Part shown: positions 1 through 64,000 of the stretch, one piece after another
How the letters are laid out: each line of letters starts with the position of its first letter
How positions within the stretch are numbered: the first letter of the stretch is position 1
The notes under the pieces: model-generated
What the model was told of the DNA's origin: nothing
Seen by the model: the letters and a program-made list of their open reading frames with translations, nothing else
Databases searched by the model: none
Position numbers and translations under genes: made by a program
Source of the DNA: Ipomoea triloba
Lineage: Eukaryota; Streptophyta; Magnoliopsida; Solanales; Convolvulaceae
DNA length: 64,000 nt
Assembly (NCBI RefSeq): GCF_003576645.1
Contig: NC_044920.1
Coordinates: forward strand, 14,378,599 to 14,442,598
Direction: 5' to 3'

Positions 1-1914
1 TTCTACTTGATGTCCCAAGGATAAAGCAGTGGCGAGCCTGACATCTTCTTGGAATTTTGCTTCAAGCTCAGGGTCCATTTCAGACTCGTCTTCTGGATCA
101 TCAACAGCTATGCCCTTGCCTTTGTCAGATCGTCCAAGATTCCTCTTGGTCACATGCATTTCATGGGCTAGCTCTTGTAATTTAGTGGCTGGGATCTCAG
201 TGATATTTAACCAATTCAAAGCAAAGATTTCCTCAGCCTCCATTTCTGCTGCCTGAGCTACCAGTTGGTAAAAAGGACCTGTTCTCCAGTTGATCCATCG
301 AAGCACTCTGGAGAAGTCATCCAAAATAGTCTCTGTTTCAGCACGGGAGTCCAACAGAGTAGCTACTTCTACTTCCACATCAATCTGCCCCGCAAATTGA
401 TCTTCCATAACACGCGCAACTTGCACAGTCTGCTCACTGATCTCTCGGTCCTAATTTGAGAGATCGTCACCTGGCTCAACATCCGCTATCACTCGTGCTA
501 TAGAACTTTCAACTTGAGCGGATTTATTCGTTGTCAATTCCACATTTTGAGCACTTTGCACTAGGTCCCCGACCACAGTGCCCTGGCTATCAGCAGCAAC
601 CTCTGAAAAGTCGTTCCCAGTAGGTTCTGGACTATGAGCTACGTCTCGAATGTCCTCTACTGAAACTGTTATCTCTCGAACCACCTCTCGTGGTTCCTCA
701 ACATTACCCTGCACTGGATCACTGATCCCAGTGCCGTCAAACTCTCGAGGTTCCTCTCGAGACATATCCGCAGATTCATCAGCAACACCAGCACAATCAA
801 CCACATTCAGTTCAACAAAAATCTCACATGAGATGGACCTAGTAGGGGGCACTCTCTCAAACTCAGCAGCCATTGTAGCCTGAGGTTCCCCCTGGGCCTG
901 TGCCCTGTCCTCGAATGGTACTGGAATGACAGAGGGTGTCACCTCTCGAGGCTTAGTGACATCATCAGACTTGGATTTCTTAGCCTTCCTTGTTAGAACA
1001 ACCCTCTTAATCAATACACCCAATGGTGCATTATCAGAATCCTCCTCGACAGATTGGGCTTTCTTCTTGCCCCTTCCCTTAGGCTTTGAGGGAGATGGTG
1101 CAATCTTTACACCCTTAGACTTTGGAGCTTGAGATTTCGTCTTAACCATATAGGTATTTCGATGAATCTCCCTCCCTTCCCTCAATTGTAAACCCTTTAA
1201 ACTTAACAGATATTGAACAACGAAACCGAAACCAACCTTTTTACTGATCGACTGGTTGACATTTGAAACTGAGCCTTGCACTTGCTGCTTTAGGAAGTTG
1301 AAGATGATGTTTGCCCAGTCCATTTGAACGTTGTTCCAGATGGCATGGAGGATTTTGAGGATGTCCAGATTGATCTCATCGGTTCTGGACACCTTGCTGA
1401 GGATGAACTTCATAATGAGGTCAGCTGCAATTGCAAACCTCTCATTCAAATGGTACTTGCGGAGGGCAGAGGATGCGCTGGATGGCGCATTCTCCAATCG
1501 GATTTTTTCCCAGAAAGCTTGCTTGTCCAAACTGTAATCCGAGAGGTTTTTGATTGCCTCTTCTGATGTGGAAAAGTCGAATGCAGCCCGTAGGTCACCC
1601 ACCGAGGTCGTGATGTCAATCTCATTGAACCGGCTCTCAATCTTGCCCTTTGCGACCTTGGCATTTGCGAACCATTCGGTGAAGTCGAGGTCGTGGATGG
1701 TTCGATAATCATGCGTCATGTACTTCATGAGCCCGGCCTTCTCGAACTTCTTGAAGACCTTCTTTGTCTGCTTTGGGTTCGTCGAGTGATTGACGAAGCC
1801 ATCTCTGTCAAGGATACTTCCCGCCTTGACTTGCTTGATAAGAGTCCGTATGTGGTTCAACTCCCTGTGGTAAGTTTCGGAAGATGAGGTTGATGATGAT
1901 GATTCGGACGCCAT
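1..1914 (-). pseudogene. ORF2 ('env-position' protein) of element A1, broken and running off the window
   Basis: Long ORF located after pol in element A1. The chosen start at 1914 begins MASES and matches the start of the homologous ORF in A2 at 48970; an in-frame upstream Met at 2076 lies in leader not conserved as coding. The N-terminal ~200 residues form a globular-looking domain with a WFANAKV...GKIESRFNEI segment, resembling the plant-transposon domain found in Athila and SIRE third ORFs. A Lys/Pro-rich basic stretch follows, then an acidic region rich in R-E dipeptides. A TAG at about 451-453 interrupts the frame; beyond it the same frame stays open to position 1 and still matches A2. 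I see no signal peptide or transmembrane segment, so an envelope role is not supported. Function unknown. Confidence 0.75.
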
Positions 1915-2383
1915 TGTTGAAAGCTTGATGTTTTGGAGGGAATGAGTACAGTGTTTGGAATTTGGGGATTTTGGGTATTCGGTTTGAGCTTGAAACCAGG
2001 TAAGGAGGATGGGTTTGGCTTTTATATCTTGTGGATTCGGGTAGGATGTATGGGTAGGGTTGAGAGTTTGACCCAAATTAGGATCCCGGTTGATTTAAAA
2101 AGAATGAAAGGTCAGAAATGCCCTTTTATAACGGTTATGTGTATAAGATATGGTAAGGGTATTTTGGGAAGGTATGGGACGGTTTAGGTTTCAAAAGTGG
2201 GGTTATAAAATAAGATAACGTTATGAGCGTGCTCCCACTAATCAAGATAGTGCCCTTAAAACTTGGAAAACCGTCAGTAACCGAAGACCACGTGGCTACT
2301 ATTTAATCACAAATTAGCCGTTCCGCATATATCCGTTGAACGTATTAGGTTCACCTCTCGAAGGTGACCACTCGACTGTACTA

Positions 2384-2511
2384 GTTTAAGGATCTTCCCC
2401 CTGAGTGATTGATCCTTAAACCTCCTTATTCCCCCGTCTTGATCTGGTTAAACACATAGCAACATGTTCAAGTGGTTAAGGATCTTCCCCCTGAGTGATT
2501 GATCCCTAACC
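2384..2511 (-). promoter_or_regulatory. Two tandem stem-loops in the ORF2 leader of A1
   Basis: Copy 1 pairs GTTTAAGGATC (2384-2394) with GATCCTTAAAC (2411-2421), a perfect 11-bp stem with a 16-nt loop. Copy 2 pairs 2474-2484 with 2501-2511. There the second base pair has changed on both sides (T-A to G-C), and one position pairs only as G-U on minus-strand RNA. The loop read on the element's sense strand ends in a purine run AGGGGGAA, similar to the core of the element's polypurine tract. A2 has three copies of the same unit in the same place. Role unknown; an RNA structure for ORF2 expression or a secondary plus-strand primer are possible. Confidence 0.6.
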
Positions 2512-2869
2512 CTCCTTATTCCTCCATTTTTGAGATGCATAGAGAGATAGTTTGTTATCTTTCGAAGTGATCTCTCGAACTTCCCTTCTTCGGGACTTAA
2601 CGTATTTGAACAAACTAAGTATGTATCTCTCGACCTACCTTTCGAACACAGATTGCAAGAAAAGCAAGATTGATTCATCCAAAAGATATCACTTGGAACA
2701 TTTCCTTAAGTTCATTTAGTGATTTCCAAATACATTACATATGAATCATTATACTATTTGATTCCTAGAGGTTCCTTTTAGGCAACAGAGATCCCTCCAG
2801 GTCTCAAACGTCAGAACTGGAACTAGCCATCTAAAATCCTATTTATTCTAGTTACAGAACTAGAGGTGG

Positions 2870-3235
2870 CTAATTCTTCTTGTTCTTCTCTACCTCTCCG
2901 CTGCTGCACTCCTCACAGGCTCCTTCTCCCTTTCCCTTGGTTCTCCATTTGGTTGAGGGAGATCCTTTTCCGGAATGTGCAGCTGTAGGAGTCCCACTTA
3001 TACGAGACTCTTCTCCTAATTCCAGTATCCCACCATTGTGGATCTCCACGCATTTGGGGATCCTTTCACCTTGGATGGGAATAGGATACTTGCTTGGCTT
3101 ATCAGGAAGCTCCGCAATCTGTTCACCCTTCGTTAATTCTGGATAGTTTTCTCCTTGAAAATCTTTGGACTTAACTGCCGATTTCTTTCCTCTATACCAG
3201 AATGGTACATCATTTTTTCTTTTCTTCTTTTCCAT
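2870..3235 (-). CDS. Small basic ORF between pol and ORF2 of A1, function unknown
   Basis: Open frame of about 121 codons from the Met at 3235; a longer reading from 3310 is possible but starts in non-conserved sequence. The product begins MEKKKRKND and is rich in Lys, Gly, Ser and Glu, ending in a Glu/Lys-rich tail. It has no cysteine-knuckle, protease or membrane signature. In A2 a related start (EKKRK...) occupies the same place but is fused in frame to truncated pol (49830-50030) and then diverges. Its position in two copies suggests a small accessory protein of this family, but the two versions align only over the first residues. It may be decayed coding sequence. Confidence 0.35.
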   Translation of the reverse strand: MEKKKRKNDVPFWYRGKKSAVKSKDFQGENYPELTKGEQIAELPDKPSKYPIPIQGERIPKCVEIHNGGILELGEESRISGTPTAAHSGKGSPSTKWRTKGKGEGACEECSSGEVEKNKKN

Positions 3236-3441
3236 GAAGAAGTTGATGACCAGAATTGATGAAGAAACACCTCTATTTATAGCCCAAAAACTTAAGCACT
3301 GTTGAGTCACGAGATGCTATATGAATGACCATTCAATGCCGTTGTAACTTCAAGGCTGCCATAAGATAAAACCGCTCCTCACATGCGAAACAGTTCATGG
3401 CACTAAATACAAGGAGATAAGATTTAACCTTTCAACCCAAT

Positions 3442-3446
3442 TCTAT
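3442..3446. repeat. Target-site duplication TCTAT, left copy (element B)
   Basis: TCTAT directly precedes the LTR terminus TGTTGG at 3447. The same five bases follow the other LTR terminus (CCTAACA, ending 29324) at 29325-29329. Five bases is the usual Copia duplication length. The match shows that 3447-29324 entered as one unit into A1. Confidence 0.9.
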
Positions 3447-5493
3447 TGTTGGTCCCGAATGGGTGGTGAAAAGTCTAGAGGGGGGGTGAATAGACTTTTC
3501 TAGCAAATTAAAAACTAATAACACTTTAACCAAAATAATTCCAAGTGAATAAATTCAACTTGAAATGCACAGCGGAATAACGTACGTAAAGTGCTATAAT
3601 TAAAACTCAGTGATGGAGATGAAATATATCACATGCAATACGATAGAAATACTTGGAATAGCTCAAATATGATATACAATAAATTTGGCTTGCATGCGGA
3701 CGTAGGAGATAACATAAATTTGTAAACCCAGATAAGAGTGAATAGTGATGAATAGAGCCTGGGTCTTGAAAATATTATGAATGCAGGAAATTAGCAAAAC
3801 CAAATAAGCAAGTTGTAGAGATTAGGAATATTAAATGGATTTAACAAATATGAATCTTGCAAATCAGTGTGTGTACGTGCAATCAGATATTATGTGTATA
3901 GAGCAAAATATATATAGGCAGTAAGTAAATGAGAGAGATATTTTTAAGTGGTTCGGCCAAACCCAGCCTACGTCCACTCTACTCCTTTCACTATCTTCAA
4001 TCACCCAGATACAATAGTGAACACCAAGTGCCAACCCAGCACTTCTATCTACACTCAGTAGAGATTTGAGTATCTTGCACAAAGCTATACTCCTACACCA
4101 ACGAGTGTCTCGCACAAAGCTACACTCCCCAGGGTTTTCACAAGCTCCTCTTGTTACTTAGGCCTCTATATACACTCAGTAGAAATTTGGATACAAGGTA
4201 GTAAAAGAAAATATTTTTCTCCAACTCTCAGGAACTAAAAATATGGATTTTTGGTTTTTTCAGATTTTTCTTGCTTTGCTATTCTCAGATGTATCACACT
4301 GCTATTCTTGCCTATCACTTGTATATCTCCCCATCTTCTTCTTGCTCAAGTGTTCTGTATTTATAGATAAAGAAAGAATTAATCCGTTGGAGAGAATTAA
4401 TTCTTTATTGTCAATCCAATGTGTTGATTGTAGTCTCCATGTGGTTTAGGTGGTATGGTGAGTTGAAACTCCGTTGTTGTATTTCTTCAGACTTTTTCCT
4501 CTTTTCTTTGCATCTTCAGATATTCTTGCGTGATGCCTCCTGATATTCTGGTCATCAGTCTCTCCTCTCTTCAAAATATACAGATCCGTTGTCTTTGCTT
4601 CCTGATATTCTGGTCAGCCTCTTGACTCCTGATATTCCTCTTCTTTTCCTTTTCTCCTAAAATTGCTCCTTATTTCCTTCCTGAAATTGCTCATTCTTCT
4701 TTTCCTTTCTGACCTTCTTTAATAACTTAGCAGTAGTAGGAATACAATAGTTCTTCTTTTCCTTTCTGACCTTCTTTAATAACTTAGCAGTAGTAGGAAT
4801 ACAGTAGTAGGAAGTTGATAAGAATAATTCCGTTGGAGAGGCTTTAGTCAGACATTTTCCACAATTAACATACATATTCCACATATTCCATTTTGTAGTA
4901 TAGTGTTTGTAGTAGGAATGTGTAGTGTAGTATTTTGTAGTGTAGTGTTTGTAGCAAGAATGTGTAGTGTAGTATTTTGTAGTGTAGTGTTTGTTGACAT
5001 ATTCCTTCATTTTTCCACTGATGAAATATTTCACATTCCACTGCTGCTGATCTATATTCCACTAATCACTGTGGAGTAAAAAAAAAGGACTTCCCTTCCC
5101 TGGGATTCCAACACTGGTCCACTTACCACATTAACCAAGCGAGCCATTCAAATTTGTTGGTTACTTTGCTGCAAATGGTTTATAAGTACGAATATTCTGG
5201 AGGTCTCTAGTTTTCATAAAATTCGTGGCTAAGATGGTTCGAACCATGGATTACTTGCCAACCTTATAAGTTTCTTACCATCTCTGCTGCTTCAACATTT
5301 AGTCATTTCTTGTGCTCTAAATATTTTTAAGCTGCATAGGATTCAAACCAAGTTCCTTCCTTCTCCAAGAATTCTTCCAAGTTGACTTTTGACTCTTTAG
5401 GTACATTAGCTTTTGAAAATTTTGGGTTTCTAATTTTTCAAACTAAAATACATTTCTTGGCTCATCAAAATCTTATTACAAATATTCCTAACA
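3447..5493 (-). repeat. 3' LTR of element B
   Basis: The 2,047-bp LTR runs TGTTGGTCCC...CCTAACA on the plus strand, with TG...CA ends. It matches 25567-26881 plus 28502-29324. It contains two 57-bp-spaced copies of a segment around 4694-4800 and a short version of a 27-bp minisatellite near 4900-4990. A polypurine tract abuts the inner end at 5494. The ORFs seen in it are products of low-complexity repeats. Confidence 0.9.
4358..4365 (-). promoter_or_regulatory. Probable TATA box of LTR-B
   Basis: TATAAATA on the minus strand, in the U3-side half of the LTR and conserved in the other LTR copy (26476-26483). In the 5' LTR this would drive element transcription. Sequence match only. Confidence 0.45.
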
Positions 5494-5508
5494 ATTTCCC
5501 CCTTTTTG
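5494..5508 (-). other. Polypurine tract of element B
   Basis: On the element's sense strand, an A-run followed by GGGGGAAAT directly abuts the LTR start TGTTAGGAA. The same arrangement is found in A2 at 43312. A second, similar purine tract lies at about 5877-5893. Confidence 0.8.
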
Positions 5509-6215
5509 ATGATGCCAAAACCTACTCAGTCATTTGGCTTAGTCTTTGAAAAATATAAATTTCAAAAATTTTCATTTTATTTCGACTAGCCATAGATGAG
5601 TTTAACAATGATTTTTTAACCTAGAAGAATTGTTTTTAGACAATAAAATTCCTACATGCATTATTGAGACTAATTTAATTCATTTTGAAATATTTCTCAA
5701 TCAAGCATTTATACAAACTACATAAAAAAAAAAACAATTCTTCATACCAAAAAAAACTTGTACTAAATAACTCCTTCCCCCTATTTATATGCCCAGAATA
5801 AATAAAGAACATATATACCAAATATTTATCTCTTTGCGATCCTTCATGAGACTTCCTTTGCACCAAATGACTGTCATTCTTTTCCCCCTTTTTGTCATCA
5901 TCAAAGAAACGCTGGATAGGAATGAAATCCTTGCTCTTGAATCATTTGCGCCATGGTGCATTTGCTTGTTTGTGCCATAAGTGTAGCAAAAATTGAGTAC
6001 TCCACAAAATAGGGTATGAGACCCTAGTAATAGGATCAACCTAACCATTTCACAGCAAGGCATAGCCCCGATAGATCACTATTCCCTTGTGATAAAAATG
6101 ATTGAAAACCGTAATCGTCAAGAACAGTAAGGGGCAATAATTGATATCTTTCGACAGTATGACCTTCCTTGAAACACTCAATTGGTTTCAACAATTTTCA
6201 CATGATCTTCTTTGC
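5509..6215. other. Non-coding stretch between PPT and the RWP-RK promoter
   Basis: AT-rich sequence inside element B with no supported ORF. It contains a second PPT-like tract near 5877-5893 followed by the same CATCATCAAA-type sequence that flanks the first PPT, hinting at a partial duplication of the element's 3' end. The upstream regulatory region of the plus-strand RWP-RK gene should lie here. Confidence 0.5.
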
Positions 6216-6222
6216 TATAAAA
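6216..6222 (+). promoter_or_regulatory. TATA box of the captured RWP-RK gene
   Basis: TATAAAA lies 60 bp upstream of the chosen ATG (6276), a normal plant core-promoter spacing that would put transcription start near 6245-6255. An upstream in-frame ATG (6141) precedes this box, so the longer reading is unlikely to be transcribed. Confidence 0.55.
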
Positions 6223-6275
6223 TCACCATTCGTCTTTCCATCAATCTGCTTGATTTTATAGCTTACATAAAAGAA

Positions 6276-7221
6276 ATGGCAGATACGACATATCCCTCAT
6301 CTTCGGATAACTCTTCCTTTTGGGATGACATTATCGTATCACCGTTAAGAGATAGTGCACAAAGTATAGATCTTACTGTTGTCAAAAATTTTGAGAATCC
6401 TCCACCAGAGTCGAATGAGATAATTGCTTCACCAGGTGTTACGGGTACAAATGTTGTGGCTGTTGATCAAGGTACTACTGTAGTAGTGGAGGAAGATAAT
6501 ACCACTACAGCGCTAGATGTAGCAACTATGAACGCAAGACTATTTCGCGGGAGAAAGAGAACTAGAAGAACATTTTGTGATACTACCACACTAACTTTTG
6601 AAAAATTTTCTGAATATTTTTATCTACCTTCTGAACAAGCTGCAGAGGAATTGCAGGTTGGGCGCGAAGTTTTTAAGAAAAAGTGTAGGGAAGTGGGGAT
6701 TTCCTACTGGCCTTATCGAAAACTTGTGAGTCTGGACAGATTATTGGCAAACGTTCAGGTAATTTCGATATTCCTATATCTCTTTCAACTTAACATTTTC
6801 GAAGGGTGTTTAACAATGTGTGATATAGGAATTTGGTGAAATCAAGGATCAGACTGAACTGCAAAGGACAATTAAGGGGCTAGAGGATGAGAGGGATGCG
6901 ATACTTCAAAATCCAAATTTAGACTTGACTGAAGCAACAGTGAGACTTAGAGACAAATGTGACAGGAATAGTTCCAGAAAGAGAAGGTATATAGATCCAA
7001 CAGCTTTTCCTTCTACTACTCCTGGAAGTTCATCACAAGCTCCTATAATTCCTGATATTCCTGAGTTAGCACCGGAAGCTTTTCTTTCCACTACTCCTGG
7101 GAGTTCATCACAAGCTCCTATATTTCCTGATATTCCTGAATTGGCACCAGAAGAAATACAAGAAGTACTTGCTTGGCTAGATGAGGATGTTCCTCCTCCC
7201 AAAAATATTAGTGACAAATAA
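6276..7221 (+). CDS. RWP-RK domain (RKD-type) transcription factor gene, two exons, captured inside element B
   Basis: Exon 1 is 6276-6758 (161 codons), intron 6759-6828 (70 bp, GT...TATAG, phase 0) and exon 2 6829-7221 (130 codons plus TAA). The predicted protein has about 291 residues. Order: acidic N-terminus, a basic patch RGRKRTRR (about residues 91-98), then an RWP-RK DNA-binding domain at about 106-161 (motif YWPYRK at 144-149, where the family usually has RWPYRK). A predicted helix rich in charged residues follows (about 162-205), as in RKD proteins. The C-terminus is Pro/Ser-rich with a 25-residue unit present twice. RKD proteins are nuclear regulators of egg-cell and embryo identity; that role here is only family knowledge. 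The gene lies antisense to the retroelement, between pol and the PPT, and shows no nonsense codon. Start choice rests on the TATA box at 6216 and a clean frame across the splice. Confidence 0.82.
6759..6828 (+). other. Intron of the RWP-RK gene
   Basis: The 70-bp AT-rich insert begins GTAATTTC after CAG and ends GATATAG. Exon 1 length is an exact multiple of three, and removing the insert joins two open frames into a typical RKD domain-helix arrangement. Reading through it instead gives a stop at 6837-6839. Confidence 0.78.
7003..7152 (+). repeat. 75-bp in-frame direct repeat in the RWP-RK gene
   Basis: Units 7003-7077 and 7078-7152 encode two near-identical 25-residue blocks containing TTPGSSSQAP and PDIPELAPE. 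They differ at a few bases, so the duplication is old rather than an assembly stutter. It extends the disordered tail. Confidence 0.8.
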
Positions 7222-7620
7222 ATACAAGTTTACACGAAATATAATTAACAACTAGAAAATAAGCACTAAGCAAGTTTCACAATTGTGCACGTAGTGAACA
7301 CACAGTGATAAAAAAAAATTTTGTAAAGGATTTTTGGCAAACTTCATAACCTATGTACTTAGCAGTAGCATATTTCATAAGCTAGAATATATTGAGCAAA
7401 CACTACTCAAGACAGTTGGAAAAGAAAATGATTTGGTACAAGAAATCAAACATTAAACAAACAAACGTATGGATTACGGAGCATGCACAAAAATATTCAA
7501 TCACGAAATGCTACAAGAATTAATCACCAAACACACTTATATAACATATAAATTTATGCAGCGTCACATACAAATAAAATCATATACTTGAGCTATAATT
7601 AGAGATTAAGATTTAGATAC
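7222..7620. other. Non-coding spacer between RWP-RK gene and element B pol
   Basis: AT-rich sequence with no ORF of note. It would hold the 3' UTR and polyadenylation region of the plus-strand gene and the sequence downstream of pol on the minus strand. No other feature seen. Confidence 0.4.
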
Positions 7621-10600
7621 TTAGCTCAATTCAATCATGCCCATTTCATGCCTTAGAGTAATGAATCTTAATTCGCATAAAGGCTTTGTAAGGATGTCCG
7701 CAATTTGATTTTCTGTGGGTATGTACTCGATCTTTAGATCTTTCTTTCCGATGTGATCCTGGATGAAATGGTGTCTCACGTCAATGTGCTTGGTTCGTGA
7801 ATGAAGTACAGGATTTTGGGTAATCGCGATTGCACTAGTATTGTCACAAAAAATACTAACATCATCGCAATTAATTCCATAATCCTTTAACTGTTGTTTC
7901 ATCCATAAAATTTGTGCACGACAACTCCCTGCTGCGATATATTCTGCTTCGGCTGTGCTTGTAGTAATGGAGTTTTGTTTCTTACTAAAGCAAGAAACTA
8001 ACCTTCCCCCTAAGAACTGGCACGTCCCTGAGGTACTTTTCTATCAATTTTGCAACCTGCAAAATCTGCATATGAAAATCCTGTTAGTTCAAAGTTACCT
8101 TCTTTTGGATACCATAGTCCAACGTTGATAGTGTTTTTGAGGTAATGAATAATTTTCTTGGTCGCAAGAAAATACTCTCTTTGGACTGTGATTGGAATCT
8201 CGCACATACACCTACTGAATAAGATATGTCGGGCCTACTTGCAGTGAGGTATAGCAAAGATCCAATCATTCCTCGATACTTCGTTTGATCAACATCTTTG
8301 CCTTCTTCATCCTTGTCCAGTTTGAGAGATGTGTTCATTGGAATTTTGACTGAACTTTTTCCTTCTAAGCCAAATTTCTTGATAAGATCTCTTGTGTATT
8401 TGGCTTGATTAATGAATATACCTTCTTTCGATTGTTTGACTTGCAGTCCAAGAAAGTAATTTAGCTCACTCATCATGCTCATTTCGAATCTGTTTTGCAT
8501 AAGCTTAGAAAATTTCTCACATAAATTTGCATTAGTACTTCCAAAAATAATATCATCAACATAGATTTGTACTTATAAAATATGATTATTTTCTTGAATT
8601 CTAAATAAGGTTTTGTCAACAAGGCCTTTGGTAAAACCACAACTAATTAAGAACATTGATAGGGTATCATACCAAGCTCTAGGTGCTTGTTTTAACCCAT
8701 ATAATGCCTTCTTTAGTTTATAGACCTTGTCAACTTCACCTTGTACCTCAAATCCGGGTGGTTGTTCAACATATACTTCCTCTTCAAGTAAGCCACTAAG
8801 GAATGCACTTTTCACATCCATTTGATAAACTGTGAAATTCTTGTATGCAGCGTAGGCTAGGAAAATTCGAATCGCTTCAAGTCTTGCAACTGGGCAAAAG
8901 TGTCATCAAAATCTATTCATTCTTCTTGCGAATATCCCTTTGCGACTAGCCTTGCTTTATTCCTAACAATGATGACGTCTTCATTTGCTTTGTTCCTAAA
9001 AACCCATTTAGTTCCAATAACATTGTGATTTTTTGGTCTTGGAACAAGCTCCCAAACATCATTTCTTTTGAATTGGTTCAATTCTTCTTGCATAGCCTCA
9101 ATCCAGCTTGGATCAGTTAAAGCTTCATCAATTTCTTTCGGTTCCATTTGAGATAGAAAGCATGCAAACAGAGTATCTCTTGTAGAGGATCTTGTTTTCA
9201 CGCCATCGTACAAGTTTCCAATAATAAGATCTTGAGGGTGATCTTTGAGCCATCTCAAATCTGGTTGAAGGTTGTTTTGAGGAGAGGATGACAGTGTAAA
9301 GTCATTTGCAGGTGGAGTTGAGGAAGATGGGTTTTGGTTTGTAAAGTTGGTTCCAATCTCATTTCTAAGGTCAGCCTCAACCTCATCCCTTAAGTCAGCC
9401 TCAACTTCATCACCTGCTACGTGATTTATGTACTGCCCTCCAATTTCAGGGGAATTTAATTCTAGATCATTTAACCCCTATAAAACATCATCTTCAGAAG
9501 AATCATTAGTAACACTTAAATCATTATGGACGTTCTTACCCATATTTGAAGTATTTGGTTCTTGGGTTTTTGTTGATTCATCAAATACAACATGAATTGA
9601 TTCTTCTACTACCACTGTCCTTTTGTTCAATATTCTGAATGCTCTGCTAGTAGACGAATATCCCAAAAATAATGCTTCATCTGCATGCTCATCAAATGTT
9701 TTTAGATACGATTTACCATTATTAAGAACAAAACATTTGCAACCAAAAGAATGAAAATAGCTAAGATTAGGCTTTCTCCCTTTCCATAATTCATATGGTG
9801 TCTTGTTGTGTGTTTTGTGAATCATTCTTTTGTTCTGAGTATAACAAGTAGTGTTGATAGCCTCTGCCCAAAAACGTTTTGGTAGTTCGACTGCTGAAAT
9901 CATGACTTGTGCGGCTTCTTTAAGTGTTCTATTTCTTCTTTCAGCTACACCATTTTGTTGTGGCGTCCTTGCGGCAGATAGTTGATGCAAAATCCCCTGT
10001 GAACTACAGTAGGCCTGGATCACGCCATTCACGAATTCTGTACCTCTGTCTGTACGGATTTTGGAGATTTTTGTGTCATTTTCGTTTTGAAGTTGTTTCA
10101 AGAGCTCTGGCAATTTTTGTTCCACTTCGTTCTTCTTATTGATAAATATCGTCCAAGTGTACCTGGAAAAATCATCAACAACAACAAGAGTATATTTCTT
10201 ACCACTTATACTTACCGGGTCTACTGGACCAAAGAGATCCATATGTAGTAGACTAAGAGGTCTTGATGTAGATTCTTGTGTCTTAGATTTGAAAGAAGAC
10301 TTGATTTGCTTTCCTTTCTGACACGCATCACATATTTGATCCTTCTTGTATACAATATTGGGTAAACCTTCAACTAACTTACATTTTGCAAGCTTGTTAA
10401 TAGACTTGAAGTTTAAATGATTTAATTTCCTGTGCCATTCCCAACTCGTAGTGTTAGAGTTGTTTGCCATTAAACATACCGAGTCCTTCGTTGTGCTCCA
10501 ATCAACTACATACATATTTTTCTTTCTTCTTCCGGTGAGCACAGTTTTCTTTGTGGATTCTTCTTTAACTCGGCATTTGTCTTTGAAAAACTCTACAAGG

Positions 10601-10842
10601 TATCCTTTGTCGCAGAATTGGCTTGTGCTAAGGAGATTGAACTTTAGTCCTTCCACATAGGATACATTTTCAATTCTTAAGCCATTCTTGATAACAGTTC
10701 CGGTTCCCTTTGTTATTCCATGATCATTTCCACCAAATATGACTTTTGGTCCTTCGATATTTCTGAACTCTACTAGACTAGCTTTATTACCGGTCATATG
10801 TTGAGAACATCCGCTATCAAAGTACCAAATATCCTGCAACAA
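7621..10842 (-). pseudogene. pol of element B (protease, integrase, reverse transcriptase, RNase H), decayed
   Basis: Read right to left. Aspartic protease has WYFDSGCSQHMTG near 10830-10790. Integrase has an HHCC-type region (HRKLNHL...CDACQKGK) and a DDE core (DLFGPV, RTDRGTEFVNG, PQQNGVAERRNR) through about 9800. Reverse transcriptase includes [10 protein letters not shown] and YVDD near 8550. RNase H/Copia C-terminus has CDNTSAIAITQNPVLHSRTKHIDV and ends at 7621. The frame is broken at 9478 (TAG), near 8917 (GGA to TGA, then a frameshift), just before YVDD (about 8578, TAA) and again near 8000-8210. Domain order INT before RT is diagnostic of Copia; motifs are SIRE-like. The PR start lies in a different frame from the gag stop at 10845. 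Confidence 0.85.
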
Positions 10843-10844
10843 AA

Positions 10845-11352
10845 TTAAGTACTTTTAGGTACCCAGATTTGTTTGGGTCCTTCCTTGTTAGTGATTTTAG
10901 GCATCCAAACCCACCTAGATCTCATTAATCCAAGATTAGGTGATTTGTAACCATTGATAGTATTATAATTGTAAGGAATTTGGACATTCTTTTTGTGGGC
11001 TAGCACTTGTCCAACATTCGTTTGTTTAATAAAATGAAATGTGTTGAACTTGGTTTTTGTCCATGGTTTGATTTCATCATGCCAGTCCTCTTCAGTAGGA
11101 TAATCCCTAACAAACCTCATCATTGGAAATTGTTTCCTATGAGGTCTTTGCGCAAACCTCATCATTGGAAATTGTTTCCTATGAGGTCTTTGCGCACTTG
11201 ACTCATTGGTAAATCTCTTACGAGAACCAAACTCAGCACTTGACTCATTGGTAAATCTCTTACGAGAACCAAACTCATGCTTTCTAAATTTCTGCATTGG
11301 CGAAAAATTATTGCTTTGAAGCTTCGGCCTTGTAGTGTTTATTCTAGCATTA
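10845..11352 (-). pseudogene. C-terminal gag segment of element B, cut off by Gypsy insertion
   Basis: An open frame of about 150 codons ends with IWVPKST and TAA at 10845-10847, directly before the protease in another reading frame. The same gag end (VWVPK.A stop) is seen in A1 and A2. Two adjacent 42-bp tandem duplications (11111-11194 and 11194-11277) lie in it. The rest of gag continues at 23838 beyond element G. Decayed structural protein; no zinc knuckle in this part. Confidence 0.65.
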
Positions 11353-11357
11353 GTTTG
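11353..11357. repeat. Target-site duplication GTTTG, left copy (element G)
   Basis: GTTTG precedes the Gypsy LTR terminus TGTAACAGCC at 11358 and recurs at 23833-23837 after the other end. It defines the insertion limits, including the 112-bp extension beyond the canonical LTR end. Confidence 0.75.
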
Positions 11358-11927
11358 TGTAACAGCCCAATTTTTATGTTCTCAAAAGTTACTATTTATA
11401 GCACTTTTAAATATGGAAACCTTCCAAAATTAGAAAGACGAAATAGGCAACACCTTTATTTAGAAACTAGTCACATTCCAACGTATGAAAATAAACTGTT
11501 TAATGTACTCATGAACCAAAGGGTGTTACCGCCACACCTAAACTAACTATAGCAAGATGTAAGGCTAAACCACCACAACTCAAATAAAATGATGAACTCC
11601 CAAAATGGTCTAACTCCAAAACCTTATTACATAATATCCACCAAATACGGTCTATTGGCGCGCTCTTCAAGCTTCTATTACTTCCTGTTATCACAGAATT
11701 CAAAACAACACAAAACACAAAATTAGCAAATTGCTAAGTAAGAAACTACTCCACCCCGTAAAGCAAACACCCAAGAATAAAGATTTACTCAATTAATTTT
11801 TTAAAACATTAACCACTAACATTTAATCTTTCGACCATTTCGAAAACCACATATATATTCTTATAATAAAATATAATCCACTTATAAATTAATTAATTAA
11901 TTAATTAATTAAATACGCTTATGGAAG

Positions 11928-12145
11928 AACAATATCCCACAAAGGGAACAATCAATATCCCGTAAAGGGAATAATCCATATCCCGCGAAGGGAACAATCC
12001 ATATCCCACGAAGGGAACAATCCATATCCCACGAAGGGAGCACTCTATATCCCACGAAGGGAACAATTCATATCCCACGAAGGGAACAATCCATATCCCA
12101 CAAAGGGAACAATCCATATCCCACGAAGGGAACAATTCATATCTT
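11928..12145 (-). repeat. 23-bp minisatellite in LTR-G (first copy)
   Basis: About nine imperfect tandem units of CCATATCCCACGAAGGGAACAAT. Because 23 is not a multiple of 3, reading it in any frame gives a 23-residue repeat (for example SWDMDCSLRGIW), which accounts for the spurious minus-strand ORF. Further arrays are at 13517-13734 and 21574-21786. Confidence 0.9.
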
Positions 12146-12520
12146 CCATAAGACTTTCTTCATAAAATTTTCTTTTAATGTATATATATTTAACCACCAA
12201 AACATTTTAACCCTTCGGCTCAAAACTCAATTGTCCAAAATCAAATATTTAAATACACTTATTTCCAAATTCGCAAATTAGAAAAATATTGATAATTCAT
12301 ATCTCAATTAAATTTACCAATCAACCATTGTAAAATACACCTTTGACATTTGATAGTACATAATTAAATATATTAAAAAAAATGCACGCATATATACACT
12401 CACTTATAAATTAACAAGTCACGAATCTAGTATATATATACGTTGTCAGTATCATCTATGAACAATAGAAATCTAAAAAAAATAACACTATATATATTCC
12501 TACGGCAATTTGCTTATATA

Positions 12521-12522
<2 letters not shown>

Positions 12523-12560
<38 letters not shown>
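12523..12560. repeat. (AT)n microsatellite in LTR-G
   Basis: Long AT dinucleotide run; its duplicate is at about 14112-14146. The corresponding run in the other LTR is at about 22160-22225 and is longer. Confidence 0.9.
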
Positions 12561-12563
<3 letters not shown>

Positions 12564-12805
12564 GACAATTAGATAGGTTCACATTCATATTTAAATAGGT
12601 AGGTACATGTATATATAATTACGTACGTCTATATATTATATATAATCTATTTAAATTATACATATATATATATATATATACGGCACATACTAAATAGATA
12701 ATATCTACATTTAATATTATTTTTTTAAAGATAAATATCATTTGGTCATGCATACAGCATACTACTAGTATACATAAAGATAGTTTTGAAAATCAATACA
12801 TATAA

Positions 12806-14109
12806 TTTCCTATGAGGTCTTTGCGCACTTGACTCATTGGTAAATCTCTTACGAGAACCAAACTCATGCTTTCTAAATTTCTGCATTGGCGAAAAATTAT
12901 TGCTTTGAAGCTTCGGCCTTGTAGTGTTTATTCTAGCATTAGTTTGTGTAACAGCCCAATTTTTATGTTCTCAAAAGTTACTATTTATAGCACTTTTAAA
13001 TATGGAAACCTTCCAAAATTAGAAAGACGAAATAGGCAACACCTTTATTTAGAAACTAGTCACATTCCAACGTATGAAAATAAACTGTTTAATGTACTCA
13101 TGAACCAAAGGGTGTTACCGCCACACCTAAACTAACTATAGCAAGATGTAAGGCTAAACCACCACAACTCAAATAAAATGATGAACTCCCAAAATGGTCT
13201 AACTCCAAAACCTTATTACATAATATCCACCAAATACGGTCTATTGGCGCGCTCTTCAAGCTTCTATTACTTCCTGTTATCACAGAATTCAAAACAACAC
13301 AAAACACAAAATTAGCAAATTGCTAAGTAAGAAACTACTCCACCCCGTAAAGCAAACACCCAAGAATAAAGATTTACTCAATTAATTTTTTAAAACATTA
13401 ACCACTAACATTTAATCTTTCGACCATTTCGAAAACCACATATATATTCTTATAATAAAATATAATCCACTTATAAATTAATTAATTAATTAATTAATTA
13501 AATACGCTTATGGAAGAACAATATCCCACAAAGGGAACAATCAATATCCCGTAAAGGGAATAATCCATATCCCGCGAAGGGAACAATCCATATCCCACGA
13601 AGGGAACAATCCATATCCCACGAAGGGAGCACTCTATATCCCACGAAGGGAACAATTCATATCCCACGAAGGGAACAATCCATATCCCACAAAGGGAACA
13701 ATCCATATCCCACGAAGGGAACAATTCATATCTTCCATAAGACTTTCTTCATAAAATTTTCTTTTAATGTATATATATTTAACCACCAAAACATTTTAAC
13801 CCTTCGGCTCAAAACTCAATTGTCCAAAATCAAATATTTAAATACACTTATTTCCAAATTCGCAAATTAGAAAAATATTGATAATTCATATCTCAATTAA
13901 ATTTACCAATCAACCATTGTAAAATACACCTTTGACATTTGATAGTACATAATTAAATATATTAAAAAAAATGCACGCATATATACACTCACTTATAAAT
14001 TAACAAGTCACGAATCTAGTATATATATACGTTGTCAGTATCATCTATGAACAATAGAAATCTAAAAAAAATAACACTATATATATTCCTACGGCAATTT
14101 GCTTATATA

Positions 14110-14152
<43 letters not shown>

Positions 14153-14394
14153 CAATTAGATAGGTTCACATTCATATTTAAATAGGTAGGTACATGTATA
14201 TATAATTACGTACGTCTATATATTATATATAATTCTATTTAAAAAAATTATACATATATATATATATATACGGCACATACTAAATAGATAATATCTACAT
14301 TTAATATTATTTTTTTAAAGATAAATATCATTTGGTCATGCATACAGCATACTACTAGTATACATAAAGATAGTTTTGAAAACCAATACATATA
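12806..14394 (-). repeat. 1,589-bp direct duplication across the element B gag / LTR-G junction
   Basis: 12806-14394 repeats 11217-12805, so a short piece of B gag and the LTR-G start occur twice. The copies differ slightly (AT-run length, a T and an A-run near 14230, C/T at the end). The junction at 12801-12810 shares only a few bases. Probably a scaffold overlap that was not merged; a true tandem duplication cannot be excluded. Confidence 0.8.
13517..13734 (-). repeat. 23-bp minisatellite in LTR-G (second copy)
   Basis: Duplicate of the array at 11928-12145 carried along by the 1,589-bp duplication; base-for-base the same as far as I compared. Confidence 0.85.
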
Positions 14395-15594
14395 ATTTAA
14401 CTATACGTATAGATATATAACCAATACATAAAATTTAACTATACGTATAGATATATAAATAATGTACACAATGAATCATATACATCACATCATTCACCAA
14501 TAAAATACATTTCTATCACAACTTTCAAAGAGAATCCATCTAAATCATATTTTTTTCACAATTTCAAATACGAGGTAAAAATCATCTTTAGTGGACATAA
14601 AAAACTTACCGTAAATGCTTATTTCTTCGAAATTCCTCTAAACCTTCAGTTGCTCACGCGCTCCCCTTCTATCACCCATCACCATCATCCAACCAAATAA
14701 AAATACAAGAGAAACAATATACACATAAACATACATTCTCAACCAAAATCCTACAACTAAACTACCCAAAATGAAAACAATTAAAATAGATAACTTACTA
14801 GACTTGTAGGATTACTTCAACCTTTTGAGGAATGTTTGAATAAGGAGGATGGAAGTTTTATATATATATTTTTTTACCGAACGGCAATGTGTATCAAGAA
14901 GAAAGAAGATTTTTTTTTTAGAACGGCAATGTGTATCAAGAAGAAAGAAGATTTTTTTTTTAAAGATGATGGTCTCGGCTAAGGGAAGAAGAATTTTTTT
15001 TTTAAAGATGATGGTCTCGGCTAAGGGAAGAAGAAGGAAAAGGCAAAATTATTTCATCCTCATAAATGGAAGAAGAAGGAAAAGGCAAAATTATTTCATC
15101 CTCATAAATACATGACTTATATAAAATAAAGAATAACTTATTTAGAATTAAAACTTAGGTAACTACCAATCATAATAATTTTGATTCAGAAATAATAAAG
15201 GAAAAGATATTACATATATATTATATAGACATGCTACTCTCATAAAATATATATACTACTTTCATATATAAAGTTATATATGAATATAATACATATATGC
15301 ATCCACACGTTAGACAATATATATCCCTATTTCCATACAGTACTTTATATATATGATTTATCTATGGAAGGAATATATAGAGTTTATATATTTATATATC
15401 ATAATCTACCTGTACATATATATATGCCCAACTATTAATATATATTAAATAAATATATCCTTATAACCTACGTACACAAATTATATACATACCTAATTTA
15501 CTCTAAATATTCTACTTGAAATTTCAATAGCTATCCATATAACATATCCATATATATGTACCAACAATATTTATATATTATGTACGTTGAAAAC

Positions 15595-15595
<1 letters not shown>

Positions 15596-15669
<74 letters not shown>
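15596..15669. repeat. (ATA)n microsatellite in LTR-G
   Basis: About 24 ATA/AAT units. The other LTR has a shorter run at about 23543-23589. Confidence 0.9.
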
Positions 15670-15670
<1 letters not shown>

Positions 15671-15799
15671 AAGGGTCAAAAATAATAATAGTGAGGTTAT
15701 AAGGAATCAAATGAATTTAGGACCCAAAGGATTTAAAAGAGTACAGATGGAAAAGAATTCTTAAGTCGGACAGAAAAAAGGAAAATACCGGGTATCACA

Positions 15800-15937
15800 A
15801 TCTACCCTCCTTAAAGAATGCTTCGCCCTCGAAGCACTCTACATCCTAAAATACGTGTCAAAACTAAAACTTATAATTCTTTGCTATAACGCCTAAAAAT
15901 AGAGTGTTAAAATCTACCATTCTTAAAGAAAAGTTAC
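15800..15937 (-). other. Two polypurine-tract-like sites at the 3' end of element G
   Basis: On the element's strand, AAGGAGGGTAGAT ends at 15800, next to the canonical LTR start TGTGATACCC. A second, related tract AAGAATGGTAGA lies 113 bp upstream and ends at 15913. The 15800-15912 segment between them also sits outside the canonical 5' LTR at 23721-23832, just inside the TSD. This suggests the upstream tract primed the plus strand. Confidence 0.65.
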
Positions 15938-18900
15938 CTCCTCGTAACTTGAGTCAGTACCTGAAACAAACAAGGCAGGATAACGCTGCCGCATATCTTC
16001 CTCTACTTCCCACGTAGCTCCTTCAGTCAAGTGATTAGACCACAACACTTTTACCAACTTTATTGATTTCCTCCGTGTATCCCTAGTTTTAAAATCCAAT
16101 ATCTTTACAGGTTGTTCCTCATATGTGAGAGATTCATCCATTTCTACAACCTAGCAATGTAATTATACTTTATTATTCTCCTTGATAAATCAAGCGATAA
16201 AAATCCTCAAAATAAATTTCTCCTTTGCCTCCGGCCTAATCACATGCGATGCGTCGTGGACATACTTCTTCAACTGAGAGATGTGAAACACATCATGTAC
16301 CTTATAATTACAAAACCAAAACTTAGTTTTTTTTTCTTTCCATTCTCATACAATGAAAATTAGTATCACAATCATTACCTTATCCAACTCCACCGGTAAG
16401 GCTAATCGATACGCCACTTTTCTAATTTTATCCAAAACTTCATATGGTCCAATAAACCTCGGGCTAAGCTTACCCTTTTTCCCAAATCGCATAACTCCTT
16501 TAGTTGGCGATATTCTCAGAAGAACCTTTTCTCCAACTTGAAATTCTGCTGGTTTCCGTCCTTGATCAGCGTATGATTTCTGGCGGTCTTGAGCGGTCTT
16601 CATCCTTTCCTGGATTAATTTAACCCTCTCGATGGTTTCTTCTAGGTACTGTGGTCCTAACACCACGACATCCAGCATATCTCCCCAACACATTGGACTT
16701 CTACATTTCTGGCCATACAATGCTTCGTAAGGAGCCATCTTAATACTGGTGTGATAACTATTGTTATAAGAGAACTCAATGAGATCCAAATGCTCATCCC
16801 ACGATCCTTGGAAATCTAGTATGCAAGCTCTCAACATATCCTCCAAAGTCTGGATAGTCCTCTCTGTCTGTCCGTCAGTAGATGGATGAAAGGCAGTACT
16901 CATCTTCAATTTCGTTCCTAAAGCAGTCTGTAATGCATTCCAAAATTGAGATAAGAACCTTGAATCTCGATCGGAAATAATATCCTGCGGTACTCCATGA
17001 TACTTAACAACTTGCTTGATGTATGCTTTTGCCAATTGTTCCATAGACCAAGTCTCATTCATGGCTATAAATCTGGTCGTCTTTGTAAGCCTATCCACGA
17101 TAACCCATACCTTGTTTTTCCCTGCTTTCGTCAGTGGTAACCCACCTACAAAATCCATTGAGATGGAATCCCACTTCCACCTTGGGACTTCCAGTGACTG
17201 AACTAACCCTTTTGGTTTACTTCTCTCAGCCTTTACCTTTTGGCAATTCAAACATCGAGCTACAAATTCAGCAACTTCTCTTTTCATTCGAGGCCACCAA
17301 AAGTGTTTCTTGAGATCTTTGTACAACTTGTCACCTCCAGGATGCACTGAATAAGGGGTGTTATGACCCTCATCCATAATTCGTCTCTTAACTTCTTCAC
17401 ATGCTTCAGGAATACACCACCGTCCCGCAAATCGAATGCTTCCATCCTTATGCAATTCAAAAGGTCCATTTTTGTTATTGATCATTCCAGCCCTTATCTT
17501 TTCCAACTTACCATCGTCGGGTTGCATTTGTTTGATTTCCTCATAAATTGATGGTGTAATCATCAATTTGTACAGCTCAATCTCCGACTTCACCTCTCCT
17601 TCAGTTTTGACCTCAAGGTTGAGCTTCCGAAAATCCTCACATAATTCCATTGGAAGTACCCATGTTGCATTAAGTGAATGTTCTGATTTCCTGCTCAATG
17701 CATCTGCCACTACATTGGCTTTCCCTTCATGGTATTGTATGATCAAATCATAGTCTTTTATCAGCTCGAGCCACCTCCTCTGCCGCATGTTCAACTCCCT
17801 CTGAGTGAAGATATATTTCAAACTCTTATGGTCGGTGAATATCTTGCACTGTACACCATACAAGTAATGGCGCCAAATCTTCAAAGCGAAAACTACTGCA
17901 GCTAGTTCCATATCATGGGTAGCGTAATTGACTTCATGAGTCCTAAGCTGTCTTGATGCATAAGCTACCACTTTTCCGTTTTGCATTAGTACACAACCCA
18001 ATCCCTTCTTAGATGCATCACTATAGATCTCGAATCCTTCTGTTCCTGATGGCAAAGTCAATACTGGTGCAGAAGTCAATCTCCTCTTCAGCTCTTGAAA
18101 AGCTTCTTCTGCAGAAGTCAATCTCCTCTTCAGCTCTTGAAAAGCTTCTTCGCAATTCCCATCCCACACAAACTTGGTAGTTTTCTTCATGAGGTTTGTC
18201 ATTGGTTTAGCAATCTTGGAGAAATCTCGCACAAACCTCCTGTAGTAGCCAGCTAGTCCTAAGAAACTTCGGACCTCAGTCACTGTGGTTGGTGCTGGCC
18301 AATCCATTACTGCTTCAATCTTAGTGGGATCCACTGTTACTCCTTCTTTAGTAATCACGTGCCCTAAGAATGCTATCTTATCTTGCCAGAACTCACATTT
18401 TGATAACTTTGCGTAGAACTTGTTTTCCCGTAGAATTTGCAACACAGTTCTCAGATGATCTTCGTGTTCCCCTAGGGTCTTTGAATAAATCAAGATGTCG
18501 TCGATGAAGACAACTACAAAATCATCCAGATATGGTCGAAAAACACGATTCATTAGGTCCATAAAGACAGCTGGTGCATTAGTTAGTCCGAAAGGCATAA
18601 CTGTGAATTCGTAATGTCCATATCGTGTTCGGAAGGCTGTCTTGGCTATGTCTTTTTCTGCTACCTTCAATTGATGATAGCCAGACCTTAGATCAATCTT
18701 GGAAAACGTTCCAGCCCCCTTCAATTGATCAAAGAGATCATCGATCCGAGGTAAAGGATATCTATTCTTGACTGTTACTTGGTTCAATTCTCGATAGTCA
18801 ATACAGAGTCTAAGACCACCATCTTTCTTCTTCACGAACAACACTGGAGCGCCCCACGGAGATACACTAGGTCTGATGTAACCTTTGTCTACTAGATCTT

Positions 18901-20667
18901 GGAGTTGCTCCTTTAGTTCTTGCATCACTTTTGGTGCCATCCTATAAGGTGTCTTAGAGATAGGTGTTGTCCCTGGCATCAAATCAATGGTGAACTCTAC
19001 TTCTCTTTCGGGCGGCATGCCTGGTATATCCTCTGGAAAGACATCAGGGAACTCCTTCACCACTGGTATTTGTTCAATTGCGTCTTCCAGGGCATTAAGA
19101 TCTTTCACCATGCACAGGTAGGCTTCTTGGCCATTCACCACATGCTTCACGATTTCCATAGCTGAAACAAGTTTTATCCCTGGTCGATTAGTAGCTCCTT
19201 TGTACGCCACATACTTACCTTCAGGGCTCCGTAGTATCACCTTCTGCTCAACACATATTATCTTGGCTTTATATTTGCCCAGCCAATCCATCCCCAACAC
19301 TACATCAATGTCTTTCAACTCGAACTCTATCAAGTTTGCTAGGAAGTCTATGCTATTTATTTTTATAGGTACATCCTTATGCAGATACCTACAAGCTACC
19401 ACACTACCCGTTGGGGTCTTTACAGCTATTCTTACTTCAGAGGTTGGTTCCCAACCTACTTTCCTAGCATAGGTGGTGGATACAAAAGAATTCGTAGCAC
19501 CCGAGTCAAATAAGACATACACAGGTGTAGATTTAGCAGAGAAAATACCTGTAACCACGTCACCAGCTTCCGCCTGAACCCTGTTCATCACGTAGATGCG
19601 TCCTTGACTGTTAATCCTGTTGCTATTATTCTGAGTCTGGTTATTTCCATTGTTCCTATTGTTGTTGTTCTGATTGTTGCCATTGCTCCTTAAGTTTGAC
19701 TTGTTACCGTTGTTGCCTTCGTTCCTATTCTGATTATGTGGGTTTCCTTCCCTATTCATATAACACTCAAAGGAACGATGCCCCATCGCATTGCAAGTGT
19801 AGCACTTCACCAGGTTCCCTTGACAATCCGCTCCTTGGTGGTCCTTCCCGCATTTCTTGTAGTGGAAATGCCTGTATGTCCTCTGATTCTTCTGTGCCGA
19901 TCCCTGCACTGGGTATCCACGACCATTTCTGTGTCCATTTCTCCCTTGGAAATTCCTATTCTGTCCTGAGTGGGAAAACTTGGGCTTCTTCTCCCCCTGT
20001 TGATGATTCTCCTCATTTCTTCTTTTGTTATTCCCATTGATCTCCCTCTGGATCTGCTGGACTCGATAATGGCGGGCTGCCCTATTATATGCATCCTCCA
20101 ATGTCTGACAATTGAACATGCTCAACCCCTTTTGAGTCTCGAAGTTGAGTCCCCGTAAGAACTTGCTTGCCTTGCCAGGCTTATCGGGAACTAAGGTGGG
20201 GGCAAATCTGGCTAAATTGATAAACTCTAAGTAATACTCCTGAACTGTTTTATTTCCCTGTCGCAGGTACAGAAACTCATCGTACTTTGCCACCCTAATG
20301 TGCTCAGGGTAAAACTTCTCTCTGATAGCGTCTTTTAATGCTTCCCAACCAAAATCAGGTCGTTGTCGTAGTGCTGGACCAACAGCAGCCCACCATAGAT
20401 CTGCCCGCTGCTGCAGATAATAAACTGCTATGTCTACTCGAATGCCCGCACCCAATCTTCTAACACAAGAGGGTCTTCTTGCCCCAAGAAGGTAGGAGGG
20501 TTTCGTTCCGCCACAATTTTAGCCATATCATTTCCATTTCCCTGGTTGTTTTGGAGCAAAGCATGTGTTAACTGGGCTAGCTGCTGCACAGTCTGGGCTA
20601 ATTCGGCATTGGTGGGAACATTGCCTGCCTGGCCACCCTGATTCTCAACATTCCTTCTAGGAGGCAT
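15923..20667 (-). pseudogene. gag-pol polyprotein of Gypsy element G with C-terminal chromodomain
   Basis: Starts at Met 20667 (MPPRRN). Gag is broken near 20434-20455 by a deletion/frameshift after DWVRAFE, then stays open to 16346 (1,369 codons). Order: gag core ([11 protein letters not shown]), zinc knuckle [14 protein letters not shown] near 19800, protease [12 protein letters not shown] near 19510, RT with FIDDILIYS near 18490, RNase H ([11 protein letters not shown]) near 18030, integrase HHCC (HPGGDKLY...CLNCQK) near 17300 and a DDE core ([21 protein letters not shown]) near 16870. An exact 42-bp duplication (18069-18152) adds 14 residues to RNase H. Beyond 16346 the frame is damaged, but FHISQLKKYV is readable. 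A chromodomain (YEEQPVKIL...VKVLW...EATWE) follows at 15923-16141. Chromodomains direct integration to heterochromatin. Confidence 0.88.
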
Positions 20668-20988
20668 TGCAATTCTCTACAGAGAAAGTACTAATATCTT
20701 CAGGGTAATCCTACCTTACATTTACATACAACAAATTACAAGGGAAGCACTTATGCACATATTCACATACTCCACCATTGCAAAACATGAAATGACATAC
20801 CTGAAAGATGCACAGCCTCGGGGTGCCAACTTGTAACTCCCCAAACAATACATAGCTATCCATATACAAAACATCAAATAAATACTTTAAAGAAATAAAT
20901 CTCACAATCTCACTGCGCAGTTTCAAACTTAGGTTCTAATCACAACCTTAGGTCTATAATTCATATTCTAGGCCCAATCATAACCTAG
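20668..20988 (-). other. Leader of element G between PBS and gag
   Basis: About 320 bp of untranslated leader between the primer site and the gag start. No ORF is supported. Confidence 0.6.
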
Positions 20989-21000
20989 GCTCTGATACCA
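20989..21000 (-). other. Primer-binding site of element G (tRNA-iMet)
   Basis: On the minus strand TGGTATCAGAGC, complementary to the 3' end of plant initiator tRNA-Met, three bases inside the LTR end at 21004. Confidence 0.88.
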
Positions 21001-21003
21001 ACT

Positions 21004-22163
21004 TGTAACACCCCAATTTTTATGTTCTCAAAAGTTACTATTTATAGCACTTTTAAATATGGAAACCTTCCAAAATTAGAAAGCCGAAATAGGCAACACC
21101 TTTATTTAGAAACTAGTCACATTCCAACATATGAAAATAAACTGTTTAATGTACTCATGAACCAAAGGGTGTTACCGCCACACCTAAACTAACTATAGCA
21201 AGATGTAAGGCTAAACCACCACAACTCAAATAAAATGATGAACTCCCAAAATGGTCTAACTCCAAAACCTTATTACATAATATCCACCTAATACGGTCTA
21301 TTGGCACGCTCTTCAAGCTTCTATTACTTCCTGTTATCACAGAATTCAAAACAACACAAAACACAAAATTAGCAAATTGCTAAGTAAGAAACTACTCCAC
21401 CCCGTAAAGCAAACACCCAAGAATAAAGACTTACTCAATTAATTTTTTAAAACATTAACCACTAACATTTAATCTTTCGACCATTTCGAAAACCACATAT
21501 ATATTCTTATAATAAAATATAATCCACTTATAAATTAATAAATTAATTTATTAATTAAATACACTTATGGAAGAACAATATCTCATAAAGGGAATAATCA
21601 ATATCCCGTAAAGGGAATAATCCATATCCCGCGAAGGGAACAATCCATATCCCACGAAGGGAACAATCCATATCCCGCGAAGGGAACAATCCATATCCCA
21701 CGAAGGGAACAATCCATATCCCACGAAGGGAACACTCCATATCCCACGAAGGGAACAATCCATATCCCACGAAGGGAACAATTCATAGCTTCCATAAGAC
21801 TTTCTTCATAAAATTTTCTTTTAATGTATATATATTTAACCACCAAAACATTTTAACCCTTCGGATCAAAACTCAATTGTCCAAAATCAAATATTTAAAT
21901 ACACTTATTTCCAAATTCGCAAATTAGAAAAATATTGATAATTCATATCTCAATTAAATTTACCAATCAACCATTGTGAAATACACCTTTGACATTTGAT
22001 AGTACATAATTAATAATACTAAAAAAAATGCACGCTATATACACTCACTTATAAATTAACAAGTCACGAATCTAGTAATATATACGTTGCCAGTATCATC
22101 CTAGAAAATCAAAAACTAAAAACTAATATATATATATATATATCTAGATATATTGTATATATA

Positions 22164-22230
<67 letters not shown>

Positions 22231-23542
22231 CAATTAGATAGGTTCACATTCATATTTAAATAGGTAGGTACATGTATATATAATTACGTACGTCTATATA
22301 TTATATACAATTCTATTAAAAAAAATTATACGTATATATATATACGGCACATACTAAATAGATAATATCTACATTTAATATTATTTTTTTAAGATAAATA
22401 TCATTTGGTCATGCATACAGCATACTACTAGTATACATAAAGATAGTTTTGAAAATCAATACATATAATTTAACTATACGTATAGATATATAACCAATAC
22501 ATAAAATTTAACTATACGTATAGATATATAAATAATGTACACAATGAATCATATACATCACATCATTCACCAATAAAATACATTTCTATCACAACTTTCA
22601 AAGAGAATCCATCCAAATCATATTTTTTTCACAATTTCAAATACGAGGTAAAAATCATCTTTAGTGGACATAAAAAACTTACCGTAAATGCTTATTTCTT
22701 CGAAATTCCTCTAAACCTTCAGTTGCTCACGCGCTCCCCTTCTATCACCCATCACCATCATCCAACCAAATAAAAATACAAGAGAAACAACATACACATA
22801 AACATAAATTCTCAACCAAAATCCTACAACTAAACTACCCAAAATGAAAACAATTAAAATAGATAACTTACTAGACTTGTAGGATTACTTCAACCTTTTG
22901 AGGAATGTTTGAATAAGGAGATGGAAGTTTTATATATATATTTTTTTATTGAACGGCAATGTGTATCAAGAAGAAAGAAGATTTTTTTTTTTTAAAGATG
23001 ATGGTCTCGGCTAAGGGAAGAAGAAGGAAAAAGTAAAATTATTTCATCCTCATAAATACATGACTTATATAAAATAAAGAATAACTTATTTAGAATTAAA
23101 ACTTAGGTAACTGCCAATCATAATAATTTTGATTCAGAAATAATAAAGGAAAAGATATTACATATATATTATATAGACATGCTACTCTCATAAAATATAT
23201 ATACTACTTTCATATATAAAGTTATATATGAATATAATACATATATGCATCCACACGTTAGACTATATATATCCCTATTTCCATACAGTACTTTATATAT
23301 ATGATTTATCTATGGAATGAATATATAGAGTTTATATATTTATATATCATAGTCTACCTGTACATATATATATGCCCAACTATTAATATATATTAAATAA
23401 ATATATCCTTATAACCTACGTACACAAATTATATACATACCTAATTTACTCTAAATATTCTACTTGAAATTTCAATAGCTATCCATATAACATATCTATA
23501 TATATGTACCAACAATATTTATATATTATGTACGTTGAAAAC

Positions 23543-23591
<49 letters not shown>

Positions 23592-23832
23592 AAGGATCAA
23601 AAATAATAATAGTGAGGTTATAAGGAATCAAATGAATTTAGGACCCAAAGGATTTAAAAGAGTACAGATGGAAAAGAATTCTTAAGTCGGACAGAAGAAA
23701 GGAAAATACCGGGTATCACAATCTACCCTCCTTAAAGAATGTTTCGCCCTCGAAGCACTCTACATCCTAAAATACGTGTCAAAACTAAAACTTATAATTC
23801 TTTGCTATAACGCCTAAAGATAGAGTGTAAAA
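21004..23832 (-). repeat. 5' LTR of element G with a 112-bp extension
   Basis: The canonical LTR is 21004-23720 (TGTAACACCCC...GGTATCACA on the plus strand). It is followed by 112 bp (23721-23832) equal to the internal sequence next to the 3' LTR, and only then by the TSD GTTTG. It carries the 23-bp minisatellite (21574-21786), a long AT run (about 22160-22225) and an ATA run. It lacks the 42-bp stutters seen in the other LTR. Confidence 0.85.
21574..21786 (-). repeat. 23-bp minisatellite in the 5' LTR-G
   Basis: About nine units of the same 23-bp repeat as at 11928, with different unit variants, giving three overlapping spurious ORFs. Confidence 0.88.
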
Positions 23833-23837
23833 GTTTG
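23833..23837. repeat. Target-site duplication GTTTG, right copy (element G)
   Basis: Partner of 11353-11357. It comes after the 112-bp extension, not after the canonical LTR terminus at 23720. Confidence 0.7.
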
Positions 23838-25500
23838 ATAGCCAATTCCTTGTCTCATAGTGCTATCTTGACTTTTGACAAATTTTACTACTTGAGCTTT
23901 ATTAATTAAAGAAGTAGTAGAATTAGTCAAGTTTTCAGAAATTTTAGAACATGTAGGATCATAGCCCAGTCCGGCTTTATCTCCTGAGGGTACGGTGTTT
24001 GCATATTTACCATTTTATCCATCATTTTGGATGAATGTGTAAATGATGCTATTGTCTTCCTAAGTTTATGTTCTCTAATTTCTCTAGCTTTACACTCTTC
24101 TTGAAGGCGAATATTTTCAGCTTTCAAGTTTCTCATCTCAAGTAAAGCATCTTGCAATTTCTCATTTATTTTATCTTTTTCAAGAATCAGAGAATTATTG
24201 CGCTCTTTGAGTTGAGAATGAGTGTCCATAACAGTTTGACAATCTTTCATTAATTGAAATATAGATTCTCTAGAAAAAGATGAATTTGCATAATCAAAGG
24301 ATTTAGATGTTACCTCGTCTTCTTCTACTTCATGCGCCATTAGGCATTTTTCTTGGAAATCTGATTCACTGGTTATGCTTAGAAGACACAGCAGTGCAGT
24401 ATCCTCCGTTGAGCTATCACTTTCATCACTTGAAGATTCCTCAGACCCACTTGTCTCAAGAGGGTCACTTATTAAAGCTTTCCGTTTATCCTTCTTGAAT
24501 CTTCTATCCTTTGATTCAGATATTTCCTGTGGAGAGTTAGAAGTATTTTTATTTTGATTTTTACTCACCTTGGGGTATGGACATTCTGCCATGAAATGTC
24601 CTGGTTTTCTACAGTTGTAGCACATGTTTGTGTTATCATCAGAAAATTCTCTTTTTGGCCTTCTGGATGAACTTCCTTGATTTCTTTGAGATGAATTGTT
24701 GAAGTTGTTCTTCCGCATGAATTTTTTGAATTTCCTAACAAGCAAAGCAAATTGTTCGTCAGATAAAAAATCATTATTTCCTACTAACCTTGAGTTTGAT
24801 GGTTGTTCGGCTACTAAGGCTGTGGTTCTTTCTTCACGTTCCTCCTCAAGTTTTGATTTCATCTCGAACTCATACGCTTTGAGATCACTAAAAAGTTTGT
24901 CAGTTGAAACAACGTTTAGATCTCTATGGTCTCGCATGGCTGTCACTTTCATATCCCAACTTGACGGTAGTCCGCGGAGTATTTTGAGAGAGATTTCTTT
25001 TTTATGGAGGGTCTTTCCAAGATCAGTAATCTCTTCCAAAACTTTGACTAATCTAGACTCCATGTCTGCAATCTTTTCACTTGGTAGCATCTTGAAGTCT
25101 TCAAACTTTTTCATTGCAATTGTGAGTTTGTTGTCTTTTTCCTGTTCGTCTCCTTCGCCGATTTGGATTAAGACATCCCACACGTCTTTAGCTGTTTTGC
25201 ACTTACGGATTTTTGGGAAGATTGTATCATCCACAACTTTGAACAGTATATCCTTAGCTATATTGTCCAGGTTACTTCGCAAGCTATCATTAGAAGTCCA
25301 TTCCATCTTAGGCTTTGAAATATACTGTGGTCCATCTGGGCTTAGGATTGATGATTGACCTTCATAATTAAAATAGGACCATCTGAGATAACATCCTACA
25401 TTTCATCGTGGAGAGCTGATAAATGTACCTGCATACGTATTTTCCAATCATCAAATTTGTCAAGAGAAAATAATAAGTTTTGAGCCAAATCTTTCTTCAT
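23838..25500 (-). pseudogene. gag of element B, N-terminal and central part
   Basis: Start Met at 25500 (MKKDLAQNL), with a short readable N-terminus including FDDWKIRM. A frameshift/nonsense region follows at about 25310-25400, then an open frame from 25306 to 23927. The Copia gag core contains DNIAKDILF and TAKDVWD; a zinc knuckle CYNCRKPGHFMAEC lies near 24615-24575. A Ser/Glu-rich acidic stretch and a predicted coiled coil (LKERNNSLILEKDKINEKLQ region, about 24210-24060) follow. The C-terminal part is displaced to 10845-11352 by element G. Homologous to A1 and A2 gag. Confidence 0.8.
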
Positions 25501-25552
25501 TTTTGAAGATTAGATCTATCTAGCAGTCAAGATTTGACTCAAATAGACAACC

Positions 25553-25564
25553 GCTCTGATACCA
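25553..25564 (-). other. Primer-binding site of element B (tRNA-iMet)
   Basis: TGGTATCAGAGC on the minus strand, two bases inside the LTR end at 25567. Confidence 0.88.
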
Positions 25565-25566
25565 CT

Positions 25567-28500
25567 TGTTGGTCCCGAATGGGTGGTGACAAGTCTAGGG
25601 GGGGGTGAATAGAATTTTCTAGCAAATTAAAAATTAATAACACTTTAACCAAAATAATTCCAAGTGAATAAATTCAACTTGAAATGCATAGCGGAATAAC
25701 GTACGTAAAGTGCTATAATTAAAACTCAGTGATGGAGATGAAATATATCACATGCAATACGATAGAAATACTTGGAATAGCTCAAATATGATATACAATA
25801 AATTTGGCTTGCATGTGGACGTAGGAGATAACAGAAATTTGTAAACCCATATAAGAGTGAATAGTGATGAATAGAGCCTGGGTCTTGAAAATATTATGAA
25901 TGCAGGAAATTAGCAAAACCAAATAAGCAAGTTGTAGAGATTAGGAATATTAAATGGATTTGACAAATATGAATCTTGCAAATCAGTGTGTGTACGTGCA
26001 ATCAGATATTATGTGTACACACAAAATATATATAGGCAGTAAGTAAATGAGAGGGAGATTTTTAAGTGGTTCGGCCAAACCCAGCCTACGTCCACTCTAC
26101 TCCTTTCACTATCTTCAATCACCCAGATACAATAGTGAACACCAAGTGCCAACCCAGCACTTCTATCTACACTCAGTAGAGATTTGAGTATCTTGCACAA
26201 AGCTATACTCCTACACCAACGAGTGTCTCGCACAAAGTTACACTCCCTAGGGTTTTCACAAGCTCCTCTTGTTACTTAGCCCTCTATCTACACTCAGTAG
26301 AAATTTTGATACAAGATAGTAAAAGAAAATATTTTTCTCCAACTCTCAGGAACTAAAAATATGGATTTTTGGTTTTTTCGAATTTTTCTTGCTTTGCTAT
26401 TCTCAGATGTATCACACTGCTTTTCTTGCCTATCACTTGTATATCTCCCTATCTTCTTCTTGCTCAAGTGTTCTGTATTTATAGATGAACAAAGAATTAA
26501 TCCGTTGGAGAGAATTAATTCTTTATTGTCAATCCCATGTGCTGATTGTAGTCTCCATGTGGTTTAGGTGGTCTGGTGAGTTGAAACTCCGTTGTTGTAT
26601 TTCTTCAGACTTTTTCCTCTTTTCTTTGTATCTTCAGATATTCTTGCGTGATGCCTCCTGATATTCTGGCCATCAGTCTCTCCTCTCTTCAAAATATACA
26701 GATCCGTTGTCTTTGCTTCCTGTTATTCTGGTCAGCCTCTTGACTCCTGATATTCCTCTTCTTTTCCTTTTCTCCTAAAATTGCTCCTTCTTTCCTTCCT
26801 GAAATTGCTCATTCTTCTTTTCCTTTCTGACCTTCTTTAATAACTTAGCAGTAGTAGGAATACAGTAGTTCTTCTTTTCCTTGCTACCCTTCTTTAATAA
26901 CTTAGCAGTAGTAGGAATACAGTAGTAGGAAGTTGATAAGAATAATTCCGTTGGAGAGGCTTTAGTCAGACATTTTCCACAATTCACATACATATTCCAC
27001 ATATTCCATTTTGTAGTGTAGTGTTTGTAGTAGGAATGTGTAGTGTAATATTTTGTAGTGTAGGCCGGTTGTAAAAATTGATCGAAAGAGCACATCTGGG
27101 ACATGTCAGTTTTTAGATGGAAGACTTGTCTCATGGTTTAGCAAGAAACAACATTGATAGCGACAAGTACAGCTGAAGCAGAATACGTAGCAGCTGGAAG
27201 TTGTTGTGCTCAGATTCTGTGGATGAAGCAACAATTACTGGATTATGGTGTCGAATGTAAAGAGGTTAAGATCATGTGTGACAACACTAGTGCCATAGCC
27301 ATTACTCAAAATCCAGTGTTACACTCAAGGACAAAACATATTGATATCAAGTATCATTTCATCCGAGATCATGTTGAGAAAAAGGATATAACTGTGGAAT
27401 ATGTTGCAACGGAGGAGCAACTAGTAGATATTTTCACAAAGGCATTATGTGAAAATAGATTCTCTCAACTGAGGTTAGAATTGGGAATGATAGATGTTAG
27501 GAATATTTGTAATAAGATTTTGATGAGCCAAGAAATGTATTTTAGTTTGAAAAATTAGAAACCCAAAATTTTCAAAAGCTAATGTACCTAAAGAGTCAAA
27601 AGTCAACTTGGAAGAATTCTTGGAGAAGGAAGGAACTTGGTTTGAATCCCATGCAGCTTAAAAAAATTTAGAGCACAAGAAATGACTAAATGTTGAAACA
27701 GCAGAGATGGTAAGAGACTTATAAGGTTGGCAAGTAATCTATGGTTCAAACCATATTAGCCACAAATTTTATGAAAACTAGAGACCTCCAGAATATTCGT
27801 ACTTATAAACTATTTGCAGCAAAGTAACCAACAAATTTGAATGGTTTGTTGGTGATGAGCTTGGTTAACGTGGTAAGTGGATTAGTGTTTGAATCCCAGG
27901 GAAGGGTAGTCTTTTTTTTTTTACTGCACAGTGATTAGTGGAATATAGATCAGCAGCAGTGGAATGTGAAATATTTCATCAGTGGAAAAAGGAAGGAATA
28001 TGTCAACAAACACTACACTACAAAATACTACACTACACATTCTTGCTACAAACACTACACTACACATTCTTGCTACAAACACTACACTACANAGGAAAAG
28101 AAGAACTACTGTATTCCTACTACTGCTAAGTTATTAAAGAAGGTCAGAAAGGAAAAGAAGAATGAGCAATTTCAGGAAGGAAAGAAGGAGCAATTTTAGG
28201 AGAAAAGGAAAAGAAGAGGAATATCAGGAGTCAAGAGGCTGACCAGAAATACAGGAAGCAAAGACAACGGATCTGTATATTTTGAAGAGAGGAGAGACTG
28301 ATGGCCAGAATATCAGGAGGCATCACGCAAGAATATCTGAAGATCAAAGAAAAGAGGAAAAAGTCTGAAGAAATACAACAACGGAGTTTCAACTCACCAG
28401 ACCACCTAAACCACATGGAGACTACAATCAGCACATGGGATTGACAATAAAGAATTAATTCTCTCCAACGGATTAATTCTTTTTCATCTATAAATACAGA

Positions 28501-29324
28501 ATGCTACCCTTCTTTAATAACTTAGCAGTAGTAGGAATACAGTAGTAGGAAGTTGATAAGAATAATTCCGTTGGAGAGGCTTTAGTCAGACATTTTCCAC
28601 AATTCACATACATATTCCACATATTCCATTTTGTAGTGTAGTGTTTGTAGTAGGAATGTGTAGTGTAATATTTTGTAGTGTAGTGTTTGTAGCAAGAATG
28701 TGTAGTGTAGTGTTTGTAGCAAGAATGTGTAGTGTAGTGTTTGTAGCAAGAATGTGTAGTGTAGTGTTTGTAGCAAGAATGTGTAGTGTAGTATTTTGTA
28801 GTGTAGTGTTTGTTGACATATTCCTTCCTTTTTCCACTGATGAAATATTTCACATTCCACTGCTGCTGATCTATATTCCACTAATCACTGTGCAGTAAAA
28901 AAAAAAAGACTACCCTTCCCTGGGATTCAAACACTAATCCACTTACCACGTTAACCAAGCTCATCACCAACAAACCATTCAAATTTGTTGGTTACTTTGC
29001 TGCAAATAGTTTATAAGTACGAATATTCTGGAGGTCTCTAGTTTTCATAAAATTTGTGGCTAATATGGTTTGAACCATAGATTACTTGCCAACCTTATAA
29101 GTCTCTTACCATCTCTGCTGTTTCAACATTTAGTCATTTCTTGTGCTCTAAATTTTTTTAAGCTGCATGGGATTCAAACCAAGTTCCTTCCTTCTCCAAG
29201 AATTCTTCCAAGTTGACTTTTGACTCTTTAGGTACATTAGCTTTTGAAAATTTTGGGTTTCTAATTTTTCAAACTAAAATACATTTCTTGGCTCATCAAA
29301 ATCTTATTACAAATATTCCTAACA
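25567..29324 (-). repeat. 5' LTR of element B, interrupted by an anomalous insert
   Basis: Begins TGTTGGTCCCGAATGG like the other LTR and ends CCTAACA at 29324. Skipping 26882-28501 makes the LTR continuous (1,315 + 823 bp, close to the 2,047 bp of the 3' copy). A 27-bp minisatellite (unit with GTTTGTAGCAAGAATG) has about four copies at 28680-28790, which yields three overlapping spurious minus ORFs. Confidence 0.8.
26882..28501 (+). repeat. 1.6-kb inverted anomalous insert in LTR-B containing a single N
   Basis: 26882-27063 repeats 28502-28683 directly. 27064-28091 is the reverse complement of the A1 pol / LTR-B junction (roughly 28690-29836). After one N at 28092, 28093-28500 is the reverse complement of LTR-B around 26480-26880. 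It therefore places an RNase H fragment (27154-27558, plus strand) in front of an inverted LTR. Excising it restores a normal LTR, so a chimeric or palindromic join in the assembly is the likely cause. Confidence 0.75.
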
Positions 29325-29329
29325 TCTAT
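29325..29329. repeat. Target-site duplication TCTAT, right copy (element B)
   Basis: Partner of 3442-3446. It lies just after the GMID codons at the end of A1 RNase H, so B entered at the 3' end of A1 pol. Confidence 0.9.
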
Positions 29330-32300
29330 CATTCCCAATTCTAACCTCAGTTGAGAGAATCTATTTTCACATAATGCCTTTGTGAAAATATCTACTAGTT
29401 GCTCCTCCGTTGCAACATATTCCACAGTTATATCCTTTTTCTCAACATGATCTCGGATGAAATGATACTTGATATCAATATGTTTTGTCCTTGAGTGTAA
29501 CACTTGATACTTGATATCAATATGTTTTGTCCTTGAGTGTAACACTGGATTTTTGATATCAATATGTTTTGTCCTTGAGTGTAACACTGGATTTTGAGTA
29601 ATGGCTATGGCACTAGTGTTGTCACACATGATCTTAACCTCTTTACATTCGACACCATAATCCAGTAATTGTTGCTTCATCCACAGAATCTGAGCACAAC
29701 AACTTCCAGCTGCTACGTATTCTGCTTCAGCTGTACTTGTCGCTATCGAATGTTGTTTCTTGCTAAACCATGAGACAAGTCTTCCATCTAAAAACTGACA
29801 TGTCCCAGATGTGCTCTTTCGATCAATTTTACAACCGGCAAAGTCCACATCTGAATATCCCATAAGTTCGAAAGATCCACCTCTCGAATACCAAAGTCCA
29901 ACACTTTGCGTACCCTTGAGATATCTAAGTATCTTCTTAGATGCATTGAGGTGACTTTCCTTAGGACTTGCCTGAAATCTAGCACATACACCTACTGCAA
30001 AGGATATATCTGGTCTACTAGCAGTTAAGTAAAGAAGAGATCCGATGATACCTCGATATGTAGTTTGATCGACCTCTCGACCTTCACTATCAACATCGAT
30101 ACGTAGAGAGGTTCCCATAGGCACTTTGACTGAAGATTTCCCTTCTATATTGTATTTCCTGAGCAGATCCTTGGTGTATTTCTCCTTGTTGATGAAAATA
30201 CCTTCCTTAAGCTGTCTCACTTGTAATCCAAGGAAGTAGTTGAGTTCTCCCATCATGCTCATCTCAAACTTCCCTTTCATCAAACTGGAGAACTTCTCGC
30301 ACAAGTCTGGATTGGTGCTCCCAAAAATGATATCACCCACATAGATTTGCATCAATAAGATATGATCTACATCCTTAATTCTAAACAATGTTTTGTCCAC
30401 TAGGCCTTTGGTGAACCCACACTGAAGTAGAAAAGAGGATAAAGTGTCATACCAAGCTCTCGGAGCTTATTTCAAGCCGTAAAGTGCCTTCTTCAACTTG
30501 TATACTTTATCAGCTCCCACGTCCTTCAAGAAACTCGGAGGTTGTTCAACGTACACCTCTTCTTCAAGAAGTCCGTTCAGAAAAGCGCTCTTGACATCAA
30601 TTTGATACACTTTGAAGTCTTTGAAGGCGGCATATGCGAGAAAGATGCGAATGGCTTCGAGACGTGCCACCGGAGCGAAGGTTTCATCAAAATATATTCC
30701 TTCCTCCTGACAGTAACCTTTGGCAACAAGTCTGGCCTTGTTCCTAACAATAACTCCATCCTCATTCATCTTGTTTCTGAAAACCCACTTTGTTCCAATG
30801 ACGTTCTGATGATGAGGTCTCGGAACTAGTTCTCAAACATCGTTCCTCTCAAACTGATAAAGTTCCTCTTGCATGGCTTGTACCCAATCTGGATCACTTA
30901 GAGCCTCATCGATCACCTTAGGCTCTATTTGGGATAACAAGCAAGCAAGCATGCTTTCTCTGTATGCTGATCTGGTTCGAACTTTGTCACGTACATCTCC
31001 AATCACTTGATCAGCGGGGTGACTTCTCAGCCATCTTAGATCGGGTTGTGGCTCCTCAGTTGACTCCTCGGTTGCAGGTTGGGATGTAGGAGGATCATCT
31101 ATGATCTGGATTGGATCAACTGAGTCAGGAGCATTCTTCTTTGTAGTCTCTTCATTGTCTGATTCTGACTAGAGATCAGCTATGTCTTGAACTATCGACT
31201 GCTTCCCATCGAGAGGTAAATCTGATCTCTCGATAGTTTCCGGCTGAACTTCCCTAGGACTTACATCCGCTTTAATTGACTTTGATGGTTGATCTGCCGA
31301 TGCTCTATCATCAAAAGAGACATGTATGGATTCCTCAACCACCAATCTCCGTTTGTTGAAGACTTTGAATGCTTTACTTGTCGATGAGTATCCCAGAAAT
31401 ACTCCATCGTCTGCCTTTTCGTCAAATGCCCTTAGCTGAGTCTTTCCATTGTTGTGGATATAGCATTTGCATCCGAATGTGTGGAAGTAACTTACATTCA
31501 GTTTCCTCACGTTCCACAACTCGTACGGAGTCTTTCCAGCTCCTTTCACGATCAAGGACCGATTTTGGGTATAGCATGCTGTGTTGACTGCTTCAGCCCA
31601 AAGTCCCTGAGATATATTGGCTTGTGAGAGCATGGTCCTTGCAGCTTCCTTGAGAGTTCTGTTCCTCCTTTCAGCAACGCCGTTCTGTTGAGGTGTTCGA
31701 GCAGCTGATAACTGATGAAGGATCCCGTTCTTGTTGCAGTAGCTTTGGATCACTTGGTTAACGAACTCTCCTCCCTGATCTGACCGAATCTTGAGTATCG
31801 AGACATCCTTTTCAACTTGAACTTGCCTCAAAAGGTTTGGTAGGACAACTTTTGTCTCGCTTTTCTTGGTTAAGAACAAAGTCCAGGTGAATCTTGTGTA
31901 GTCATCTACTACTACAAGAGTGTATTTTCTTCCTCTCATGCTGGGTGGATCTACCGGGCCAAATAAGTCCATATGAAGAAGACTTAATAGTCTAGTAGAT
32001 GATGTCTCAGCTTTGGTTTTGAAAGAGGATTTGATCTGTTTGCAACGTCGACATGCCTCACAAATCTTGTCCTTTCGAAACGTAACTTTGGGCAGTCCTT
32101 CCACAAGGTTCCTCTTAGTAAGCTTGTTGATAGTTTTGAAGTTCAGGTGACTGAGCTTATTGTGCCAATCCCAACATAAGTCTTCTTTGCTCCTTGCTAG
32201 CATACATAGGGATGGTTTGGCAGATCTCCAATCCACGATGTACATGTTTCCTTTCCTTGCCGCTTCCAGGACGACTTCGAGAGATTCCTCTTGTATGACC

Positions 32301-32590
32301 CGGCACTTGCTTTTGGTGAAGATAACTTTGTAGCCCTTATCACAGAATTGGCTCGTGCTAAGAAGGTTGAACTTGAGCCCTTCAACGTAGGATACCTCCT
32401 TGATCACCAATTCATTCTTATGAATCTCACCAACAGCCTTCGTACGTCCTTTCTTCTCGTTGTCTCCAAACGTCACCAAGGGACCTTCGATAGGATGGAT
32501 GTTCTCTAGCAGCGTTAGATTTCCCGTCATATGTCTCGAACATCCACTGTCAATGAACCATATGTCCCTGGTGTCCTGCATGCAAATCAA
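29325..32590 (-). pseudogene. pol of element A1, decayed; catalytic YVDD changed to YVGD
   Basis: Protease starts near 32581 (MQDTRDIW, FIDSGCSRHMTG). Integrase HHCC (HNKLSHL...CEACRRCK) and DDE core (DLFGPV, RSDQGGEFVNQ, PQQNGVAERRNR) run to about 31600. RT covers about 31000-30250 and RNase H follows to 29325. Breaks: TAG near 31170, an in-frame stop in the RT palm N-terminal region (about 30833), and a stop just after LYGLK (about 30467). The catalytic box reads IYVGDIIF near 30340, losing one essential aspartate. Two extra 42-bp copies at 29469-29594 triplicate VLHSRTKHIDIK; the partial copy at 27154-27558 has it once. The final codons run into LTR-B only because B inserted there. Confidence 0.87.
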
Positions 32591-34784
32591 GCAGATTTAG
32601 GTACCCAAACTTTGGGTCCTGGTTGGTTAGTGAGTTTAGGCATCCATTTATACCTTGGACCCATTATTCCAGGCCTAGGTGCAATGTAGCCATTATACGA
32701 TTGATAATCTTAAGGAATGCTAGCAAAGACTCTGGGCCTCTTAGGTGCATAGATCAGATTAGGTTAAGGCCTGACCTCGAACTTACGCACCATGCCCTTC
32801 ATAGCCTGTTTGGTCACGTGGTACCGTTGAAACTGAGGTTTATTCCACGGTTCATGATCTTGTGACCAATCCTCATCGGATGTGTAGTGTCTGCCTTCCT
32901 CCATCCATATTTGCCTTGAGGCGCATTATATGGAGTGTAGCTTCTCTTGTACTCGGAATGGCCTTGCGAGAGATAGCTAGTTGATCTCTCGATATTATTA
33001 ACCTGGCCATTCTTCGTAGCTTTCCTATACTTTCCATTGCTGGTGTATAGGGACGGTTTGTGAATAGCTACTCTGGTCTTTCCTGTTGGTCCTTTATGAC
33101 CCTTATTCGGTTTGGGTTGAGATCCTCCATTACTTGAAGTTCCCAAACCGTTGGTCTGCTTATCTCTCGAAGGACAGTTTTGATGGAACCCCAGTCCAGT
33201 TATATCATTTGTAGGTCTATAATCATTTACCATTTTCTCCACAGCTTTGGAGGAATTAGTATATGATGCAATAACCTCTCTAAGATTAAGTTCTCTAGTC
33301 TCTCGAGCTTTGCACTCTTCCTTAAGCTGGATTATTTCAGCTTCTAGGTTGCTTATTTTGAGAGTTAGCTCCGAATTCTCTTTCGAGACATTCTTAAGCA
33401 TCTCTCTTTTATCAATTAGTCTATTGTTTTCTTCTAAAACTTTAGCATGAGTGCTATTAGCGATGTTGAGGTCCCTCCTAAGTAATTTCATTGTCTCGAA
33501 GGGATCCTCATCGCTTCTAAAAGAAGAGCATTGAGAAGAAGAAGTAGAGCAGTGAGATGTAGAAGTGGAGGTTACCTCATTATTAATAGCCATTAAGCAT
33601 TGATCCTCCTCTTCTGTAGTGTATAAACAGATGAGCCCCCTCTCATCCTTTGAGCTGCTGCTGCTTTCGCTAGAGCTTGATGTCTCGGACTCCTTGATTG
33701 CTTTCTCAAATTCCTCAGCCACATGCGCCTTCCTGCGCGAATGGGTCTTTGATGAGCTTTTGAGCCTCCTTGTGCTGGCTTCTCCCTGGGTTCCTCTTTC
33801 CTTCTGGAATCCTTTCCTTCTTGGCCTTGATGTTTGCTTACCGGCGGGTAAGGACATTCGACCTTGAAATGTCCCGGTCTTCTACAGTTGTAGCATAGAC
33901 CTTGGTTTTCTTCCTCCGTCCTTCTCGATGGATATCTTTCATTTTTCCTTCTTGAGGAGGAAAGTGAACTTGTATTGCTCTCCGGTGTCTTCTTCATGAA
34001 TTTCCAGAATTTTCTCATAAAAAGAGCAAATTGTTCGTCAGATAAAAGGTTTGTGGGATTAGGATCTGACCTTGACGATGTGGATGGTTGATCAGCAACG
34101 AGTGCAACATTCCGTCTGTCCACCACATCATCATCTCTCGGAAACATCTCAAATTCGAAGGCTTTGAGATCTCTGAATAGTTGGTCGGTTGTGGTGTTCT
34201 TCAGATCCCTGTGATCGCGCATTGTGATCACCTTCATTTCTCACTGCTTGGTAAGGCCTCGCAAGACCTTCAAGTTTAGCTCCTTTTGTGGGATCTCCTT
34301 CTTGAGATCACTGATTTTGGTTGACAGCTTCATGAACCAAGATTCCATGCTGTTGATGCTCTCTCCTGGCTTCATCTTGAAGTCCCCAAACTTCTTCATC
34401 GCCACAGTGAGTTTGTTGTCCTTTTCCTGTTCGTCACCTTCACCAATCAACATCAAAGTGTCCCATACCTCTTTAGCCGTGTTGCACTTCCTTATTCGTG
34501 GAAAGATGGTTTCATCTATTGCCCTGAAGAGAATACCCTTGGCAATGTTGTCAAGGTTGTTTCTCTTCCTATCATCACTCGTCCATTCTTCCCTAGGTTT
34601 TGGGACGTACTTTGGTGTATCTTTTGTTTGTTCTGCAGCAGTATTAACCATTAAGATCTTGACTGGTCCACTCGTTATAACTTCGGCCATCTCATAGGGC
34701 TGATAGGTACGCAAGCATGCGTGTCTTCCAGTCGTCGAACCTGCTAAGATCAAAAAGAAGATGTCTCGACAACATGCTGTCCAT
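32587..34784 (-). pseudogene. gag of element A1, frameshifted
   Basis: Start Met at 34784, as in A2 (54911) and A3 (63325). A 5-bp deletion near 34693 shifts the frame. A TGG-to-TGA stop follows at 34241, and another frameshift near 33830. The core (DNIAKGILF, TAKEVWD, GEGDEQEKDNK) and zinc knuckle CYNCRRPGHFKVEC near 33890 are readable. Ser/Glu-rich and coiled-coil segments follow, ending VWVPKSA and TGA at 32587-32589. Pol begins in the neighbouring frame. Structural capsid protein by homology; not functional here. Confidence 0.82.
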
Positions 34785-34882
34785 ATTGAGAAATTATTTC
34801 GTGCTTTAAAAAAGTTTTAAAAAAATTTCAAAGAAGGATCTCTAGGGAATATAAACAAAGGTTTATATCGATCAGATAACCT

Positions 34883-34894
34883 GCTCTGATACCA
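34883..34894 (-). other. Primer-binding site of element A1 (tRNA-iMet)
   Basis: TGGTATCAGAGC on the minus strand, two bases inside the LTR end at 34897. Confidence 0.88.
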
Positions 34895-34896
34895 AT

Positions 34897-36625
34897 TGTT
34901 AGTCCCAAGGGGATGGGGTACAAGTCTAGAGGGGAGGGGGGTGAATAGACTTGTATAAGATTTTGCAAATCTTTTCGACCTCTCATGTGTATTGGGCTTA
35001 GGATGTTTAGGTCCGACACATCACAAGATGAAGACAAAGTTTTATGCGCAGCGGAAAAGTTATCCCCTTTTAATTAGCACGAGTTTGAGTTAGTTCGAGA
35101 GGTGTGGTTATATGCAGTGCAGTTCGAGAGATAGTTAGCGAGAGATAAAAGCAGAAAGTAGAAGCGAGAGAGATTTTTAAGTGGTTCGGCCAACCCGCCT
35201 ACGTCCACTCTTCTTCTAGAAACTCCCTAGAAGGATTGCACTAAAACTTCCCTTTTTAGTACAATATCGAGCGCTTGAGCTTTGATCACGAAGCCCGCCT
35301 CAAGCCTCAGGTTTTTCGCCCCGCTTCTTGTTACTCCACCTCTCGAGCACTTGAGCTTTGATCACCAAGCCCGCCTCAAGCCTCAGGATCTTCACAAGAC
35401 AGCTCCCAGGTTACTCCGCCTCTTCTTGCCTTCTCCAAAGCAAGGTTGTTCTGGTTGTCACAGGTTGAGTGTAATAATCTCCAATCTGACCAAAAGCTTT
35501 CGTTGGATGATCTTCCTTGTAGAGCAGCTTTGGTCACCTTCTAGATGTGTAGTAGTTGAAGCTCTGTAACTCTCTCAAACACTAGGATGTGTTTTCCCGC
35601 ACTTGAGAATATCAAGGATGATATTCCAGGTTGAGCACTTGCACTTTGAACGTTTGAATTTAGACACCTCTTATGATAGCTTAGAATTATCGAACCCCTT
35701 TGAACTTGTGTCTTCACGTCCTTATATATGATCGAACCCCTTTGAACTTGTGTCTTCACGTCCTTATATATGAGAGTTGAGGAATAATTCCGTGTCTTCA
35801 CGTCCTTATATATGAGAGTTGAGGAATAATTCCGTTGGAGGGAAGATTATTCCGTTTGAAATCTGTCTCCCATGCCGATCATGGGACTTGTATATTTTTA
35901 GCATGGAGTGGTGGTCTTGTAACTTGAGCCTTTTGTCTTGTAGTGAATATCCCATATTCCACTATCCTGAGTCCATGCTCCACTTACTACTTTTGGCAAA
36001 AGTTACTCTTTTTATATTCCCATTGATCATTGTTTTAGGGAATAAGACCGACCTTGGATTGGTGCACTTTTTATCCGTTTGTTGTGGAATTCTGACGTGG
36101 CATCCACTTCCGGCTGTTCTATGCTCCCATAATATTCTTTCGGCACCTCCTTAATATTTTATCTCCATGATATTCTTCTTCTCCAAACTTAGATTACTTC
36201 ATCCATGCGTGTTGATTGCCATTTAGTCCTTTGGAGAAGTACCAGTTCATCGAGACCAATGTTGATGTCTTGACTCCTTGATGTCTCGATCCCATGTCTC
36301 GAACTGGATTGATGTCTCGAGAGATTCCATCTCTCGAACTCTGCTTATGTCTCGAGACTTAGTTGATGTCTCGCAGACCCTTATTCCTCCAGTGATGTCT
36401 CGTGCCTTCTACTGATCTATCTATAAGCTTACAACACGAAACTTCTAAGATGTTCAAGCAAGTTTACCTTAAGCTTAAACATTTTCCGAGTTGAGCTCAA
36501 TTACCCGATTGTATTTTCGCTCTTAGTTTACTTGTCGAACTTACATGTATTACCTATCTATCGAGACTTAGGGGATTAGGTTTACACTTGGTATCATCAA
36601 AACCTATTACAATATGTTCCTAACA
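34897..36625 (-). repeat. 5' LTR of element A1
   Basis: The 1,729-bp LTR runs TGTTAGTCCC...CCTAACA on the plus strand. It carries two overlapping 42-bp duplications (35691-35774 and 35750-35833) not seen in A2 or A3 LTRs. The TCTCGA-rich region near 36270-36400 has a single unit where A2 has a 53-bp array. Confidence 0.9.
35806..35812 (-). promoter_or_regulatory. Probable TATA box of LTR-A (A1)
   Basis: TATATAA on the minus strand; A3 has the same box at 62379-62385. A 42-bp duplication copies it in this LTR. Confidence 0.4.
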
Positions 36626-36731
36626 AACACAAGCTAATTTGGATAACATCGCACGCTCCTTTCATCAAGACGCTGAGTGGAATAATCGGAATGGAGTTGC
36701 AGCCCACATGGATTATAGATTCTTTTTCTAA

Positions 36732-37163
36732 TTGGATAGGGTCATCACTGACTTCATTCGGGCAAAGCTCATCCCCAACTCGCATAGGGGAAATGTGAAA
36801 CGAGATTTGGTTTTCTTAACTTATTGCATTAAAGAGCACAGAACCATCGATATAGGGAGGCTTATTTCTCGGAGCATTAGTGATATTACTCAAACCGAAG
36901 CAAAGACACGTTGCTATCTTGGTCACCCCTCCCTCATCATAGAGCTTTGCAAACTTGCCGGAGTACCTATAATAGAAAATCAAGAAGTCCGGCTACGACC
37001 TCAGCTATATCTCTCCCAGCACCATATTCAGACCCGGTATGGCCAAGGCCAAGTCCCTGTTCCTGACCTAGAGGATGCAGAAAATGAGGACCAAGCTCAT
37101 GACGAAGCAATGGAGAACCCTGCACCTGCCGCACACGCACCGAATCATTTCCCTCCTCAATAA
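36732..37163 (+). pseudogene. Athila-type third ORF, C-terminal fragment
   Basis: 143-codon frame with KLIPNSHRGNVKRDLVFL...HRTIDIGRLIS and GHPSLIIELCKLAGV, the pattern of the plant-transposon protein domain in Athila ORF3. A frameshift near 37160 separates it from a downstream segment (about 37190-37425) encoding repeated MTRQEEF/MTRHEGY and a Pro-rich tail. The 5' part was removed by the A1 insertion. Confidence 0.65.
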
Positions 37164-38188
37164 AACATGGAGCATTTTTTGCCAAACAGGAGGCGTTTAT
37201 GACCCGGCAGGAGGAATTCATGACGAGACATGAGGGTTACATGAGGAGGAACGATGACATCAATTGGTTTGTTGGTACATCCGCGCATCAACACAATCTA
37301 GCTGCTCAAGGTTTTACCCCTTAGTTCCCACCACCACCTCCATGGCTTCAGGATCCCCAGTTCATCCCTCCATACTACTCTGCTCAGTTCCCACCGCTAC
37401 CACCACCTGAAGGTGATCATCCATAGAAGGTCAAGGGATGCCTTTCAATTCCTTTCCCCTGGTTTATTTTGTTACATTGGGACAATGTAACTCTTTAAGT
37501 GTGGGGGGAAGAGATTGAATTGATTTTCCCTCTTTATATTTCCAGCTTTGTTTTTTTTATTTAGTTTTATTTTTCTTTTATTTTGCTTTTTAAATCTTCT
37601 CCTGAAAATAATTTTGAACTCTTGATCCTAATTGTCTTACTCTTTGGGGTTTCTATAAAAATTATGCTTTAATGTTGACAAAAAAAATATGCCCATTAGC
37701 TTGATAGTTTCCCCTCTTAAATTTTTGAAACTATGTCATGTTTTGCTTGGATGATTCATGTGCTTAATGTTGGATAAATTACTTGTCATGGCATCTAGTT
37801 GCAATTATTCTCTCTTGTCGGTATGTGGATTGATTGGTTGAACTTGTTGCATTCCAATGTGCCAATTGATGAAATCAAAGTGAAGCATATGATTGAACTA
37901 TTCTCTTGCCAATGTCCTTGTTAACCGCTTAATAAATGAAATCTTTTCTAATCTAGTAGTTGTGCTTCGCTAGTGAAAGTTTATGTGAAATTCCGGCATT
38001 GCCTCATTAGTTGGCTTTATGGAACTTGCCTCAGTTCTCCTCCAAAATGTAGTCTAATTGCTTGCATGCTTAGAAATGATTTAGGCCATTTTTCTTCACC
38101 TTAAGCCTTTAAACCTACCCATATCATATGTGTTTATCCCTTGTGTCCCCTTTGAGCCTTTTTCTTTGTTTAATAAGTGCCAAGCACT

Positions 38189-38193
38189 TAACC
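38189..38193. repeat. Target-site duplication TAACC of the solo LTR (partner 40561-40565)
   Basis: TAACC flanks both ends of 38194-40560 exactly. Confidence 0.85.
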
Positions 38194-40560
38194 TGTGATA
38201 CCCCGAAATTTTAAACCCAAAATTCATTGTGATCGTAGCATCGCAAAATTTCGCGGTGTACCGAACCTAGCCCAATTTGGAGCTTTTGACTGAAATAAAT
38301 TTTTAGTTTCGGAAATTATTCTATCTGGATTATTTTCCACCGAAACCTTATCTGTTTGAACCACAACTGATAAGTTGGAAGATATTTTATTATTTTATTA
38401 TTTTTTTTCCAAGCTTATCACATAAGATTGGGATCAATATAAAAGCAATTTCCCATTTCTTCAATTCTTCATTCCCATTTCGTGAGGAGAGAGAGAGATG
38501 ATTCCATTTCCATCTTCTTCACAAAGCTTCAATTTCCATGGCAAATTCCTTCACATCTCTCAATTTTATTCGGTAAATCTTCGTTTTTATTCGGTAAATA
38601 GTTCTATTTTCCTTCCTAGAGCATGGATTTGAGATTAATTTCTTGAAATCTCTTGTTATGGTGTTGATTGTGATCTTAGGATTTTAAGGTGAAATTTGGG
38701 GAAATCAACTCCAAAAGTCTTCTACGAGTACTAGTAACCCGGTGGAGGTAAGGAATCCCTTAAGTCGGTTTAGTCACTTGAAAATGGACAATTGCTAGTG
38801 AATGATGAGATTAGGAGTTTTATGAATATGTTTGTATACATGTTCATAGCTTGTATATGCATGTACATATTATATTTATGTCCACATAAGCTTATACTTG
38901 TGAAAATATTGAAAAAAAATCAAGTTAGTCTCTGGCAGTAACTTCCGAGATTTATTGGGAAAAATTGGTAAGGTATTTTGATTCTATTTTTTTCAGATAT
39001 GTAGTTCTATAAGTGTAGAACCTGTATATAAAATTTCATAATGATCGGAGTAGTATAAGTATGGTTTTCGAATTTTTTTCCAAAACTGGTCCACAGAGAA
39101 AAAATTCTGGACAGCACACTGCCAAGGGCAAAAATGGAATTGTCTGTGTTTATTCGCGAATTAAAATGATCAAAACTTTTTATGGACATCAAGTACTATG
39201 AGTTGGGGTTCTACCATAAAAATTTCAAGTGAAAAAGAGTTCGGGAACTATTTTTACCGGCTCAATCTTTTGGACTGCGCCAAGCTGAAATTTTCTGAAT
39301 TATGCTTAGTATGATTATGGATGTGTTAATGATAATTGTGAGGTAGTTAGTGAGTTAATGGTGATTAGGTGATGCTAAGGACGTGGATTAATGATGGAGA
39401 TTAAATGATAATCTCATGATGTTTGGATTATGGTTAGGCAATGACCTTACCTATTAGAATTTATATATGTTTGGATGTACGATATCCTCAAGTTATGATC
39501 TAATGGTGTTGATCATGGTGGAAGTTGTCAATGGAAATAATGACAAGGACAGCTATCTATTATTAGTTAATGGTGGGGACGATAGTTGAGGATGCTGGTT
39601 GTTTTAAAGTGTGAGATGGACATATGAAGTGTATCCAAAAATGTTTATGAAAACTTACGTTGAAAGACGTATGCTATTTTGGTATAAAGGTTGTCAAAAC
39701 CTTATTGTTTGAGAAAATGATGTTTGAAAATCCTTCAGAGGCTAATGAAGTAGCCGATTTCAAGTATTGGACTCAGTTGTGAAATATGTCCAAATGAGAT
39801 GATTTGTTGTAAGAAAACTGAAGGAAGGATAACGTTTTCAAAACCGTAGTTTCTAAAGTAAGTGAGGAGGACTTTGATTGACCCACGGGTGGCTTTAAGT
39901 GCCCATGGCCCAGTGGTCGTTATATTGTTAGAGCGAAGTATATTCGACGTTATGTCGTCATGTTGGAATAAGGAGAGGTGCCCACGGGAAGGCTTGAGTG
40001 CCACAGCCCGGGGTTGGGATAATGGAGGAACCTACGGGAGGGCTGGAGTGCCATGGCCCGAGGTTGTAGGCCTCACTCTTACTATATGAAACTAAGGAAG
40101 TTTTAAAGACGAGAAAAGAGTTATTTTGTAACGTCTTTGAGAAAGAAATGATTTTGTCTTACGAGACGAGTGGATGTTGTTTCACTAAATGTTTTCAAAC
40201 CTTTGTCTACTTTTAAGTGACAAATGGATTTCCTTACTTAGCCATCGCGCTAACTACACTTCAATGTGTTCTTATCAGTTGCAGATTAGTGTGGAGCCCT
40301 GTAGCCTAGATACTCTATCTGAGAATAGATATTCTGGAAGAATGACTTCCTTATGTATAAGTTTGATATTGATGTTGTGTTTCGATGTTGATGTTGTAAG
40401 TTTAGCCTTAGCACTTAGAGTGGAGTTTTATCAAAGAGGTGATAGAATTCACTCTAGGTGTGGCGGTGACACCCGGTTTTCTGCTGATAAGATGTAAGCT
40501 TCCGTAGCATATGAATACTGATTTGTAATAAATGTAAGAGTGTGAAAATGGGGTGTTACA
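38194..40560 (+). repeat. Solo Gypsy LTR
   Basis: 2,367 bp with TGTGATACCCCG...GGTGTTACA ends and a perfect TAACC duplication, but no internal region. This is the footprint of LTR-LTR recombination. The termini resemble those of element G (TGTGATACCC, TGTTACA), suggesting a related Tekay/Del-like family, but the bodies do not match. It carries a doubled GAGGGCTGGAGTGCCA-like segment around 39880-40070. No coding region supported. Confidence 0.85.
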
Positions 40561-40565
40561 TAACC

Positions 40566-41138
40566 CCTCTTTGTGAATCTTTCTTGTTTAACCCTCATCA
40601 TTAAACCCTTAGCCCTTGGCCAAATATATTCCCTTCCACCCTAGAGAGAATTTAGCATTTATCTGTGATATTCTTAGAAGAGATCTTTATGGAGCTTATA
40701 GTTAGAAAGCAACATGTACTTTGAAATGTCTAAGTGTGGGGGTCTAGATCTTTTGTATATATTCGTTTACTTCTTAGGTAGTTTGCTAGCTTTCGAATAA
40801 AGTTTGCTTCTATATTCAAAAAAAAATCAGAAAATCGAAAATCAAAGTCCAAAAGTTGATACTTTGAAAAGTTGTTGCTTATTCTTGTGAAAAATATCAA
40901 AAAGAAAAGTATTGAAGAATAAAAGTTTGAAAAGTTTGAAGGTTGTAAATAGCTTTGAAAGTTTGTATTCGACCCCCACTTTGCTAGAATGTTGCTTTGA
41001 TTATTAAAGTTACATTTGGCTCCTTTGGTCATATCTTTCTCATCTCTTCTAGGATTTTATAAGCTAAATATTTGTGACATTCTCTCTCTTTGTTAATTTT
41101 TCTATACCCCTTCTTTGTTAGCCTAAACTCTTACCCCC
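40566..41138 (+). mobile_element. Athila-like Gypsy remnant, fragment 2
   Basis: Continues fragment 1 after the solo LTR. Non-coding, with another CTAAGTGTGGGGG site near 40732 and AT-rich low-complexity sequence. Ends at the GTTAC duplication of A2. Confidence 0.6.
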
Positions 41139-41143
41139 GTTAC
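41139..41143. repeat. Target-site duplication GTTAC of A2 (partner 56978-56982)
   Basis: GTTAC flanks both termini of A2 exactly. Confidence 0.92.
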
Positions 41144-42583
41144 TGTTGGTCCCAAGGGGATGGGGTACAAGTCTAGAGGGGGGGGGGTGAATAGACTTGT
41201 ACAAGATTTTGCAAATCTTTTCGACCTCTCGTGTATATTGAACTAAGGATGTTTCAGTTCGATACCTCACGAGGAGAAGACAAAGTTTTATGCGCAGCGG
41301 AAAAGTTATCCCCTTTTAGTTAGCACGAGTTTGAGTTAGTTCGAGAGGTGTGTTTATGTGCAGTGCAATCGAGAGGTTAGCGAGAGATAAATACAAAAAG
41401 TAAATGCGAGAGAGATTTTTAAGTGGTTCGGTCAACCCGCCTACGTCCACTCTTCTTCCAGAAACTCCCTGGAAGGATTGCACTAAAACATCCCTTTTTA
41501 GTACAATATCGAGCGCTTGAGCTTTGATCACGAAGCCCGCCTCAAGCCTCAGGTTTTTCGCCCCGCTTCTTGTTACTCCACCTATCGAGCACTTGAGCTT
41601 TGATCACAAAGCCCGCCTCAAGCCTCAGGATCTTCACAAGACAGCTCCCAGGTTACTTCGCCTCTCCAAGGTTTTTCTCCCCGCTTCCAGTTACTCCACC
41701 TCTCGAGCACTTGAGCTTTGATAACCAAGCCCGCCTCAAGCCTCAGGATCTTCACTAGATAGCTGCCAGGTTACTCTGCCTCTCTTGCTTAATCCAAAAC
41801 AAGGACTTTTGGTTGTCGCAGTTGAATGTAACAAGCTCCAATCTGACCACAAGCTATCGTTGAATAAATTTTGATGTAGAGCAGCTTAGGTCACCTTCTA
41901 GATGTGTAGCAGTTTAAGCTATGTAACTCTCTCAAACACTAAGATGTGTTTTCTCGCTGTTTTTGAATATCAGGATGATATTCCAAATTTAGCACTTGCA
42001 CTTGAACGTTTGAATCAGACACCTCTTTCGAATTTTCCAACTCTGTTTTCTCCTTTTATTTTTTTGCTTTGTGTCTTCACGTCCTTTTTATATGAGAGTT
42101 GAGGAATAATTCCGTTGGAGGGAAAATTATTCCGTTTGAAATTTGTCTCCCATGATGTGTATGGGACTTGCATCTTTTCAGCATTCTTCATGGAGTGGTG
42201 GTCTTGTAACTTGAACCTTTTGTTTGATAGTGGATATTCCATAATCCACTTTCTTGAGTCCATGCTCCAATTGCTACTTTTGGTAAAAGTTACTCTTTTT
42301 AAATTCCCATTGATCCTCGTTTTAGGGAATAAGACCGACTTTGGATTGGTGCACCTTTTATCCGTTTGTGGTGGAAATCTGATGTGTCATCCATTTCCGT
42401 CCATTTTGAAAACTCACGTTCGGCACCTCTTCATTATTCTATCTCCATGATATTCTTCTTCTCCAAACTTTAAGTATGCTTCCTGACCGTCATTCAGCAT
42501 TACTGGAGAAGTGTCAGTTTATCGGGACCAAGGTTGATGTCTCGATTGTTTGATGTCTCGAACCCAAGCATCGAGAGGTCTAC

Positions 42584-42848
42584 CTCTCGAACTCTGCTTA
42601 TGTCTCGAACTGGATGGTTGTATCGAGAGGTACTATCTCTCGAACTCTGTTTATGTCTCGAACTTGATAACTGTATCGAGAGGTACTATCTCTCGAATTC
42701 TGCTTATGTCTCGAACTGGGTTGTTGTACCGAGAGATCCTATCTCTCGAACTCTGCTTATATCTCGAACTGGATGGTTGTATCGAGAGGTACTACCTCTC
42801 GAACTCTGCTTATGTCTCGAGACTTAGTTGATGTCTCGCAGACCCTTA
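42584..42848 (-). repeat. 53-bp TCTCGA-rich minisatellite in LTR-A
   Basis: Five units start at 42584, 42637, 42690, 42743 and 42796 (period exactly 53). Each contains TCTCGAAC and a CGAGAGGTA/TACCTCTCG inverted repeat, perfect at 42783-42801. A1's LTR has about one unit and the readable part of A2's other LTR two, so copy number varies. Confidence 0.9.
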
Positions 42849-42934
42849 TTCCTCCAGTGTTGTCCAGTGCCTTCTTCTGTTCTATCTATGAAATTACAAC
42901 ACGAGACTTCTAAGATGTTCAAACAAGTTTACNN

Positions 42935-43152
42935 NNNNNNNNNNNNNNNNNNNNNNNNNNNNNNNNNNNNNNNNNNNNNNNNNNNNNNNNNNNNNNNNNN
43001 NNNNNNNNNNNNNNNNNNNNNNNNNNNNNNNNNNNNNNNNNNNNNNNNNNNNNNNNNNNNNNNNNNNNNNNNNNNNNNNNNNNNNNNNNNNNNNNNNNNN
43101 NNNNNNNNNNNNNNNNNNNNNNNNNNNNNNNNNNNNNNNNNNNNNNNNNNNN
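42935..43152. other. Assembly gap (N run)
   Basis: 218 Ns within the A2 3' LTR. Similar runs lie at 51957-52222 and 55744-56481. Confidence 0.99.
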
Positions 43153-43311
43153 AAGCTTAAATATTTTCCGAGTTGAGCTCAAAGTTACCCGGTTGTATTT
43201 TCGCTCTTGGTTTACTTGTCGAACTTACAACGTTTTGCCTATGTGTCGAGACTTGGGGATTTCTACTTAACAGTTGGTATCATCAAAACCTATTACATGA
43301 TGTTCCTAACA

Positions 43312-43325
43312 ACTTCCCCCTTTTT
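43312..43325 (-). other. Polypurine tract of element A2
   Basis: On the element strand, CAAAAAGGGGGAAGT directly abuts TGTTAGG of the 3' LTR. The sequence is repeated at 45181 by the direct duplication. Confidence 0.82.
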
Positions 43326-45179
43326 GATGATGCCAACACTTATACTTACTCTATATGGCTGATTTGATAGAGGATAAACATAGACTTTATTTTCAGCGCA
43401 TATGGTAAGTTTGACAATTATTCTACTAAAGCATTAATAAGCAAATTCACACAACACCCCCAGCAAAAGATATATATATTTAAGATTAAGGGAATGTTTA
43501 CATGATTGAGTTTAGTAGAAAGATTTGAACAAAAACAAATAAGATCAAGAACAACATAAACAACAATAGACTGGAATAAGATGGAGTTTGGACCACGAGA
43601 ACTTACTTCTTGTTGGCTTTCCTCTTCTTGTTGATGGCTTCTCGTGTCTTGATGGGGTCTTTCGGATTTACCAGGCTTATGTATTCATCCGTAACATCTA
43701 GATGCCTGTAGTTCCTGTAAGCTTCCCCCACGAACTCACCATCAATTACTCCATCTTTCCACCAGGCAAAGCATTCTTCTGGAGACATATTGCTGTGAAC
43801 AGATATTCCAGTGATCTTCAGAAGCTTGAATATCTCAAGAGTCAGACTTTGTTCAGAATCTTCCCTGCTCCCAAACTTAAAGTTTGTCATGACAAGGTCG
43901 ATCTTCCTTTCTTCTTCTGACTGTTGTTCTTGTCTTTTTCTTCTCCTTTCTCTGTCCTCTTCTCTCCTTTTCTCCATTTCCAGTGTACGCTGGACCCTTA
44001 GAGTTTCTGCTCGTTTAGCATCCTCCACTGCTTTGCTCATAATTCTTGGTATTTTCGGAGGAGGTCCAGTTGGTTCACTTGCTGCCCTTTTCTTGCCTGT
44101 TGTATTTTCCCCCTTCTTCTTTTTCCCTTTATTTTCCCCCTTGGTGGCATCATCAGCACGGGAAAGGAGGATGGACATACCTTCGAAGATTGCTTGAAGT
44201 TGGGCAGGCACTTGGTTCGACAGGTCATTGAGTATGGCCTTCATCACATCCTGTCGAAGTTCACTGGAATGTTGGAAGGCTCGAAGCTCCGCTCGCATCT
44301 CGGCTAATTCAGCCCTCGCACTTGCAGCCTCTGCTCGAGCTACAGCAGCTTCATCAGTGGCTTTCCGTGCTGCATCCTCAGCCCATACTGCCTGTTCGAG
44401 AAGTTCGGCATGACGGCCTTGGGATTCACTTGTGCCAGCAGCAGGCATTGCAGCATTGCGGACAACAACGAGTATTCTTTCGAGCTGAGCCATCTTCTGA
44501 GATTGATCAGCCATGAATTGACGTACTTCGCCAATGAAGAACTCTTCGGCCTGTTGATCATAGTCAGAAGTAGGAGAAGAGGATCGAGATGTACCTTTTG
44601 TCGAAGGGGACTTGGGTGCTTCCAGATTTCCACCCATGACTTGCAGTTGCGAGTCCACCTCTCGATTAAGTGTCTGAAGAGCCACAGGGACACCGGGTTC
44701 AGAGCTCGAAGGTAGCTCCATGTCAGGCGCTTCCCGGTTTCCACCTGAGGGATGGATCACTTCTTGCTCTTCACCTCTCGAACCTGGAGCCTCAGCTTCA
44801 GCAACTGTGGAGATTGGATCAGCCGGGGAGGGTTCTTCGGTATTGGACGCTTCCCGGTTTCCATCCAATAGAAGTTCCCCCTCAGCGTCACTTCTCGAAC
44901 CAGTGCTGGGAACTTTGTCATCTGCTGGTGAGGTTGGAGACGAGGTGTCGACAGGTGCTTCCCGGTTTCCACCTTCTATGGTCGCATCGTCCTCCTCAGT
45001 ACTCCTCGAACCAGCAGGACTTGGGGCAATCTGCTCTAAGTGCTCATTGGACTGCATTTCGGTCTGCTCCGATGAGTCTGGAATGATAATTATTTCAGGA
45101 GCAGTAGGAAAACCCGGCAGTGTGAGCAACGGAACTACACCCTCTCGAACTATCTGAGCTTCATCGTTGTCAATCGAGG
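43314..45179 (-). repeat. 1.87-kb duplicate of 45181-47049 (probable unmerged overlap)
   Basis: Near-identical to 45181-47049, ending at a single N (45180). The one clear difference is a 3-bp indel in a CTT run (44112 versus 45979). It contains a 508-codon copy of the ORF2 C-terminus (43603-45129), which should not be counted as a separate gene. Confidence 0.85.
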
Positions 45180-45469
45180 NTTCCCCCTTTTTGATGATGC
45201 CAACACTTATACTTACTCTATATGGCTGATTTGATAGAGGATAAACATAGACTTTATTTTCAGCGCATATGGTAAGTTTGACAATTATTCTACTAAAGCA
45301 TTAATAAGCAAATTCACACAACACCCCCAGCAAAAGATATATATATTTAAGATTAAGGGAATGTTTACATGATTGAGTTTAGTAGAAAGATTTGAACAAA
45401 AACAAATAAGATCAAGAACAACATAAACAACAATAGACTGGAATAAGATGGAGTTTGGACCACGAGAAC

Positions 45470-48400
45470 TTACTTCTTGTTGGCTTTCCTCTTCTTGTTG
45501 ATGGCTTCTCGTGTCTTGATGGGGTCTTTCGGATTTACCAGGCTTATGTATTCATCCGTAACATCTAGATGCCTGTAGTTCCTGTAAGCTTCCCCCACGA
45601 ACTCACCATCAATTACTCCATCTTTCCACCAGGCAAAGCATTCTTCTGGAGACATATTGCTGTGAACAGATATTCCAGTGATCTTCAGAAGCTTGAATAT
45701 CTCAAGAGTCAGACTTTGTTCAGAATCTTCCCTGCTCCCAAACTTAAAGTTTGTCATGACAAGGTCGATCTTCCTTTCTTCTTCTGACTGTTGTTCTTGT
45801 CTTTTTCTTCTCCTTTCTCTGTCCTCTTCTCTCCTTTTCTCCATTTCCAGTGTACGCTGGACCCTTAGAGTTTCTGCTCGTTTAGCATCCTCCACTGCTT
45901 TGCTCATAATTCTTGGTATTTTCGGAGGAGGTCCAGTTGGTTCACTTGCTGCCCTTTTCTTGCCTGTTGTATTTTCCCCCTTCTTCTTCTTTTTCCCTTT
46001 ATTTTCCCCCTTGGTGGCATCATCAGCACGGGAAAGGAGGATGGACATACCTTCGAAGATTGCTTGAAGTTGGGCAGGCACTTGGTTCGACAGGTCATTG
46101 AGTATGGCCTTCATCACATCCTGTCGAAGTTCACTGGAATGTTGGAAGGCTCGAAGCTCCGCTCGCATCTCGGCTAATTCAGCCCTCGCACTTGCAGCCT
46201 CTGCTCGAGCTACAGCAGCTTCATCAGTGGCTTTCCGTGCTGCATCCTCAGCCCATACTGCCTGTTCGAGAAGTTCGGCATGACGGCCTTGGGATTCACT
46301 TGTGCCAGCAGCAGGCATTGCAGCATTGCGGACAACAACGAGTATTCTTTCGAGCTGAGCCATCTTCTGAGATTGATCAGCCATGAATTGACGTACTTCG
46401 CCAATGAAGAACTCTTCGGCCTGTTGATCATAGTCAGAAGTAGGAGAAGAGGATCGAGATGTACCTTTTGTCGAAGGGGACTTGGGTGCTTCCAGATTTC
46501 CACCCATGACTTGCAGTTGCGAGTCCACCTCTCGATTAAGTGTCTGAAGAGCCACAGGGACACCGGGTTCAGAGCTCGAAGGTAGCTCCATGTCAGGCGC
46601 TTCCCGGTTTCCACCTGAGGGATGGATCACTTCTTGCTCTTCACCTCTCGAACCTGGAGCCTCAGCTTCAGCAACTGTGGAGATTGGATCAGCCGGGGAG
46701 GGTTCTTCGGTATTGGACGCTTCCCGGTTTCCATCCAATAGAAGTTCCCCCTCAGCGTCACTTCTCGAACCAGTGCTGGGAACTTTGTCATCTGCTGGTG
46801 AGGTTGGAGACGAGGTGTCGACAGGTGCTTCCCGGTTTCCACCTTCTATGGTCGCATCGTCCTCCTCAGTACTCCTCGAACCAGCAGGACTTGGGGCAAT
46901 CTGCTCTAAGTGCTCATTGGACTGCATTTCGGTCTGCTCCGATGAGTCTGGAATGATAATTATTTCAGGAGCAGTAGGAAAACCCGGCAGTGTGAGCAAC
47001 GGAACTACACCCTCTCGAACTATCTGAGCTTCATCGTTGTCAATCGAGGGTGTGGACGTAGGTGGTGGCAAAAGAAGAACAGTGTTGGGAGCCACCTCAA
47101 GTGCTTCAGAGGTCTCGGAGTCACCTCTCGAAACTGCTACCTGTTCGTCCAGAGCAGAGTTACTGACTTGGGACAGTGGGATTGCGGCTGTTGCAATTGA
47201 AATTTCAGTATCATCTCGAGCAACCCCAGAGGTCTCTCCTGGACCTCTCGTATGTTCTACAGTCTGTCCCAAGGACATAGCAGTGGCGAGCCTGATATCT
47301 TCTCGAAATTGGGCATCAAGTTCTGGATCCTCCTCAGGCTCAACCTCGGTTTCTTCAGCTATGCCTTTACCCTTATCAGTTCTTCCACTGTTCAACTTCA
47401 TCACTCGTGTTTCGTGGGCAAGATCCATCAGTTGTTGAGCTGGGATCTCGGAGATATCCAACCACTGGAGTGCAAACTGCTCTTCTGCCTCCATTTCAGC
47501 TGCTTGACTCATTAGTTGAGTGAAAGAACTGGTTCTCCAATTGATCCACCTGATCACCCAGGAGAAGTCATCAAGAGTGGGTGCTTCCACTGCCAACTGA
47601 GTAGAAACTTCTTCATAGAAATCATCCCGCACATCAGAGATGATTTCAGTGGCAGAGATTGCTTCGTCTATCTGTGCTGTGATCTCTCGACTATGCTCCA
47701 AGAGATCATCTCCCACTCTAACTGTGCAGTCTATCTCTCGAACCATCTCTCGTGGTTCTTCTGCACCCCCTTGTACTGGATCACTGATCCCAGTACCTTC
47801 AACTTCTCGAGTCTCCTCTCGAGGTTCAAACACAGATTGACCAATACCCTCAGCATCATTATCAACATGAAGATCATCACAGAAATCTCTTGACAGGGAC
47901 CTGGTAGGGGGCACTCTCTCAACCTCAGTGGCCAGTGTAGCCTGAGGTTCCCCCTGGGCTTGTGCCCTGTCCTCGAAGGGTACTTGTATAACTGACGGTG
48001 CCACTTCTCGAATCTGGGTGACAGCAGCAATTTTGGCCCTCTTGGCTCTCAACGCAACTCTCTTGACCAGAGTGTCCAAAGGCTCATCATCAGAGTCCTT
48101 TTCCTTGGCTGGGGCTTTCCTTTTGCCCCTTCCTTTTGGCTGTGAGGGAGAAGGTGCAGCCTTAACACCTTTAGCCTTGGGGACTTGAGATTTCGTCCTA
48201 CCCATATAGGTATTCCGATGAATCTCTCGCCCTTCCCTCAGTTCAAAGCCCTTCAGGTTTAAGAGAAATTGAATAACAAAGCCGAAACCAACCTTTTTAC
48301 TGATACACAGGTTGGTGTTGGAGACTGAGCTCATCACTTGCTGTTTGAGGAAATTGAAGATAATGTGTGCCTAGTCCAGTTTGTTGTCATTCCAAATGGC

Positions 48401-48970
48401 ATGGAGGATTTTGAGGAGGTCTAGACTAACCTCGTCAGTTCCAGACACCTTGCCGAGCACAAACTTCATGATTAGGTCGGCAGCGAGAGCAAACCTCTCC
48501 TTTAGGTGGTACTTGCGGAGGGCTGAGGATGCTCTTGGTGGTGCAGTCGTTAGTCGGATCTTTTCCCAGAAGGCTTGTTTATCTAACTCGTAGTCCGACA
48601 GGTGCTTGACTGCGTCCTCCGTTGACGCGAAATCGAATGCCGCTCGGAGGTCACCTACGGAGGTTGTGATGGGAAATTCATTGAATCGGCTTTCGATTTT
48701 CCCTTTCGTGACCTTGGCATTCGCGAACCACTCTGTGAAGTCGAGAGGGTGAATGGTCCGGTAGTCATGTGTCATGTATTTCACCAGTCCTGCTTTCTCA
48801 AACTTCTTCAGGACCTTTTCTGCCATTTTTGGATTTGAAGAGTTCGTGATGAAGCCATCTTTGTCAAGGATGCTTCCTGCCTTGACTTGTTTGATTTGCG
48901 TGCGAATGTGTCGCAGCTCCTTTTGGTAGGCTTCGGAAGATGAGGTTGATGTTGAAGTTTCGGACGCCAT
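45470..48970 (-). pseudogene. ORF2 ('env-position' protein) of element A2, one internal stop
   Basis: One frame of about 1,166 codons from Met 48970 (MASETS), interrupted by a single TAG at 48371-48373 where A1 has Trp (TGG). N-terminal ~200 residues: folded-looking domain with WFANAKVTKGKIESRF. Next a basic Lys/Pro segment (about 48200-48050), then an acidic R-E-rich region. A block follows in which (G)GNREAP recurs about four times (about 46860-46490). Then a predicted Ala/Glu coiled coil (AARKATDEAAVARAEAASARAEL region, about 46270-46150), a KKKKKGENTTGKKRA basic patch, a second charged helix (EKRREEDRERRRKRQEQQ) and a C-terminal domain ending KKRKANKK. No signal peptide or membrane helix visible, so it looks nuclear or RNA-binding rather than envelope. 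Function unknown. Confidence 0.78.
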
Positions 48971-49421
48971 TGATGAAGGTTAGATGTTTTGGAGGGAATG
49001 TGTACAGCGTTTAGGATTTGGGGATTTTGGGTAAACGGTTTTGGCTTGAATCCGGGTAAAGAAGAAGGGTTTGGGTTTTATATCATGTGGATTCGGGTTG
49101 GATACATGGGTAGGGTTGAATATTTGATCCGAGGAAGGATACCGGTTAATTTTAAAGAAGTAAAAGGTCATAAATACCCCTAATAACGGTCAGCGTATAT
49201 AAAAAAGGTAAGGGTATTTTTGGTAATATACAGGGCGGTTTTAGGTTCAGGATAGTGGGGTATTAAGGATAATAACTATATGAGCATACTCCCACTTATC
49301 AAGAAAAGATTTTCAAATATGGAAAACCGTCAGTAACCGGTGACCACGTGGCTAATATAACCGTTCCACTTATGTTGAACCCATCAGTTTTACCTCTCGA
49401 AGGTGAACTGTTTCCAAATGA

Positions 49422-49583
49422 GTTTAAGGATCTTCCCCCTGAGTGATTGATCCCTAAACCTCCTTATTCCTCCATCTTGATCTGGTTAAGGATCTTCCCC
49501 CTGAGTGATTGATCCCTAACCCTCCTTATTCTTCTGTCTTGATCTGGTTAAGGATCTTCCCCCTGAGTGATTGATCCCTAACC
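49422..49583 (-). promoter_or_regulatory. Three tandem stem-loops in the ORF2 leader of A2
   Basis: Stems pair 49422-49432/49449-49459, 49484-49494/49511-49521 and 49546-49556/49573-49583, with 16-nt loops and a 62-bp period. Arms are GTTTAAGGATC or GGTTAAGGATC with matching partners; the variable second pair covaries, and the one apparent mismatch is G-U on the element's RNA strand. The loop carries AGGGGGAA. Same position as in A1 (2384-2511). Confidence 0.62.
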
Positions 49584-49829
49584 CTCCTTATCCTCCATTT
49601 AGAGATACGTGGATATTCAGTTTGATATCTTTTGAAGCGATCTCTCGAATTACCCTTTTTCAAGTCATAACGCAGACAGGCAAACTGAACATGTACCTCT
49701 CGAACTATCTTTCGAACACAGATTGCGATAAGGAGACAGGATTGATTCATAAAAAGATATCACTTGGAACATTCTCTTAAGTTCATTTAGTGACTTCCAG
49801 TTACATAACTTTATGAATCTATACAAATC

Positions 49830-52668
49830 CTAATTTCCTAGAGACTCTTTTAGCAGCTTCCTTAGTAGGTTTGAACGGTATGCTTCTCTCCGGAGCTGCT
49901 TACTGTAGTTGGGAGTGACCATCTTCATCGCTAATCCTCTTAAGGTCTTTGGATTAGGTATGATCACCCCTTTGACTGCTGCTGACCTCAGAAAGTCCCA
50001 ACTGGTCTTCCTCTTCTTTTCCCTTGGTTCGAAAGATCCACCTCTCGAATACCAAAGTCCAACACTTTGCGTACCTTTGAGATATCTAAGGATCTTTTTA
50101 GATGCATTTAAGTGACTTTCCTTAGGACTTGCCTGAAACCTAGCACATACACCTACTGCAAAGGATATATCTGGTCTACTGGCAGTTAAATAAAGAAGAG
50201 ATCCGATGATACCTCGATATGTAGTTTGATCGACCTCTCGACCTTCACTGTCGACATCGATACGTAGAGAGGTTCCCATGGGTACTTTGACTGAGGATTT
50301 CCCTTCTATATTGTATTTTCTGAGCAGATCCTTGCTGTATTTCTCCTGATTGATGAAGATACCTTCCTTAAGCTGTCTCACTTGTATTCCAAGGAAGTAG
50401 TTTAGTTCTCCCATCATGCTCATCTCGAACTTCCCTTTCATCAACCTGGAGAACTTCTCGCACAAGTCTGGATTGGTGCTTCCAAAAATGATATCGTCCA
50501 CATAGATTTGCACCAATAAGATGTGATCCCCGTCCTTAATTCTAAACAATGTTTTGTCCACTAGGCCTTTGGTGAGCCCACACTGAAGTAGAAAAGAGGA
50601 TAAGGTATCATACCAAGCTCTCGGAGCTTGTTTTAAGCCGTAAAGCGCCTTCTTTAATTTGTATACTTTGTCAGCTACCACGTCCTTCAAGAAACCCGGA
50701 GGTTGTTCAACGTACACCTCTTCTTCGAGAAGTCCGTTCAGAAAAGCGCTCTTGACATCCATTTGATATACCTTAAAGTCTTTGAAGGCGGCATATGCGA
50801 GAAAGATGCGTATGGCTTCGAGACGTGCCACTGGAGCGAAGGTTTCATCAAAATCTATTCCTTCCTCCTGACAGTAGCCTTTGGCAACAAGTCTGGCCTT
50901 GTTCCTAACAATGACTCCATCCTCATTCATCTTGTTTCTGAAAACCCACTTTGTACCAATGACATACTGATGATGAGGTCTCGGAACTAGTTCCCAAACA
51001 TCGTTCCGTTCAAACTGATGAAGTTCCTCTTGCATGGCTTGCACCCAATCTGGATCACATAGAGCCTCTTCGATCACCTTAGGCTCTATTTGAGATAGAA
51101 AGCAAGCAAACATGCTTTCTCTGTATGCTGATCTGGTTTGAACTCTGTCACGTACATCTCCAATCACTTGATCAGCAGGGTGACTCTTCAACCATCTTAG
51201 GTTGGGTTGTGGCTCCTCAGTTGATGCTTCCGTTGAAGATTGAGATGTGGGTTGAACATCTATGATCTGGATTTGATCAACTGAGTCAGGAGCTTTCTTC
51301 TTTGTAGACTCTTCATCATCTGATTCTGACTGGAGTTCCGCTACGTCTCGAACTATCGACTGCTTGTCTTCGAGAGGTAAGTTTGATCTCTCGATAGACT
51401 CTGGCTGATCTTCCTCAGCTGCTTCCGTTGACTTTGATGGTTGATCTGTCGATGCCCTTTCATCAAAGGTAACATGTATGGACTCTTCAACCACCAAACT
51501 CCGCTTGTTGAAGACTCTGAATGCTTTGCTTGTCGATGAGTATCCCAGAAATACTCCATCATCTGCCTTTTCTTCAAAAGTTCTTAGTTGAGCCTTCCCA
51601 TTGTTGTGGATATAGCATTTGCACCCGAATGTGTGGAAGTGGCTTACATTCGGTTTTCTTCCATTCCACAATTCATATGGAGTCTTTCCAACTCCTTTCA
51701 CGATCAAGGACCAATTTTAGGTATAGCACGCTGTGTTGATTGCTTCTGCCCAAAATCCTTGAGATATGTTGGCTTGCGAGAGCATGGTCCTTGCACCTTC
51801 CTTGAGAGTTCTGTTCCTTCTTTCAGCAACCCCGTTCTGTTGAGGCGTTCGAGCAGCTGACAACTGATGACGAATACCGTTTTCGTTGTAGTAGCTCTCG
51901 ATAACTTGATTAACGAACTCTCCACCTTGATCTGACCGAATCTTTAGTATCGAGACNNNNNNNNNNNNNNNNNNNNNNNNNNNNNNNNNNNNNNNNNNNN
52001 NNNNNNNNNNNNNNNNNNNNNNNNNNNNNNNNNNNNNNNNNNNNNNNNNNNNNNNNNNNNNNNNNNNNNNNNNNNNNNNNNNNNNNNNNNNNNNNNNNNN
52101 NNNNNNNNNNNNNNNNNNNNNNNNNNNNNNNNNNNNNNNNNNNNNNNNNNNNNNNNNNNNNNNNNNNNNNNNNNNNNNNNNNNNNNNNNNNNNNNNNNNN
52201 NNNNNNNNNNNNNNNNNNNNNNTTGAAGTTCAGATGACTAAGCTTACTATGCCAATCCCAGCATAAATCTTCCTTGCTCCTTGCTAGCATACATAGGGAT
52301 GGTTTTGCAGACCTCCAATCCACTATGTACATGTTTCATTTCCTTGCTGCTTCCAAGACGACTTCGAGAGATTCCTCGCTCATAATCTGGCATTTGCTTT
52401 TGGTGAAGATAACCTTGTAGCCCTTGTCACAGAACTGGCTTGTACTAAGGAGATTGAACTTGAGCCCTTCAACGTAGGATACTCCCTTAATAACCAGCTC
52501 ATTCTTTTGAATTTCACCAACAGCTTTTGTGCGTCCCTTCTTCTCGTTGTCGCCAAATGTCACCAAGGGACCTTCAATAGGTTGGATGTTCTCTAGCAGT
52601 GTTAGATTTCCCGTCATATGTCTCGAACATCCACTGTCAATGAACCACACATCCCTGGTGTCCTGCAA
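49830..52668 (-). pseudogene. pol of element A2, lacking RNase H and fused to a small basic ORF
   Basis: Protease from 52668 (MQDTRDVW, FIDSGCSRHMTG). GGA-to-TGA stop at about 52333. An N gap (51957-52222) lies inside integrase. A CAA-to-TAA stop is at about 51711, after which the frame is open for 625 codons (51707-49830). RT is intact in view: [10 protein letters not shown] near 50755 and YVDD near 50495. At about 50030, just after GGSFE, sequence jumps to a Lys/Arg-rich tail of about 65 residues ([11 protein letters not shown]...), removing the whole RNase H segment that A1 retains. Without RNase H the element could not complete its own reverse transcription, but could be mobilised in trans. 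Confidence 0.85.
51957..52222. other. Assembly gap (N run)
   Basis: 266 Ns inside the integrase region of A2 pol. Confidence 0.99.
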
Positions 52669-52673
52669 GGAAA

Positions 52674-54911
52674 TTAAGCAAGTTTAGGTACCCAAACTTT
52701 GGGTCCTGGTTGGTTAGTGAGTTTAGGCATCCATTTATACCTTGGACCCATTATTCCGGGCCTAGGTGCAATGTAGCCATTGTACGTTTGATAATTATAA
52801 GGAATGCTAGTAAAGGTTTTGGGCCTCTTTGGTGCATAAATCAACTTAGGTATAGACTTTTCGATCGGCTTATGCACCATGCCTTTCATACGCTGTTTGA
52901 TCATGTGAAATTGCTGAAAGTGAGGTTTCTTCCAGAAATTGTGATTCGATGACCAATTCTCACTAGATGGATAGAGTCTGCCTTTCTCCATCCGTGAGTT
53001 CCTAACTGTGTGGATCTCAGACCTTCCATATTTGCCTTGAGGCGCATTATATGGAATGTAGCTTCTTTTGTACTTGGAATGGCCTTGCGAGAGATAGCTG
53101 GGTGATCTCTCGATATTGTTTACCCGGCCATTCTTCGTAGCTTTCCTATACTTTCCATTTCTGGTGTACAGGGACGGTTTATGAATAGCTACTCTGGTCT
53201 TTTCTGTTGGTCCTTTATGACCTATATTTGGTTTGGGTTGAGATCCTCCATTTCTTGAAGTTCCCGAACCATTGGTCTACTTATCTCTCGAGAGACTGTT
53301 CCGACGAAACCCGAGACCGGTTCTGTCATTTGCTGGTCTGTAATCATCCACCATTTTCTCCATAGCTTTGGAGGAATTAGTGTATGATGCTATGACCTTT
53401 CTAAGATTAAGCTCTCTGGTCTCTCGAGCTTTGCACTCTTCAGTCAGTAGGATTACTTTAGCTTCTAACTCACTTACTTTGAGAGTTAGCTCTGAATTCT
53501 CTTTCGAGATGTTCTTAAGCATATCTCTTTCAGCGGTTAGCTTGCTGTTTTCTTCCCTAATTTTGGCATGAGTGCTGTTAGCGATTTTGAGGTTCCTTCT
53601 GATCAATTCCATAGTCTCGAAGGGGTCCTCATCGCTTCTAAACGAAGAACATTGAGAAGTAGAAATAGAGCAGCGAGATGTGGAAGGGGAGGTTACCTCA
53701 TTATTGATAGCCATCAAGCATTGATCATCCTCTTCTGTAGTGTATAAGCAGATGAGCCCCCTCTCATCCTCTGAGCTGCTGCTGCTATCACTGGAGCTCG
53801 ATGTCTCGGACTCCTCGATTGTCTTCTCGAGTTCCTCAGCAACTAGCGCCTTCCTGCGCAGGTATGTCTTTGTTTCTCCCTTGAGGCTACCTTTGGTTGG
53901 CCTCTCTCTGGATTCCTCTTTTCTTCTGGAATCCTTGCCTTCCTGACCTTGATGCTTGCTTACTGGTGGGTAAGGGCATTCAGCCTTGAAGTGCCCTGGC
54001 CTCCTGCAGTTGTAGCATAGACCTTGATCTTCTTCCTCCATTCTTCTGGATGTGTATCTCTCATTTTTCCTTCTTGAGGAGGAAGGTGAACTTGTATTGC
54101 TTTCCGGTGTCTTCTTCATGAACTTCCTGAATTTTCTTATGAAGAAAGCAAACTGTTCGTCAGATAAAAAATCAGTGGGATTAGGATCTGACCTTGAGGA
54201 GGTGGTTGGTTGGTCCGCAACCAGTGCCACATTCCGTCTGTCCACCACGTCCTCATCTCTCGGAAACATCTCAAATTCGAAGGCTTTGAGATCTCTGAAC
54301 AGTTGGTCGGTTGTGGTGTTCTTCAAATCCCTGTGATCACGCATTGTGATCACCTTCATTTCCCACTCCTTGGTAAGGCCTCGTAAGACCTTCAGATTTA
54401 GCTCCTTTTGTGGAATCTCCTTCTCGAGATCACTGATCTCTATTGATAGCTTCATGAAACGAGATTCCATGCTGTCGATGCTTTCCCCTGGCTTCATCTT
54501 GAAGTCCTTGAACTTCTTCATGGCCACGGTGAGCTTGTTCTCCTTTTCCTGTTCGTCACCTTCACCAATTAACATCAAAGTATCCCATACCTCTTTCGCC
54601 GTTTTGCACTTTCTTACTTTTGGGAAGATGGTTTCGTCTATAGCTCTGAAGATAATATCCTTGGCAATGTTGTCCAGGTTGTTTCTCTTCCTATCATCAC
54701 TTGTCCATTCTTCCCTAGGTTTGGGGACATACTTTGGTGTATCCCTGGTTTGCTCAGCAGCCGTGTTTATCATCATGATCTTGACTGGTCCAGATGTTAT
54801 AACTTCGGCCATCTCATCATGGAGGGCTGATAGATACGCAAGCATGCGTGTTTTCCAGTCATCGAACCTGCTAAAATCAAAGAGAAGATGTCTCGACAAC
54901 ATGCTATCCAT
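52674..54911 (-). pseudogene. gag of element A2
   Basis: Start Met at 54911 (MDSMLSRHLL); an in-frame Met further upstream (55148) lies across PBS and LTR and is not credible. Open for about 544 codons to a CAG-to-TAG change at 53277-53279. Beyond it, the sequence still resembles gag and ends VWVPKLA with TAA at 52674-52676. Gag core (DNIAKDIIF, TAKEVWD, GEGDEQEKENK), zinc knuckle CYNCRRPGHFKAEC near 54010, Ser/Glu-rich acidic stretch, and a coiled coil around 53600-53400. The best preserved gag in the window; A3's is more intact but partial. Confidence 0.85.
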
Positions 54912-55010
54912 ATTAGAAAAATTATCTCGTGCTTTGAAAACTTTTAAAAGATTTTTCAAAGAAGGATCTCTAGGCAATATAAACAAAGGTTTATATCGAT
55001 CAGAGAACTT

Positions 55011-55022
55011 GCTCTGATACCA
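55011..55022 (-). other. Primer-binding site of element A2 (tRNA-iMet)
   Basis: TGGTATCAGAGC on the minus strand, two bases inside the LTR end at 55025. Confidence 0.9.
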
Positions 55023-55024
55023 AT

Positions 55025-56977
55025 TGTTGGTCCCAAGGGGATGGGGTACAAGTCTAGAGGGGGGGTGAATAGACTTGTACAAGATTTTGCAAATCTTTTC
55101 GACCTCTCGTGTATATTGAACTAAGGATGTTTCAGTTCGATACCTCACGAGGAGAAGACAAAGTTTTATGCGCAGCGGAAAAGTTATCCCCTTTTAGTTA
55201 GCACGAGTTTGAATTAGTTCGAGAGGTGTGTTTATGTGCAGTGCAATCGAGAGGTTAGCGAGAGATAAATACAGAAAGTAAATGCGAGAGAGATTTTTAA
55301 GTGGTTCGGCCAACCCGCCTACGTCCACTCTTCTTCCAGAAACTCCCTGGAAGGATTGCACTAAAACTTCCCTTTTTAGTACAATATCGAGCGCTTGAGC
55401 TTTGATCACGAAGCCCGCCTCAAGCCTCAGGTTTTTCGCCCCGCTTCTTGTTACTCCACCTATCGAGCACTTGAGCTTTGATCACCAAGCCCGCCTCAAG
55501 CCTCAGGATCTTCACAAGACAGCTCCCAGGTTACTCCGCCTCTCCAAGGTTTTTCTCCCCGCTACCAGTTACTCCACCTCTCGAGCACTTGAGCTTTGAT
55601 CACCATGCCCGCCTCAAGCCTCAGGATCTTCACTAGATAGCTGCCAGGTTACTCTGCCTCTCTTGCTTAATCCAAAGCAAGGACTTTTGGTTGTCGCAGT
55701 TGAATGTAACAAGCTCCAATCTGACCACAAGCTATCGTTGAATNNNNNNNNNNNNNNNNNNNNNNNNNNNNNNNNNNNNNNNNNNNNNNNNNNNNNNNNN
55801 NNNNNNNNNNNNNNNNNNNNNNNNNNNNNNNNNNNNNNNNNNNNNNNNNNNNNNNNNNNNNNNNNNNNNNNNNNNNNNNNNNNNNNNNNNNNNNNNNNNN
55901 NNNNNNNNNNNNNNNNNNNNNNNNNNNNNNNNNNNNNNNNNNNNNNNNNNNNNNNNNNNNNNNNNNNNNNNNNNNNNNNNNNNNNNNNNNNNNNNNNNNN
56001 NNNNNNNNNNNNNNNNNNNNNNNNNNNNNNNNNNNNNNNNNNNNNNNNNNNNNNNNNNNNNNNNNNNNNNNNNNNNNNNNNNNNNNNNNNNNNNNNNNNN
56101 NNNNNNNNNNNNNNNNNNNNNNNNNNNNNNNNNNNNNNNNNNNNNNNNNNNNNNNNNNNNNNNNNNNNNNNNNNNNNNNNNNNNNNNNNNNNNNNNNNNN
56201 NNNNNNNNNNNNNNNNNNNNNNNNNNNNNNNNNNNNNNNNNNNNNNNNNNNNNNNNNNNNNNNNNNNNNNNNNNNNNNNNNNNNNNNNNNNNNNNNNNNN
56301 NNNNNNNNNNNNNNNNNNNNNNNNNNNNNNNNNNNNNNNNNNNNNNNNNNNNNNNNNNNNNNNNNNNNNNNNNNNNNNNNNNNNNNNNNNNNNNNNNNNN
56401 NNNNNNNNNNNNNNNNNNNNNNNNNNNNNNNNNNNNNNNNNNNNNNNNNNNNNNNNNNNNNNNNNNNNNNNNNNNNNNNNNTATCTCCATGATATTCTTC
56501 TTCTCCAAACTTTAAGTATGCTTCCTGACCGTCATTCAGCATTACTGGAGAAGTGTCAGTTTATCGAGACCAAGGTTGATGTCTCGATTGTTTGATGTCT
56601 CGAACCCAAGCATCGAGAGGTCTACCTCTCGAACTCTGCTTATGTCTCGAACTGGATGGTTGTATCGAGAGGTACTACCTCTCGAACTCTGCTTATGTCT
56701 CGAGACTTAGTTGATGTCTCGCAGACCCTTATTCCTCCAGTGTTGTCCCGTGCCTTCTTCTGTTCTATCTATGAAATTACAACACGAGACTTCTAAGATG
56801 TTCAAACAAGTTTACTTCAAGCTAAAATATTTTCCGAGTTGAGCTCAAAGATACCCGGTTGTATTTTCGCTCTTGGTTTCCTTGTCGAACTTACAACGTT
56901 TTGCCTATGTGTCGAGACTTGGGGATTTCTACTTAACAGTTGGTATCATCAAAACCTATTACATGATGTTCCTAACA
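55025..56977 (-). repeat. 5' LTR of element A2
   Basis: TGTTGGTCCC...CCTAACA on the plus strand, with 738 Ns at 55744-56481 hiding most of U3. The readable tail holds two 53-bp minisatellite units, including a perfect CGAGAGGTA-C-TACCTCTCG palindrome at 56666-56684. Confidence 0.9.
55744..56481. other. Assembly gap (N run)
   Basis: 738 Ns inside the A2 5' LTR; three open 'ORFs' across it have no meaning. Confidence 0.99.
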
Positions 56978-56982
56978 GTTAC

Positions 56983-58575
56983 AAGCTAATAAAAGACCTA
57001 TTTGATCTTTGCATACAACATTAGGCCTATACTAAGAGGAGTACAAAAGGCAAGCCTTTGGGATCTATTTCTAATGCCAATTTTTGCATAAACCTAACTG
57101 AGTATGTGTGCACACTAGATTTCTCACTATAAATAATTTGGTGCTTGGATATTTGCTTGCGAATGGATCTTGTGTGTTAATCTGAGATGATTATTGAAGC
57201 ATGTTGTCATGTGACAAGTTGGTTTGTGGATGCTTGGTTGTTGCAAGAGAGGTATGCGCGACTTGTGTGCTTGACTTGAATTTACCCATTTGTTTGCTTG
57301 AGGATAAGCAAAGACTCAAGTGTGGGGGAGTTTGATATGACCTCATTTGTGCATATTTATCTAAGTGTTTTTGATCATCTTTGGAGCTTAAATGTACTAT
57401 TTTGTCGCCTCCAATTCATGTTTCCTTGCTTTCTAGTGTAGACACAGTTTATTCTTGATTTTGGTGCTTTAAAGGCGTTTGTTGGTATTTTGAAGCAATT
57501 TTAGATCAAACGCAAAGCAAAGGGACGATGGAAGGCATGATTGGAGTCAAAACGAACGAAGAATGCTAATTTTAGAGTTGGACGTGTCGCGACAAAACAC
57601 TTCAACGCGGGAAGAATGGAGCCAATACAGGCTCGACGCGTCGAGAATTCTACGCAGTACAGTGGCGGAAAAGCCTATTTTACCCCTATTTTGTGCTCCC
57701 ACTATAAAAAGCTCATTTTCCAAGAACCCTAAGGCTGAGCTGCGTTTTTAGGAGGCAAATAGGAGTGAGAGCAAGGTGTTGTCTCTTCCATGGAGTGAAG
57801 GAGGGATCCACCATTCTTGGAGAAGAAGATAGTCATCTCAAGGAGATATGAAGGCTTAGGAAGGAAGAAGGAAGCTTGGAAAGCTATATTTGGGAGAATT
57901 TCTTTTCCTTTCCTTTACTTTCTAGTCTTTGTAAACTCTTTATTACTTGAGCTTTGAATTCTATTATAGCCATGATTGGCTAAAGTATTTTGGGATTTTT
58001 GGGTGAAAGGTGTTGATGAATCCTTTGCCTTTGTTCTTTATATTCCTATGTTATATCTACATTTGGGTTTATGACTTGTTATGCAATTGTGTTTAATGTT
58101 GTTGATGCTTGTCATTAAGGATCCAATTGCTTGCTTCGTTTGCTAATTTTGTATCTTGATGGGAGTTAGGATATGAACTAGGGCACCCACATTTGCATCT
58201 TGCTTTCACCTCTTGGAAAAGAGTGTTTAGTATAGTTGTTTATGATGCTTGTTCTATCCCTTATCCTGTAGGAATTACAGGAATAATTCCTCTTATGAGT
58301 GCATCTTGAACACTTGTCTTACCCATATTAGATATCTCACCTTAGTTTGGCATTAGGAGACTAAACACCTAAACCCGGAAATCCCATCTCTCTCTCTATT
58401 TGTTTTCATCAACTAGCCCTCTTTATTCTCGTTTATTTTAATATTTGTAATCGTTCAAACATCATTTTCGTTAGGATTAGCTTCACATGAGTATATTAGT
58501 AACTAGTGTTCGATGCGCCCCGCTTCCCTGTGGATCGATACCCCGGAATACTCCGGGTATTTGAATTGTGTTAAA
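56983..58575 (+). mobile_element. Athila-like Gypsy remnant, fragment 3 with its 3' LTR
   Basis: Continues fragment 2 after A2. Non-coding 3' region up to a PPT CTCAAGTGTGGGGGAG (57315-57330), then an LTR that appears to start TGATATGACC at 57333 and runs to about 58575, where Copia D begins. Near its end is CTGTGGATCGATACC, typical of Athila U5. The exact LTR end is not resolvable because the next element is joined without a clear TG/CA or duplication. ORFs around 57541-57751 are short and unsupported. Confidence 0.65.
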
Positions 58576-59889
58576 ATATGCTGCAATCATTATGCAGTTG
58601 GAAGCTCAAGATGTTGATTACGTAATAATGCAGACCCTGAAGCCTATATGCAACCATCGGCCACTCCATCAACAGTCACTCATGCTGTGCATCTTCAAGA
58701 CAAAGACATTCCAACCACTGAGAAAGATAAGGAAGCCATCAACAATGACAATCAAGTCACTGTCGTGCTCACGGCATCTAATCCGAAGACAACCACACCG
58801 CAAGCTGTTGCAGTTACTCATCAGTCTGCCAAAATAATTTGGGACCTATTGCGCCAAAAATATGGCACTTATGATGCCGGAAGAATGAAATATGTTGTGG
58901 GGTGATGGATGAATTTTAAAATGGTAGACTCGAAATCCATAGTCGAATAGGTACACCAATATGAAAACTTGGTTGCTGACATGAATGCCGAATGAGCTGA
59001 GGTAAATGACATCTTCCTAACTGATGCACTCATTGAGAAATTACCTGAGTCCTGGCTGGATTTCAAAAATAAAATGAAGCATGACAGACGAAAGTGCACC
59101 CTACAACAGTTGGTCAACAACATAAACATAGAAGAGGAAAATCGCATAATGCTCAGGTCTGTTGCCTTCCCTGATAGTGCAGAAGCTAACGTTGTTGAAA
59201 CAGGTGTTGGCGCTGAAAGGTCAAAACCTGGCGATCAAAGGAATGGCAATAAAAGAAACTTCAAGAATAAAACCAACAATAATCAGCCCAGGAATGGCAA
59301 GATTCGGAAAAAAAAAGGCAAAGATGCTAGATGCTTCGTTTGTGGGAAAAAGGGCTATCCAGCTGCTCAATGCTACTTCTGCAAAGGAATTGACCAAACC
59401 AATCAAAAACCCAACACTGGAGGGCCCAAAAACCAAGGTCACTTGCTGGAAGACACGGAGAACACTAAAGTGGTAGCAGCGGTGATAACTGAAGCTAACA
59501 TAGGGGGAGACCCAGGAGAGTGGGTCGTGGACACAGGTGCGTCTCGCCACTTCTGCAACAACAAGGACATGTTCAAAGTGTTTGAACCTATCACTGAAAG
59601 AGAACAAGTATTCATGGGAAACTCTAGCCTCTCTCAGGTAATTGGTAGAGGGACAGTAGAACTTATGTTATATTCTGGGAAGCAGTTGATGCTTAAAAAT
59701 GTGTTATACATCCCTTCCCTTCGTAGAAACTTAATTTTCGGAGCCGTGTTAAACAGGGCCGGGATTAAGATGGTGTTTGAGTCTGACCGCCTGGTCATGA
59801 CTCGTTATGGGAAATTTCTTGGGAAGGGATACTTGCGTGGAGGGCTATTTGTGTTAGACGTTACTGTAATTAGGCCTTTTTCCTCGTGA
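58568..59889 (+). pseudogene. gag-protease of a 5'-truncated Copia element (D)
   Basis: Starts inside gag, with no LTR, PBS or gag start. Frames shift near 58640 and stops occur at about 58903, 58948 and 58993. From 59074 the frame is open for 271 codons. It contains a gag C-terminus, a degraded zinc knuckle (CFVCGKKGYPAAQC, His replaced by Tyr), then protease WVVDTGASRHFC near 59522 and the conserved LKNVLYIPSLRRNLI. Different Copia lineage from A and B (DTGAS rather than DSGCS). The junction with the Athila LTR shows no duplication. Confidence 0.75.
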
Positions 59890-59899
59890 GGGTCGTACT

Positions 59900-61526
59900 G
59901 TGACATCTATTTATGACTTTATTCCAAATTGGCCTGTTATAGGCAATAATAATAATGGTTCTCCTTCTGCTTATATCTCTGTCTCTGTTAACATCTGGCA
60001 TGGTAGATTAGGAGATATTGGTACAAAGTGCTTAAATAGACTGAAATGCATGAATTTGTTACCAAACTTGTCTAGCTATTCGTACACTCAATGTGAAACA
60101 TGCGCCGAAGCCAAATTTGCTAAAAAACCTTTCTCCTCTGTAAATCATCATACCACGTCTGTGTTTGAACTGATTCATTCTGACTTAGCAGATTTTAAAA
60201 ATACTGGAAGTAGAGGTGGGAAATGTTACTATATTACGTTTATTGATGATTTCTCTCGTTATACAAAATTATTTCTTTTAAGTTCAAAAGATGAAGCAGA
60301 GCAAAAATTTATGGTTTTCAAAGCAGAAGTAGAAAACCAATTGGATAAAAAGATAAAAAGGCTTCGATCAGACAGGGGAAGAGAAAATGAAGCGAATTCT
60401 CTCAAAAGGCTCTATGAGTCTTCAGGTATAATACATGAGGTAACTGCTCCTTACACACCCGAACAAAATGGCATAGCAGAAAGAAAGAATAGAACTCTTA
60501 AAGAGATGATTAATGTAATGCTAATCAGCTCAGGTGCTCCAAACTCCTTGTGGGGAGAAGCTGTTATTACAGCTAACCACATCTTAAATAAAGTTCACCA
60601 TAAAGGGTTTGACAAAACCCCCTATGAGTTGTGGAGAAGGCATACCCTAACATAAAATACTTTAAAGTATGGGGCTGCTTAGCAAAGGTAGGACTACCGT
60701 CCTTTAAAAGGCCCAATTTGGGACCTAAAACAATAGATGCCATTTTTGTTGGGTATGCTTAGAACAGTGTTGCTTATAGATTTGTGTCTAGAAAATCGCT
60801 CTATGTGTGAATCTAGAGATTCTATCTTCTTTGAACACTTATTTCGTTTAAAGAATTCACATGACTTATATGTTGACGGAATTCAAAGCAATGATCATAT
60901 TGTATTTCACAGTAGTACAAATGATGTTGATGAACTCAGAAGAAGCAAAAGGCCTAGAATTGAGAAAAACTTTGGTTCTAACTTTATAACATTTGTAACA
61001 GAGTTGAAAGACTTAAATGAGCTATGTGATCAATTCATTTGTCAACTAGTGTTAGAAGAAGAACCAAAGACCTTTGAAGAAGCCATGCGCTCGGTTGATT
61101 CCACCTTGTGGAAGGAAGCAGTCAAAAGTGAGTTAGACTCAATACAGTCAAACCTCACTTGGGAATTGGTTAATCTACCCAAAGGGTGTAAACCAATTGG
61201 CTGCAAATGGATCTTCAAAAGGAAATTAAGGCCAGATGGGTCAATTAAAAGGTTCAAAGCAAGGCTAGTAGCCAAAGGCTACACACAGAAGTTTGGTGAA
61301 GATTATTTTAATTCATATTCACCAGTAACAAAAATTGCAACTATTCGTGTACTCTTTGCATTAATCTCTTTAGACAGATTAATAGTCCACCAAATGGACG
61401 TCAAAACAACATTTCTAAATGGTGATTTAGAAGAAGAAATCTATATGGATCAACCTCTTGGATGCATAGAACCCGACAAGGAAGGAAAGGTATGTAGACT
61501 CAAAAAATCTCTTTACGGCTTAAAAC
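59900..61526 (+). pseudogene. integrase and reverse transcriptase of Copia element D, cut by A3
   Basis: Integrase frame 59900-60655: HHCC (WHGRLGD...CETCAEAK) and DDE core (DDFSRY, RSDRGRE, PEQNGIAERKNR). A frameshift near 60650 and damaged linker follow. RT runs from about 60990 (SKRPRIEKNF, then KWIFKRKLRPDGS and MDVKTTFLNGDLEEEIYMDQP) to LYGLK at 61525. Insertion of A3 at 61527 ends it before the YVDD box. The frame's last nine codons come from the A3 LTR. Remainder of D lies beyond the window, if it exists. Confidence 0.82.
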
Positions 61527-63211
61527 TGTTAGGAACATCATGTAATAGGTTTTGATGATACCAACTGTTAAGTAAGAATCCCCAAGTCTCGATACATAGG
61601 CAAAACAATGTAAGTTCGATAAGTAAACTAAGAGCGAAAATACAACCGGGTAATTTGAGCTCAACTCGGGAAATATTTAAGCTTAAGGTAAACTTGTTTG
61701 AACAACTTAGAAGTTTTCGTGTTGTAAGCAAACAGATAGATCAGAAGCAGGCACGAGACAACTCTGGAGGAATAAGGGTCTACGAGACATCAACTAAGTC
61801 TCGAGACACAAGCCAAGTTCGAGAGGTAAGGACCTCTCGATATACCTATCGAGTTCGAGACGTAAAGAATATTCGAGAGATAGACCTCTCGATACATGGG
61901 ATTGAAACATCAAGTGGTCGAGACATCTTTTATGGTCTCGATAAACCGGCACTTCTCCAAGAGGCTGAATGTTAGTCAACATGTGCAGATAAAATACTCT
62001 AAGTTTGGAGAAGAAGAATATCATGGAGATAAAATATTGAAGAGGTGCTGAGCGGGAGGTTTCAAAATGGACGGAAGTGGATGACACGTCAGACCTCCAC
62101 CACAAACGGTCAAGAAGTGCACCAATCCTGAAGTGGTCAGATTCCCCAAACAAGGAATGATGGGAACATAAAAAGAGTAACTTTATCCAAAAGAAGCAAG
62201 TGAAGCATGAACTCAAGAAAGTGGAATATGGAATATTCACTACAAAACAAAAGGCTCAAGTTACAAGACCACTACTCCATGAAAAATGCTGAAATTGTGC
62301 AAGGACCCATGTTCGGCGTGGGAGACCAATTTCAAACGGAATAGTTTTCCCTCCAACGGAACTATTCTTCTACTCTCATATATAAGGACGTAAAGACACA
62401 GAAGAAATAAGGGGTTGTGAAAGAGGTCAAGAGGTTAACAAGAGGTGTCTGATAAAAACGTTCCAGTGCAAAGTGCTTAACTTGGAATATCATCCTGATA
62501 TTCAATACAGCGAGAGAACACATCTTAGTGTTCGAAGAGAGTTACAAAGCTAAACTGTCATACATCCAGAAGGTGACCAAAGCTGCTCTACATCAAAGTT
62601 GATTCAACGATAGCTTGTGGTCAGATTGGAGATTGTTACATTCAACTGTGACTATCAACAACGTCTTGCTTTGGATTAAGCAAGGGAGGCGGAGTATCCT
62701 GGCTGCTGTCCGAGCGAAAGAAACCTGAGGCTTGGCGCGGGCTTGGTGATCAAAGGTCAAGTGCTCGAGAGGTGGAGTAACTGGAAGCGGGGCGAAAAAC
62801 CTGAGGCTTGAGGCGGGCTTCGTGATCAAAGCTCAAGCGCTCGATATTGTACTAAATAAGGGAAGTTTTTAGTGCAATCCTTCCAGGGAGTTTCTGGAAG
62901 AAGAGTGGACGTAGGCGGGTTGGCCGAACCACTTAAAAATCTCTCTTGCATTTACTTTCTGTTTTTATCTCTCGCTAACTTCTCGATTGCACTGCATATA
63001 ATCACACCTCTCGAACTAACCCAAACTCGTGCTAACTAAAAGGGGATAACATTTCCGCTGCGCATAAAACTTTGTCTTCACCTCGTGAGGTATCGAACCT
63101 AAACATCCTAAGTTCAATACACACGAGAGGTCGAAAAGATTTGCAAAATCTTATACAAGTCTATTCACCCCTCCCCCTCTAGACTTGTACCCCATCCCCT
63201 TGGGACCAACA
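61527..63211 (+). repeat. 5' LTR of element A3
   Basis: 1,685 bp, TGTTAGGAAC...GGGACCAACA. It shares the TCTCGA-rich region (61795-61930), the GAGCTTTGATCACGAAGCC-type direct repeats near the middle, and ends with A1 and A2 LTRs. It carries neither the 42-bp stutters nor the 53-bp array. Confidence 0.9.
62379..62385 (+). promoter_or_regulatory. Probable TATA box of LTR-A (A3)
   Basis: TATATAA in CTCTCATATATAAGGACG, conserved at the same place in A1 (minus strand, 35806-35812). Likely marks the U3/R boundary with transcription starting about 30 bp downstream. Confidence 0.5.
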
Positions 63212-63213
63212 AT

Positions 63214-63225
63214 TGGTATCAGAGC
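63214..63225 (+). other. Primer-binding site of element A3 (tRNA-iMet)
   Basis: TGGTATCAGAGC, two bases after the LTR end at 63211. Confidence 0.92.
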
Positions 63226-63324
63226 GAGTTCTCTGATCGATATAAACCTTTGTTTATATTGCCTAGAGATCCTTCTTTGAAAAATCTTCTTAAATATTTT
63301 CAAAGCACGAGATAATTTTTCAAT

Positions 63325-64000
63325 ATGGACAACATGTTGTCGAGACATCTTCTCTTTGATCTTAGCAGGTTTGACGACTGGAAAACACGCATGCTTGCGT
63401 ACTTATCAGCCCTCCATGATGAGATGGCCGAGGTTATAACTTCTGGACCAGTCAAGATCCTAATGGTTAATACTGCTGCAGTTCAAACCCAAGAAACACC
63501 AAAGTACATCCCAAAACCTAGGGAAGAATGGACCAGTGATGATAGGAAGAGAAACAACCTGGACAATATTGCCAAGGATATTCTCTTCAGAGCTATAGAC
63601 GAAACCATCTTCCCAAAAGTGAGGAAGTGCAAAACGGCAAAAGAGGTATGGGATACTTTGATGTTAATTGGTGAAGGTGACGAACAGGAAAAGGAAAACA
63701 AGCTCACCGTGGCCATGAAGAAGTTCGAAGACTTCAAGATGAAGCCAGGAGAGAGCATCGACAGCATGGAGTCTCGGTTCATGAAGCTCACAACCGAGAT
63801 CAGTGACCTTGAAAAGGAGATCCCACAAAAGGAGCTGAACCTGAAGGTCTTACGTGGCCTCACTAAGGAGTGGGAAGTAAAGGTGATCACGATGAGAGAT
63901 CACCGAGATCTGAAGGAAACCACAACAGACAAACTCTTCCGGGATCTCAAAGCCTTCGAGTTCGAGATGTTCCCAAGAGATGAGGACATTGTGGATCGAC
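63325..64000 (+). CDS. gag of element A3, N-terminal part (runs off window)
   Basis: ATG at 63325 (MDNMLSRHLL), 100 bp downstream of the PBS and at the same position as in A1 and A2. Open without interruption to the window end (225 codons), covering the Copia gag core: FDDWKTRMLAYLSALHDEM, REEWTSDDRKRNN, TAKEVWDTLMLIGEGD and KFEDFKMKPGES. The zinc knuckle would lie beyond 64000. No stop or frameshift is visible, so this copy may be younger or less damaged than A1 and A2. Confidence 0.85.
   Translation, partial: MDNMLSRHLLFDLSRFDDWKTRMLAYLSALHDEMAEVITSGPVKILMVNTAAVQTQETPKYIPKPREEWTSDDRKRNNLDNIAKDILFRAIDETIFPKVRKCKTAKEVWDTLMLIGEGDEQEKENKLTVAMKKFEDFKMKPGESIDSMESRFMKLTTEISDLEKEIPQKELNLKVLRGLTKEWEVKVITMRDHRDLKETTTDKLFRDLKAFEFEMFPRDEDIVDR

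Follow-up and report, generated by a model that had tools for sequence, protein, structure and literature searches.

The window, the 64-kb stretch of Ipomoea triloba DNA analysed here, contains a two-exon gene of the RKD type inside a Sirevirus-like Copia element, here called B; the gene lies antisense to the element, between its pol gene and its polypurine tract (PPT; Table 1). RKD proteins control egg and embryo identity, and expression in reproductive organs is a mark of the subfamily. We think it probable that a family of such elements in Ipomoea carries this host-derived gene in its pol-PPT interval, that gene and element move together, and that the gene was captured with its intron retained.

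Table 1. Features of the RKD gene, of element B and of the element nested in it (window positions; strand as read in the window)
Feature	Position	Strand	Basis or remark
RKD exon 1	6276-6758	+	Translation; RWP-RK domain at about 6591-6734 inside
RKD intron, 70 nt, phase 0, GT-AG	6759-6828	+	Sequence
RKD exon 2 and stop codon	6829-7221	+	Translation
TATA-like promoter element GCTATAAAATCA	6214-6225	+	Putative, from sequence
In-frame tandem duplication, 75 nt, RKD exon 2	7002-7151	+	The two units differ by 5 synonymous and 2 nonsynonymous changes
Target-site duplication TCTAT, PPT-side flank of B	3442-3446	.	Sequence
3' LTR of B	3447-5493	-	97.3% identity to the other LTR over its initial 1.5 kb; TG...CA ends
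Terminal PPT AGGGGGAA, then AT and LTR start	5496-5503	-	Sequence
Second, identical PPT, between RKD gene and terminal PPT	5882-5889	-	Sequence
Noncoding flank upstream of RKD gene	5867-6127	+	Pieces in I. batatas gene models P0023, P0004, P0025
B pol	7627-10848	-	Open integrase ORF; stops and frame changes in RT/RNaseH
Antisense stretch of B pol	9450-9506	+	Counterpart of the final exon in I. batatas model P0022
Nested Gypsy element	11236-23832 (rough limits)	-	pol 16346-20455; splits B between gag and pol
B gag, Copia-type with zinc knuckle, 459-aa ORF	23927-25306	-	ORF and Pfam
Primer binding site TGGTATCAGAGC	25553-25564	-	Adjoins 5' LTR
5' LTR of B	25567-29324	-	Inner edge 25567; contains inverted duplication 27064-28501
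Target-site duplication TCTAT, other copy	29325-29329	.	Sequence

Joined, the two exons encode a stop-free protein of 291 amino acids. Residues 106-153 correspond to the Pfam RWP-RK domain (PF02042), which matched exon 1 over profile positions 2-49 of 49 with an E value of 3.4e-17; with a score of 62.5 bits where the cutoff is 29.3, the match is not due to chance. The local RWP-RK motif reads YWPYRK. RWP-RK was the sole Pfam family to score above its cutoff in the protein, and the PB1 domain was absent. PB1 marks the NLPs, while RKDs are RWP-RK proteins lacking PB1, according to PMC7569760; by that definition the protein is an RKD and not an NLP. The intron reads GT...AG on the plus strand and CT...AC on the minus strand, the strand of B. 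The TATA-like sequence lies about 50-60 nt upstream of the ATG. Between promoter and ATG, GCTATAAAATCA also forms a perfect 12-nt inverted repeat with TGATTTTATAGC (6214-6225 and 6251-6262), which places TATA-like boxes facing either direction. No second RKD copy was found in the window by tblastn. Comparison with solved structures yielded nothing better than weak matches to ribosomal protein L13 (best E values 0.013 and 0.017), and an AlphaFold model of the I. triloba relative P0003 had a mean pLDDT of 45.3 and was set aside. A scan of IMG/VR with exon 1 gave 5 pattern matches, none of them a relative.

Element B belongs to the Ty1/Copia group: an LTR pair, a primer binding site, a PPT and a target-site duplication are all present, and integrase precedes reverse transcriptase. 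The primer site TGGTATCAGAGC is presumably of the initiator-Met tRNA type. Pol is encoded on the minus strand, with integrase and RVT_2 Pfam domains and its C-terminus at about 7627. A first-pass annotation, made from the sequence alone, had described a complete, stop-free two-exon RKD-type gene with a TATA box and a GT-AG intron, antisense to B between pol and PPT and enclosed by the LTRs and TCTAT duplication of the element. Translation and the Pfam search confirmed the gene, and the sequence bore out its intron, its TATA-like box, its orientation and its enclosure. The same annotation called B pol riddled with stops, which overstates the damage: the gene is broken, but the lesions seen in some 3.2 kb amount to 3-4 stops and 3 frame changes, mainly in RT/RNaseH, and an integrase ORF of 454 amino acids is open. 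With its broken pol and the Gypsy element nested in it, B itself looks dead.

When 40 bp from each flank of B were joined, the translation read ...LRLELGMIELG*, much as the pol of B itself ends (...MGMIELS*); B thus reads as a clean insertion in the last codons of the pol gene of another Copia element. The DNA at 670-2781, to the left of B, is 76% identical to 47732-49853, which adjoins the pol gene of a further Copia element. Both regions contain large ORFs in the sense of pol, which lie between pol and the 3' LTR of neighbouring Copia elements (451-2076 and 45470-48970, minus strand). We refer to these as env-position ORFs by their place only, and no Pfam family scored above its cutoff in them. 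The RKD gene fills, in antisense, the pol-PPT interval in which these neighbours have a large sense ORF.

The two LTRs of B differ by 38 substitutions in 1499 columns (2 gaps) and by 23 in 624 columns (24 gaps), or about 2.9%; about 50 nt are common to the two blocks, and the second is on the far side of the contig join. With a substitution rate of 1.3e-8, given in PMC10011142, a hand calculation would place the insertion of B roughly 1.1 million years ago. The inverted duplication in the 5' LTR (27064-28501), made up of LTR and flanking pol sequence, encloses a join of one N at 28092 and is probably an assembly fold-back or contig-join artefact. No N occurs between 3447 and 28091, so the RKD gene, pol, gag and the 3' LTR are not separated by a gap. 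Elsewhere in the window, 43314-45179 and 45181-47049 are 1.87-kb tandem copies, 99.8% identical with exactly one N between them (45180); here the assembly has probably duplicated the 3' part of a Copia element. Arrays of a 23-nt tandem repeat at 11861-12212 and 13450-13801, apparently in an LTR of the nested Gypsy element, fall within a 1.59-kb direct duplication whose copies are 99.3% identical.

We identified 18 proteins related to the RKD gene in a first protein search; a profile search from an alignment added P0021-P0024, and a composite query added P0025. All 18 proteins of the first search, and all 22 of the profile search, are from Ipomoea. Relatives of a first type, with about 85-95% identity over the matched parts, are present at several places in both I. 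triloba and I. batatas (sweetpotato). The I. triloba RKD1-like clusters P0003, P0005, P0006 and P0009 are 94, 91, 88 and 86% identical to the window copy (for P0009 across 55% of the query) and hold 3, 11, 1 and 2 member sequences, with species and place given for the named member alone; their longest contigs have four different lengths. First-type gene models of I. batatas are named from chromosomes 2, 7, 13 and 15 and from one scaffold. A second type shows 68-71% identity, in clusters of 4, 2 and 1 members, and three single-member RKDs of I. triloba (P0014, P0015 and P0021) are 41-42% identical to the window copy in protein. The 75-nt duplication of exon 2 is found in P0003, P0005 and P0006 and is missing from P0007, P0008, P0014 and P0015. 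Four I. batatas models (P0013 and P0017-P0019) consist of pieces of RKD exon fused to glutamyl endopeptidase, shaggy kinase, ARF2-like and RABD2a sequences, which suggests either that copies inserted in or close to genes or that the annotation is at fault. With an RKD gene of this kind inside an element, part of what is annotated as "RKD1-like" in Ipomoea may belong to elements. That would bear on counts of RWP-RK genes, and perhaps also on the RKD transcripts (FPKM 18.4) that PMC5234144 reports in the roots of sweetpotato and not in those of I. trifida.

Linkage between gene and element was examined by placing all 23 homologues (P0003-P0025) on the window with tblastn, extra window DNA being accepted at E below 1e-3. 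P0022, from I. batatas scaffold 9913, runs from RKD exon 1 into 19 amino acids encoded by the plus strand of B pol (9450-9506). This pol part is matched over 24 amino acids at 83% identity (E = 4e-9), with 18 of 19 amino acids identical after a TTTCAG acceptor, and the model ends at the position where the window has a stop. On the PPT side, P0023 (I. batatas chr07) begins with 34 amino acids that are all identical to the translation of 5867-5968, the second PPT included; P0004 (chr13) includes 6053-6127 (23/25 amino acids); and P0025 (chr15) weakly matches 5953-6015 (14/21 amino acids, E = 7e-4). For P0011, P0012 and P0013 the matched DNA reaches a few codons 5' of the RKD ATG, to 6261, 6213 and 6261 respectively, and the I. 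triloba protein P0009 reads through the RKD intron, with 23 of 26 amino acids identical. The remaining homologues showed no window DNA beyond the RKD gene at this threshold. The pol side is thus represented in one of the 23 database proteins and the PPT side in three, one of them weakly. Judged from gene models rather than aligned genomic copies, I. batatas thus has RKD next to B-type DNA at other places, on the pol side or on the PPT side, with order and orientation as in the window. To that extent the first-pass suggestion that other B-type elements might carry the gene at the same place holds for I. batatas, with P0025 its weakest case. Its suggestion that the intron survives transposition also agrees with the intron kept in the window copy and read through in P0009.

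These results bear on two other origins for the arrangement. RKD DNA might have entered a single, already dead copy of B, by way of a DNA transposon or of repair, and none of the window's remaining Copia elements carries RKD, tblastn finding one copy. However, element DNA lies beside RKD in P0022, P0023, P0004 and, weakly, P0025, and our search for transposon borders around the gene gave only weak inverted-repeat pairs (for example 27 nt at 70%); we regard a later insertion as highly improbable. Equally improbable, in our judgement, is an ordinary host RKD family that spread by segmental duplication and came to be flanked by retroelements by chance. RWP-RK families have expanded in some plants, pearl millet being the case given in PMC10011142, but the RKD gene here lies within the LTRs and target-site duplication of one element, and in other copies DNA of that element adjoins RKD on the pol side or the PPT side.

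A more serious alternative to a functional gene is that RKD was captured and spread with the element as a passenger, without function, and that any sign of constraint reflects its former life in the host or a bias of annotation. We give this somewhat less than an even chance. The clean reading frame beside a broken pol, which the first-pass annotation took as a hint of selection, does not decide the matter. By hand estimate, a stop-creating fraction of 0.042 and about 1.5% change since insertion would give 876 nt about 0.55 new stops, so it is no surprise that one copy still has its frame open, and the rate of damage in B pol predicts only 1-2 lesions over the same length. At this age the contrast is not significant, and we rejected it, as weak evidence, for a proof of selection. 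The inactive appearance of B also fits a passenger.

The pattern of divergence within the protein speaks against a mere passenger. Among the window copy, P0003, P0005 and P0006, 10 of the 124 positions in residues 93-216 are variable, compared to 37 of 158 outside (Fisher P = 6e-4); for the Pfam RWP-RK domain alone the counts are 3 of 48 inside and 44 of 234 outside (P = 0.034). These tests used 4 of the 8 alignment rows with gapped columns dropped, and since the copies are related the P values are nominal. Pairwise, four of six tests of residues 93-216 fell below 0.02, and the other two, both with P0006, were not significant (P = 0.15 and 0.21). When 11 first-type copies were each compared to the window copy, differences totalled 30/686 in residues 93-216, 119/839 in residues 1-92 and 19/224 after residue 216. 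The central region was less diverged than residues 1-92 in all 11, in P0012 only just; seven of the 11 were comparable only up to residue 127, and 12 homologues did not enter this count: P0004, whose exon is repeated, the proteins of the second type along with its fragments, and the distant homologues. The excess of synonymous differences between the two units of the exon 2 duplication has a P of 0.015, or 0.027 with transition bias, and near full-length frames persist in P0003, P0005 and P0006. Conversely, the translated noncoding flanks of three of the four copies that have them (34/34, 23/25 and 18/19 amino acids) are at least as similar to the window as the N-terminal part of RKD in the same copies, the fourth (14/21) being lower, and constraint may be overestimated because a protein database favours open frames. 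The lower divergence of residues 93-216 and the 5:2 synonymous bias would nonetheless be better evidence of selection than the clean ORF, if indirect.

The history that we favor, capture of a host gene by a mobile Copia family, would begin with a host RKD gene being picked up either as DNA or as an antisense transcript. In the genomic RNA of the element the intron would then be in antisense; splice signals are missing from that RNA, so the intron could not be spliced and each new copy would keep it through every round of copying. Plus-strand transcripts from the gene's own promoter, on the other hand, could be spliced. Two further steps are more tentative, and taken together we rate them well short of an even chance: that the gene's own TATA promoter drives a transcript which is spliced and translated, and that the protein acts as a nuclear DNA-binding regulator of the element, of host genes or of both, as has been proposed for other antisense accessory ORFs. 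If there is a product, a nuclear regulator seems the likeliest one. It is also conceivable, though unlikely, that the element recruited a factor of egg and embryo identity whose protein steers expression, or the state of the host cell, toward germline or embryonic cells, in which insertions are heritable.

It might instead be the antisense transcript that matters and not the protein, with double-stranded RNA formed with the genomic RNA of the element or with host RKD mRNA giving rise to small RNAs. The orientation of the gene is the one required, and a regulatory role for antisense transcripts has been proposed (PMC7264820). This explanation leaves the protein-level conservation of residues 93-216 unaccounted for, however, and the single-member I. 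triloba RKDs P0014, P0015 and P0021 are only 41-42% identical to the window copy in protein; we consider a transcript-based role quite unlikely.

We also scanned for the RKD-binding motif RWCBTTTCRTYTTCY given in PMC10114336, allowing up to 3 mismatches and comparing the observed number of sites with the mean and maximum of 30 block shuffles. The 3' LTR of B has 12 sites (mean 3.3, maximum 8), and the pieces of its 5' LTR have 6 (1.9, 5) and 3 (1.2, 5). The linker has 2 (1.8, 5) and the RKD gene 3 (1.1, 4), while LTRs of other Copia elements have 5 (3.0, 7), 2 (0.8, 3) and 6 (2.3, 6). Two pieces of B exceed all their shuffles, an excess that may not reflect binding sites, since their best common site is a run of pyrimidines and block shuffling is a crude control.

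Among known elements, B most recalls the Sireviruses as described in PMC2829016, in which a PPT octamer, AGGGGGAG, is present in multiple copies in the linker, four on average, and the variant AGGGGGAA is found in ToRTL1 and Tnd-1. Shared features are the AT attachment dinucleotide and an inverted repeat around the PPT/LTR junction (in B TTGGCATCATCAAAA / TTTTGATGAGCCAAG, both features seen by eye), and a linker interval; the octamer agrees in part, B having two copies of the variant. B differs in that its linker holds an antisense RKD gene and only two PPTs, and in that a simple pattern search of its 3' LTR (CpG observed/expected 0.33) found none of the CGG-CCG boxes; for lack of these boxes we term it Sirevirus-like rather than a Sirevirus.

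The place of the RKD gene is that of an antisense aORF (aORF-3R), an antisense ORF in the interval from pol to the 3' LTR. Such ORFs are present in most copies of their family; for RKD, 4 of the 23 database proteins point to linked copies elsewhere. It differs from the aORF-3Rs described so far in its clear protein similarity to a recognizable plant transcription-factor family, in its intron and in its Copia setting, Grande and RIRE2 being Gypsy elements. Additional antisense ORFs reviewed in PMC7264820, gene23 of Grande and those of RIRE2, Retand (ORF4) and PvRetro13 (ORF2), occupy the same slot and occur in many copies. Transcription from its own promoter and a nuclear product are reported there for gene23. 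According to the same review, none of the aORF-3R proteins is clearly similar to other proteins, the domain matches being to SMC (PvRetro13) and transposase 28 (Retand), and for most antisense accessory ORFs the origin is unknown and the function undetermined. PMC11963269 finds known domains in 72 of 104 Retand ORFs, likewise antisense in the pol-3' LTR region; most are TRP28, with predicted DNA binding. Retand, however, is a Gypsy lineage spread across eudicots and Liliopsida, the function of TRP28 is unknown, and the terms "RWP", "intron" and "transcription factor" are absent from the main text of that paper.

Cellular sequences have also entered LTR elements by other routes. Gypsy elements of orchids gained an ORF with a 2-ODD m6A demethylase domain (PMC9289625), a cellular-type domain as in B, but one that acts on RNA rather than a transcription factor. 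Transduced genes of the maize Bs1 type are likewise host coding sequence within an LTR element, usually in sense and in one or a few copies (PMC7264820), whereas the RKD gene of B is antisense, has kept its intron and exists in several copies. The titles and opening lines of abstracts of the open-access literature matches listed described no RWP-RK gene inside an LTR element, which is not proof that none has been reported. Antisense accessory ORFs in plant LTR elements are themselves known; what appears to be new is one that is a recognizable host transcription factor with an intron. Its clear descent makes the RKD gene of B a case of an antisense accessory gene with a traceable origin and a testable function.
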